A stretch of DNA of 64,000 bases, taken from positions 26,554 through 90,553 of the forward strand of contig JAULBX010016415.1 of NCBI GenBank assembly GCA_032358255.1, read 5' to 3'. The position numbers and the translations under genes were made by a program. The notes beneath the pieces were generated by a model that was not told the DNA's origin, made no database searches, and was given only the letters and a program-made list of their open reading frames with translations. This stretch comes from Heterotrichella gracilis. Its lineage: Eukaryota; Sar; Xanthophyceae; Tribonematales; Xanthonemataceae. Below, piece by piece: positions 1 to 64,000 of the stretch (within the stretch, counting starts at the first letter, position 1; every line of letters starts with the position of its first letter).

Positions 1-182
1 CATGACGGGTTGCATGATAGACCCCAGGCACACCTGCTGGCAAAGTAAGGGCCCCTTTTTGGAAATTAAGCAATCAACTGTGTGGCACCAATACAGCGTG
101 CAGTTTGTCTTGTGGCACTGGTGCCTTTCCACCACCAACGCACTCTCCCACCACGTCCACTGCCGCCCCTGCATACCCGCAC

Positions 183-1768
183 CTGAAGCAGTACTCGTCA
201 TGCCCCCAGGCCATCTTCACATTGCGCAGCCCACAGCCGTGCGTGTACACCCCGTACTTGGTGTTGTACTTGGGGTTGTGGGTGTCGGGGTTGGCCTGGA
301 GGGGGAGTGCCGGCAACAGGTGCTAGTCAGTGTAGTGCACACACCACAGCTGCATCTGGGTAGGGCTAGACCAGTCTGAATCAGGTCACTGCCAGCATTG
401 CATGTGCATCGCTGATTCCATTCGGCAGGATTGTATTGCAAGCCTGTCAACCAAGCAATGAATGCGCTGCATGGCATCTCCATCCATAATGCAGGTGAGT
501 TAGGTGATTCATGTACAGCGTGATTGGCACCTGCTTTAAATTAATCCTGCCAACCCGCTGCAGCCCATGCAAATGCAAAGCCAACTCCTGCCCTAGTTCC
601 GCACCTGGAAGTGGTGGTGGAACACAACGACCGGGTGATGAGCGCAGCCCGTGGGGTAGGTGTCCCCCACCACCGCCCACTGTGGCTCCCCCCCAAAGTG
701 CGGGTGCGCCAACACCTTGCCTAGGTCGTGCAGCAGGCCCGTCAGGTGCAGCCAATCGTCCTGCGCACCATGGCGAGGTCACATGGAATGCATATGACTC
801 ATGTGACATGCACAATTGCATACTCACTGGCATGGAACGAGCCAGACTACAACCAGTATGGTGTTGTAAGTATCCACATGGCTAGCCTGATCGCCACATG
901 CGCAGCCCCAAATTTTGCAGTTTGATGCTGGCAAGTGGGCTGACAAGGCAAGCTTTGCAAAAGACGGTGGCTTGCACGCTCACCTCTGTATGCCACCAGG
1001 TGGTCTACCCCCAATGTGCACATAATTGATGCACACTGATTAATACTGCAGCAACTCAGCACTCCCGTCACCATCTCCCCATCCCACCACACCCGCACCC
1101 TGCCCCCACCTCTGGGTATGCGCTGCGCAGCGCCTCCGCCGTCTGCAGCAGGTGCTCAATCTGCGGCAGGCTTGTGTCTGGATCGCTGTCATCCACCACC
1201 TGGTTCAGCAGCTCAAGCGCTTCCCACACACCCAGCGGGCCCTTGGTCAAGCACAGGTGCTTGGCCTCCATCTTGCACACAAATTCATACGTCTGCGCGC
1301 ATGGGAGGGAAGTCCACGCTTGGGTGCATGCAATCGAGTCAGCTGGGGAGTGCAAGATGTGGGCCCCCGGTGGGATGAGGTGGGAACAGCTTGAGGTTGG
1401 GCGTTGGGGTGAGTACCGTAGAGCAAGGGTCGACTGGATAGGGTATAGAAGAAAAGGTCAGAGGGGGTTTCCTTCTTTGGGGCTGTGGGTATCATATGTG
1501 CCAAGCAGCAGAACATCCCCGAGGCTGTGCAGGTGCCAGCGCTGCGCAAAGGGTGGTGTGTGTGTGGCATGCCCTTCCCCCGCACCTGGTACAAGTGGTT
1601 CATGCGGTAGTTCTCCTCCACACACGCCCTGCCCCACGCCCCTGGGTCGGAGTAGTCGCGGTAGGCGGCGCCAAAGCGGTTGCCTTGCTCAAGGGCGCTG
1701 CTCACAAGCTGGGCGGCGGTGAGGGGGCCGGGCACAGGCGCACTCACGCCACCGAGGGCCTCAACCAT
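183..1768 (-). CDS. MIOX: myo-inositol oxygenase (MIOX), 3' end outside window
   Basis: Oxidises myo-inositol to D-glucuronate with a di-iron centre, in the cytosol; the product can feed UDP-glucuronate and wall polysaccharide synthesis. Four exons are visible, transcribed leftwards: 1768-1586, 1292-1110, 760-605 and 295-183, all GT/AG and phase-consistent. Exon 1 reads RFGAAYRDYSDP...NHLYQ, like the family N-terminus. Exon 2 has VDDSDPDTSLPQIEHLLQTAEALR with the first iron-ligand His. Exon 3 has LTGLLHDLGKVLAHP (His-Asp ligands) and EPQWAVVGDTYPTGC. Exon 4 has NPDTHNPKYNTKYG and MAWGHDEY (another His ligand). The final part, with the last His and Asp ligands (FHSFYPWH region), is not recognisable in bases 1-180, so I treat the gene as cut by the window edge. 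The ATG at 1768 is the first in-frame one; a short upstream exon cannot be excluded. It is head to head with the SEX4-like gene. Confidence 0.93.
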
Positions 1769-3182
1769 GCCAAGTACCTCCTCTTCTTTGCAGTTCTTCT
1801 TGCTTGGAGCTGCATCGGGAAGGTTGTTTGATAGGGCTGAGGGTCAGGGGTGTTGGGTGGGAAGCTAATCCGTGGGAGGGGAGCGGCATGCAGGGAGGCC
1901 TATTCACCTCATGTGCCTTTTTCTTGCCTGTTGCAGAGGATACAAATAAGTCATTGAGTACACGGCGTGTCAGAAAGACGTGGAATTAAGGTGAGAAATC
2001 TGTCCTCAATTGGACACCTTGGAATTAGTTGTTCATAGGGAGGCTATAGCTAGCTAGCCACCGCTGGCCACCGCTGGCCATCGTTTCACAGTATCACCTC
2101 CACAGCTGGTGTGGCATCCAGCAGAGCACAAATGCACCAGCGTCTCTCTGCTTTGTGCAGAGGGTATCTGTAGTACTTTGGAAGCGTTTGGTTCGCCTTA
2201 TAACATGCTGCGTCAGCATGCTAGCCGCGGGTTCTCTAGGAGGTGAACCCGCAACCTGTGCCGCCACCAGCCAATTCTTACCGCTGATTTTACTCCATGT
2301 GCCCAGATCTAGTGTCGCCACTGCACCAGGGGTCTGCAATGTGCAGCTCTGCGACAAAAGCGCACGCATGTTGAGTCGATACGACACTCGGCATGTGGAG
2401 AGGCGAACGAGCGGGAGCAATATGCTGAGGCATGAACCAAAGCGCCAGTATGCACATCTCGGCATTGCCAGGGTACTTGTACAGCGTACAATTTGTGTAT
2501 CGGCGCTAAAATGTACATCAGAGCTCGTAGCATGAACCCAATGCACACGTAACACCCTAGGGTGGCCTAGGCCTCTCTTGGCTTACTTCCTAGCGATGTA
2601 TCTTTCATCCACAACACCTAGCTCGTACCATATCATACGCTGCTGCTTTTATAATGTTCTAGTGAAGCTATATCTCTATAGCTATGGGTGAGCTCAGGCT
2701 TGGTCACGGTCACGGACAATCCAGCTCAGCAAGCAACGTTGGTTAACCAGGTCATACTGCGCCGACCATTCTCGAGTGATGATACACTAAGAGAGCGTTG
2801 TGGCTTTTTCAATTGGTCTGGCAGAAGACAATAAGAAAGCAGGGGTGCGCAAGCACCCCTGTTTTCTTGCGCAAGCCCTGGGGTTGAAGCCTGGAACAGT
2901 GTGTCAGGGGAAGGTATTTCATGGAATGAAGCGGGGACATCTGCCCTGTTAGTAACATGATTTGGAGGCTTTTGATGAACCAAACGCGCCCCCACAAGAA
3001 GTCCCCTTATGCAGCTACAGCTGCACACCTTTCATACAACTCCCTGCTTGCACGCCCGTCAAGTCACCAAGGCCCAGCAGCCAAATCTGTGTATTGTAGA
3101 GCTTGGAACAACCCCACCCAGGAGCAAGCTGTGATTGACCGACCTCAAAGCAAGGCGCACTGACTATCTTGAAGCCGTCAAG
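1769..3182. other. divergent intergenic region, MIOX / SEX4-like
   Basis: About 1.4 kb between two divergent start codons, so it should hold both promoters and 5' UTRs. A 153-codon open frame on the minus strand (2094-2555) resembles no family I know and I regard it as chance. A short tandem of gccaccgctg lies near 2058-2080. I see no clear gene, RNA or mobile element. Confidence 0.5.
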
Positions 3183-6159
3183 ATGCTGCAACGACTTGGT
3201 GCCCCCTCCTGCCTGGTGAGCGCACAGGCATGCAAGCAGTCAACACCGTGGTCAGTGTGCATGCATGCATGGTGATAAGGCAATTGTACAGATGCCCATG
3301 TTGCACACACAACGCGCTGCCAATTTCACAACAGTCACCGGTCTTTACAATGGTTATCCTGGATCCACTTGCATATTCTAGGACGCAGTGAAGTGAGCAC
3401 ACTTCAAACCTCTCATCACCAGTGGGCACACAATCACCTGTGGTGCCCTTCAGGCCACCCAGCGCCTTGCGTGCCTCCCAACCCCTGCACCCCGTGCCAT
3501 AGCGCTCCCACGCCTACCACACCTCCCACACAAGGTTGGCACCACTGCCCCGCAGCGGAGGATGAGATCCCCCGCTGCGGCTACAGAGGCAGCAGAGCAG
3601 GAGGAGGAGGAAGGTGGGGGCAAATGGTGCACCATCGCCATACATAGGACCTGCTTGAGCAGGGTTCAACAGCAAGGGCACTTCTGTACCCAATACAGCA
3701 GCAGAGACTGTGCACTGGGGCAGGCCTCGTGGATACCCTTTAGGGTTGCACACCGGTGTTGTGCTTGATTCCAACCCCAGTTAGTGCTTAACAACCAGTC
3801 ACCAAAACCCAGCCCTACCCCCCTTTTCTCCTCCCTCACCAACATCTAGCTGCCTTTCCCCCATGCAGAGCTTGAGTCCCTGTCCGATGAGTACACCGAC
3901 GTGATGCAGGCGCGCATGGGCGGTGCGCTCACCTACCGCCACGAGGACGGCATCAACTGGAACACCATCATGGACGACGTCATTGTTGGGTCATGCCTGC
4001 AGGTGGCGGAGGATGCAGACAAGTGCGTCCGAAATAGTCATTTATATTGGTGGATTAATATGGATCCAGGTCCATATCCGTGCTCGTCAGTCCTGGCTAG
4101 TGGCCTGCCTAGTGGCCCCATGTTCAAAGTAACACCCTCCTGTGCGTCATACACACTACCCCATGCCTGGCCCCCCCTGCCTGCTGTGTACGCTCTTGGG
4201 CTTACTTATACCCGCACCCACCTCTGTGCAGGGTGGCCGCCGCTGGCGTGAAGACCGTGTTTTGCCTGCAGCAGAACAGCGACATGGAGTACTTCTCACT
4301 GGACATCGCACCCATTCAGGAGAGGTGGGGAGGGGGGGGGGGAGATGCAAGCAGTTGGAACTCGCTGTTGGGTTTTGAATCGCGGGTACAGGTCGAGAAT
4401 GCAGTGGCGATTTGGTCCATTTCATTGGAAATTTTGCGTTTCAACCTGCGCTAGCTACAGGGAGTGAGGCACTCAAATGCATGCTATGCACCATGCTACA
4501 CGTCCTCGAATTGATATAGACACCTCCAGCGGCCACTAACCACCGCATGTGGCCCACCCGCCCCCAGATGCAAGGAGCTCGGCATCGCCCACGTGCGCTT
4601 CCCCATCAACGACTTTGACCCCTTCAACCTGCGCCTGCGCCTGGCCCAGGCGGTGGCAGCGCTCAAGGCAGCGCACGAGGCAAACGGGGGCAAGGTCTAC
4701 ATTCACTGCACAGCAGGTGGGTGGTAGCGGGGGAGCAATGGCAAATCCAGGCTGGAATAGGCCGTAGTGCATACCGTGGCATGGTGTCAGGCAGCATCAC
4801 AGGGGTAAAAGTGCAGCAGGCGCTGAACAACAGGTCCACTTTCACCTTGTGGAATAAAAGGGTATGCATTTCATTTGTCGGAGCGCCAAGCCAATCAGCC
4901 ATCTCATCTGCCGGTTGTCAAGCGGGAAACAGTTCCCACTCCCATACCACTTACCTACCCATCCCCGTTGCAGGCATGGGCCGCGCCCCCGCTGCAGCGC
5001 TGGCCTACATGTGGTGGTGCCTGGGAGTGCCGACCCTAGACGAGGCCTTTGAAACCCTACGCGCCGCGCGGCCCTGCAACCCCAAGCTGAGTGCTGTGCG
5101 CGCCGCTGTTGCTGACATGCTGTATGGCGGCACGCCCACGCCCGCAAGCATCGCGGTGTGGCGGCCGGGTGGCGCCAAAACCTTCCAGGTGAGGGTAGTG
5201 GGTATGTGAAGGGGAGGGGGAGGGATGGTGGTGGGAAATGGGCTCATGGTGGATACATATTACCTTGGTATGATACCAAGCACATGGACCATGTGCATGA
5301 GCAACATGTCTCAGGGTAGCTCTCTGGCTAGCAATGGCATGCATGAGGGTTGTGGCAACAAGGGCAATGTGTCTATCTGCTCATGGGCTACCAGCCACTC
5401 CATCCGCCTGCTACCTCACCCATGAAGTCCCACCCGCACCCGCATCGCATCCCCATCAGATACCCAGCGCCCCCCACTGACCCCCCCTTTGCTACCCTCA
5501 GGTTGCTGGGCTGGATATCGGGTGGGGCCAGCAGCTGGACCTTGCATATGACCCCATGACAGGGCGCCACGTGTTGACCCGCGACCTGCCCCCCGGCCGC
5601 TTCCCCTACAAGCTTGTGGTGGATGGGGTGTGGACGTACTCCGCGGACCACCCCACCTTCATGGATGGCGACAACATCAACAACTACGTGGATGTAGGTG
5701 GAGGCACTGCAAATAAGGGTGTAGGGTTTTTCAGGCTTAGACCAATCGTAAACCCAAACCCTAAATCCTGAACCTGAACAGCTACCTGGATGTATATGGA
5801 AGCACTGCTGTGCATAGCATTTGCTCGACCTGAGCCCGTGTGTTAGTGGGTGGTGATGGTGCCTGGGTATGCAACGTGTGGGCATTTGATGCCCTCATTG
5901 CCAGCATGTGCGCATTTGATGCCCTTTTACAGCATGCAACGGCTGTACCCTGGGCAGCTAGCTCCATAGGAACCCTAACTAGCACCCCCATCCCAACCCC
6001 ATCCCCATCCCAACCCCCATATCTCCCCCACAGGTAATCGGTGACGGCGACCCCACCAAGGTTGCTGCGCGCACACGCCTTGAGCAGCCAAACGCCACGC
6101 TGACAGCTGGAGAGAGGGAGAGGATTAACGCGCTGCTGCTGGAAATGGAGGCAAACTAG
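3183..6159 (+). CDS. SEX4: SEX4-like phosphoglucan phosphatase (DSP + CBM48)
   Basis: Removes phosphate from starch glucans during starch breakdown in the plastid. Eight exons: 3183-3215, 3454-3613, 3869-4022, 4232-4324, 4568-4716, 4974-5188, 5502-5693, 6034-6159. Together they give 1122 nt, 373 aa, close to the roughly 379 aa of Arabidopsis SEX4. Residues 1-64 (MLQRLGAPSCL..., Arg/Pro/Ala rich, then an acidic run) look like a plastid transit peptide. The dual-specificity phosphatase domain follows (about 65-245): INWNTIMDDVIVGS, VKTVFCLQQNSDMEYFSLDI, general-acid region INDFDPFNLRLRL, and the CX5R loop HCTAGMGRAPA, split by an intron after the Gly. Residues 269-332 form a CBM48 glucan-binding module starting AGLDIGWGQ, with FPYKLVVDGVW and NNYVDV. 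The C-terminus (ERERINALLLEMEAN) matches the SEX4 C-terminal helix. The start was chosen because exon 1 joins in phase with a transit-like exon 2; exons 1-2 are the least certain part. Confidence 0.93.
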
Positions 6160-7447
6160 GGCCATTCCATTTCTGCCTGCAGGGCATTCACCCACGGGAG
6201 GCGGGACTTGAGTGCATGTCTTTGGCAATGGGGGCAATGGAGTGTTAGGGGTTAAGCTGGGTGGGCTGGCGGAAAGGGGTGTATTATTGAAGCAAGTCAT
6301 CGTGAACCTAGGCCGTGGGTGATTCAGAATCAGCAGCTCTGGGCCAGTTAGAAGGTTGTGCTGAACTATGTGGGGTGGGCTTCATGTACTGCACTTGAGC
6401 TTTGGTAGGTGCAATTGTTTTGGCACCTAAGTGTGTCATAGTACTAACACAGCAGTCCTGCAGCCATTTCAGCAGTCATATTTGCAATTGACTCTGGCAA
6501 ATCACAGCGTTACAAATCAATTTCAGATGCCCAAGTGGTATTACTAGCACAGCCGTGGTGTGCCGCACAAAGCTCTGTTTCTGTTATCGCTGTTTGATCC
6601 AGCGTCTGGCAATGGGTGACGCTTTGGTGGAGTGTCTGTGTACGTACCTAATTAACAGAAAATAGTGCATGCCAGATACTAGATTTTTATTCAGTGCTGG
6701 TGGCAGTTCTGTGGTTTTTATAGGATAGTCAGTCTCTCTATGCAGTGGGTATTCTGCATTGGTGCTGCACATCCACTATGGGTAAGGTTAGGGGTGGGAA
6801 TGTCCTGGCACTGGCATTTCTGGGATAGTTTCCTGCAAAGCAGAGCCAGGGTTAGGGGTGGGAATGTCCTGGCACTGGCATTTCTGGGATAGTTTCCTGC
6901 AAAGCAGAGCCCAGCCAATAACTCTAGTGGTAGTCTTTTGGGGTGCACTCTGTAGATTCGGAATGCGAATGCAGAGCCTGGGGACGGCAGTGCGTGCAGA
7001 CTTTTCATGTTTGGCATTGCAATGGTCGTGATTAATGCATGTATGCTTTCTGTATGACCATGAGCAACAACCCTTACCTAGGGACCTCCTAGAAAAGGCA
7101 AGAATTGTTTGGCATAGCACTATAAAACCTGCTTATAGCAAGCCTCCCTGGCCTAGATCACCTCCTCTTCCATTGACTGGTATCACCCCCTTGGACCACA
7201 GCTGCAGCTGTCGTCGGACAAGTTTAAATATTGAAGTGGCAGCGACCTCGCAATATATTGGATAGCCAGCCACAGCCCAGTTCACTAATAGCTAGTTCAT
7301 CACACTACGAGCTTCTGCTGTCGCTGCATTGCAACCTGGTAGCGTTGGACCTCGTCCTTGAGTCACACCCACTGACTATATCCACTACCCACGCCCTGCA
7401 ACCCACAACGAAACTGTGGTTAAACGCGCCGGTGAATACACACAGTT
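6160..7447. other. intergenic region SEX4-like to BTB gene
   Basis: 3' UTR of the SEX4-like gene followed by the promoter region of the BTB gene. It contains one direct tandem duplication (annotated separately). No convincing coding frame is visible on either strand. Confidence 0.5.
6786..6913. repeat. 64-bp direct tandem duplication
   Basis: Two adjacent, essentially identical 64-base units starting ggttaggggtgggaatg at 6786 and 6850, ending at cagagcc. The open minus-strand frames across it repeat the same peptide and look non-coding. Confidence 0.9.
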
Positions 7448-10400
7448 ATGTTGTCCTGTTTGCCTGGAATGCCTGCCACACGCCCAACTGCCGAGGCTGA
7501 AGAGGTGTACTTCTTCCATACGGTGGCCGTTAAGAAAAACAAGCTTTTGAAAACCAAGGGCCAGGCACTCTGCAGCGGGGTGCAGCTGGAGGGTGGTGAT
7601 GGCAAGCGCCTGTGGTGCTCCAAGGCGGACCTCGCAGCTTGCAGCGAGTTCTTCAGAAGCCTGTTTATGGGAAACTACCAGGTACTGGTTGTAGTTTCTG
7701 GCCCATGCCCATCTGGTGGGCTGCGAGGCACTGGGTATATATCGTGATGCATGGCCGTAACTGACACTCGTTCTCTACGTAACTCTCAAGGTTTCACAAC
7801 AACACAGCAATATTTTTTTGCGCATCGTGTAGATTTAGGGCAAACCGTTGCCTTGCCGTGCACCTCTGATTTGGTATTCCCTGAATGGCATTGGCCCGGG
7901 CATTGGGATGGCTTGAGCATGACACGCATACCTGGCCAGCATACTTGTACCAATGATCCAAGCCTTGTTTTAAGTGGGGAACGGTTTGTCCCATATATTG
8001 GCCAACTGTCACTCACACTCCTCAACCAACCCGTTGCAGAGCTCCAAGAGCAACGTGATCAAGGTGGCTGTCAATGGCACGCCTATCGCTCCCGAGGTCC
8101 TCCAAGCCTTCTGGAAAGCAGCCACTGAGCTACGGGTAAGCGCTGTCCACAGACAGCCTGCTTTTGACCTGTTGCATCAATGTGGGTTGGTATTCAACTA
8201 GGTGCCCTGGCCGTTGGATCCGCTGGTGGCTGCCACCGTTTTTTGCTACAAAACAAAACAAAAGACAAATCATTTTTTGTTTATTAAGCTAAATACACTG
8301 TTACTGCCATGCACCCTGCATCACAAGCACACCCCACCCTATTCCAGCAGGAAATACATAGATGACAAAGCCTATTGTTTGTACGCCTGCAGTTCCAGCC
8401 AGAGCCTGGCAGCTGGCAGCTGTGCTGCAGCCTGCTTGCTGCTGCCCACTGCCTCCTGTTCCCGGAACTGCAAGCAGCATGTGCAGCTGCACTGGAGGGG
8501 ATGCTCACAGCGGAGACAGCGCTTGTGATCTTTGACATGTACGCCACCTTCTGCAGTATTCTCCCACTGGTTGCCTGTCATGAAAGTAACCCGCTGTTGG
8601 TGGCCCAACCAGTGTTTTCCACTCACGCCCTTGCTTATTATTATGATACAGCAGAGTAATTGTAAATGGCCAATACCTTGATGTACCCACACACCCACTC
8701 TGGAGAATGTGCCCACCTGATGCATACACCTGCATCCCACACCGAGACCCACCGCCATGGGGACCGGCAGATCCATACCTCACCAATGCCCCAAGGTATC
8801 CCGCAGGGCCATCTCCACCGACAGCACCTCCCTTAAAAACAAGGCCGCCTCCTACATCACCTTCAACTTCCAGAACATCTCGTGGCATGCCGGCAAATCC
8901 GGCATCCCCCTACCCCCCTACTCCCCCGAGCTGTTTGAGGAGCTGCTCCCCTTGCTGGAGAGTGACCAGCTGGATGTGGATGACGAGGCAAACTTGCTGA
9001 CCATGGTCATGACGCTGTTCCAGGGATACAACATCGACAACCAGAAGGAAAAGGTGCGCCTGGCGCTATCCCATTGGGCTGCATGGAGGAGCGCTAATTT
9101 GATCTATAAACACTGTCAACCAATGGCGTGATGCACCTCACAACGCAGCACCCCCAACAAACCCCCCACTACCCACTGCACTAACTGTAAATGTTGTAGT
9201 CAAATTTTCTACAGAATGTTCTAGAATCGTCTTTCTAATATTGGAACATCCTATGTAATACATTGATACATACAATGGTATCCAACCAGAGACCACAGTG
9301 CTGCCTCGTGCGCCCCTACAAGGAGGAATGACAGCAATCCCTTTCCCATGTGCAGGAGGCCCTCATGCGTGCGCTGGTGTGCGCTGTGCGCTTTGAGCAC
9401 ATGGACGTGGGATCGGTGGAGGGCCTGGCAAGGCTGCTGCCCCAACCCTACGGGGCCATGCTGACATCAGCCGCTGGTAAGGCTTCTGGGAAGGAAGGGG
9501 CCAGAATGCATGGTGGGATGTCCGTCAATGGGGTCTTGGGTTATGTGTTAAGATGGAGGGAGGAAAAGGCTCACATTGCAAGGGTGTTAGGTGTCCACTG
9601 CACCACGCAATGGCAGGCATGCTTGTTAGCGCTGTGTATAATACTTTGTGAGGGTTTGAACTGGCTGGAGGACATTGTGCATGTGGTCACCACCACATGC
9701 GTGTGCACGTCATCTCTACCTGTGCTATCACATGTTCTTGTGATCGTCAGTGTAGGGAAGCCACATGCGTGCATCTACCATCCTCAACTCAAGTGTGTTG
9801 GTCATTCTTAAAAGTCACTCCGAACCCGCGGCATCCATTGCACCCCGTCATGCTTGCCAAGCAAATCCCCAGCACCTTGGTGGAAGTAAACGCATGACCA
9901 CGGCATCCCAAACCCTTTGCCTCATGCACTGTCCACACATCACACCGGCATTCGTCATAACACCATCCCATTCCTTGCCGCAGGGCGCAGCCGCCCCCCT
10001 CGTGCCACACGCATTGCGGACGCCGGTGGGGCTGCATCCTTCCTGTGGGCCATCCCAGTCGAGACGATGCGTGAGGCACAGGTTGGGCATGGGGGCGGGC
10101 GCCAAGGGGGGGGCTGGCAAGTGAGGTCATCGCGCTTCATGCTCACGGGGCTGGATGTGCATTGGTACGCTCCATTACCTGCATTGCAGGAATTTTGCCC
10201 TCGGTTGCTTTGGTTAGATGATTGCTTACATGCAATGCGGCAATATAGCCGGATGAGCGCAATTTCATTTCCAAGCCAATGAGAATCCATTTTAGTTCAT
10301 CCACATACCTATAAAATCCATTTCAAATGCCACCTGCATTCCATTCTGCGCAGGAATGCTTCATTCCATACACACCATTGTCCTATCAGGTGCTGCAATC

Positions 10401-11571
10401 CTCTGCCATCCGTATGCAAGCTTGCACCCCTGCTCCCTCCCCAACCCTGCACTATGGTTCTCCAGCCCACCACTTACCACCAGATGGTTCCCTCCCCTCC
10501 AGGCAGCTGCTCCTATCCTTCACCCCTGGCGCGTGGTGCCCCCCCCTGCCCAACCCCCTCACCATGGAGCTCAGCGTGGACACCAGCGGGAGTGAGCCAG
10601 TGACCCTGTGCTGCACCCAGGTGGTCCTGTACAACCAGGGACACAAGCAGCCGCACAGGGTGATAGGTGGGTGCTGGGGGGTGGGAGAAGGTGGAGGATT
10701 GAGAGCCGCCGCTCAGGGGGGATGGCGGGTTGGGATTGGGAAATAGCGTCTGCTGCACCAGTGGTGTTGGTTCCCCTCAAATTGACTCATTTGACAACGC
10801 TCTTGACCTATAAAACATCTGCACATGCTAATTGTAGTGATGACGGTGCGCACAAATGGTAATGCAGGTGCCCCTGCTGTATGTTCAAAGTGTTGCCTGG
10901 GGTTGAGCCTGCTTCGCTATTAGCGTGTCCAGCGATGCTGCAAATGCCATTGGAAATACCTGCATGTCCACTGAAACGCATGTGCCCCCCCTTGCAGCAC
11001 AAACGGGCACCCAGGAATTTGACCCGCAGACGAAATACAAGCAGCATTTCGAGGGGGGCAGGCTGCTGTTGGACGCCGCTGAGCTGTTCCAGTACGACAA
11101 GGGCTGGATTACACCGGAGGAGAAAGTGATCAAGCTGTTTGTGTCGCGGCACTGCCAGTGCGGGCAGCACAGTGCAAGGGGGGCGGGGGAGGTGACAGAA
11201 CAGGTAGGGGGTTACAACAGGGGCCCATAGCGTTTCCCTTTCTCACGCACTATTTTTTAGCATGCCCGCTCAGAGGCAGGGCTGCACATTCATGTGTTTG
11301 ATTTTATGTGCTATACACTTTGCTTACTTTTACACTGCTTTTACACCCTGTTTTAGTAAATCATGTACTTACTCAGTTTAATTCTTGTTTCCAGGAGATG
11401 GCAGAGGTGGTGCAGGAGGTGGTGCGGTCTGGCAGCACCAGGAAGCGCAAGCCCATGCCAGCAGCAGCCTCGGCGCCAGCAGACCAGCGGTTACGGAGGA
11501 GCAGAAGGGTGGCGTCAATCCCATATATGGCCGAGTATAAAGCTAGCTTCCCGTACCATCACCTCCGCTAA
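7448..11571 (+). CDS. BTB/POZ-BACK domain protein, 494 aa
   Basis: Probable BTB-type adaptor (dimerisation or Cullin-3 recruitment). Nine exons: 7448-7681, 8040-8135, 8393-8538, 8807-9053, 9356-9476, 9984-10081, 10507-10666, 10998-11203, 11395-11571, summing to 1485 nt in frame. Residues about 50-160 fit a BTB fold (KRLWCSKADLAACSEFFRSL, NVIKVAVNGTPIAPEVLQAFW, LLAAAHCLLFPELQAACAAAL, then LTAETALVIFDM). Residues about 160-285 look like BACK (FNFQNISWHAGKSGIPL, LFEELLPLLESDQLDVDDEANL, EALMRALVCAVRFEHMDVGSVEGL). The region 314-436 is unrecognised. The C-terminus is very basic (RKRKPMPAA, QRLRRSRR), possibly a nuclear localisation signal. A second in-frame ATG seven codons downstream is an alternative start. 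The last two exons are duplicated near 31.2-31.7 kb. BTB assignment is fairly sure; the partner is unknown. Confidence 0.82.
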
Positions 11572-12982
11572 ATGCTTCGGAAGCTAGGAACCAGGAGCTA
11601 AACACCTCTGTATTACATTTGCCCATGGGCACATTTTGTGGGACTGGACAATTCTGCCTCTCCGCCAGATTGTGCAGTGGCGCAACGCAGGGGAGGTGCA
11701 GCCAGCAGTATCTTGAGGGATGCAGTCAATAGGTAGAGGCAGCCCCACGACTGTGTCAGGCAATAGGTATTCAGACGAAAATCTCATTCGTCAAATATAG
11801 CTCCCTTACCCATGCAAATTTTCCAGTACTGTGCATAGGCTAGAACAGTCCATTGGACATCCATCCATGAGTGCGGGGAGACCTGCAGCCGCCCACAGCT
11901 AATGGCCCATGGCTAGTGGCCCAGGGGCCACATGGCTAGACTAGGTGGCACTAAGCGGCACTGCCATGCCAAGGACCGTGGCAGGGATATTTCTATAGAT
12001 TTCTGGAAAAACTTTCTCCGGGCATTCGATGCAATTAAATCAGAGATCATCATGAAGGGATGGGGTTTAGATTGCAATTAGAGTCCTTCCCTGCAGACAT
12101 TCCTCAAACTGAAATTGCAATATTCGTTGTTAGTATTACAGTAATCAGATGTTATTATTTACTGGTATATAGTCTCCTCCACGATGTCGTACTACGTACA
12201 GTATATGTATGGGTTATAACGCATGCCATGTGGATGTTGTAATCAAGGCCAGGCTGACAACGTGACACATGTCACACTCAGTGACAGTCTGTTTCCTCGG
12301 CCCAAGATTTAATCCCTTGAATCGGATTCAATTGAGTACTTCCTGGACCAGTGACTTCAAAATGGTCACCATGCCAGCCTGGCAAGTGCCACCAGCGATT
12401 GCGCGCGTGCAGCAGTGACTGTCTGTCAGTGAGTCGGCATTCAAACAACTTTAAGAAGTTCTGGCATAGTATGTATTACTTGGCATATTATGTGGGCCAT
12501 ATTATGTGGGCCTACGCCAGGCGCACGCAGGTGCGCAGGCAAGCAGGCGCACGCACGGCCCTTGCAATTTAATTCAATTCATTTGATGCGATATGGCATG
12601 AAATCGACAGTATCATTGATTCAACTTGACACATTTAAAATCAATTTATAATATATGCATCATTGATGCACCCGCGGTGCCACTCTCAAACTCTCTCCGG
12701 GTGATAAATCCTTTGAATGGCATTAACTTACAAAAACTTGCCATATCTAATATTAAGACGTTGTCAATTGAAGTTGGAAGTTCTAAATTGAACCATTTGC
12801 AAATATTGCAACGTATGTCAGTTTGAAATGGCCTTGCCCATTACCTAGAGCTCTACTAATAGCTGCTACCCGCTGGGCCATGTTCCAATCATTGTGGCTC
12901 ACGAAATACTTCAGTAGATGAATCACCACTTGCCAAGATTTGTTAACGAATTCTAACCATTCCCCATGTTCATACTTGCCAG
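11572..12982. other. convergent 3' region, BTB to gene A
   Basis: Lies between the stop codons of two converging genes, so it is mainly 3' UTR. It becomes AT-rich after about 12,000. Parts of it (the block after the BTB stop, cccattacctagagc near 12,837, and ccaagatttgt near 12,932) recur in the same order in 31,662-33,573. No gene seen. Confidence 0.5.
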
Positions 12983-15900
12983 TCAGTTGACAGGCACCCT
13001 TGCTACAACCCCCGACACAATGGTCCCATTGCTGCTCACATTGAACACCCCCAGGCCCCCCACATTGCTGTACAGCCAGCAGTTGGGTCCCCACAGGGTC
13101 CACGCGCCACACAGTGGCTGCTGCACGCATGCGCAATAGCAGGCAGTGGGGGAGGTGGTGGCTGCAAGGGGGGTGAAGGTTGCCAGGCCAGGGGAGGTGA
13201 AGGGCTGCTGCCAGATGGCGTCTACCAAGGTGGTGATGTTGGTGGGGCAGCCTGCGGGGAGGGCAGGGGAGGTGTCATCAGAGAACGAGAAATAGTATTT
13301 TGCCTTAGCCTATAAGAAACAAAGACAAACAAAATCAATGTGCGCAGAGTCCCCATCGATTACCGTATCTGGTGGGGTGATCAGCATGGGTACAAAGCGA
13401 GGGCATGTGCAATGTTGGGGCTTATGGTTTGTTAGTTGGGAAGGGAAAACGAGAGGAGATGACTGGGGATGAAGCGCACCTGGCGATGGTGGTGGGGGGC
13501 CGGGTGGTGGGGGGCGCGGTGGTGGTGATGGCCGAGGCTTGGGGGATGGGCGCGGGGGCGGGGGCGATGGGCGTGGGGGCGGGGGGTTGGGTGGTGGGCG
13601 TGGCGGTGGTGGTGATGGGCGTGGGGGTGGTGGGCTGGGGGATGGTGGTGGTGGTGGTTTTGGTGGGCGAGGGGGGGGCGATGGCCGAGGGGGTGGCCTT
13701 GGTCGAGGGGGTGGACGTGGAGATGGTGGGGGTGTTGGTGGGGGTGGCATGGGCAACAGGATGGTAATCTTGCCCAGCATTGTGCCCCAATTTGCTGAAA
13801 TGCCAGCTGTTGCCGCCATCTCCGCGCTCACATAAAAGGCCCCGTTTTCATCGAGTGTGGCTGACGAGTAGTCCCCCTGGCGCACTGGATCGCTGTCAGA
13901 CTGCACCATGTGACAATGATGTAAGGGGATGAATCCCTTGTTATGGATGATGCTAGTGGGCATGTGAGTGATGATGGTAGAGCATTCCCAGTAAAGTGAT
14001 TTATTGTGGGCATGTGACTGACAAGATGTGAGTGATGATGGTAGAGCACTCCAAATCAAGTGATGATGGCACTGAGATCATGAGCGTATAGTAATAATAA
14101 TAACAATACACTAATCGCATAAAACAAATACGCTATATTACATACCGTATAATATAAATATATACATTACATTACAAAAATACTATGTATAAAACATCTG
14201 TACCCACCGCCGTCAGGCCTTCACTGGCTCCTGGCCAGTACAGGCTGTTTGCTGGTGGTTTGGTGGTGGTGAGGGTGGTGGCCACTGGGGTCATCATGAT
14301 GTTTGGTCCAACCATGCTGCCAACGATCACTCCGTTGCCTGCTGTGTCTGCCATTATCCGAGCTGACAGGACGCTGGCGGAGGTGGAGATGCCATGGGGT
14401 TTGCCTGGGCTCCACAGGCTGTGAAGGGGGGGGGAAATGGGGGTTGGGGTGGGAGGGATTGATGAGATTCAGTGTTGTCCTGTGCATATACACCGGCCCA
14501 CAGCATGGTGCATGCGAGTTCGATCCAAGGTAGGGGTGTAAACTGAGCCATTGCACTGTACATCAAGATACAGCAAATGGCAAATTTGAAATGGCACCAT
14601 CACGGAACCAGAGAGTGTGCACCTTGGGATTGCATGAGGGATATGATCAATGCCAATGAGCAATAGGACGTTTATCAGACGAACGGCTTCCTAAATGTAT
14701 GGTGTTTGGTAGGGTAGAGGGGGCAAAGGGGGTAGGTAAGCCTAGGGCCACGTGGGCTGACCTACTCCAGCAGGACCTCAAGTCGCGTGGGATCAATAGA
14801 TGGTTCAAACAGTGCCAGGAAAGAGCTGCGTGGCGCCGCATGTGCAAGACTGACTGTTAATCTGGCTATTTTGCTGGAATGCATGTAACTAACTAACTAA
14901 CTAACAATGAGCAATTCGGGACTACTCTGATTTATCAAACCACCGAGAAGGGGTGGGGATTTCTGAAGGGTTTTTACTGCACCCACGCACCCTTCCTGCA
15001 CCACCGTGAGGCCGACCTCCCCTGCCTGTGACACCGAGGGCGTAGTGATGTAGTAGTGCGCCCCTTGCACCCTGCTAGCAACCTGGTCCAGGGTAACTGC
15101 AACAGCCACATGAGAACATGAGAACAAGGCAGTTGCAAGCACCATGAAAAACCCTTGTAGGTGGTTGCCAGCACCGGGAGGTTATGCAGTGAATTTTCAC
15201 ACACAAGTTCACAATTTCAACTGACTGCGAGGTTTCCGTATCTGACATGCAATGTTTAAAACAAAGGTGAATGATGCCAGCCATTGTGAGGTGGAAATCA
15301 CAAAGGATTCCGTGCAAATTAGTGTATTTCCAGAGCTATTAAACCAGCAAGTGTGATGATTAACCCTCTCACTCCCACAAGCACAGTTTGTATTCGGTGG
15401 CCTGCGGCTTCTGAACCGCGCGGAACCGATTTGCGATTTCTGCGGGTCGCTAGGGTCTCGTCTGGGAGTGAGAGGGTTACTACCACCAGGTGCAGCATTC
15501 ATGACACTCAGCACAGGCATGTAGGATGGGGGCAACACAGGCACCGTGTGCACCCTGTGGTCCCCAGCACTGTAACTGTATCACTGGAAATCCTTGGGAT
15601 TATTCCCGTCCAATCCCAGTTTAGAATTTTGAAGATTAGGATTCTTCCCGTCCAATCCCAGGTTAGAATTTAGAAGATTCTTCCTGTGCAATCCCAGCGC
15701 AAATCACCTGCCCACAGCGCATCCCCGGACCACACAAGCGGGCCTCCAAACCCCTCGGAGTTGTCAGAAGCCACCTTGGCGGGGCATGTCTTGGGACTCT
15801 TGAGCGGGTTGGGGTTGGGGCAGCCTTGGTACACGTAATCGAATGTGATGTAATTGTAGTTGTCGACCAGCTGCTGGGATTGCAGCAGCAGTGGCGGGTC

Positions 15901-18900
15901 CCCGCCCTCAAAGGCTGAGGTGTTGACGGCAGCCCAAATGACCAAGAAACCCTGCAAGAGGAAATAATCCACTTATAAATAATGTTATATAATTTTTGTT
16001 GTCAAAATTAGTGATTATTTAATCATCATGATATAAAGTGAATGCTATGGGAGGTGTTGCCGGCAGCCCAAATAACCAAAGAACCCCTGCACAAGGAATA
16101 ATAATATTATGTATTTCTTAAAATACAAGAACAAAATGCAATTTATACGGTAACTTGCAAGTGAATGCTATGGGAGGAGCAATTACCTGACGTTAATGAG
16201 CAAGCAAATGTATGCTTAGAAGCTGAGCAACCCAGAAAATAGACTGTGATAACATCAACCCTACCCACATGTGCATACCCTGTCCCGACCCCATGTGCCC
16301 CACCTGAGACCGGGTCATGATGACCTGTGCCCCTCCCCCGTACGCGGTGTCCATATAATCCGCCCCTGCAGCCACCACTGCAGGTTGGCAGTGGTAGAAG
16401 TAGCTGGTTTTGCTGCCCAGGTACCATCTGGTCAGGCAAGAAACGCAGGTGATTAGTTGGTTCCCTTGTATTTTTTGTTCGGGCTGCAATACATGCGATG
16501 CAAGAGACTGGTACAAGCAATGCAAGTACAGGGCTGATTGGCGCATAGGGACTGACTGCTACTCTGGCTGTACTGCTGGAACGCATTGAAGGGAGGGGTA
16601 CGAGGGTGAAAAGGGAATGATGCCCACTGGAAGTCTCGGGCTTTCAAGTTCTGGAAAAGGTGTTCACTCTTGTCACAGCTGCAGCACCAATTTGCATGCC
16701 GGCAGCATTTGGAAATTCGAATATGTATTTGAATTTGAACTTGTATTCGCAGCAGCATGAGCACCTTAGCAGCGGCATGAGTGAACGGCAAACCCAAAAC
16801 GAGAAATCACATATGGATTGATTTTATCTTATTGTCGGATAAGATGTGTATCCATGTATCCCCAGTGCATCCAGAGGTGGGCGAGCAACATTGGCCTTTC
16901 CTGCCCAAAACAAGCTTAAAGCCAGGAGGACTTTAATATATCACCCTTGATGTATTATAATCCTCCTGTTCAAGCGGCTATGAATGACATTCATGATCAC
17001 CAATTTATCAAAGTCAGCCACATTTCATGACCCACATCCACACCCGCCGCTGCGTCAAAACCCTACATGTAGGTCACAGGAAGATTCCCCTGGATGAGGT
17101 CCGATTTCCTGAATCCCCACATCGCGCTCCCCACAAACCCCGCGGAGTTGGAGAAGTTGCTGAACTGGTTGGTGGTGACCCTGCAGAAATGGGAACCCCT
17201 TAGGGTGCTGCCGCAGGCTGGAAACCCTAGGGCACAACCATGGCACTACACAATAATTCTTTAAGTACCATAAATTAATACAGTGACCAGCTTGATTGGA
17301 AGATTGAGTGAGATTTTTGAATATTGTTATATGTTTTTGCTTGTAGTTCAATACTTGTTTTATAATGCATCGTGTTCCATGCCATTCTACATGACCCTCT
17401 CCTTTAGAGCCTGCTGCGCATGCCAAAACTGTCCACGAAAACTTGGAATCCAAGCATGTGCCCATGGTCATTGACAGGGGTATACTAATTTCACTGACTT
17501 TGTATAGTTAGTACAGATAGTATACCCCTGGCATTGATGTGAGAGCCAAGCACGTGCTCAGTCGAGAATCCCATGTTAGGGTTTCAGGGTAGCGCCCGGG
17601 AGCACGCGACGCACCACACTGCATGCTTGTCGACACCCAAGCCAGGGAAATCCGCAAAGCACCCGGTGGGCACATCACACTGGAAGTAGCTTTGATCCTT
17701 CATCTCCGCAGGAACGTCATAGACGTTGTACTTGCCAAAGGGGCTTGACGACTGGCTCACAGCCAGTGCGATCCGGGAGTATGTACTGTTGGTCTTGAAT
17801 GAGTAGTGGATGTGCACCACGAACCAGCGCTCAGAGGCGTTGTCGTACCAGCCTGCGGGGTGTGCCGGGATTTGAGCATTTGCACGTGAAGGGATGCCAT
17901 AGGTGGCACTGCACCTGGCACATGAATCACGATGCAATCAGATGTGCTGCAAACCCACGGGGTGCGACTGGTGCGACATGCTGTGCTGCACATACCACAT
18001 GGTGTGACATGAAGCACTGCACGTCCTGCATGCATGTGATGCAGACTGAGTGCCCTGGCAGGCAGGGCAAATGGTACACTGCACACATGCGCCAGATCAC
18101 GTCTGATCAAGTTAGGATGCAGTTCCACACTGCCATTAGGCACTGGAATCCCATGCATGCATGTGTTATTGACACAAAGTAGTGATCGCACATCTGGGAT
18201 CGCTCAAATCCCCGTCCAATCCAAACAGCTTGTATGCTGACACGGCGGGCCCAACCGCCGTGAGGTTGGAGGTGTAATACACCCTGATCACCTGGAACAG
18301 GGAGGAGAACGTCATTTTGAGCGGGGTGTATTTTCATTATGGCATTTAATGGTTCTGATAATGATGATAATATATGCATTATTCCACACATGCGTGTGCA
18401 TCCTCACACAATTGTGCACATATGCACCCACACACACATATACACACACATACATGGACCCCCCACCCATGCATGCGTGCACACACACGCATACACAATT
18501 CCAAACCCTAAAACTTAAAAACCGCATACACCTACACTGTTGATGGCCTGCAGCAGGTATCCCCCTCCGCTGCACAGCGCATTGTCTGGCGGTTCCAATC
18601 GGTATCCCAGCTGCACCGCGTTGTCATCGGTGTTCAATCCCTGGGACCAGCTGGCGATGAATCCCGGGGATGAGGTCGGGGATGAGGTGGCGGTGGAAGT
18701 GGAGCCACTGGTCTGTGGGGGTGGGGGTGACGTCAAATGAGAGCGTAGGATTTGTCAAGGGGACTAGACAACAATTGTTATTTAAATTGAAAAATAAGGG
18801 CATGCACATGCAACAAAACGTGCATGCACAGTGACTTGCACTTGTAAAAAATGGTTTTTTCCAGAAAGGAATGTGCATATACCCCATGCAGAAATGTGCA

Positions 18901-19827
18901 TGCAATTTGCCACCACCCCATTTCCGCCATCGCAACGGGAAAAAGTGCATGTTTGTGCCTCAAAGACATACACAAGCCTTGGTTGAGCCGTCTGGACCAA
19001 CCCAACACACTCACGCACCCACGCCTCACCCCCCACCTTGGTTGTGTGCTTTGTGGTCCCCGAGGTGGTGAGGTTGCTGTGGTAGGCCTTGACCGGCACA
19101 GCGCCGTCAAACTCTGGCTTCGCGTGCAGGGGGTACACCTTGTCCGGGTCAAAGTCCAGGCTCCTTGCGGATGCCATGAGGTTGCCCAGGCTGGTGCGGG
19201 TGGTGGTCACCTGCAGTGGGGGACACAACACACTCAAGGTGTGCATTGCATTAATGCTTATTTTTTTAAATAATGTATTATTATTGTTTATTCTTTGTTC
19301 ATTACTTAGTAAGCGGGGTGAATTTTTCAAGCACCCCCAACAGTCTTGTGAGCCCGGGTTGGCTCCCTGAATATGACTGTCAAATAATCTTGTATTACTT
19401 ATATTTCCGCCCTGCACCGCTCCGCCCAGGACGTTGTTAAGCTTGGCAGGCATGTCAGCGTTACTCTGTCATCGTATGCCATTCCCAGGCGCGGGAAGCA
19501 GGGTGTCAGGTCAACTCCATGCAAGGTGACGCTTAGGGCCAAGGCAGGTGAACAATAGGTTCACTGTTCGTGCTCATAATTACAGTTACAACCATGATAG
19601 TCCTCTGCCCAACTATGTTGTTGCAGGCAGGCTGGCAAACAGGCTAGGCAGGTGGGCCCTGCCTACACAGCCTCCCTCTGTCAGCGGTGCATGACACTGC
19701 TTACCTGGCTGGGTGTCAAGAACACTTGCATGGGAGGCAGGGGTGCGCTTGGGGTGGCGGCCCCTGAGGGGTGCACCGCTGCCTGGGCAAGCAGCGCCAG
19801 TAGGAGGAAGCAGGGGGGGAGCGCCAT
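12983..19827 (-). CDS. secreted propeller/Pro-rich/PAN protein, paralogue A
   Basis: Probable extracellular-matrix or wall protein. Exons: 19827-19705, 19465-19418 (doubtful), 19210-19037, 18712-18536, 18291-18192, 17852-17615, 17180-17067, 16427-16304, 15951-15708, 15096-14983, 14404-14208, 13900-13480, 13251-12983; 780 aa (764 without the doubtful exon), all phases closing. Order: signal peptide (MALPPCFLLLALLAQAAVHP); a predicted beta-propeller-like region with LEPPDNALCSGGGYLLQAINS, SDPRCWYDNASERWFVV, SRIALAVSQSSSPFGKYNVY and FADFPGLGVDKHAVW, motifs also seen in bacterial secreted proteins of unknown function; a Pro-rich linker of SPPPPRP-type repeats about 90 residues long, likely O-glycosylated hydroxyproline; and a C-terminal PAN/Apple-like module (CYCACVQQPLCGAW...CWLYS). 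The exon 10-11 junction is the least certain boundary. The substrate or ligand is unknown. Confidence 0.8.
13488..13745. repeat. G-rich low-complexity tract opposite Pro-rich exon (A)
   Basis: Degenerate GGTGGTGGGCGTGGGGGCGG-type repeats on the plus strand, the template strand of the Pro-rich linker exon of gene A. Many G-runs of three or more make G-quadruplex formation plausible. Equivalent tracts lie at about 21,760-22,175 and 34,060-34,340. Confidence 0.9.
15361..15479. repeat. 119-bp element with 17-bp perfect inverted ends
   Basis: Begins taaccctctcactccca (15361-15377) and ends with the exact reverse complement at 15463-15479. The inside is GC-rich (gaaccgcgcggaaccgatt). It sits in the intron between exons encoding AGDALWA-type and VTLDQVAS sequence in gene A, and I do not see it at the matching place in B or C. 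It is compatible with a miniature inverted-repeat element. Confidence 0.7.
17475..17530. repeat. foldback element, 13-bp perfect arms
   Basis: Arms caggggtatacta (17475-17487) and its reverse complement (17518-17530) around a 30-base loop, inside an intron of gene A. The ggggtata ends resemble the foldbacks in introns of B (27,035) and C (38,390). Confidence 0.75.
18380..18510. repeat. CA-rich microsatellite in gene A intron
   Basis: Interrupted (CA)n/(TG)n with atgcatgc motifs. Similar CA/TA-rich sequence fills the corresponding introns of B (about 27,180-27,480) and C (about 38,540-38,830). Confidence 0.75.
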
Positions 19828-21242
19828 ACTGCGGGGCCCTGTAGGGTGGGTGAAAGTTGGGGGGAGGGGAGAGCAACTGCCTGCCCTAACTAGGTAACTG
19901 AGGCAGGCAATTGTCTCTTAAGGGAGGTGCATGCTGAGGAATATAAGTGCAGCAGCTGGGTGCTTCGCCATTGTCCTGTTGTCACTTGTCTCAAGGTGCT
20001 GCGTGTGTGCCACGGTGTGTCAAACCAACAGGAAGCAGGTACAGAACCCATACTATGCGCCAAAGCGTGGCCTGCGATGGGCTTGCGAACCAACAAGATA
20101 TGCGCGCGCGGCAGAGGAAGTTTCCCAAGTGCCAGGGTGGCACATGGCAGCTAGCTTGGCAGCTATTTTGGCACCTGTTTTTACCCGAAAGCTAACGACA
20201 GGTAACAGTGCAGTGTGATTTGTAGACTATAGCCAATGTGTGTCGGCTTTCGTGGCTGACAGCAGCAGCAGTGCTTCGCATGCATGCATTCGCAATGCAT
20301 GCATGCACTCGACCACAGAGCACAACACTGCCCCAACCGCCCACTGCCACAATCGCCTCACCTGCCAGCTGTAACGAGCTGCCTGAGCGCTTGCAGGACG
20401 GGGTTACGCCCTCATAGCCTGAGACCTGTACGCCACGTCATTCCCGCCCAGTACTGACCTAGCGAGCCCCACAGCTAGGGCTAGCTCCACAATACGACCA
20501 CAGTCCCCGAACCCAAGACGTTGAACAGGATAGGACGCTTATCGGATAAGAGTAGCTGGACGATGAGAGTTGTGGTGGTGGGTAGGATGGTATGGTGCGG
20601 TACTACAACCGCCCAGGAAATAAAACGACTTCTTTTTGGGGGAAAAGAGAAGGGAAAAAAAGCTGCATATTACAGGATAAGATGGAGACTTCCCTGGCTT
20701 CAGCAGTGACCGATGAGACCCCACCGGTGGGCGTCAAGCACAGTCTGGGTCAAGTCTGAACAGATATAGCATTTCCTTGGTATGTTGGTAGCATGCATGC
20801 ACATCGAGGGTCCTCCACACAACGCAATACGCCAATGCAAATGGGGTAATTCGTTTGCCGGCAGAAGAGGTTGTGATGGAAACATGCTCTGTATCACGAA
20901 GGTACTAGCAGGCATAAAACTGTGCACCAATTACAACGGCAGGCCTTTGGGCGGGACTGGTCATGCACAGCGCTGTGTAAACCCTTATTAAGGTTTGATA
21001 TAACCCTACACCTACCCAGCTGGTCACCAATGATCACGCACAGCGCTGTGTTGACCCCACGCGCACAGCTGCTGTTAAATGCACAACTGGTGTTCAGCAA
21101 TAAGGCAGGCAGGCTCTGGGGGTTCAAGCTGCTTACAGGGTCTTGACCCCACACCCAACTACCGTAACTCGCCAAAAATAAATAAATATAAATAGTAAAA
21201 AGTTCCATCAAGGCCTCATGTCCCCAAACACACGCTCACCAG
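19828..21242. other. upstream block of gene A and A-B spacer
   Basis: From 19,828 to about 20,560 this is the 5' flank of gene A, recognisably shared with the 5' flanks of B (29,156-30,090) and C (40,380-41,370). Shared stretches include cgacaggtaacattgcag-type sequence and the nearby cagctttcgtggctgacaac. From about 20,560 to 21,242 the sequence is unrelated to those flanks and carries only the 3' UTR of gene B. Open frames here are not conserved in the other copies. Confidence 0.6.
20278..20306. repeat. 13-bp inverted repeat with 3-base spacer
   Basis: Arms gcatgcatgcatt (20278-20290) and aatgcatgcatgc (20294-20306) are perfect reverse complements separated by cgc, in the upstream block of gene A. 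Confidence 0.85.
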
Positions 21243-24200
21243 TCAGTTGACAGGCACCCTTGCTACAACCCCCGACACAATGGCGCCGTTGCTGCTCACA
21301 TTGAACACCCCCAGCCCCCCCACATCGCTGTACAGCCAGCAGTTGGGCCCCCACAGGGTCCATGCGCCACACGGCGGCTGCTGCACGCATGCGCAGTAGC
21401 AGGCAGTGGAGGAGGTGGTGGCTGCAAGGGGGGTGTAGGGTGCCAGGGCAGGGGAGGTGAAGGGCTTCTGCCAGATGGCGTCTACCAAGGTGGCGATGTT
21501 GCTGGTGCAGCCTGCGGGGAGGGGAGGGGAGGGTGTTAGCAGAGACCTAGAGACAGTCCTTTGCCAGTCCCCATATATTAGCACATGTGCAGTTGCAATA
21601 CGTGCAGGAGCCGGAGTCACCATTGCATAGGTGGCCACCGTTTGGAACCTAAGCATGGGTAGTAAGCAAGGGCACAACGTCAGGTTGGACCTTTTAGTTT
21701 GTCAGTTGGCCAGGGAAGTGACAAGGGAAAACCAAGAGGGGATGGAGCCCACCTGGGGGTGGTGGTGGGGGTGCTGGCGATGGTGGTGGGCGTGCTGGCG
21801 GTGGGGACGTGGACGGGGGAGGCGGTGGGGACTGTGCTGGACGGGGAGGCGGCCTGGATGGTGGGGGGCTGGGTGATGGTGGGTGGTGGTGGTGATGGCC
21901 GAGGCGTGGGGGGTGGGCGCGGGGCCGGTGGTGATGGGCGCGGGGGTGGAGGTGATGGGAGTGAGGGCGGGGGATTGGGTGGAGGACCAGGGGGCGGTGG
22001 TGATGGGCGTGGGGGTGGTGGGCTGGGGGATGGTAGTGGTGGTGGCGTTGGTGGGCGAGGCGGCGGCGATGGGCGAGGGGGTGGCCTTGGGCGGGGGGGT
22101 GGTGGGGATGGCGAAGGGGGTTGCGGTGGGGATGGGGATGGAGGTGGAGATGGTGGGGGGGTTGGTGGGGGTGGTATGGGCAGCAGCAATTTAATCTTGC
22201 CCAGCATTGTGCCCCAATTGTAAGTAGTGTACAAGCCCCAATTTGCGACAGCTATCTCTGCGCTCACGTAAAAGGCCCCGTTTTCATCGAGTATAGCTGC
22301 AGAGTAGTCCCCCTGGCGCACCACTTGGTTGTCGTTCTGCAGCATTGTAAATATAGTAGCATAGTTAGTATACCCGTGGTCAGGGCACCGGCTGCAGCCA
22401 GGCAGGTGGCAGGGTGCCAAGTCATGCCTTTGGAGTGCACCAGGGCTTCCGCCTTGCACCAGAGGCATGTGGCAGGGGGGAAAGTGTGACAGTGGGCCAT
22501 TTGGCAGGGGAGGTGTCTGATAGGGGAGTGTGATGGGGTGACGATGACAGGGGAATGGTGGTAGGGTGAAATAGGAATCTGAATTTGCTAAATAAGTTAA
22601 TTTATAATGAAATAAACTTAAAAGTGTATAAATAAATATTATATTTATTTATATATATGTGAAAACATCTCAACCTACCGCTGTCGACACTTGACCACTG
22701 TCGACAATCACAGGGGAAGGCACCTTTGTACTTTTAGTAATAGTAAAAAAAGTAAAAAAGTAAACAAATGATTAAACATCTGACCCTACCCCTCTCAGGC
22801 CTTCATTGGCTCCCGGCCAGTACAAGCTGTTTGCTGGTGGTGTGGTGGTGGTGAGGGTGGTGGTCACTGGGGTCATCATGATGTTTGGACCAACCATGCT
22901 GCCAATGATCACTCCATTGCCTGATGCGTCTGCCATTATCTGTGGTGACGCTGGCAGAGGTGGTGATGCCAGGGGGTTTTCCTGGGCTCCACAGGCTGTG
23001 AAGGGGAGGAGAAATGGGGGTTGGAATGGAAGGAGTGGTGGGGGTATTGGAGCGCGATGGGGGTTGTGATGTCATGTTCATTTCCAGGTAGCCGGCACCT
23101 TGCAAGTGTATACATATATGCGAGCCAACCTCAAGGCAGATAAGCAATTGGGACAAGGTTGTGCACATGAATTTAAGGCCAACACAGCAAATGGCACATG
23201 GTGGTGGCGATTGCCGCAAGACTTTGGGCTCAAGGATAGATGCATTCAGATGGATGGCGCCAAGGGAAATAAGGTATTAACAGCATTTTTGTCATCTTAT
23301 TACCCATAATGTTAATGGCACATGTGTAATTATTCCCAAAGGTGGAAGGTTGTATATTTGCATTCACAAGACCAAACCCCGAAACAGGGTTAATGATACC
23401 CTTCACTAGGGTCGATCCTTGTTCCCATAAGGTTTTCCCCTGCACCCCACGCACCCTTCCTGCACCACCGTGAGGCTGACCTCCCCTGCCTGTGACACCG
23501 AGGGCGTAGTGATGTAGTAGTGCGCCCCTTGCACCCTGCTAGCAACCTGGTCCTGGGCAACTGCAACAACCACGGGATACATATGAGCAAGGCAGTTCAA
23601 CCTTCAACTTTCAACTTTCATCCTTCAATTCGGCAAGCACCAATAAACCCCTTGTAGGTTGTTACTGACCAGCACCAGCCCTGGGAGGCCATGCAGTAAA
23701 CACAAAGTTGAAACAATCCCAGGGGTTGTGAATGAACATCACTCACTATGATCTATTAGACTTGCACTGTGAAAATCACATAGACTTAAGATCTTTAGCA
23801 TAAAAATATGGCACGTGATTTCCAGACCTATCAAATCAGCCGCTGGAATTATTAATACAACCTGGAACAGTAAGCATGACACTGAGCACAGGTATTTTAG
23901 GGGAGGGGTATACTATAATGCAGCAGAGGCCACATTATGCACCACATGTCCCACAGCATACGCAGCACTTTAGATGGTACGATACACGGATGTGACAAGC
24001 AAAGCAGAGCCCCGCCGCAACAGATTGAAGGCGAGGTTCAATCGAGCATGGTTAAATGATATTGAGTGGAATCCAAGACGTTGCATGCCCATAGCACTAA
24101 ATAGTAGATGACAACAATCAATCGCATGTGCCTGAATCACTGGGATGCTTCTTGCCCAATCCCAGTTTAGGGTTTAGGGAGTTAGAGTCGTTTATGTCCA

Positions 24201-27200
24201 ATCCTAATTTAGGGTTTAAGGAGTCAAGGGTTCTTCCTGTCCAATCCCAGCGCAAGCTACCTGCCCACAGCGCATCTCCGGTCCACACCACAGGGCCTCC
24301 AAACCCCACGGACGTGCCAGGCTCCACCTTGGCGGCGCAGATCGTGGGGCTCTTGAGCGGGTTAGGGTTAGGGCAGCCTTGGTACACAAAATCGTAGTAT
24401 ATGTCGTAATAGTCGTTGACCATCTGCTGGGATTGCAGCAGCAGTGGCGGCCCCCCCCTCTCGAATGCAGAGGTGTTGACGGCAGCCCAGATGACCAGTG
24501 AGCCCTGCAAGAGGGAATGTATAATGTTTGTAATAATTACAATAATTAATACGGTATTTGATTTATTACAATAGTCAGGATTATCACGTTTATTGTAACA
24601 TGAAGTGAATACTATGGGAGGAGGAATAACCTAGTATTAGTTTTATGTCCTCCCACAGCCTGCATTTCCACTTCCTCGGCTGGCTGGGTGAGTGGGCAAC
24701 ACGGTGGATTGGGATTGGTGTTTCTGCCATGCCGTGATTTACAATCCCAGTGAGTGCACTGCACCAGGCAACCGCATGCCTGCCTGACGACAGCCCTTCT
24801 AGAACAGGGAATTCTAGGGTTTGAATAGGGTAAAATAAGGTTTGCATCGGGTGGTATTTATAGATACCATGATAACATCCAACCCTATCCATACAATCCT
24901 ATCGTAACCCCATGTGCTCCACCTGAGCCCGGGTCATGATGAACTGTGCCCCTCCCCCGTATGCAGTGTCAATATAATCCGCCCCTGCGGCCATCACTGC
25001 AGGCTGACAGTGGTAAAAGTAGCTGGAGTTGGTGCCGAGGTACCACCTGAGCAGGCGAGAAAGGCCGGGTATTAATTGGGTACTTTACTTTCAATTCAAC
25101 TGCAATACACGCAGTACATGCGGACTGGTGTAAGCAATGCAAGGACCGAGCTGGTTGGCGCTAGACATGTATACATATAGGACCGACTGCTGCTCTGGCT
25201 GTACTGCTGGAACGCATGGAAGGGAGTGGGCATGGAAGAGAGGATTGCAAGGGATAAAATGGCATGATGCGCACTGACTGACAGTCACGTAGGATTTGGG
25301 GTTATTGAAAGGCAATTCCCTCAAGAACACGGTGTCTTGTCACAGCTGCAGCACCAATTTTCTTTAGAACAAATTGGCAAAACAAATGAGCAATCCCAGT
25401 TGCATGAAGAGGCGGGACCAGCAGTAGTAGCCCTAGGTGCCCAAGTCAAGCTTCAAGCGGCAATCGATGGTACGCATGACCACCATCCTCACCACCACGA
25501 TAGACATCCGCACCCGCCACTGCCCCACACACCTCACCTGAATGGCACAGGAAGGTTCCCCTGGATGAGGTCCCTTTTCCTGAATCCCCACACCGCGCTC
25601 CCCACAAACTCATTGGAGTCGGAAATGCTGCTAAATATGCTTGCGGTGACCCTGCAGGAACAGGAACCCTTGAGGGCACGTGCTGCACCCAGGCTGGAAA
25701 CACCAGGGCACAAGTATGGCACTACACATTTTTGTTGAAGTACCACACATTATCAGAAGTGTGGTATGCCGCCGTGTTTGGAGATTTTGTTTCCCTGTTT
25801 CTTTCAAAGCGGCTAGCTTGAGGGCAAGGTAAATTGTACAGTTCAACAATAATAATCATTAGGGTTTGCATTTTATTGATAATATGCTTGTTTTTTTCAT
25901 CTTGGTAGTAGAGTGATTTAAAATTGACAAAAAGAAAATGAATGTTTTGGAAATACTTAGTTGAGCATGAAAAGAAAAAGTCAACAATTTTCTGGGCCCA
26001 AATCCTGCAATGCATTCCCATGCATTCTACATGGCCACCTCCTCCAGTGCCTGCTGCGCGTGCCACACTTAGCCAAGCATGTGTCATGGTCACCATTGAT
26101 GCACGAGCCTCAAGCACACGCTCAGTCCAAAATCCCCTTGTAGGTGTTTAGGGTAGCCCCTGGGAGCACGCAACGCACCACACTCCATACTTGTCGACCC
26201 CCAGGCCGGGGAATTCAGCAAAGCACCCGGTGGTTGCATTGCACTGGAAGTAGCTCTGGTCCTTCATCTCCGCAGGAACATCAAACACGTTGTACTTGCC
26301 CAGGGGGCTGGGTGTCTGGCTGACGGCCAGAGCTATCCGGGAGAACTCCTTGTTCTTCGTTAATAAGTAGTGCATGTACGCCAGGAACCAGCGCTGAGAG
26401 GCGTTGTCGTACCAGCCTGCGGGGTTGGGCTGGGGTTTGAACATTTGTGCAGGGGGGTGCCGCATTGGCAATAGGTAGCGCTGCACCTGGAACAGAAATC
26501 ATGATGCAACCTGGTATGTTGCAAACCACACGTGGTGCGACACGATGCAACCTTGTATGTTGCAACCCACACGTGGTGCGACATGATGCAACCACATGCA
26601 ACCTGATACAATGCCCATAGCACACGATGTGACACGATGCGCTACACCTTCCACATGCATGCAACGCAGACTGGGATGCTCTGGCAGGCTGAACGAACGA
26701 TACACGCTTGTATATGTCAGATCAAACCAGCTAGGATGCAATTCCAATCTGCCCTATAGGCACCGGATTCCCATGCATGTGTGTAGTGATCGCACATCTG
26801 GGTTGCGCCAATAGACCAGTGTCAAGACCAAACAGCTTTGATGCCGAAACGGCTGGCCCTGCTGCTGTGAGATTGGAAGTGTAATAAACTCCGATCACCT
26901 GGAGGAGGGAGGAGAATGCCATTGTGAGCGGTTTATATTTGCATTAGTCCTTGCCGCACTGAGCGATGAGCACTGTGGACATGTTCAACATGTTTGCTAG
27001 TTGCAATAAAAAAAAAGGCTAACTTGACCTCAACCAAGGGGTGTATAGCCTATGAAAGAGCTTTCTTTCTATATACCCCTTGCCTCAACAAGTCATAATG
27101 GCATGGCTTTTGAGTGGCCACATGCACTCCTCTTTGCGCCTGGCTTCGAGGTGGGTGTCCAGTAGCGCTGTCATTGCGAATATGCCCGTGTGCCAAACCT

Positions 27201-29155
27201 ACCCATGCATGCACATACATGCAACCACGTACATGCACAACCACATGCATCACCCATGCTTCCAGGCGCCTGTGCATGTGATTACATATGAAAGCATATT
27301 CTAGGGGCATGCCCCTGGGGTGAGTGTGCACACATATATGACTCACTACTGAGTATACACGTACCCATGCATGTATGCACATACCCGCATCACATACACT
27401 GTTGATGGCCTGAAGCATCAACAGTGTATGTATACATACACACATGTGGGCATTTGTACTGTGGGCATACACGCATACGTACACTGTTGATGGCCTGCAG
27501 CAGGTATCCCCCCCCACTGCACAGCGCGTTGTCAGGCGGCTCCATTAGGTACCCTAGCTGCACCTCGTTGTCATGCGTGTTCAATCCCTGGGACCAGGTG
27601 GTGGTGAATCCCGGGGATGAGGCCGGGGATGAGGTGGCGGTGGAGGTGGAGCCGCTGGTCTGTGGGGACCAGGGGAGGAGGGTGAGGATTGACGTGATTT
27701 GAGGAGGTAGGACTGGTCAGGAGGATTAGAACAGGATTGGTTTATCTAGTCATATACTCCTTTGGCTGCTGTAGAGTATGGATGTTTGAGGGGGTACGCA
27801 AGGAGTGCAGGGTGAAATATGGTGGCTGGAGATGGAGGAGCCGGTATACCCAGATGGATTCAATCAGGGCGTGCACCTGTAAAACAATGTGCATGCATAT
27901 GTAAAAAATGGCTTGCACTCGCAAATCCTGCCATTGACATGTAAAACAATGTGCATATACAGGCGGGAATATGCATGCTTTTTGCGAATACTCCGTTCCC
28001 GCCATCGCAACAGAAGCGCGTGCATGTCTGTGCCACGTGGCTGTACAGACTTTGTTGGCTTGTTTGCGCTAACTAAGCATGCACAACATGTGGCCAAACC
28101 GTCTGAACCATTACTTGTACTGGTTGGCAGCAACTCATCGCTCCCACCCCACGCCTACCCACCCCCACCCCACCTTGGTTGTGTGCTTTGTGGTCCCCGA
28201 GGTGGTGAGGTTGCTGTGGAAGGCCTTGACCGGCACAGCGCCGTCAAACTCTGGCCTCACGTGCAGGGGGTACACCTTGTCGGGGTTAAAGTCCAGGCTC
28301 CTTGCGGATGCCATCAGGTTGCCCAGGCTGGTGCGGGTGGTGGTCACCTGCAGGGGGGGGACACAACACACTCATGGTATGGCACTGCATTACCGTAGTT
28401 CAATCAAATATGCTTGAAATATATATATCATTCCATATCAGGACCCAGGGTCCGGTGCGTTCAGGAGCTTCCTAGGTTCCTGGCAGGCTTTGTACTTATT
28501 ACTCAGGCTTTAGCAATTCCCCAACTTTCGAATTTATTTTCTCTTCGAGAAAGTTGTGCTTTATGTCAGGTGGGAGGAGAATATGTTATTTCAGACACCC
28601 TCCTAAATTTAGTTTAAACCAATTGGGCCCCCAGATCCTCGACCCACCCAACCACATTTTAATGACAATGTCTTATTTACTTTTTGGGGCTGATTTGGAC
28701 ACATCTAAAGGCCCTGCTGCTCTTTGGACCAGCCGAGTTTTCAAAAATCACCTTCATATAAATTTTAAATAAAAATAACATTTGTGTCCCTTAATTAAAT
28801 TGAATATATGTTGTTAATTTTAATTAAAACTGGATGTATTATTAATAATTTTTACAAGTTAATGTAGCATATTGGTATGTACCAAATAATTCGCAGGTTC
28901 GCAGGTTACTGTCCCAGTTTCTGCTCAATGTTGTCACAGGCAGGTTGGCAGGTATAGCTAGGTTAGGCATGTGGGTACTGCGTAGACAGCCTTCCTCTGG
29001 GGGATTACTCAATTATTCACCTGGCTGGGTGTCATGAACACTTGCGTGGGCGGCAGGGTTATGGTGGGTTGGAGCGGTGGAGGGGTGGCCCCTGAGAGGT
29101 GCACCGCTGCCTGGGCAAGAAGCGCCAGTAGGAGGAAACGGGTGGGGAGCGCCAT
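21243..29155 (-). CDS. secreted propeller/Pro-rich/PAN protein, paralogue B, altered frame
   Basis: Second copy of the family. Exons: 29155-29021 (signal peptide MALPTRFLLLALLAQAAVHL), 28347-28174, 27659-27483, 26898-26796, 26416-26179, 25651-25538, 25046-24923, 24504-24261, 23560 to about 23451, about 22981-22790, 22336-21753, then about 21501-21243. The first eight exons match A and C in phase. The exon starting near 22,981 lacks five bases at 22,949/22,950 relative to A and C (gacaggac became gac), which shifts the frame. The shift is cancelled if the preceding exon uses a donor after the TGC of EGC (exon end 23451), replacing a short segment. The Pro-rich exon also ends in a different phase, needing an acceptor eight bases inside the PAN exon, which removes its first Cys. 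With both choices the model is 817 aa; without them B is truncated before the linker. It may be a pseudogene, a diverged gene, or contain an assembly error. Confidence 0.62.
21760..22175. repeat. G-rich low-complexity tract opposite Pro-rich exon (B)
   Basis: Same kind of G-run repeats as in gene A, longer. The first part of the tract in plus-strand order (21,760-21,870) corresponds to a Thr/Ser/Pro-rich tail not found in A or C. Confidence 0.85.
27035..27082. repeat. foldback element in gene B intron
   Basis: Left arm caaggggtgtatag (27035-27048) and right arm ctatataccccttg (27069-27082) pair with one mismatch. The loop contains a second small palindrome (gaaagagctttc). Followed by short CA-rich repeats. 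Confidence 0.75.
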
Positions 29156-30482
29156 GCTGGGGGCGGCCTGCAGGGTGGGTGAAAGGTGGGGGGGATCAGG
29201 AGGGAGCTTGAGGGGAGGGTGAAGGGGAGGGGGACGAGGACAGGCAAGGTGGCGCGTGTTAGAAAGTACAAGAGTTGGTGCACGTAGGAAAATGCAAATG
29301 CAGGAGCACAGGGTGGAGGCGCCCCAGTTGTACAGCCCCAGCTACGTGTATATGTCAGGCATATGCATTTTCCTACGTGCACCAACTCTTTTACTGCATG
29401 GCCATGGCGAAGCAGAGGCGAAGCAGCCATGGCCTTTGCTGCTTCGCCACATGTACATGCATGCTTCTGTTGTTGATTGTCGCAAAATGTTGCGTGTGTG
29501 CCACGTTTCATCAACTCGATGGGCAACAAGAAGCAGTGCCCAGACTGCGCCGAAGCGTGGCCTATACCTCTGCGAACCAACAAGGTGAGCGCTCGCGGAC
29601 GTCTCCCCATGGCCACGTGCCAGGGTGGCAGACGGCAGCCAGCTTGGCAACTGCTTTGGCATGCTCGAAAGCCAACGACAGGTAACATTGCAGTGTGAAA
29701 AGAGTAGCACTGACAGCCTATGTGTGTCAGCTTTCGTGGCTGACAACAGCGCACGCCATGGTTCGCATGCAAACGGATTCCGGAATGCGCAAGCATGCAC
29801 GCGACAGCACCATAACACAGCAAAGCCCCCTGCCCCCACCGCCCACTGCCACCATCGCCTCACCTTTAAGCTGGCACGAGGTGTGTGGCGCTTGCAGGAG
29901 GGTGTTGCGCCCTCGCGGCCTGGCCAGACATGTATATGGAGACCTTTGGGCCACGGTCAATCCAGCCCAATACTGATCAGTCACGACCTAGCCAGACATA
30001 CTAGTACCGACCTAGCCAGCCAATACGGCCACATTCCTCGAACCCAACCCAAGACATGCAACAGGATGAGGGAGCAACGCTACAACCAGTGTCCGGGGCA
30101 GAATAAGGTATTTCTGCCAATTGGATTACAGAAATCAATTTTGAGACGGTGGTTTTCAGCCAAGGTTGCCAAAGATTCTTCTGCCAATTCATTCTGCCAC
30201 TCTGAGAAACCGCTGAAGTATGGCACCACTACAATGTGGGTACCATGTGGTGACATTCGGGCAGCCTGAGCACATGTGGAGCAATGAATCAGGATAATCA
30301 GGAGCCAGCGTACCCCAGCCTTGGCCGCTTGGACCACAATGCATGGCAGGCCAGAGGAGAACACCTCGAGGAAGGCAAAAACCTTGCTGGCAGGTATGGC
30401 AACCCTGGCTGGACAAATTCTAAACCCTGAACCCAGGCTGGTGAGTACAAGCATTTGCAGGAGCCGCACGCGCAGCCTCGCC
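29156..30482. other. upstream block of gene B
   Basis: Promoter and 5' flank of gene B reaching to the stop codon of the LON' fragment. Colinear with 40,380-41,780 upstream of gene C. It contains a 214-codon open frame on the plus strand (29,625-30,269), but the matching stretch near C carries indels that break it, so I do not call a gene. Confidence 0.6.
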
Positions 30483-30966
30483 TCATGCCCCCTCCCCGCC
30501 CGCCTCCACTCCCCCCTCCGTCGCCCCCTCCGGGTACAGCAGTGGCCCCATGCCCACCCCCGCCCACAGGTGGTCCCCCGCCACCGCTGTGCGCAGCAGC
30601 TGACCTACAGCGGCGCGCATGCGGGGCTGGCGCAGCAAGCCCACCTGCAACCATACAAAGAGGTGCGACGGTTAAAACACGCCCACAAAAAATCAATGAT
30701 ATAAAAAAAGGAGTGTCTTACTAGATGGCGCAGCAAGCCACCCTGCAATATATATATATCAAGCGGGGAGTGTCATTTGACTCATGGTAAAAAAACGCGG
30801 TAATGACCCAGCAGTGACAGAATAATGGTCCCATTCACATTGCTCAAGCATGATTTTCAGCGGTGCTTCACCCGTACTCAGCCAACGCCCCCACCCACCC
30901 GCTGCTTGAGCCTCAGCCTCACGCTGCGCTGCCTGGCCCACCTGCGCTGCAGCGGCTGAGGCACGG
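30483..30966 (-). pseudogene. severed copy of the last two exons of FIST-LON gene
   Basis: The last-exon copy 30644-30483 keeps an open frame (VGLLRQPRMRAAVGQLLRTA... to TGA), nearly identical to 41942-41781 of the intact gene. A second stretch ending at 30899 copies the preceding exon (QPLQRRWARQRSVRLRLKQ) and stops abruptly at 30966, part-way through it. With no FIST or LON domain and no start, it cannot make the normal protein; it marks the edge of the duplicated unit. Confidence 0.85.
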
Positions 30967-31160
30967 ACTACTCTGTGGTATGTCACTTGTGGTTTTGAGG
31001 CAAAAGTTTTGAGGCACAGGTCTGTACACCCAGCTGCTGTGACAGGTCATGCACACTTTTGGAATTCCAGTCTCCCGCCGGACCGTCCGGATAGAGGTCC
31101 GAACCGGAATCCCAGAGCTGATCCCGGTAGCCGAATCAGCCTGAAACGGTCCCCATACTA
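30967..31160. other. duplication junction, filler sequence
   Basis: About 194 bases between the point where FIST-LON similarity stops and BTB similarity begins. It matches neither parent locus by eye and contains short GC-rich inverted motifs (ggaccgtccgg, ggtccg). It could be filler DNA or the remnant of an inserted element. Confidence 0.65.
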
Positions 31161-31661
31161 GAGGTTGGATAACACAAGAGGAGAAAGTGATCAAGCTGTT
31201 TGTGTCGCGGCACTGCCGGTCCGGGCAGCACAATGCAGGAGGGGCAGAGCAGGAGAGGGAACAGGTAGGGGATTACAACACCTGGGGGCCCTGTGCCTTT
31301 CCCTTGCTCGAGCATGATTATTCCTTTCTTTGAACACGCTCGGTCAAGGACAGGCCTGCGTACTCATGTGTTTATTTGGATGTTTTTATTATGTAAAATA
31401 CACTAGTTTCACTTGTTTATATGTTCTGGTAAATAGTGCTTACTTACTTCAAATGCTTGTATCCAGAAGACAGCAGAGGTGGTGCAGGAGGTGGTGCCCT
31501 CAATCAGGAGCAGGAAGCGCAAGGCCATGCCAGCAGGAGCCTCGGCACCAGCAGACCAGCGATTACGCAGGAGGAGCACAAAGATAGCTTCAGTTCCTGT
31601 GCAGGCCGCCCATGACGCTGGGCGGCTAGCGGCTAGGATCCAGTTAGCACAGCACCATTAA
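31161..31661 (+). pseudogene. severed copy of the last two exons of BTB gene
   Basis: 31161-31264 copies the end of BTB exon 8 (GWITQEEKVIKLFVSRHC), and 31467-31661 copies exon 9 (KTAEVVQEVV..., RSRKRKAMPAGAS, then a diverged tail) with intact splice sites between them. The frame is open, but there is no BTB domain and no start. It forms the left edge of the right duplication unit. Confidence 0.85.
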
Positions 31662-33573
31662 ATTGAAATTATTAATTGAAATTAGCACGGAAGCTAGATA
31701 AACGCTGAGCGCCTGGCGGCTGGCCTAAGGAACCAGTAGCTCAACATCGCGGAAGCAACACACTCGCTTTGAAAGCCTTTAGTTAGGATCCAGTAGCACA
31801 TCTCTGTATTGCAATTTTCCTTATAAGACATATCTTGAGGGATTGGCTTCTTCTGCCCCCCGCCAGAGATGTGCAGTGGTGCATTGGTGCAATGCAGGGG
31901 AGGCGCAGCCATGGCAATGCCAGCGCATGTTGAGAGAATGCAGTCAACAGGTAGAGGAGGGGAGGGACGATGAATTTGTTAGGCAGTAGGTATTCTCACT
32001 CGTCATCTGATGGCATGAAGGAACCATTCTGGGGAACATCTCTGTATCGCAATTTAAATTCTTCGCTGCAACTACCTAAACTAGATTCCTTTGCCAACAT
32101 TTTTCAAACTCAGTCTGACGAATCATTTGCGACAACATGTAATATTATTAATTAAAAACTATTAAATTTTACGTGTAGTCTACTCCAAGGCCCACTGCGG
32201 CATCACGCATGGCATTGCCACATTGGACAACCACGGCCAGGCTGACAAGTTGTACGTAAATGTGATGCATGACACGTTACAACATTGCTGTCAACTTGAC
32301 ATTTCCTTGGATAATCATATAAGTCCCTGGGATATATTATATTAAGGGCCTTCAGAAGGGTCACCCTAGCAGCCTCCCACCAGTGACTGCACGCTTGCGA
32401 CAGCCTCAGAGTCAGCATGCTGGTGCACTGCGGTGGGCTGCCGGCTGCACCCGCAATGCCATGTCGATTAAGACATATACAATAGTATACATTTTGTAGT
32501 AATACTATACTAAGTGTGTGCACGTGCATGCAGTCACTGTTGATCAAATTAATCCGGTTTCAGATTAATCCTTAGAAGATTGAAGTATTAACTTCAAACA
32601 AAATCTTGACGTACGTCAGTTTTTGTACCCATTACCTAGAGCGACCGCCTAGGCCATGTGTCGCGCAATATGGTGTGTGCATGCGCCAGGACCTGTGAGG
32701 GTTACAATATACCCCAATATGAATGTTTTGTGCTTCATGCACGAGGGTATCACTCACCAGTCAGAACTGGAGGGCAATCAGGAGGGCTAATGCTGCTCTG
32801 CCAGCAGTCCAGATGGGCCAGTGTTTCCAGTCTCAGATATTACAATACACTATACTGCTCTCCTATTGGATGGGCAGGTGGTGTCTAAACTCCCAACGAC
32901 TTTTACGAAGGGAGGTACGATGCACCGCGTATACGCCGCGGTGGACCAATCAGCAGTCCAACAAAGAGGCTGACGGGGTAGAATATACGCACTCGGCAAA
33001 TAGCAACTTGGCGTGGGTAGGGCAATGACTCCAATCTCTCATAGGTCTGTGTCTGGGTAGAATGCACACCCTTGGCTAGCAGCACTCGATGTGGGTAGAA
33101 CAATGACTCCAGCCTCTCATAGGTCTGTGTCCGGGTAGGATATACGCAACGCTGGCGTGGGTGTACTGGCGACCAATGACTGCAGAGACTCCTCAAATGT
33201 CAGCTGCAAGTAAACAAAAGCAGTGTCTATCGCCTGCGGCATAGCACATAAACTGCTGGCAACGGCCAGCCTTCTAGATCTCCCCTGTCTGGAGACAGGG
33301 GAGGGACAATACACATAAAACTAGGAGGGCCACGTGGCAACGACCTATAAAACCCTCAGCAGGGTACTGTGCCCCACACTGGGATATCGCCCTGGACTAT
33401 CATGGTAAAATATACCCCTGGTAGCTGACCAGATGGCAACAGGTACAGGCGCTTGACACATGTTTCAATGGCTCACAAAATACTTTAGTGCATGAATCAC
33501 CCCATTGCCAAGATTTGTGAACGAATTATAACCATTCCTCAAGTTCTCAGACACATGTTCGAGCGATCGCCAG
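31662..33573. other. 3' region between BTB' and gene C
   Basis: Mostly AT-rich 3' sequence. Blocks match 11,572-12,982 in the same order, with extra sequence (about 32,650-33,430) not seen there, including a short tandem repeat. No gene seen. Confidence 0.5.
32972..33170. repeat. about 78-bp degenerate tandem repeat
   Basis: Units with gggtagaa/gggtaggg, caatgactcc, ctctcataggtctgtgt start at 33015 and 33093 (period 78), flanked by partial copies. Found downstream of gene C only. Confidence 0.8.
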
Positions 33574-36500
33574 TTAAGTGGCAGGCACCCTTGCTACAAC
33601 CCCCGACACAATGGTGCCGTTGCTGCTCCAGTTGAACACCCCCAGGCCCCCCACATCGCTGTACAGCCAACAATTGGGGCCCCACAGGGTCCATGCGCCA
33701 CACAGCGGCTGCTGTGCACATGCGCAGTAGCAGGCAGTGGGGGAGGTGATGGCTGCAAGGGGGGTGAAGGGTGCCAGGGCAGGGGAGGTGAAGGGCTGCT
33801 GCCAGATGGCGTCTACCAAGGTGGTGATGTTGGTGGGGCAGCCTGCGGGAGGGGAGGTGTTCTAAGAGAACGAGATATAGTCCTTTGCCAGTCCTCTTAC
33901 ATTAGCACAATGTGCAGGAGCGGAGCCCTCGTCGAATATGTGGTCAGATGATTAGCATGGGTAGAAAGCAAAGGCACAATGTCAGGCGTTGGGGGTTTTC
34001 GTTTGTTAGTTGGCCAGGGAAGTGGCAAGGGAAATGGAGAGGGGATGTTGCTCACCTGGCGAGGGTGGTGGTGGGCGCGGTGGTGGTGATCGCCGAGGCT
34101 TGGGTGGTGGGCGCGGGGGCGGTGGTGATGGGCGCGGGGGTGGAGGTGATGGGCGCGGGGGCGGGGGGTTGGGTGGGGGACCAGGGGGCGGTGGTGATGG
34201 GCGTGGGGGTGGTGGGCTTGGGGATGGTGGTGGTGGTGGTGTTGGAGGGCGGGGCGGCGGCGATGGGCGAGGGGGTGGCCTTGGGCGAGGGGGTGGCCTT
34301 GGGCGAGGGGGTGATGGTGGTGGGGTTGGTGGGGGTGGCATGGGCAACAGCAGGGTAATCTTGCCCAGCATTGTGCCCCAATTCGACCGATTAATAGCTG
34401 TTGCCGCCATCTCCGCGCTCACAAAAAAGGCCCCGTTTTCATCGAGTGTAGCTGCAGAGTAGTCCCCCTGGCGCACCACTTGGTTGTCGTTCTGCAGCAT
34501 TGTAAACATAGTAGCATAGTTAGTATACCCGCGGTCAGGGCACCGGCTGCAGCCAGGCAGGTGGCAGGGTGCCAAATCATGCCTTACGAGTGCACCAGGG
34601 CTTCCGCCTTGCACCAGAGGCATGTGGCAGGGGGGAAGTGTGACAGTTGGCCATTTGGCAGGGGAGGAGTCTGTTATGGGGAATGTGATGGGGTGACGAT
34701 GACAGGGAATGGTGGTAGGGTGAATTAAGATTGTATAATAAAATTAAAAATGTGCTAAATAAATAATTTATAATAAAATAAACTTTAAAGTATATAAATA
34801 AATATATGTAAAAACATCTGAACCTACCGCTGTGTACACTTGCTACCAATTGAGCCAAATGATGCTAATAGGGGTTCCCGTAGGGTGATGGGGTGACAAT
34901 GACAAGGGAATGATGATATCATATACAGGGAGTGAAAGTAAATAAAAGTAGAGAAATTAACAAATGTAAACAACATCTGAACCTACCGTTTTCAGGCCTT
35001 GATTGGCTCCTGGCCAGTACAGGCTTTTGGTTGGTGGTGTGGTGGTGGTGAGGGAGGTGGCCACTGGGGTCATCATGATGTTTGGACCAACCATGCTGCC
35101 AACGATCACTCCATTGCCTGCTGCGTCTGCCATGATCTGTGGTGACAGGACGCTGGCAGAGGTGGTGATGCCAGGGGGTTTGCCTGGGCTCCACAGGCTG
35201 TGAAGGGGAAGAAAAATGGGGGTTGGGGTGGGAGGGAATGATGGGATTCGGAGTTGCCTTACGCAAAAAAGACCAATGAAAGCATGGTGCATGTGAGTTC
35301 TGTCCAAGGCAGGGGCGTAAATTGAGCGATGGCACTCTACACCAAATACATTAAATACACAAAATGGCAAATATGAGATGGCACCCTCATGGAACCAGAG
35401 TGTGTGCATCCTGGGAGCGCATGAGGGATATCATCAATGCCAACGAGCAATTCGGGGTTCTTCGTGCAATGAACCCCCCGCAAAGGTTGATGTTTCCTCT
35501 AGGTTTTTTTCCTGCACCCACGCACCCTTCCTGCACCACCGTGAGGCTGACCTCCCCTGCCTGTGACACCGAGGGCCTGGTGATGTAGTAGTGCGCCCCT
35601 TGGACATTGTCAGCAACCCCGTCCACGGTAACTGCAACAACCACGGGATACATGTGAGCAAGGCAGGTGCAAGCACCAAAATAACATCATGCTTGTGCGG
35701 AGCTACCAGCACCAACCTGGCAGGCCATGCAGTAAATTCAATTAAATACATTTAAATGGTTGACACAAGATTCAAATGATGCCAGCTACTGTGAAAGTTA
35801 CAAAGATTTACGTACAGGTCTCCAAAACAGACAGAAGTCTGGCGTGTGATTTGCACACCTATTCAACAAGTCATTGGAATTATTGATACAGTTGAGAGGC
35901 AGCAATCATGACACACGGCACTGTATGTGCACCATGTGCCCCTCGGCACAGTGACTATATCGTTGGGATTCTTCATGTCAAATTCCAGCCTAAGTCACCT
36001 GCCCAGAGCGCATCTCCCGACCACACAACCTGGCCTTGAAACCCTATGGAAAAGTCAGATTCAAGCTTGGCGGGGCAGGTCTTGGGGCTCTTGAGCGGGT
36101 TGGGGTTGGGGCAGCCTTGGTACACGGAATCGAAGTTGGCGCCGTCGTAGTTGTCGACCAGCTGCTGGGATTGCAGCAGCAGTGGTGGGTCCCCGCTCTC
36201 AAATGCAGAGGTGTTGACGGCAGCCCAGATGACAAGGGAGCCCTGCAAGGAGGGATGATACGATTGTAAATAATGTCATGTAATTCACTTGTCACCAATA
36301 ACGATTATTTCTTTATTCTATGGATTTTCTGAATGCAATGGGAGGAGGGGATTAAGCTGATGCTAGGGGGCAAACAGATGTTTACTCAAAAGTAGGATTG
36401 AGCCACTTTGCAAACGTTGGATTGGGCTTCAGACATGCCTTCGGGTACCGTCCTAACACAACAACTGTATGGCTGCCAGATGACAGCAAATTGGAGGGCA

Positions 36501-39500
36501 GCCCTTCAGGGACATGGTATTATAGGGTTTACACAGGGGTTGGTAGGGTTTCCATAGGGAGGTATCTGCAGATGATATCATCCACACCTATCCATTAACC
36601 CTATCGTAACCCCATAAGCCCCACCTGAGACCTGGTCATGATGAACCCTATCTTAACCCTTCAGGACAGAGAATTATACAATAGGGCTTGGACAGGGTTT
36701 AGATGTCCATGTGCCCCACCTCAGTCATGCCTGTGGGGTCCCCACGGGTCATGATGACCTGTGCCCCTCCCCCGTATGCAGTGTCCATATACTCCGCCCC
36801 TGCAGCCACCACTGCGGGCTGGCAGTGATAGAAGTAGCTGGAGTCGGTGCCAGGGTACCACCTGGGCAGGCGAGAAAGGCCGAGATGAGTTGCTTACTTC
36901 ATTTTTGTAGGACATGCAGTACAAGGGATTGGAATGAGCAATGCAAGGACAGAGCTGGTTGGTGCAAGTCGTGCAAGAGTGACTGCTGCTCTGGCTGTAC
37001 TGCTGGAATGCATGGAAGCAGGGAGTGCGCATGGAAGGGAGGATTACGAGGGGGAAAAGGGGATGATGCGCATTGAATGTCTTAGGACTTACAGTTATGG
37101 AAAGGTGGTCCTCTCTTGTCACAGCCGCTGCTCTAATTTCATTGTTGCAAGATTCCAAGCAATAAGGCCTTGGTGCATCTACAGGTGGACTTGCAATGAT
37201 GGCCCTAACTGCCCCAAACAAGCTTCAAGCAGCAATAAATAATACGCATAACCACGTGCACCACCATCCTCACCACCACCATGACCAGCACCAGCACACG
37301 CCACTGCCCAATGTACACCCTCACCTGAATATCATGGGAAGGATTCCCTGGATGAGGTCTGACTTCTTGTATCCCCACACGACGCTCCCCACATACCCCG
37401 CATTAGCGTCGGAAATGCTGCTGAACATATTCCCTGTGACCCTGCAAGAATGGAAAACCCTTAGGGTGCTGCTGCAGGCTGGCAACCCTAGCGCACAACC
37501 ATGGCACAGTATATTCTCTACATACGTCCTGCCAATTTTGCAATGCGACTAGCTTGAGTGGAAAGCACAAAAGAAATATCTCCCATTGGACACTATGTAT
37601 AACAAAACACAGTGCTGCTATTTATCTGATCCACTATTGTTGTTACTAAGTAAAATACTCCGCACTGCCTGCTGCCCGAGCCATGCATGCACGTAGGGAT
37701 TGAGGGTAGCCCCTGGGAGCACGTGACGCACCACACTGCATATTTGTCAATCCCCAGGCCGGGGAAATCCGCAAAGCACCCGGTTGTGTTATCGCACTGG
37801 AAGTAGCTCTGGTCCTTCAGCTCCGCAGGCATATCAAAGACGTGGTAGTTGCCCAGAGGGCTGGGTGTTTTGCTGACGGCCAGTGCCATTCGGGAGTACG
37901 TATTGGTGGTGTTGGTTGAGTAGTGGATGTGCACCACGAACCAGCGCTGAGAGGCGTTGTCGTACCAGCCTGCGGGGTGGGCCGGGATCTGATCATTTGC
38001 ACAGGGAGGGATGCAACAGGGAGCACTGCACCTGGCACTGCCATGGCATGAATCACAACCCAACCTGATGTGTTGCAAAACCAATGGGGTGCGACTCACG
38101 CAATCACGTGCAACCTTATGACAGCAGAGGTGATCGCACATCTGGGATCGCTCACTCCGTCGTCAAGACCAAACAGCTTCGTTGTCGACACGGCTGGCCC
38201 CACTGCTGTGAGATTGGAAGTGTAATACACCCTGATCACCTGGAGGAGGGAGGAGAACGCCATTGTGAGCGGTTTATATTCGGCAATATGATTTTTGCAT
38301 TAGTCCTTGCCTCAGTGAGCAATTAGCACTGTGGACATGTTTCAACATGCCTGCTAGTTGCAATAAAAAAGGCAAGCTTGACCCTCAACCAAGGGGTGTA
38401 TAGAAAGAGCTATCTTTTTATATACCCCTTGCCTCAACAATTGAGTTAACTCAACATGGCATGGCTCTTGAATGGCCACATGCACTCCCCTCTGCGCCTA
38501 GCTTTGTGGTTGGTGTCCAGTACTCAGTACTGCGCTGCCAATGCGAGTATGCCCGTGTGCCATATAGCTACAAACTCATGCAAATACATGTATACAGACG
38601 CATGCACAACCACATGCACGGGCCATGCTTCCAAGCGCGGGTGCATGTGATTATATATGAAGTCGTGTTTTAGGGGCGTGTTCCTGGGGTGAGTGTGCAC
38701 ACATATATGAGTATACACGTACCCATGCATGCATGCACACACCCGCATCACATACACCGCTGATGGCCTGAAGCATACATACACACATGTGGGCATTTGT
38801 ACTGTGGGCATACACGCATACACCTACACTGTTGACGGCCTGCAGCAGGTATCCCCCCCCACTGCACAGCGCGTTGTCAGGCGGCTGCCACCGGATCCCC
38901 AGCAGCATCGCATTGTCATCCGTGTTCAATCCCTGGGACCAGGTGGTGGTGAATCCCGGGGTTGAGGACGGGGATGAGGTGGCGGTGGAGGTGGAGCCGC
39001 TGGTCTGTGGGGACCAGGGGATGGGGGTGGGATTGACCTCAATTGAGAGGGGTAGGACTTGTCAGGGGGATTAGAACATGACTGTTTTCTAATCCCATTA
39101 TATTCCTCTCTGCGCTGTGGAGCATGAGAGTTTGAGAAGCAGGCAAGGTGTGCAGGGTGAAACAAAGTGGCTGGGGAGGGAGAGCCGGTACACCCACTGG
39201 GCTTGATTGGAAATGAGGGCGTGCACATGTGTAAGAATGTGCATGCACAGGTACCAAAACGCACACTTCCAATTGCCATTTTTTTGTGCATATACCCCAT
39301 ACGGAGATGTGCATGCAATTTGCCGCCCCATTTCCGCCATCGCACCGGTACCGCGTGCATGCCTTACACAAGGCTTACACAAGGCACGGTCAAGCAACCT
39401 CAACCAGCCAAGCACACCCACGCTCCCGTCCCCCCATCCACCCCACCTTGGTTGTGTGCTTTGTGGTCCCTGAGGTGAGTTTGCTGTAGTGGCTCTTGAC

Positions 39501-40379
39501 TGGCAGAGCGTCGTCAAACTCTGGCTTCGCGTGCAGGGGGTACACCTTGTCGGGGTCATAGTCCAGGCTCCTTGCGGATGCCATCAGGTTCCCCAGGCTG
39601 GTGCGGGTGGTGGTCACCTGCAGGGGGGGGGCACAACACAGGCTTGTACTGATACTGCATGAATTCAATTGAATGCTTGAAATATCTAGAATCTTTATTA
39701 TAACTCCATATCAGAACCCAGGATCCCCTGCACTTGGGAGGTTCCTAGCAGGCTTTTGACTTATTACTCAGGCGTAAGCATTTCCCTTACTTTCGAATTG
39801 ACCATGGTTTCCCTTCGGGAAAGTTGTGCATTTGTCAGGGGGGAGGACAAAATATTATTTCAGACACCCTCCTGGGGCCTCCAAATTTTCGACCCACCCA
39901 GAACGAAACGAAGTGCGCATGCAGGCAAGTTTAAACTTTTCAAACTTCACCTTTCTATACTTTTATACAAAATAATAAACATTGTGCCCCTTAATTAAAT
40001 TGAAAATTATGTTGGTAATTGAAACTGGAATTTTTATCAATAATATTATTGATTGAAATATAGGTACCAATAAATAGGGCACACATGGCAGGTTCGCCGT
40101 GCGTGTTCTGAGTTACTGCCCCAGCCTTTTGCTCAACTGTGTTTTCATAGGCAGGTTGGCAGGTATAGCTAGGTTAGGCAAGTGGGTACTGCGTAGACAG
40201 GCCGTAGACAGCCTAAGGAGTTATTCAATTATTTATGTATCTACCTGGTTGGGTGTCATGAACACTTGCGTGGCCGGCAGGGTTGCGGTGGGTTGGAGCG
40301 GTGGAGGTGTGGCCCCTGAGGGGTGCACCGCTGCCTGGGCAAGCAGCGCCACGAGGAGGTAACAGGTGGGGAGCGCCAT
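33574..40379 (-). CDS. secreted propeller/Pro-rich/PAN protein, paralogue C, intact
   Basis: Cleanest family member: exons 40379-40245, 39617-39447, 39004-38828, 38239-38140, 37969-37732, 37441-37325, 36861-36720, 36242-35999, 35631-35518, 35183-34987, 34491-34056, 33842-33574; 2340 nt, 779 aa. Residues 1-20 are a signal peptide (MALPTCYLLVALLAQAAVHP). About 46-595 is the beta-propeller-like region (PPDNALCSGGGYLLQAVNS near 142, SDPRCWYDNASQRWFVV near 192-208, FADFPGLGVDKYAVW, SDLIQGILP, YQGCPNPNPLKSPKTCPAK). About 597-690 is the Pro-rich linker (PSPPPPRPSPPPP repeats). About 692-779 is the PAN/Apple-like module ending GVVARVPAT. Its seventh exon ends six codons later than in A and B. Many NxS/T sequons fit a secreted glycoprotein. 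The function is unknown; extracellular carbohydrate or protein binding is an inference. Confidence 0.85.
34060..34340. repeat. G-rich low-complexity tract opposite Pro-rich exon (C)
   Basis: Same type as in A and B; encodes the Pro-rich linker on the minus strand. Confidence 0.9.
38390..38431. repeat. foldback element in gene C intron
   Basis: Arms caaggggtgtata and tatataccccttg around a short loop, in the same intron as the gene B foldback at 27,035 and followed by similar sequence, so it was probably present before the duplication. Confidence 0.75.
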
Positions 40380-41780
40380 GCTGGGGGGCCCTGCAGGGTG
40401 GGTGCAAGACCTAGCTAGGTGGGGGGGGATCCGGAACGGGAGGGAGGGGAGGGTATACCTACGTAGGGAGGGTGAAGGGGAGGTGGACGAGGACAGGCAA
40501 GGTGGCGCGTGTTGGAAAAATACAAGAGTTGGTGCACGTTGGAAAATGCAATTGCAGGAGCACATTAGAGCACAGGGTGGAGGCGCCCCAGCTGTCAGCC
40601 TGGGGCTGACTGCTTCGCAACATGCATGCTTCTGTTAACATGTTGTTGAATGTGTAGAATGTCTCAAGGTGCTGTGTGTTTTATCAACTCGATCGGCAAC
40701 AAGAAGCAGTACCCAAACTATGCGCCGAAGCGTGGCCTATAGGTATAGCCTTGCGAACTAACAAGGTGAGCTCGCGCGCGCGCGGAAGTTTCCCAACGTA
40801 CATGTGCCATGGCAGACTGTAATAATGCCAGAGTCTACAGCTGTCTAGACGGCACGCAGCTAGCCTGGCAGCTGTTTTTGCAGCCCGAAAGCCAACGACA
40901 GGTAACATTGCAACATTGCAAGCAGTGTGACTTGTGAAACTTTCTTGAAGAGTAGCACTGGTAGCCTATGTATGGCAGCTTTCGTTGCTGACAACAGCGC
41001 TAGCGCACGCCATGGTTCGCTTGCAAACGGATTCCGGAATGCGCAAGCATGCACTCGACAGCACCACAACACAGCAAGTCCACTGCCCACACCGCCCGCT
41101 GCCACCATCGCCTCACCTTTAAGCTGGTACGAGGTGTGTGGCGCTTGCAGGAGGGTGTTGCGCCCTCGCGGCCTGGAGACCTTTCGGCCACGTCAATGTT
41201 GACGAATAACCCCGTCCATGGCCAGTACTGATCAGTCACGACCTAGCCAGACATACTAGTACCGACCTAGCCAGCCAATACGGCCACAGTTCCCGAACTC
41301 AAGACGTTAAACAGGATGAGGGAGTCCTGTAGCTGGACATGTGTTTAACCCTTAATATTAAGGGTTAAACACTACAACCAGTGTCCGGGGAATAGGGTAT
41401 TTCTGCCAATTGGATTGCAGGAATCAATTGGCAGTGGATTTCAGCCAACGTTGCCAATGATTCTTCTGCCAATTCATTCTGCCACCCTGAGAAACCGCTG
41501 AAGTATGGCACCACTACAAATGTGGGTACCATGTGGTGACATGCGCGCAGCCTGAGCACATGTGGAGCATGAACACACACAGGAACCACGCGGCGTACCC
41601 CAGCCTTGGCCGCTGGACTACAATGTCATCGATGCACGGCAGGCCAGGGGTGAACACCTCAATGGAAGGCAAAAACCCTTGCTGGCAGGTCTGGCAACCC
41701 TTGCTGGTGGGCAAAACCCTACACCCTAAACCCTTGCTGGTGAAACAACTTTTGCCAGGAGCCGCATGCGCAGCCCCGCT
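40380..41780. other. upstream block of gene C
   Basis: Promoter and 5' flank of gene C, ending at the FIST-LON stop codon. Colinear with the block upstream of B, with indels, and shared in part with that of A. Confidence 0.6.
41341..41372. repeat. perfect 32-base palindrome
   Basis: From gtgtttaacccttaat the second half is the exact reverse complement with no spacer. It lies in an insertion of about 50 bases that is absent from the matching place upstream of gene B. Confidence 0.9.
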
Positions 41781-44700
41781 TCAGGCCCCCTCCCCGCCCG
41801 CCTCCACTCCCCCCTCCGTCGCCCCCTCCGGGTACAGCAGTGGCCCCATGCCCGCCCCCGCCCACAGGTGGTCCCCTGCCACCGCTGTGCGCAGCAACTG
41901 ACCAACAGCGGCGCGCATGCGGGGCTGGCGGAGCAAGCCCACCTGCAACCATACACAGATATGCCTTTACAATACACATATAAAACTAACCTATATGTCA
42001 TACAAATACGCATAGTGTCCACCAGTTTGCCCAGCAAAGCCCACCTGCAACACCAAGCAGGTTGTGTCATTTGACACATAGTACCAAGAACACAATACAG
42101 ACAAGGGAAAATAAGATGGAGCAGTAATGACCTAGCAGTGACAGAAGAATGATTCGCTTCACATTGCTTGAGCAGATTTCGCAGCGGTGATGCACTTGCC
42201 CCACTGCAATCGAGCCGGCCCTACTTTGCTTTCCCAGCGCACCCACCCACCTGCTGCTTGAGCCTCAGCCTCACGCTGCGCTGCCTGGCCCACCTGCGCT
42301 GCAGCGGCTGGGGCACGGGAAGCAGGGCGGCGGTCAGGAAGCTCAGGGCCTGCAAGGGGGAGAAGGAAGGAACTGTCAACAAAGCGGGGGCCAGGTGACT
42401 GTCCTGGATGGGACAACATACGCCTGGGTGCCTACATGAGGTGCTGTGGAGTACCGTACATGCTCTGCACACTGTGGATTGTCACTCAACAGGCCCCAGG
42501 GCCACCCATCGACCATCTGCAATGGTCATGGAAACATTCATCAAGCAGGGTTTACGGTGCCCCAGTGTACGGTAATCCACTACCACTGAACCCACCTTGG
42601 CAGATTGGTAATCCCAGACTTTCCGGTACGCCATCCCCGCGCCAGTCACCACCCGTTTGGGACCAATAGCCCCGGCAAACGCCGCAGATGCCCCACCATC
42701 CTCCAGCAACCCCGCTCGCCACCGCTCAATATCTGGCAGGCTCAACCGCACTGGCGCATCATCCCTCCAACTCAGCCCCATGATCGCGATGCCGTAATCA
42801 TCATCGGATGCGATCGTCGGCAATGATGGCGCATCGGGCGATGATGATGAGGGTTGGGACGATGATGAGGATGCCTCGTGTGCCCGCATGCGCGCCTCTG
42901 CATCTGCATGTGATGCTGCCAGAAGGGCCGCCAGGTCAGCTGCCAACTGGCAGGTTTCTGTGCGTTCTGAGGGGAGGTCGTCGTCCTGTTACACCACCCC
43001 TTGCCGTCAGTGGACGGGTGAATGTTGAAAACAGAGATATGTGGATGCGACGGTGGGCGAGTGGGAGGGGCGTGCCATACCATGGTCAAGACACTTGGTG
43101 CATAGTCAAGCGGCCCATGGGTGGAGCAATGGTGGGGGCTAGCAGGGCACAGGGCGATAGGTGGTGGAGCCAGAGACGAGTGCATCGCAATGGCAACGGG
43201 ATGATGCAGACACAGTGCAGGGGTAGGTGGAGGCAGGGCAGGGGCACGGGGCATGGCACACATGGTGGGGTATGCGTGGGCATACGTACGTCAAAATAGG
43301 TTGGACGGGCTACTGTCAATCCAAAGGTACCTGCAGGAAAAAAACACAAAGGCATGTCAGCACAGCTTACCCGGCCAGCTACAAGGATTCTGCTCTGTGC
43401 AAATCAGTGCACAAAACAAAGAGAACTGTTTAAAACATCATCACTGAACGGGCGAGTTTCATGATAATCTAAAAGGCCGCCACACCCTGCTTCCCCACCC
43501 CTATTTCATTCACTGCACCCACCTGGCACCACTCGTGAGCTCCCGCCCGCCAGGTTGAACCTCCTCCCCCCCCTCACTACCACCCACACCTGGCCATCAT
43601 CCCCCACCCGGTGCCCCTCCACTGCCACAGTGGTGCCTGTGCCATTGTAGGCGACACCAAAGGCTGGGCAAGAGGTAACGTCAGGGGGGGGAGTGAGCGG
43701 GTCGTGAGGCGAGGGGAGGGCGGATCGGAGCAGCATGCGGTACCGAGGCTCAAAGATGCTGCATGGGGTGGGGTTTGGTCAGTGGCTCATAAAGTACGGA
43801 AAGTTGGTGAGATGATCATAGCACCGCGGGATCAGGTCTTCCGTCAACAATTACAGAACTTGACCATCACTTTTTTCCATCCTACTGGAAACCCCGCCCA
43901 GTATTACAATGCAGCATGCATTGTCAGATGCCTGTGAATGCACCTTGATGAGATTGCATACGGTATTTTAAATTTCAGAACACCAGAGGAATCCAACACT
44001 CAGTGCTGTACTAACACCTTAACCCTTTCATTCCTCCCCTGCTTACTTGAACATGGTCAGCTCCCCTGGCCACACCACCTTATCCACTGAGAAAATGGGC
44101 ACCTCCTCCCTCCCCTGCACCTCGCTCTCCTTGTCACCCCCTGGAGCTACGCACCGCACCTCTGGCAGGACCACCTGCAAGGCAGAGGGGCCGAATGGGT
44201 AAGGCTTGTGATGCGTTTTCATGCATACGTTTTGGGCACACACGATTGGTGGTGAATCCTCATGACCCGGCAACGGCCTCACTCTGGATACGCTGACCAG
44301 CCACTCCCACAGTCGATGCCATCACGCCCCGCAATGCAGCACCACCAATCGTGTGCATGAGGGGTATTTAGAAAAAGCTTTTCTTTCTCTATTAGCTGCG
44401 TATGCTGCCAGCTCATTTTTGGCTTAGGATATAGGGTTGACACTGTGCTGCCAACTCATGAAAAGCAATCAAACTACACCTCCAACCAACATGTGCTTCA
44501 TTATTCTGCCATGTGCTACCCACCTGGGCAGCTTTCCACTCCCCTGCCTGCCGCAGCGCCTCGGCCAATGATGGTCGAGCAAAGTCCTGAGGCAGTGGCC
44601 CTTGGTGTGCGGGGCCAAAAAGCTCCAGGGAACACCCCAGCTGCATGCCGTGGGGACAACATGTGTGAAATTAAATAAATATTTTCTCTAACGAACATCA

Positions 44701-47626
44701 ACACAAACATGCAGATTTTAATCATCAATGTCAGTTTCTATTACCATTCAAAATGTAGTATTAATATTAATTTGTAAGTCAAAATATAAGCAGCATTGTG
44801 TTTTGAACCATTGTCCTCGGCAGCAGCCAGACTGCCAGAGCTGGATACGGGTGGCACGCATATGACAGAGCAACACATGCACCTCTGACATCTCATTTGT
44901 ACATTGGTATACCTGGATAAAAAGGCCAGGAATTCGGTGACCGACATCTTCATACGGTCCATGCAATGTGGTACGAGCACAATTGTTCTGACCGTTATTC
45001 CAAATCCTGACATCTCAAGGGGTGCACCGCAAGGGGTGCGCTTACCGACTGGAACGCCCCAGCAAATGTGTCCATCCCGCACAAAATTGCCGTAAGCAGC
45101 GCCATCTCCCTTGCCGTGGGTCTGGTGGCCTGGTCCTGTGGCATGAGCGCCACCCCCACCGCACCGCTGGTCACCAACCGGGGGCCAAGGAAGAGGCATG
45201 CCGCAGGGGGGGAAAGCACGGGGGAGGGCTGGTCAAAGGGGGAGTCAACCTCTTCCGCAACTGCAAAAACCGGGGAGGAACGTATACAAGTTGAGACATG
45301 CCCCGTGACAAGCACCACCTGTTGCATAGTTCTATATCATACAAAGAGGTGCTTGCCATGTGGCTTGCAAACCCAAACCCAATCTCCCCATCCAAACCTC
45401 CACCCACATCCCCATGACCACCCCCACCCACACCACCACCACCACCACCCACGACACCACCACCACCACCACCCACCCTCAGCCGCAGCCTCTTCCGCCT
45501 CAGCAGCCGCCAGCGCCACCCCCGGCTGCAGTGGCAGGTCCCCCCACCCTCCCGGGGCCGCATCCCCCCCCTCCTCCAGGAGCTGCGCAGCCTCGGCGGC
45601 CCAGGCGCGCCGGATGGCGGCGGCGGCTCGGCGGCGGCGGCGCACCGGCTCGATCAGGGGTGCGGCCAGGCTGCCCACCACCTCCGCACCCACAAAAAGG
45701 CTCTGCAGCACGGGGATGGAGGTGGGGATTCAAAAAAACGCATGTGGGGTGATGTTGTACAGCAAGATTTGCACGGGCACATGAAATAAAATAAGATTGT
45801 TAGGAGGGACATCATCTTGAATTGGGTGGTTTTTTTCGCGCGGATTCCTGTGAACCATCAATGTACACCCCGCACGAGGCCATTTCAAACCACATTGGAA
45901 CATCACAACTTTTACTTTATAAGCCTCTTCATAAGCATTACCCTCGTTCTTGTGGGCAAAGTGTGATCACAGCGTGTTCCTCACCGACAGGCGCTGCATG
46001 AGTCCCGCCAGCGCCTCAAGGTCCAGCAAGGGGTGTGCGTACAGAAGGAAATGGGGGGGCCGGGTGGTCAGCGCATCCTGCGCATGTGGTGAACATGCTT
46101 GCAATGCACACAAGGGTTATGACATACGTTATGGGATAGGCTGCCATGCGTAACACTGCAGGTGTGGCAACACTGAGTAACCCCCTTTGTAAACACACCA
46201 GCACATGTTATAGATACAAGGAGCAGTTCCAACCTGCGGGCAGGTGTTGAAATTCTTGGAAAACAACACGCCATTGGCACCTGTGCACGCGAGAAGTGAC
46301 ACCAGTGCATCGGCACAGAGTGAAATTCAGAAACCCTTAAAAACGCCCCACCTTGAGGTGTTGGAGGTTTGGCACCACATCCCCTTCACAGTGGAATGCC
46401 TCAAAGGTCACCCCCCTGGCCAGGGATGCAGCTGTCACCCGCACATGCCGCAGGGTGGCCCACCTCTCCTCCAGTTTTTGTTTCGATTCTGCGCGCTCTC
46501 CCTGGAACAGCAGAAGGGGGGGTACGTCAGCAGGGACATGATGCAGGGACATGAACTGGATCAATTCACAATTGTCATTGCCGAAGCCACTAATTTAAGC
46601 TTTCTGTCATGGGATGCAAGTATTACATGCACAGCCACCTGGCCTGGTGCCTGGTGTATGGTGGGCCTTCATTGTGTGCCACGTGGCGCCTCACCTCAGG
46701 CGTCCACATGCGGCTGCTGCACCCAATCAGCGCAGGCGTCGCCCCACCCCCTGTGCCCGCAGCCAGCTTCAATTGCTCGTGCAGCGCCGAGACCAGGGCA
46801 GCCGATGCCGCGGTGCCTGCCGATGAGTGCAATACCACCAATCCAGGGGGGGAGGCGGGGTCAAACAGGGGGGAGAGGCGCTGCCACAGACCCTGCGCGC
46901 AGCAACAGCGGTGTCCCTTGCATGCCTCCCAGGATTGGGAACCACTTAGGCATTGCCTGTGGTCCTTCTGGAGTGTGTTATGCTCCCGCAGATGTGGTGC
47001 TAGGTTACACATGCAGGGGCGGGGCCAAGGTATGTGTGAGTATGTACCCAGCTACAGTGGTTACTGCGTGTGGCACGTGCACAACCCTCTTCTTGTAGGG
47101 GGATACAATGAGCGGTTCTACATGCACCGCCGCCGTGCCACGTACCTGTGTCTTCTGGATTGCGCCCCCCACATCATGCACCTGGAAGGCTGCGGCTGCA
47201 GTGGCGATGGTGAGGTCGGGGGTTCGAACCACCACTGTCTCAAAGCCGTTGCCGCCGTTGGCCCCGTTGGCACCGTTGCCGCCACTGCCACTGGCCCATG
47301 CCCTGGCCTGCAACCCATGTTGAGCTTTCAGCAGGCAGTGGATCAGGGAGGCGCACCACAAAACAGCCATGCACATTTTGCAACGTTCTACGGAGCAGTT
47401 GGCATGGAGCAGGCCAGTTTAGCAGAGACTATCTTTGCAAGGGTTTACAGGCTTTGAATTTCACATTTTGTCAGGATAAGTGTGGCATGACCATGGTTAG
47501 GGTTTTAGTTGTGTGGCTAGGGTTTGGGACGGGTGGGGCGCGTACCGTTTGGAACCACCACTTGGTGAGCAGGTGGTGGCGAGTGCCACTGCACGCCCTA
47601 GTGCCACCTGTCAGCGAGTGTATCAT
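41781..47626 (-). CDS. FIST-LON domain protein (apparent fusion), 765 aa
   Basis: Exons 47626-47546, 47307-47146, 46892-46695, 46501-46352, 46077-45985, 45702-45477, 45260-45046 encode a FIST-type sensory domain: PGLVVLHSSAGTAASAALVSAL, PALIGCSSRMWTPE, PPHFLLYAHPLLDLEALAGLM, FVGAEVVGSLAAP, CLFLGPRLVTSGAVGVAL. Exons 44640-44524, 44174-44047, 43758-43523, 43330-43290, 42985-42596, 42349-42251, 41942-41781 encode a LON substrate-binding domain: EEVPIFSVDKVVWPGELTMF, then IFEPRYRMLLRSA, FGVAYNGTG and VWVVVRGGRRFNLAG. A Ser/acidic stretch and a basic C-terminus follow. All phases join (2298 nt). The LON half has its own ATG at 44646 (41781-44646 alone would give 392 aa), so two adjacent genes are the alternative. 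The first exon and the 44,750-45,040 stretch, where part of the FIST C-terminal region might hide, are uncertain. No AAA+ or protease domain follows the LON domain. Confidence 0.68.
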
Positions 47627-48831
47627 CCTCCCTGGCTGGCCCCGCCCTGGGCCCAGTGGCAGAGGGGTGGTGAGTGGGTCCCCACTCCTGCCAACCACAG
47701 CCGGGGGGGTGGGTTGAGGTGTTGAAGGCTTGCAGCAATGCAGTGAGCGAGTGGGTGCTATTCAGGTACTGCACGCGGGACGCTGTGGTCAGTGGCGTAG
47801 GTGAAACCTTGTGAAAGAAGTATGGGGTATGTGGGCCAGACTCGAGCACACACACCATTCATGCATCTTGTATTGCCCGACGAAACACCGCTGGCCTGGT
47901 AAGGTTTTGCAAGCTATACTCAACCGTAGCGGCAAACTGATGCGGCTAATGGCCAATTGGGCACCTATAGTGCACACGCAGATATAGATGCCGTCCTCAC
48001 ATGCATGCATATGCACCACACTCACCAAGACTTTTTTCGCCGCTGTGCGCCCTAAACTACACCTCAGATCTAAGGAAGTGGCAAGGCGTTCTACAGATGG
48101 TGTACACAGTACGGGCGATACCGTTGCTGCACTGGAACAATGCTTCTGCGCGCAGGCAGGCAGGCACTATGCGCGCACCGAGGACATCCTGGTTGGTATC
48201 TGTGCGCTGCTCGTGTTCAACGCGCCACACTCTGCTGAGTGAGACAACGACAGCCTTTACTCGGGTTGACAACACTAAAGAATCGGGTTTGGTATACAAT
48301 AAAAATGGGGATTTGAGCTCGGGACTGAAACCTAGAGCAGTTTCCATCTGCAAAAATGCAGGGGGGCCAGCTGACAACCCATGGTAGTCCTCAGAATGAA
48401 CGCGGACAGTACTAACGGTACCGAGTGTGCAGCAACTATTGGAGAGCTATTTTACCTAAACTACATATAGGATTCATCCTGAGTAACATACTGGTTCAAT
48501 GGATCAAAATAGTGCCATGACCCACCACGGCACTTTGGTACTTTTTGGTGATGCACGCCATCATCCCCGTAATGGAGCCATGGCATGTGCCCCTGTGATT
48601 GTGGCACAGTGACCCAGTAACCTGATTGCAGTGTACTCGGCAACGACCATGCTGTGAGCCATTTGAGCATACTTAGGTTAGCATACCTCAAATCTCAACA
48701 TCCACACCCAAAAACGTTCAGTGCAAACTACGTCCTGTCTATACATACGCTGGAAGTATCCCTGATGCCAGCGTCAACTTGGGGCACCTGCCCACCCAGC
48801 AGCCCCCCCCACCCCCCCCCACCCAACCCCG
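47627..48831. other. intergenic region, coiled-coil gene 3' to FIST-LON 5'
   Basis: 3' UTR of the coiled-coil gene and the promoter of the FIST-LON gene. A minus-strand stretch at 47,690-47,800 (VQYLNSTHSLTALLQAFN) looks slightly protein-like and might be an unplaced upstream exon of FIST-LON. Nothing else recognised. Confidence 0.45.
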
Positions 48832-51800
48832 TTACGCCATCCCCGCCATCCCGCCCAGCGGCTTCACCCCATGCGACCGCGCCGCCAGCCGCCGCATGAC
48901 CGACTCCAGCTCCTTAAACCGCGCGTGGGCATCCGCCAGGGCCGCGTCTTTGGCCCGCAATTCAGCCCTCAGCTCCTCCTCCTGCGCCAGCCAGCCCAGT
49001 TCACGCCCACTGGCCCGCTCCTGCGCGGCGGCTAGCGCCCCCTCGCGCTCGCCCAGCAGCCGCTCAGCCGCAGCCAGGCGGTGCTGCTCCCCGACATTGG
49101 AGTTGGAGGCGGTGGTGGCGTGCGCAGCGGCGGTGGCTGCGGCCGCCTTCTTGGCCTGGTCCAGTGCCGCCTCCAATTGTGTGGTGCGGCGCTGTGCGTC
49201 CTCCCGGGCTGTGCGTAGCAGCACTACTTCGGCCTGGAGGTCCTGCAGCAATTGCAGGGGTGCATCTGATTGTGGGAACATAGGAATATGATGTAACCCA
49301 CATCGTGCGCGGCTACCCTGATTGAAGCCTGCAGCGACGCTGAGGTGCTGCATGAACCATGCATCATGGCATGTTGGAAATTGCAACACCCACCCTCCTC
49401 ACATCCACTGCCTCCAGGATGTTTGTTCGCCCCCCCCACCCCTCCTGCGCCTCACCTGCACCTGCTTGTGGGCCTCCGCCTGCCCCGCCTCCCCCGCCTG
49501 AGCTGTTCTTTCCAACAGCAGCAGGCGGCCCTCGGCATCCAGCGCGCGCCGCTCAGCAACCATGGTGGCACGCTGCAGCACAGTGAACAGGGGCCTTGTC
49601 AAACAACACACTTGCTTCTTTGCACCCAGCTACTCGCATGCACTTTCACACGTGTAACCGTATGCCGTGCTTTGCCCATGACTCTTATTGACACCAATTC
49701 ACTACAGCTATGATGCCCACAAGCATTGCCCAGCCCCTGGCCTTGCCTCCTCCTTATGCATGCAACCATTGCGCCCGTCCCATCCCTGTACGCCTCACCT
49801 CTGCCGCCATTGCCTGCTGCTGTGCCTCCCGCAGCTGCTTATCAGCCCTGTCAGCGCGCGCTTCACCCTCCCGCGCACGTCGCTCCCCCTCCGTCCCCCG
49901 CCGCTCCAGCTCAGACACCTGCCACTCCAGGCGCGAGCAGGTGGCGTCAGAGTCCTTGGCCCGCCGCTGCGCGTCTGCAAAGTGTGTGCACACACAGACG
50001 TCAGAAGCAGGGAAGGCGGACCTACCATGCAGGTCTACCAGCGTCGCTTTTGTGCATGTGCATGGCAGCTGGCAGCTTTATGGCCTGATTTGCAGTAACA
50101 TACAGTTGCATAAAATGCTACTGTATAAAAACCACCAAAAAAAAATAATGAATTCTTGAATGCAACAAGAAAATAAATGGATAATAAGGTTGGTTACTTA
50201 TAGTAGAAGAACACGCAATTAATAAAATTCAGATAAATGCCCTCACAACATGTAGTTCAATCACAAATAAAAATCCACGCTGCATCGATGAGTACGGTCC
50301 CATCGCCCTGCTCCTCACCCGCCAGCTCGGTCTCCAGTGTAGTGCAGCTGGTCTCACTGCGGCTTAGGTTGCGCTGAGCCACTTCAAGCTGTTGCTGCAG
50401 AGACGTGTTCCTGCACACAAGCCAACGGTGGATCACGCCTTTGCCGGGTTTATTAAGTTGGTGACCTATTGACCGCGCGATCCATCATCACAGCCAATGA
50501 CTGCCACAATTACCTCACAGCCTAGAATGACCAAGCCTTGCAAAAGCTCGACCCCCACGCAATCATGCAACGCCTTGCCCTCCTCACACCCACGGCCACA
50601 ACCTGCAACCCCTTCCTCTGCCCACCTGTCTTGGACCTCCGCCAGCTGCTTCTCAAGGTACTTGGCCCGCCGTTCAGCCTCCTCCCCGCCCCTGACCGCC
50701 GCCTCCACCCGCACCCCCGCCAGGGCCACCTCATCTCGCAGCGCGGCGCATGTCTCCTCCTTGCGGCCCAGCTCATCGTACAGCCGGGACACCTCGCTGG
50801 GTGCAAGATCGGAGGGGCCGGGGACGGAAGCCCGCGCAAGCTCCGCTTCCAGGCGCTGCAGGGAGTGGGGAAGCAGGGGTAGGGGGTGGTGGGGGCAGTG
50901 TGGAGGAGGCAGATATGAGGGGGCTGGGTGGGTGAGAAGGCATCCCAATCCTCATGGTTAATGTGCGGCTGCTCACTCATGCATGCTCCCAGCCAAAAAG
51001 GTGACTGGACGGGCATTGCCAGCAGAATGACTGGGATAGGCATTGCTTGTCCAGTAGGGGGTCTGGCGCCCACCACCACCCCCTCATGTGCTAGTGTGCC
51101 ACTGCAGGGATGCGCATTAGTGATCACATACATTGCAATGGGCAATTGTCCAGTAGAGATCTCTATTGCCATGCCCTTCCCGCACCTTGTTCTCCTCCTG
51201 CACCCGCTCCAGCTCCGCCCTGTTGCGCTGCGCCTCCTCCGCCGCACTGCGCGCCGCAGCCCCCTGGGCCACCACCTTGTCCCGGAGCAGCCGCGAGGCA
51301 ACCTTGTACTTTGCCAGGCTGGCCTCCCGCGCGGCCACCATCTGCTGCAGCTGCACCACCTGGAGCTCGGCGCTGCTGCGGCCCGCCCCTACCACGCCTG
51401 CATGTGTGAAAGAGGCTGCGGTGGGCACCAGGGCTAGGGCGGGATTGCACGGTTTCAAGCATAAGCGTTTGATGGTTGAATGCTCAAATTCAAGTTGCAA
51501 GATGCATCCATTGGCTGTGGGTTAGCCAGTGCCCACAGGCACCTGTTGGGTCTCTGTAGATTAAGATGTGTGGGTTAGCACCTTGAATTGGATCGGACAT
51601 TACGTTTCTCATGATTCCAAGTTCACCATGCTTGACTGGAGCATTGTTTGGCAAAGCCATCAAGCGCACCTGACACCATTGCCAGGTGGTTGTCTGCCAC
51701 TGACTGCAGCGGTGATCGCTCCACCTTGTACCTGCACAATGGGCGTCCATTTAGACAGCCAATGGTCGGCAAGCATTGCATCAGCACCTAACGCGTGGCA

Positions 51801-52866
51801 CAATACTGCAGCCATGCACATGCAATGGCGCCTGTTGAGTGTGTACTGTCACATGCTTGACTGGCACGTTTACCTCATGGCTAATCACTGGTATGCGCAC
51901 CTGTTGCCAGCTGGTGGCGGGTAGGGATGGCCCTTTGGAACCATGGCCATGTGCATGTGACCAGCCTGCATGACAAGCATTGAATCATCAGCGTCCGTCC
52001 GCATGTGCCTGCCAGGTGTCAGACCCAGAGCAGAAGGGGAAACGTGTCCATCAACAGTGCAAGCATGAATCAATGGCCAAGCTCAGGGCAGTATTTGCAT
52101 GCCTCATCCCCATGTGATGCATTATTCCTGTTTGACGTACGTATTCCTCGTGCAGGGCAGGTATGGAGAACTTCTCCCGGGCGTTGTTCAGCTCTGCCTG
52201 GCTGTGCTGCAGCTGGGCATGCATGTGCTGCAGGGCCTGCTCCCGAGCTACTAATGCACGCTCCAGCTGACAAATGGCGTCGTCCTTGGACGACAGCGCC
52301 TGCTCCCAGTTGAACTGTGACTGCTGGAAGCGCTGCTGCAGCCAAGTGGGAAAGGTCAGTCAAGGGAAGGACAGGGCATGCACTGGTCAAGTTTTAGCAA
52401 CAGATGTGGGTAGTGCTCCTCACCATTTGGTAGTCATACTCGTTGTGGGCCAACGTGGGTGCTTGTTGTTGCAACTGTCCCTGCAGGGACATGGTTATTG
52501 CGTGGCTTATGGGTATGTGTGCCTGATCTGGCTTTTTATGGCGATAAAGTATGTCACATCCAGATCTGATCAAGGTGAAGGAAGCAAATACACCCAAACT
52601 AAACAGCATCAGTACCTGGTAGGCCTGCTGGTCCCAGTGAAATTGCTGTTGGTGGTTTTGGAATCTGCAGAGGCAGGGTCCAAGCTGAGTGTCACTTGCA
52701 AGGATTGCACCCAACTCGGGTTCTATATTGCGGGTATTTGGCCAGAGTCACAGTATAATCCTATCCTTATTTACAACAACCACAAACGTTGTTGGTAGCA
52801 GCCAACTTACTGTGACGGTGGTAGATGGCTCTGCCATGGTGTTTGCGATTCGAGCCCCAGGCACAT
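48832..52866 (-). CDS. coiled-coil protein, 542 aa, family not recognised
   Basis: Eleven exons: 52866-52811, 52664-52616, 52480-52424, 52335-52141, 51703-51670, 51397-51186, 50855-50626, 50410-50319, 49974-49799, 49572-49456, 49242-48832, together 1629 nt in frame. The N-terminus is Gln/His-rich (FQNHQQQFHWDQQAYQ, GQLQQQAPTLAHNEYDYQ). From about residue 60 onward it is an almost continuous coiled coil rich in Ala, Glu, Gln, Arg and Leu (ICQLERALVAREQALQHMHA, ERRALDAEGRLLLLERTAQA, EELRAELRAKDAALADAHAR), ending GVKPLGGMAGMA. There are no membrane segments and no catalytic motif. Structural, basal-body, flagellar or Golgi roles would all fit; none can be chosen from the sequence. It diverges from the SRR1 gene. 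The 34-base exon at 51,703 and the start exon were picked because they restore phase. Confidence 0.72.
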
Positions 52867-53808
52867 CTCAGCTTCGTGCAGCCGAGCATCGAGCAAGGCG
52901 TCCCCTTCTGTTCCACCAACCGAGCTGAGGCTCTCCATCTGGGCTTGCAAGGGGCGCACGCCACTATGAATGCATATGCAAGAGCTTATGGGCCACTGCT
53001 GTAGGGTCTTGGATAGGTCCGAAGGACTCTAGCAGAGGACAGCTGACGACAGTCAAACTCCGAAACAGCTGATGTCAACAATTTATTCTGAAACTAGCAC
53101 CCAGCTGTTTGACTGGCTTGTAAATATTCAGTTTGCTTAAGCTTTGCCCAATGCCACCCAACAAACCTTAATGTTCGACTGCTTTGTAACGCCAGCACTT
53201 GCACGAGGGGCGAGTTGGGAAACAGGGGAGAGCAAGGATGAACGTAGCAAAAGTGCGGTGTGAACCTGGCAGTGACTACAGTATCAGCCTGCTTCGTTGT
53301 AGCAGTAGCAGCCTCAACGTGAAAGTACCTGTAGGCTACAGTCTGCTTTGACGCCTGTACCTTTGACAATATGTTTTGAAAGTTTGTATGGAGGTGAAGC
53401 ACTCCCGTAGACGTTCTGATCTTACTCGCCCCTTTGACAACATGCATGCATGCATTACAGGAAGTACACAGGAGCCCGCTGTTCCGAGGTAAACCATGCA
53501 CTGTGCAGCACAGTAGAACTTGCCGTTGAAGAGGCTTGATAGCCGCCGCCTCGTTCCTCGCTAGCCACACCACCACCAACTGATAGTGATACCGCGCACT
53601 TTGGCGCCCCTCTAACCCAGCCTAGTTTCTGATAGCAGTTCAAGCTGTGGCACGCCAAGTGAGCAAAAACCTTTTTTGTAACCACCTTGCAAGGGCACTG
53701 TTTTCTTCACTGGGTTCAGGTTCACCCTTGGTGACAGGAGGGCACAGCCTAGGTGCCAGCCACCGAAGGAACAGTTTCACCCTAGCCACCCTGTGGCACC
53801 AAGCAAGC
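52867..53808. other. divergent promoter region, coiled-coil / SRR1
   Basis: Just over 900 bases separate the two divergent start codons and must carry both promoters and 5' UTRs. A 161-codon minus-strand open frame (53,094-53,579) has no recognisable family. Confidence 0.5.
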
Positions 53809-55799
53809 ATGAGCCGCACCGAGAAGTGGACGGTGGTGGGTGGCAAGGGCAAGCCCCGACGCACCAAGCAGCGCCAGCCAAGTCCAGCACCCCACCCCCC
53901 ACCCCACCCGCCCGGCTGGGGCGCCGAGGCCACACCCACAACAGGTAAACCACGCTTACCTGAAGCCCATTGCACTACCCACTCTCACACCCTATACGGT
54001 TTCTTGTGCCTACCAGCCGCCAGCGGTGCTTCGTCGTCGTGCACCTCTTGGGCAGCCATATGCTCCCGTCTTTGAACTGCCTGCCAAAAGTGACAGCCAC
54101 TTAACACCATTGAAGCACCGCCGTCAATCTTAATTTCCTACCTTCCTCCCATGGAGTCATGCTGCGTTCCATCTGTCCCCTGACCCCACCCCACCCTGTT
54201 GCCCCACCAGACGAGGCAACGCACCCCACCCCCAGCCCCTCCTGCCCCCCACCCCAAATGGACCACGCACCCCCCACCCGCCGGCGGGCACCCCACCGGC
54301 GCAACAAAGCCCAGACCCCCGAGGAGCGCCTGCACTACTACTGCCAGCTGTTGCAGGATGCGGTGGACGAAGTGCGCCGTTCTGCCTTCTATTCCAGCTT
54401 CCTGGGGCTGTGTGGTGGGGGCATGCCAGGCGGGGTGGGAGCTGCGCTGGCGGGAGTGGAGGCCATGGTGGTGTACGGGCTTGGGTCATTGGAAGACGGT
54501 GCGTGTGGTAGCTTTGCACATGGGTGCAGGTGGGAGGGTTGGGGTGGGTGGGTTTCAGGGGAGGAACGGTGCCTAGTGGCTGGGAATGGTGTTGCTGTTT
54601 GTGCTCGTGGAGACAACTGGCGGCCAGAGGCATGCGGCACTGCACCCAAAAATAGGCAATAGAACCCTGCACTGCCATTGGACTGGTCGGGACCATCTTG
54701 CGCAGCATGCTTTGGCTATGTCTTGACAACAGTGTCTAGGCCCAAATGCACCCTCCCCGTATCTCTACAAGCCACTTATGGGTCCAATTGTGAGACCGTC
54801 CCTCCCTGTTCCTCCACAGGCCCAGCCCCTCGCTACCAGCTGGCCTTCGCCATACTCCTCCGTGATTGCATGCCCAAGCTGGCATTACCCCCCGACGTCT
54901 TTGACCCTGCATTCACCCCCCTGGATAAGCAGCTCCTGGCGCAGCATGGCTTCCAGGTGTGTGCATATGCACGCACCTCCCCGCATGTACATATCTACAC
55001 ACCCGATCTTGGCAACCATTTTTAAAAGTATCATGGCTGGTTGCTGTAAGGAAGTGTCTTGGCAGCACACCACCCCACCTCCGCCACATCTCCCCCCTTT
55101 TCAGGTGCTCGATACTGACGAGTGCGGTGCACGCGTGTGCACCCGCCCCACCCTGGCCTACATGCCGCACTGCGAGGCGCTGCTGTACGACAGGCTGCTG
55201 GAAGCAAATTGGGGCGCGCAGGGGCTGGCCAGGCTGCTGGTGATAGGTAGGCGGGAGGCGTGGGCGATGGGGATGGGGTCTGTGGGTATGCGGGTGGTGT
55301 TGGGATGCAGGCACAAGTGGCGATGGTAGTGGTGATGGTGGTGGTACCGTGATGGTGGCGGTATAAATGGAGGGGGATGGGACTGCCCATGGCAGTATGC
55401 ATAGATCTCCACACGACGCCCTCACATATGTCTCTCTCATGGCCAGGTGCTGTGTGCTAGGCGCCGCAAGCTCTGTCAAGCGGCTTCACTGCCACCTGCT
55501 TTGTGGTCCATCCCATTCCCCATGTGCATGCACTGACCTCCCACTCCTTGACTCCACCAGGCAACAGCTTCTCCTCCTACGTTGATCGCTGGTCGCTCCC
55601 CTCTGCGCACCACTCCACCGCCCACCGCCCTGTGCACGTGCTGGCGGCAGCGGCCAGGGGGCTGGTGCGCCAGGTGGCAGTACCAGACATGGGCTTCCCA
55701 GCGGCATCGGCGTTCAATGAAATGAGCGCGCATTTCTTTCCGGGTGGGAGTGGTGGCAGTGAGGAGGAAGGGGTGTGGGCTGTAACACGGCTTGGCTAG
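53809..55799 (+). CDS. SRR1: SRR1 domain protein, 313 aa
   Basis: Homologue of SENSITIVITY TO RED LIGHT REDUCED 1, which in plants acts in phytochrome B signalling and circadian timing; relatives occur in animals and fungi and the biochemical activity is not settled. Five exons: 53809-53944, 54211-54498, 54820-54956, 55105-55246, 55561-55799; 942 nt in frame. The N-terminus (MSRTEKWTVVGGKGKPRRTK, then a Pro-rich stretch) is basic and low-complexity. The SRR1 domain follows: MVVYGLGSLED (about 131-141), RYQLAFAILLRD, VFDPAFTPLDKQLLAQHGF, VLDTDECGARV, PTLAYMPHCEALLYDRLLEA and LLVIGNSFSSYVDRW. The C-terminus ends GVWAVTRLG. All the usual blocks are present in order, so I expect a functional gene. 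Confidence 0.92.
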
Positions 55800-56634
55800 G
55801 GGCCACGCTGTGGTTTAGGGTTTAGGGCTCAGAGGCGCTGGGGAAGGTGCTGTGTTTATAGATGGCTGAAAAGGTGTTGAGAGGGTTTACGAAAGAGTAT
55901 TGCAGTTGGAGTGACAGCTTCAATGCCAATGCAAGCAATTATATTCCGTTAGGGGTGGACCCACGCGCCCCAATCGGAACCCACAGGCCAGTTGCCAGAA
56001 TATGTTGTCAGGCTTATTTTCTTAGCCCCCCCAACCATACCAGCAGCTCAATTCAATTCAATTCAGAATCCTCAGTTTCTTTGCTGTTTATTCGTTGGCG
56101 GCTGGCTGTTCAGGAATGAGTCTTGCATGGGAAGGGGGCGCACACTTGGCAAACCTGTTCCATAACCGTTCTGAATGACTTTCGACTTTTATATTGTTTT
56201 GCTAAACCCCCTTGTATGCACCTGCTTAGGCTTTGCTCAGCTTCTTGAACCCTCAAGCCTGTGTCATTGCAATTGGACTATTTAAACCCTTGAAGGGTTG
56301 CGGATTGACCCTACGTAGTACTGACCAGTGTTGCTTAGTATAGAGCACTAGAGCTCGGTGCAGAAAGTACAAGTGTTTGGAACTCGCATCGCAGTATACA
56401 CTTGTTAACAGCGATCTGCGGGTTACCGTGCAGCGAAGCACAAATAAAAATAGTTTGTGTTACATCCCACCCTAGTACACACTTGCCTGCCCGCGACAGT
56501 GCCTACAAGGTACACCGTGCTCGCGTAATACTTCTAAAAGAAGTATTGGCATACCCCGCGATACGCTGGACACAACCCAACCTGTTCACGCAGCCGCCCG
56601 TTGCCTTTGCGGAGTAAGTGTCTAGCAAAGTGCG
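55800..56634. other. intergenic region SRR1 to NOP16
   Basis: SRR1 3' UTR, including a short telomere-like ggtttagggtttaggg near 55,811, then the NOP16 promoter. No coding frame accepted. Confidence 0.5.
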
Positions 56635-58403
56635 ATGGGCAGGTCTCGGCGGCGCGCCAAAAAAACACAGGCAAAGGTGAAGGTGGGCGTGGCGAAGAAG
56701 AAGAAATTCGAGCGAGCTACCTTGCCTACAGAGTACAAAGCAAACAGACCGGACTTGGACAAGAAGCTGGGTGCAAAGTGCGTTATTTTTTCTGGTGGGC
56801 CATATGCATGCATAGTGGGCGTGGCCCACGGGTTGGAAGTGCAAATCACACAGCGAGGCACAAGGGCAACGACTGTGATCTTACAGTATGGAGATTTTCC
56901 TTACCAACGTGCAAATATGCCTGAAAAGTGTCAAACCTGAACGTGCTGGGTGCATTCGTGAGCCTTCGTAAGGTGCACTTGCTCCCTTGCATGCAAGTGC
57001 ACCTTAGGCTATACGAGCACACCAGTGACCCACACAGCTATCCAACTCCTCCCCCCTCTCTCTTCAACTCACTCCATGCGCTTCTGCAGGCCTGAGTGGG
57101 ACACGTCCAAGACGTATGTGTCCAACTACAACAGCGTGGGGTTCCTGGCAAACCCTAACAAAGGGTTTGGGCGCAACCAAACGCAGGAGCCTGCCATAGT
57201 AAGCGCCTGCGCCCCCATGATGCCACCACATCCATCCAAATGCGTTCCTTGATCTTCCCTGCAATCGTGTCCTGCCTGTTTTGCACGCCGCTGCAAGAGT
57301 TGCTTGGCAGGTCTGTGCGCCTGTGTAATGTCGGTGGGGTGGGACGCTGTGCAGCCAGTGGACGCACACCATCTAGCCCGTACATACCCCCCACCTTGGG
57401 TCATCACTGCATATCACTGCGGCTGCTGCATCACCCTCCACACTAGTGTTGGTCACCGTCAATAGCTGTGCCATTTCCACTTGCCAGTGAAGGTGCTGCA
57501 GCAGGGTTGTTGGGTGTTGAGCACTGTCTTGCTGTGCAGGAGGCCAAGGCTGAAGAGGCGTATGACGAGGAAGCAGAGAAGCTGGTAGATGATGGTGAAC
57601 ACATGATGCACTCACGAGTTTGTGCACTTACGGGTTAGGGTTTGCCATCAGGGTTGGCCAGTCGCAAACCCTACGTTGCCGCTGAAGGCCAAGTGGTTGG
57701 TGGACGATTTGTAAGCGCATGATGCACTCACAGCTAAGAAATGCTGCAAGGGTATTTTGTTTTGGGTTCAGGGTTTACCACTGGGGTTTATCTAGGGTAG
57801 GATGGGGCGCTCAAGTTGTGCCAATGTACAGCAATTGTTTGAATTGCTACACATGCCATGTACATACGAGCATAGCGTCATTTACTTTCCTTCCTCCACC
57901 AGGCTTGCCCAACAGCCCCTTGAACTCATGATATTCCCCCCATTCTCCAGAGCTCCACGCCGCGTGTGGCTCAATGCGGGTCACCGGTCCTGCAGCCCCG
58001 CCCCGCCTGACCACCACGCAGCGCATAGTGGTAACCAGGCTCATAGACAAACACGGGGAGGATCTCGAGGTGGGCATAGCCATGCAGTGGGGGGTTGAAA
58101 ACCCATCGATACTGTGCTGAAATTAAACGGTTACTGCTCAAATGTAGTTGTGAGATTAATTCATGGTGTATGTGCGCCGCCCATGCGGGGTCTGCAGCCT
58201 GCATTGGAATATTTTGCTATTAGCATCCAGATAATGCGCTATCCCTTAAGCACCCGTTCCAATCCCCGCAGGCCATGGTGAAGGACCACAAGCTCAACCC
58301 CATGCTGCACACGGCTGCGGGGCTGCGCAAGATGATATCGGGGTTGCACGCATGGACAACAGAAGATCGGCATGATTTCAGGGCTCCCAAGAAGCATCAT
58401 TAG
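56635..58403 (+). CDS. NOP16: NOP16-like 60S ribosome biogenesis protein, 185 aa
   Basis: Nucleolar factor for large-subunit assembly. Five exons: 56635-56777, 57090-57198, 57540-57594, 57951-58069, 58272-58403; 558 nt in frame, near the usual Nop16 size (about 180-230 aa). The N-terminus is very basic (MGRSRRRAKKTQAKVKVGVA), typical of the family and of nucleolar targeting. Then EWDTSKTYVSNYNSVGFLANPNK corresponds to the conserved WD-K-T--N---LGL--DPN block. An acidic piece (EAKAEEAYDEEAEKLVDD) follows, then TTTQRIVVTRLIDKHGEDLE and the family signature AMVKDHKLNPMLHTAAGLRKM near the end. The intron between exons 1 and 2 contains a foldback. The identification rests on the two conserved blocks. 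Confidence 0.88.
56970..57005. repeat. 13-bp perfect inverted repeat in NOP16 intron 1
   Basis: Arms aaggtgcacttgc (56970-56982) and gcaagtgcacctt (56993-57005) with a 10-base loop, about 190 bases past the donor of intron 1. Confidence 0.85.
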
Positions 58404-59589
58404 GGGTTTGGGGTTTGCACCACATGCCCTCTGGGTGTGGCGGAGAGGGGCAGGGTTTTGAAGGGGGGGAGGGGGGGCGCTTCTTGGGGCAGAGAATGTG
58501 TCGGGCTGCAATTTTATTGACCAGGGATTTGGTTCAGCGCCAAATGGGGAAGGGGGGTTGGGCTTAGTTGTTCCTACCGGTTCAACCTGTTGAAATTTTA
58601 CATCCGGAATGGCGTTTTGTGTCCAAGGAGTGTATGTATAGGTCTAGAAGCTTCCCGCCGGGCCATGCCATGGCTGGGTCACGCAAGCCTTGGTGCTGAG
58701 TGAGATGTGCATGATATGCAGCCTCGTAGGTACAGCTGCGTTGTAGAGCCAGCAGGGCCGTCAAATTGAGTAATCAGCTTCATCATGGCAAATTTCTTGT
58801 TTGCAACTCAGTCTGATTGATAGGCAAATCTAGTTTGGAAGTCAGCCTGTCAGTGAGTGGCAACAAGTCCAAATGGGAACTTGACCCCTAGCCTGACAGG
58901 GTATGATATTGTAACATACAATCTTAAATTTGCGAAGGCACGGGTCAAGACAGTGCTGCATGCACAGCGAAGTTGAAAAATGAAAGAAAGGGGACGCACA
59001 CAGGCGGAGTTAGTATACTTATAACGCCTCTGTGCGTTCCCTTTCTTTCTTTCTTCTTCTAACTTAACACGGGGCCATGCATGTCCTGACGAATCCGGGA
59101 TAATGAGTAAACTTTACGGCAATGATTCAGTTAATTTGCCTTGAATATCAACATCATGCATGATCAATTCTCAAAATGATTATCAGTTACATAAAATCTG
59201 CGCAGTAGGTGCCCAGACCATGCCGATGGTTGGATTGTGTGTAGTCAGAGGCTCTCAGTCAGCCTTGCATGTGTGCAATGTCAAATCTGATCTAGTACAC
59301 TTTGATCTTATGACGTACGTCACGGCAATTGCTTCATTTAATAGAAGGAGTTACAAGGAACCCATAATAGGTGGAGTTGTGCATTATGATGCCAGACTGC
59401 TGCAGCCGCTGTGACTCGTGGCATGGGTGCCGCAGTTGAACTCCATGGCAACTTGTCTTGACTCCAGCTTCATTATCACTGGCCGCCAACAACATAGCTG
59501 CAGCACGTTCCCTGCATTCGCTGCGGCATGCCATGGAAGGCCACTCTGGCAGTTGCCCACGCCTGCCAGCGCTAGCGGCATATCACCCC
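58404..59589. other. convergent 3' region, NOP16 and right-edge gene
   Basis: Both flanking genes end here, so it should be 3' UTR from both sides. It contains the hairpin at 58,982. Short open frames (for example 59,160-59,414 plus) are not recognisable. Confidence 0.5.
58982..59049. repeat. 25-bp hairpin with 18-base loop
   Basis: Left arm 58982-59006 (gaaagaaaggggacgcacac then aggcg) pairs with right arm 59025-59049 (cgcctctgtgcgttcc then ctttctttc) with two mismatches. If transcribed from either strand it would form a long stable stem. Confidence 0.85.
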
Positions 59590-62500
59590 TCATCTGTCCA
59601 GCTCCAGCCCCCCGCTGACCGTCTTTGTGAAGGCGTTCATTGCCTTGGTGAGCGGCACCACCCCCTGGCAACCCCACCTGGCCTCAAGCTTGCGCACCAC
59701 CAGGCACATGAAACCCTCCAGGGCCTCGTCAAGGGGGGTGTCACAGGAGTCCATGAGGTGCGATACGCGGGGGGCGGAGGGGGAGGAGGCTAGGGACCCG
59801 GTGCTTGCCTCCACTGCCAGGCCCATGAGGGCGGATGCAGCGCGCAGGGCGCCGATGGCTGTGCTCACGCGAGGGGCCAGGGTGGAGCCTGCGGTGGGGG
59901 TGGAGGGTGAATTGGGGGTGGTACGCCGCCACTGCTGCGGCCACACAATTGTATGCCATTGATGCCAAATGGCATCTATAAGGAATTTATAAGTTCTAAT
60001 GATGTAATTCAATCGTTATTTATAGTTGTTGTACGTCATGTACCCTACCTTTCCTTGCGGCCATCATGAGCATTGGCGAGAGTGCAATTGAGGGCCTGGC
60101 TGAGGGGGGCGTGGAACTGGCAGGCGTGGCGCTGTGGGATGCAAAAGGGGAGGGTCCTGATGAGGCTGATGCCAGGGAGGCGAAGGAGTGGGAGAGGAGG
60201 GAGTGGCGCGCATGCATGTTGCATGCCCACAGCTGAGCTAGGCGGCAGATGGCCTGCGGGGAAGGGATGGTGTGGGAGTTGGGTTGGGTGGGAGGAAATC
60301 TGCCATACGCAACCGCTGGCCCTTCTCAAATTGCCAGTAACGCATTGAGGGCCCTTCTGGTTTAGATGTTCACAGAGGGGCACTGCCCCAAACCCTAATT
60401 CTGACCCTAACCACCTAGTTGAAGATGGCAAAGGCCACCATGGTGCACACCACACCACACCATACCATTCCCTGCACTTTGTCCCACCTCCATAAAATCC
60501 ACAAATGTGAGGGACACCACCCTCTGCCTGCGCTGCAGCTCATCTATTGCCAAGGTCTGGCTCCACTTGAAGATCAGCTTGGCCTCGCGCTTGGTGGGGG
60601 CGCCTGAGGGGAGGGGAATGGTGAAGGGATTGGATGCATGTGCACCACACATATGGTAATATTCGTTTTTGTGGTACCCACTAATTACAGCAACCGCCCA
60701 GCAGATTATTCAATCAAATTGATTTCTTTTTGCATTCGAAGCCGTGCACTGCAATGTGCTAACCGCTGGTGCAATGGCAAGCTAGTGACCTGCTGCCCCC
60801 GTGACAACAATGGATACTTCCATATCAGCCATAGTTTTCTGTAAATATTAAAATGTAGTGGTGCACTGGCAAGCTAGTGACCTGCTGGCAGCAGTGCGCA
60901 CATGACAACGCGCCTCCTCCGTGTCATGCAAACGAGCGCACACCCACCTAACGGCCCTTCTTTCCCTGTCCACCCCCTCCTATCCCCTTCCACTTACCCT
61001 CCTTGTGCGGTGCCTTGTAGTTGTCCGGCCCCAGGAAGCCCATTGACTCCAGCATTGTCAGCCAGTGCTCCTGCCACATCCACTTGGTGCGCTGACGGGC
61101 CTTGGCGCAGCGGAACAGGGCAAGCAGCAGGGGATGGTGGCGCTGCAGCGGGGGGAGGAGGGGGTTTATGAGCGGGAAATGAGGGGAGGATGGGGCAAGG
61201 CAGGGGGTGGTTGCGCTGCAGGTGGGGGGTCATGAATATCAGCTCAGTGAAGAAAGGCTATGTACTTTTCTTTTATCACCCTCTCAATCTGCCAGCGGCT
61301 GCTTTTGTACCTTTGAAGGTCAACTTACATAACAATGCACACTGTGCATTGGTGACCAATGCACCTCTAACACCTCCTAAAGCCTGAACACTTCATCCTA
61401 AGCCCCACTCCCCAATCCCCAACTCAATACCACCCCCTCCCCACCCACCTTGAGCACCTCGCTGACCCCCTGGTTGTACAGCCGCTCCCTCCTGAAGGTG
61501 TCGGGGTCATGCAGCGCCTCCGGGGGCAGGTTGGGCAGCAGGTGGCCATCAATGAGCAGGGACAGTGCGTCCGCTGGGTTGTCCGCGCCCCCCCCGCGCA
61601 TGTACTTGGTGATGGCCAGGCGCAGGAACACCTCGTACCACTCAAACCTGGGGGGGGCAGGGGCGAGCGCTGGGAATCATAATTGGCAAAAACAAATTGA
61701 AGAAAACGACAATACTTACAAATTTTTCATGAAGGACTTTCTTTAAGAAAATCACATCACATACTGTGCGGAAACTTTGTGTTGTCAAATCCAATACTTT
61801 CAATTAAAAAAACAAGCAAATAAATTACTTAATGAACAAATTTATTATATGTATACAGTCCACTTTCCCCCACCTCATGAGCGCATCGTCGTCGTTCTCG
61901 TCTGCATCCGCTGTGTCCTTATCCTCCTCAAAGTTGGTGGCAACAAACACGTTGTGCAGGTCGGCCAGCCTGCATGCACCCTTGCCACCCGGGCCAGTCT
62001 CGCCCAGCTTGCACTCCACTAGGAAAGCGTGGTAGGCGTTGGACTTCATGGAGAATGTGACCTCCCCTGGAGCCATGGGCACACGGGGTTGAAATTAAAT
62101 CACAATGATTATCCTCATGATACAGAGTTGGGATGGCATGCAGCGGACAGAGAGAATGCACGTGTGCCCACATGGTTTGGCAACCCTTCCAGGCCTACGC
62201 CTGACCATGCACTGCAGTTGGAGAAGCATCACCGCGGAGCTCATCCCCCTACACCATTCACCCCAATTTCATCCGCCAGCGTATCCCATATGGGATATCC
62301 CTAAGTTGCAAAAGCTAGCCCCGTTCCCTTCCCCCATACCCACCTGTGTCCTTCTGCGTCATGCAGTAGTAGGAGAAGGTGGCATTGAGCAGGTCCTGGT
62401 GGTCCTCCAGTGCCTGGCGCGCCTCCTCCAGTGCCACCTCCACCTCCTCCCCGCTGATTGACTCCCCACTCACCCCCCTGGCATCGGCCAGCGCCCCCGC

Positions 62501-63884
62501 GATGAGCTTGCACACCATGCGCTTGTCCGACACGCGCGACCAGTCGGCGGCAAACTGGCGGGGGGCGGCACTGCGGGTGGGGAGCGATAGGGGGTTGAGG
62601 TGGGGAGGGATGTGAGGGTGAGGTGGGGAGGGTGCAGCATGTGTGCATGGATCACATTTGCATGGAACACAAGGGATCGGCTGGTGCACAATAGAAATAG
62701 AAATGGAATAATAATGTACCCGTCGTGGCTCAGAAAGCTGGTGCACAAGTTGGCTGGGGATACTGCTGGGGATAGTGCTGGGGGCCCGGCGCCAATTGGA
62801 GAAAAATGGCTGTAAAACAGCCGGGAAATGCAGGCGTGTACGCTCCACAATGCTTGTAACATTTTGATACATGCCGTGCCGATTGAAACCTAGGCCCAGG
62901 CTGCGTGCACACATATTGATGCAGCACTGGCAATTGCTTAGGGTTGAACCTAAACCCCACGCAAACAGGCAGCATTGCGCCATCACCCCCATTAAGAAAT
63001 AATAATAATATACCTTAAGAAATTGGCAAACGTGAGTGGTAAACACAGTTGGCATATCCATTGTCTGCCCACCCCCCGTCATCCCTCCTCACCTTTCATC
63101 GTAGAAGTCCCTTGCATCCGCTTCCTTCCTCCTTGGGCCAAACACCGATGTGTCCAGGGTCCAAGCAGGGGGAAGCAGGCTGGAGTGGCGGGAGGTGGGG
63201 CGGGCGCCGCCGGTGTACTGCAATGGCATGAGGGAAAGGACATGACTACACCAGAAGTGAGGCGAGTGCATGTGTACACCTTGAAAACATTTCACAAACC
63301 TCAAAAACGCTTTTGTGCATATTATAGCTTTGAATGAGATAACAAGTTTCTAAAACTGCTTTAAGCTGTAGAGATTTTGTAATTCAGCAACAGTGTAAGA
63401 CACTGCAGTGCACATCAGGACATGTTGCATCATTGGCATTCTCACCTTGACCCTCGCGAGCTGTGGGTGGCGGTAGAATGGCCTGCAGCAGCGCAGCTGG
63501 GAGATGGCAATCTTCACAGCTCGGGAACCTGGGACACACAAAACATTTGGCAAATCTTTGCAACACACGGCAGGGGTGCGTGCCTCGTGCCATTTTTTTA
63601 TTATTGTGTCGTGGACGCTCAGCGACAACCATGTCCATCAGCAACACTGATGCTTTAGAGGAGAGGCCTACAACAACCTTCATCCACATACAACCAATTA
63701 AGCAACCAACTAACCAAACGTATTTAATAAAAGCAAGCATTTTGTTTTACTTTGACCTGCCCACTGTAGTTGCGCCTGTTCTGCGCACCTGGCCTTGCCC
63801 CTGTCCGCCTGCGCTTTGCCCCTGCAGTGACCGCCGCCGCCCTGAGCCCCGCCTCAAAGCCACTGGCCTCCTCCTCGTTGAAAC
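59590..63884 (-). CDS. unrecognised conserved multi-exon protein, 5' end outside window
   Basis: Ten phase-consistent exons, read leftwards: 63884-63789, 63528-63446, 63217-63093, 62570-62344, 62066-61874, 61647-61449, 61142-60998, 60603-60488, 60253-60049, 59888-59590 (TGA), about 562 codons; exon 63884 needs an upstream exon off the right edge. Blocks that look conserved are GFNEEEASGFEAGLRAA, CCRPFYRHPQLARVK, WTLDTSVFGPRRKEADARDF, SNAYHAFLVECKLGE, FEWYEVFLRLAITKYMRGG, LLIDGHLLPNLPPEALHDPD, FRRERLYNQGVSEVLK and VVSLTFVDFMEAICRLAQLW, with a long acidic run (EEDKDTADADENDDDALM). The FEWYEVFLRLA- and FVDFMEAICRLA-like helices recall EF-hand-related repeats of flagellar-associated proteins, but I cannot name a family. 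No signal peptide or membrane segment is visible in this part. Confidence 0.75.
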
Positions 63885-64000
63885 CTGCGGGGTTGCACCT
63901 ACAGGCATGGGCGAGGGTGTTAGGGTTTTAGGGTTGAAGTGTGGGTTCCAACATAAACGTTTTAAACCAGGCTTAATCAGGGTCATGTTCCATGCCCTAT

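Follow-up and report, generated by a model that had tools for sequence, protein, structure and literature searches.

Severed tails of two genes, with differing fates, at the seam of an old tandem duplication in Heterotrichella gracilis

The segment at 30483-31661 of a 64,000-base stretch of Heterotrichella gracilis DNA (the window; G+C 54%) is the junction of a direct tandem duplication that runs from inside a BTB gene to inside a second gene, here called LON. Two colinear copies in the same orientation meet there at one seam, and the seam carries a severed tail of each gene (LON′ and BTB′). The event is old. What stands out is that two fragments born together have met differing fates, BTB′ having drifted and LON′ not.

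A tandem array of three copies (A, B and C) of one long gene lies on the minus strand at 12.9-41.3 kb. Its left neighbour is the BTB gene, on the plus strand, and its right neighbour is a minus-strand gene that the first-pass annotation of this DNA had named FIST-LON. LON′, a filler and BTB′ sit between genes B and C. The features are listed below, with exon limits read from the sequence alone.

10998-11571, plus strand: last two exons of the parent BTB gene
12971-20531 (approximate extent of the shared stretch), minus strand: gene A, the oldest copy, with a BTB-side 3′ flank and no LON tail upstream
21224-30067 (approximate extent), minus strand: gene B, overall nearest to C, with LON′ upstream
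30483-30644, minus strand: last exon of LON′, 53 codons and stop, copy of 41781-41942; 6 of 162 bases differ (5 synonymous, 1 not), no gap
30645-30898, minus strand: last intron of LON′, GT-AG kept, copy of 41943-42250; 51 mismatches in 241 aligned columns, 13 gap openings
30899-30966, minus strand: severed second-last exon of LON′, 3′ part only, copy of 42251-42318; 1 of 60 inner bases differs, the outer 8 at the break being uncounted; in-frame stop just upstream
30967-31162, no strand: junction filler of 196 bases, no second copy found in the own-genome search or in the window and parental 1-kb comparisons
31163-31264, plus strand: severed exon of BTB′, 3′ part only, copy of 11102-11203; 15 of 102 bases differ, no gap; in-frame stop upstream
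31265-31466, plus strand: last intron of BTB′, GT-AG kept, copy of 11204-11394; 40 mismatches in 176 aligned columns, 8 gap openings
31467-31661, plus strand: last exon of BTB′, protein end diverged, copy of 11395-11571; dN 0.138 (first 37 codons), 0.265 (all 56 aligned)
33555-41317 (approximate extent), minus strand: gene C, body nearest to B, 3′ flank A-type
41781-42349, minus strand: last exon, last intron and entire second-last exon (42251-42349) of the parent LON gene

Self-alignment of the window was carried out with loose scoring. The stretch 11102-11522 aligned with 31163-31597 at 74%, and 26786-30966 aligned with 38130-42318 at 73% in a single colinear match that lays gene B and LON′ onto gene C and LON. 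B is thus followed by LON′ and C by LON. On the other side, A is preceded by BTB and C by BTB′, and the intervening stretches have a piece of ~200 bases in common (score 74; best of 200 shuffles 23). At default scoring blastn gave only one match in the window, between A and B, which indicates that the copies have diverged. A search of the whole assembly (68.5 Mb in 903 contigs) with 30483-31661 found three places, namely the query segment and its two parents, with E 1.6e-104 and 2.1e-71. The seam thus repeats one and a half terminal exons of each parent: 30483-30966 duplicates the 3′ end of the gene at 41781-42318, and 31163-31661 duplicates that of the BTB gene (11102-11571). The first-pass annotation had predicted both alignments, from a tandem duplication reaching from inside one gene to inside the other; copies, order and orientation are as it proposed, and its coordinates are accurate within a few bases. 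It had also placed intact parents at the outer ends. The broken exons are complete there (42251-42349 and 10998-11203), in gene models that are partial. Both breaks cut within exons, and the sequence runs on past both breaks at the outer ends.

A retrocopy is ruled out because each tail retains one intron. It is very improbable that the seam is an assembly artefact, either a chimeric join or two haplotypes placed end to end: an intron mismatch of 21-23% is unlike that of near-identical copies or haplotypes, and a random join would not leave the two severed tails in tandem order on the very contig that carries the two parents.

The unrelated sequence between the tails, put earlier at about 194 bases, measures 196 bases. 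In the own-genome search, run at E up to 1 with simple or very common words skipped, this filler returned itself only, and its derivation as a second copy from elsewhere in the assembly is rejected. Four comparisons with the 1 kb adjoining each parental break gave scores that 27 to 192 of 200 shuffles equalled or exceeded, which rejects diverged DNA from beside either break. Wherever 200 shuffles are cited here, they preserved base composition only. The best other match within the window has E 0.61, and no match to phage records was obtained. A scan of the seam for bacterial promoters and terminators, a method unsuited to a eukaryote, found nothing; the window gave no match to Rfam at gathering scores and no tRNA by ARAGORN with the bacterial code.

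As had been claimed, both tails keep open frames, with GT and AG present at the single intron of each. A simulated neutral tail keeps frame and splice sites with a probability of 0.32 without indels and of 0.007-0.06 at intron-like indel rates; open frames on their own are weak evidence of use. In-frame stops in the filler end both frames just upstream of the severed exons, with no ATG in the interval from the last stop to the severed exon. No open frame joins either tail to new 5′ sequence in the filler, as a chimeric gene there would have. Translation of full-length LON′ would need splicing from further 5′ exons into the severed exon. In-frame ATGs are present inside the last exons of both tails.

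The suggestion that the event is recent does not hold. In the introns, 21-23% of aligned columns are mismatched and gaps open ~5 times per 100 columns. The LON intron has 0.25 substitutions per aligned site (K), the BTB intron 0.27 and the sequence downstream of BTB 0.23, and gap openings in these three stretches ranged from 4.5 to 6.4 per 100 columns. The intron values come from a gap-friendly aligner, which gives a mismatch of 0.35-0.45 for unrelated sequence, and may be underestimates. On the LON side K is smaller, 0.14 directly after the LON stop and 0.08 at 41345-41560. Synonymous divergence, proposed in the first-pass annotation as a check, was also computed. dS was 0.25 for BTB/BTB′ (70 codons), 0.089 for LON/LON′ (73 codons) and 0.19 for B/C; it was 0.34 for A/C and 0.36 for A/B, the array values being taken over 303 to 306 codons in ten exon blocks chosen for conservation and silent excess. 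The synonymous differences of the BTB pair (10/49), the LON pair (5/59) and B/C (37/220) show no significant difference, as a single event requires (BTB against LON p 0.10, LON against B/C p 0.15, BTB against B/C p 0.54; small counts). Gene A is older, since dS of B/C is below that of A/C (p 0.008) and of A/B (p 0.004). Fisher tests were carried out on rounded counts, with 20 and 10 for 19.5 and 10.5, and with 61 and 63 for the A pairs.

Over 70 codons, BTB′ and BTB are separated by 19.5 replacement and 10.5 silent differences (dN/dS 0.53). These figures omit the last 19 of the 56 aligned last-exon codons; with them that exon has dS 0.443 and dN 0.265. The ratio is about that of one constrained and one free copy, the constraint on BTB itself being assumed. 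When the exon mask was shifted along the alignment, 618 of 868 shifts were as low as the true position for whole exons, and 228 of 868 without the diverged end. The exons of BTB′ thus diverge as freely as their non-coding neighbours, which together with dN/dS fits a decaying pseudogene fragment. The aligned exon columns, 220 in all, hold one gap, of 3 bases, against 4.5 per 100 in the intron, and this is more frame-keeping than a pure relic would show. BTB′ looks mostly relaxed, leaning to relic.

LON′ presents a different profile. Only 2 replacement and 5 silent differences separate it from LON in 73 codons, and the replacement differences (2/160 sites) are far below those of BTB′ (20/161; p 7e-5). 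Its exons hold 7 events in 222 columns against 119 in the 772 others (994 columns), and none of 993 circular mask shifts was as low; in a shorter region 13 of 771 shifts were as low, and with only the last exon masked 17 of 993 were. The exons of LON′ therefore do not diverge as freely as their non-coding neighbours. On an unconstrained LON′, 7 to 20 replacements would be expected, depending on the clock used, and the probability of 2 or fewer is 0.027 to 5e-7. The deficit of replacements and the confinement of likeness to exons indicate that the LON′ exons have been either constrained or converted. The idea that the tails are still transcribed is plausible for LON′, with its nearly unchanged exons; it fits less well with BTB′, which leans to relic.

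Three causes can be considered for the conservation of LON′. The tail may supply the coding C-terminus of a transcript whose 5′ exons are new, and may have been under selection at the protein level since the duplication while its twin BTB′ drifted; we put this forward only tentatively. Gene conversion from LON, rather than use, could well account for the likeness, although its chance falls somewhat short of even. dS of the LON pair is below that of B/C and of BTB, not significantly (p 0.15 and 0.10), identity is mosaic in other parts of the array, and stops shut the frame between the filler and LON′. However, the kept columns track two exons and their splice sites around a diverged intron (K 0.25, 13 gap openings), which conversion tracts need not do. 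It is rather unlikely that LON′ persists because it serves as promoter DNA for gene B, a role that the LON tail would then play for gene C. The LON′ stop does lie ~1.3 kb upstream of the likely ATG of B, and the stretch from LON′ to the ATG is also well kept in B and C (mismatch 0.076 at 41345-41560), with one 60-column bin at 97%, as conserved as LON′, and a 63-base exact match (29971-30033 and 41226-41288) upstream of the likely ATGs of both genes. Still, the 150-column bins from the LON′ exons to the ATG mismatch at 0.08-0.31, more than the exons themselves (0.017 and 0.037), and no LON tail was found near gene A, though the exon blocks of A look constrained (A against C, dN 0.068 and dS 0.34, in blocks chosen for that pattern).

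The relations among the array genes bear on the order of events. Among 2030 columns in which two copies agree against the third, B and C agree in 972, A and C in 591, and A and B in 467. In 34 bins the nearest pair was B/C in 20, A/C in 9 and A/B in 5 (two of the A/B bins tied with B/C). A and B are the least similar pair both in synonymous sites and in these columns. Beyond the shared stop codon the 3′ flank of C matches A (score 53; best of 200 shuffles 20); against B it scored 13, and 142 of 200 shuffles were as high. A single change point fits best in the 5′ part (about 39691 in C), with a score that 3 of 300 block shuffles reach. The last bin has an A/C excess of 22 against 6 (p 0.004), in a comparison examined after the fact that overlaps the flank. 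The mosaic of nearest pairs across bins indicates that conversion has also acted. At 22294-22482 of B and 34449-34637 of C, the two are 95-98% identical where A is 35-70% alike, and this stretch is a possible gene-conversion tract.

The history that we favour, and consider fairly probable, has three steps. An ancestor of A and B, lying between the BTB and LON genes, would first have duplicated to yield the two. A segment of ~20 kb, beginning within the second-last exon of BTB and ending within that of LON, would then have been duplicated in direct orientation, the non-homologous ends being joined with 196 bases of filler and the headless tails LON′ and BTB′ left head to head. The second A would later have been lost. 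Exchange near the A2 and B2 ends is the simplest route to this loss, and would give C a mainly B-type body and an A-type 3′ flank. Afterwards BTB′ would have drifted under little or no constraint, and the LON′ exons would have stayed nearly unchanged, by use as a C-terminal piece with other 5′ exons or by conversion from LON. The duplicated unit thus probably contained both A and B, with C the product of a later loss: a unit with both, duplicated whole and then trimmed near the A2/B2 ends, explains the nearness of B and C and the A-type flank of C. Against this history stand the third step that the loss of A2 adds, the mosaic relation of A, B and C, and the change point in the 5′ part where the model places the switch at the 3′ end. 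The reverse order is unlikely: a one-gene unit would have been duplicated first, its left copy would later have given rise to A and B, and B/C conversion would mimic sisterhood. It needs one step fewer and explains the A-type flank of C too, and the copies are mosaic, B and C reaching 95-98% in islands where likeness to A is 35-70%. However, a single-gene unit later split into A and B should leave A and B as sisters; they are instead the least alike, so that conversion would have to span most of the gene.

The identities of the genes were searched by Pfam and other means. A BTB domain at 7436-7744, upstream in the BTB gene, is above the cut-off (21.7 against 20.5 bits), and matches to BACK in that gene (20.6 against 20.9) and of the BTB tail to RNaseH_like (14.9 against 25 bits) are sub-threshold. 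The name LON goes back to a single sub-threshold match of one exon (14.7 against 28.7 bits), which was not recovered after rough joining of the LON exons, and the pieces tried gave no match for FIST. The LON tail matched no Pfam family; joined LON pieces gave a sub-threshold match to SR-25 (11.2 against 40) and one match in a PDB search, at E 1.3.

For genes A, B and C no Pfam family passed the cut-off with the pieces tried or with joined gene-C pieces. Their products may be secreted, as judged from a hydrophobic start from an ATG near 40380 in C (by eye), a proline-rich hinge and a Cys-rich end. The hinge reads as PPSPPP-rich in the family, and a PAN_4 match at the Cys-rich end of C is sub-threshold (12.2 against 27 bits). 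Outside its own contig, among 105 matches listed (40 of 396 candidates scored), gene C was matched only in the proline-rich hinge and in a short dispersed repeat. This repeat, of ~80-110 bases, occurs within A, B and C at 36939-37017, about 25122-25231, 16501-16591 and 14810-14888; 37 of the 40 matches listed (288 candidates) are on other contigs, and it is possibly a SINE or an intron-borne element. The 63-base exact match upstream of B and C is a candidate regulatory element.

Among the literature titles listed none is about this locus, which is no proof of absence. Young events commonly leave gene fragments at such seams. The old seam described here keeps both fragments readable and of the same age, so that each is a control for the other, and the drift of one tail with stasis of the other leads to a specific prediction at the RNA level.

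Gene conversion occurs in tandem gene arrays, and the mosaic identity of A, B and C is in keeping with it; the conserved blocks of LON′ differ from it in tracking exons and splice sites. Gene fragments from tandem duplication are already well described, and this seam is an old example of an ordinary class of event. In Drosophila yakuba, for which genome-wide counts are given, tandem duplications with breakpoints inside genes lead to partial gene duplication and exon shuffling, and gene fragments arise where the duplicated segments disregard gene boundaries (PMC5460883); breakpoints inside genes have yielded gene fragments here too. The fly cases are polymorphic in populations, whereas the event here is old. 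Unlike those cases, both pieces here are 3′ tails facing away from each other, and neither brings the other a promoter.
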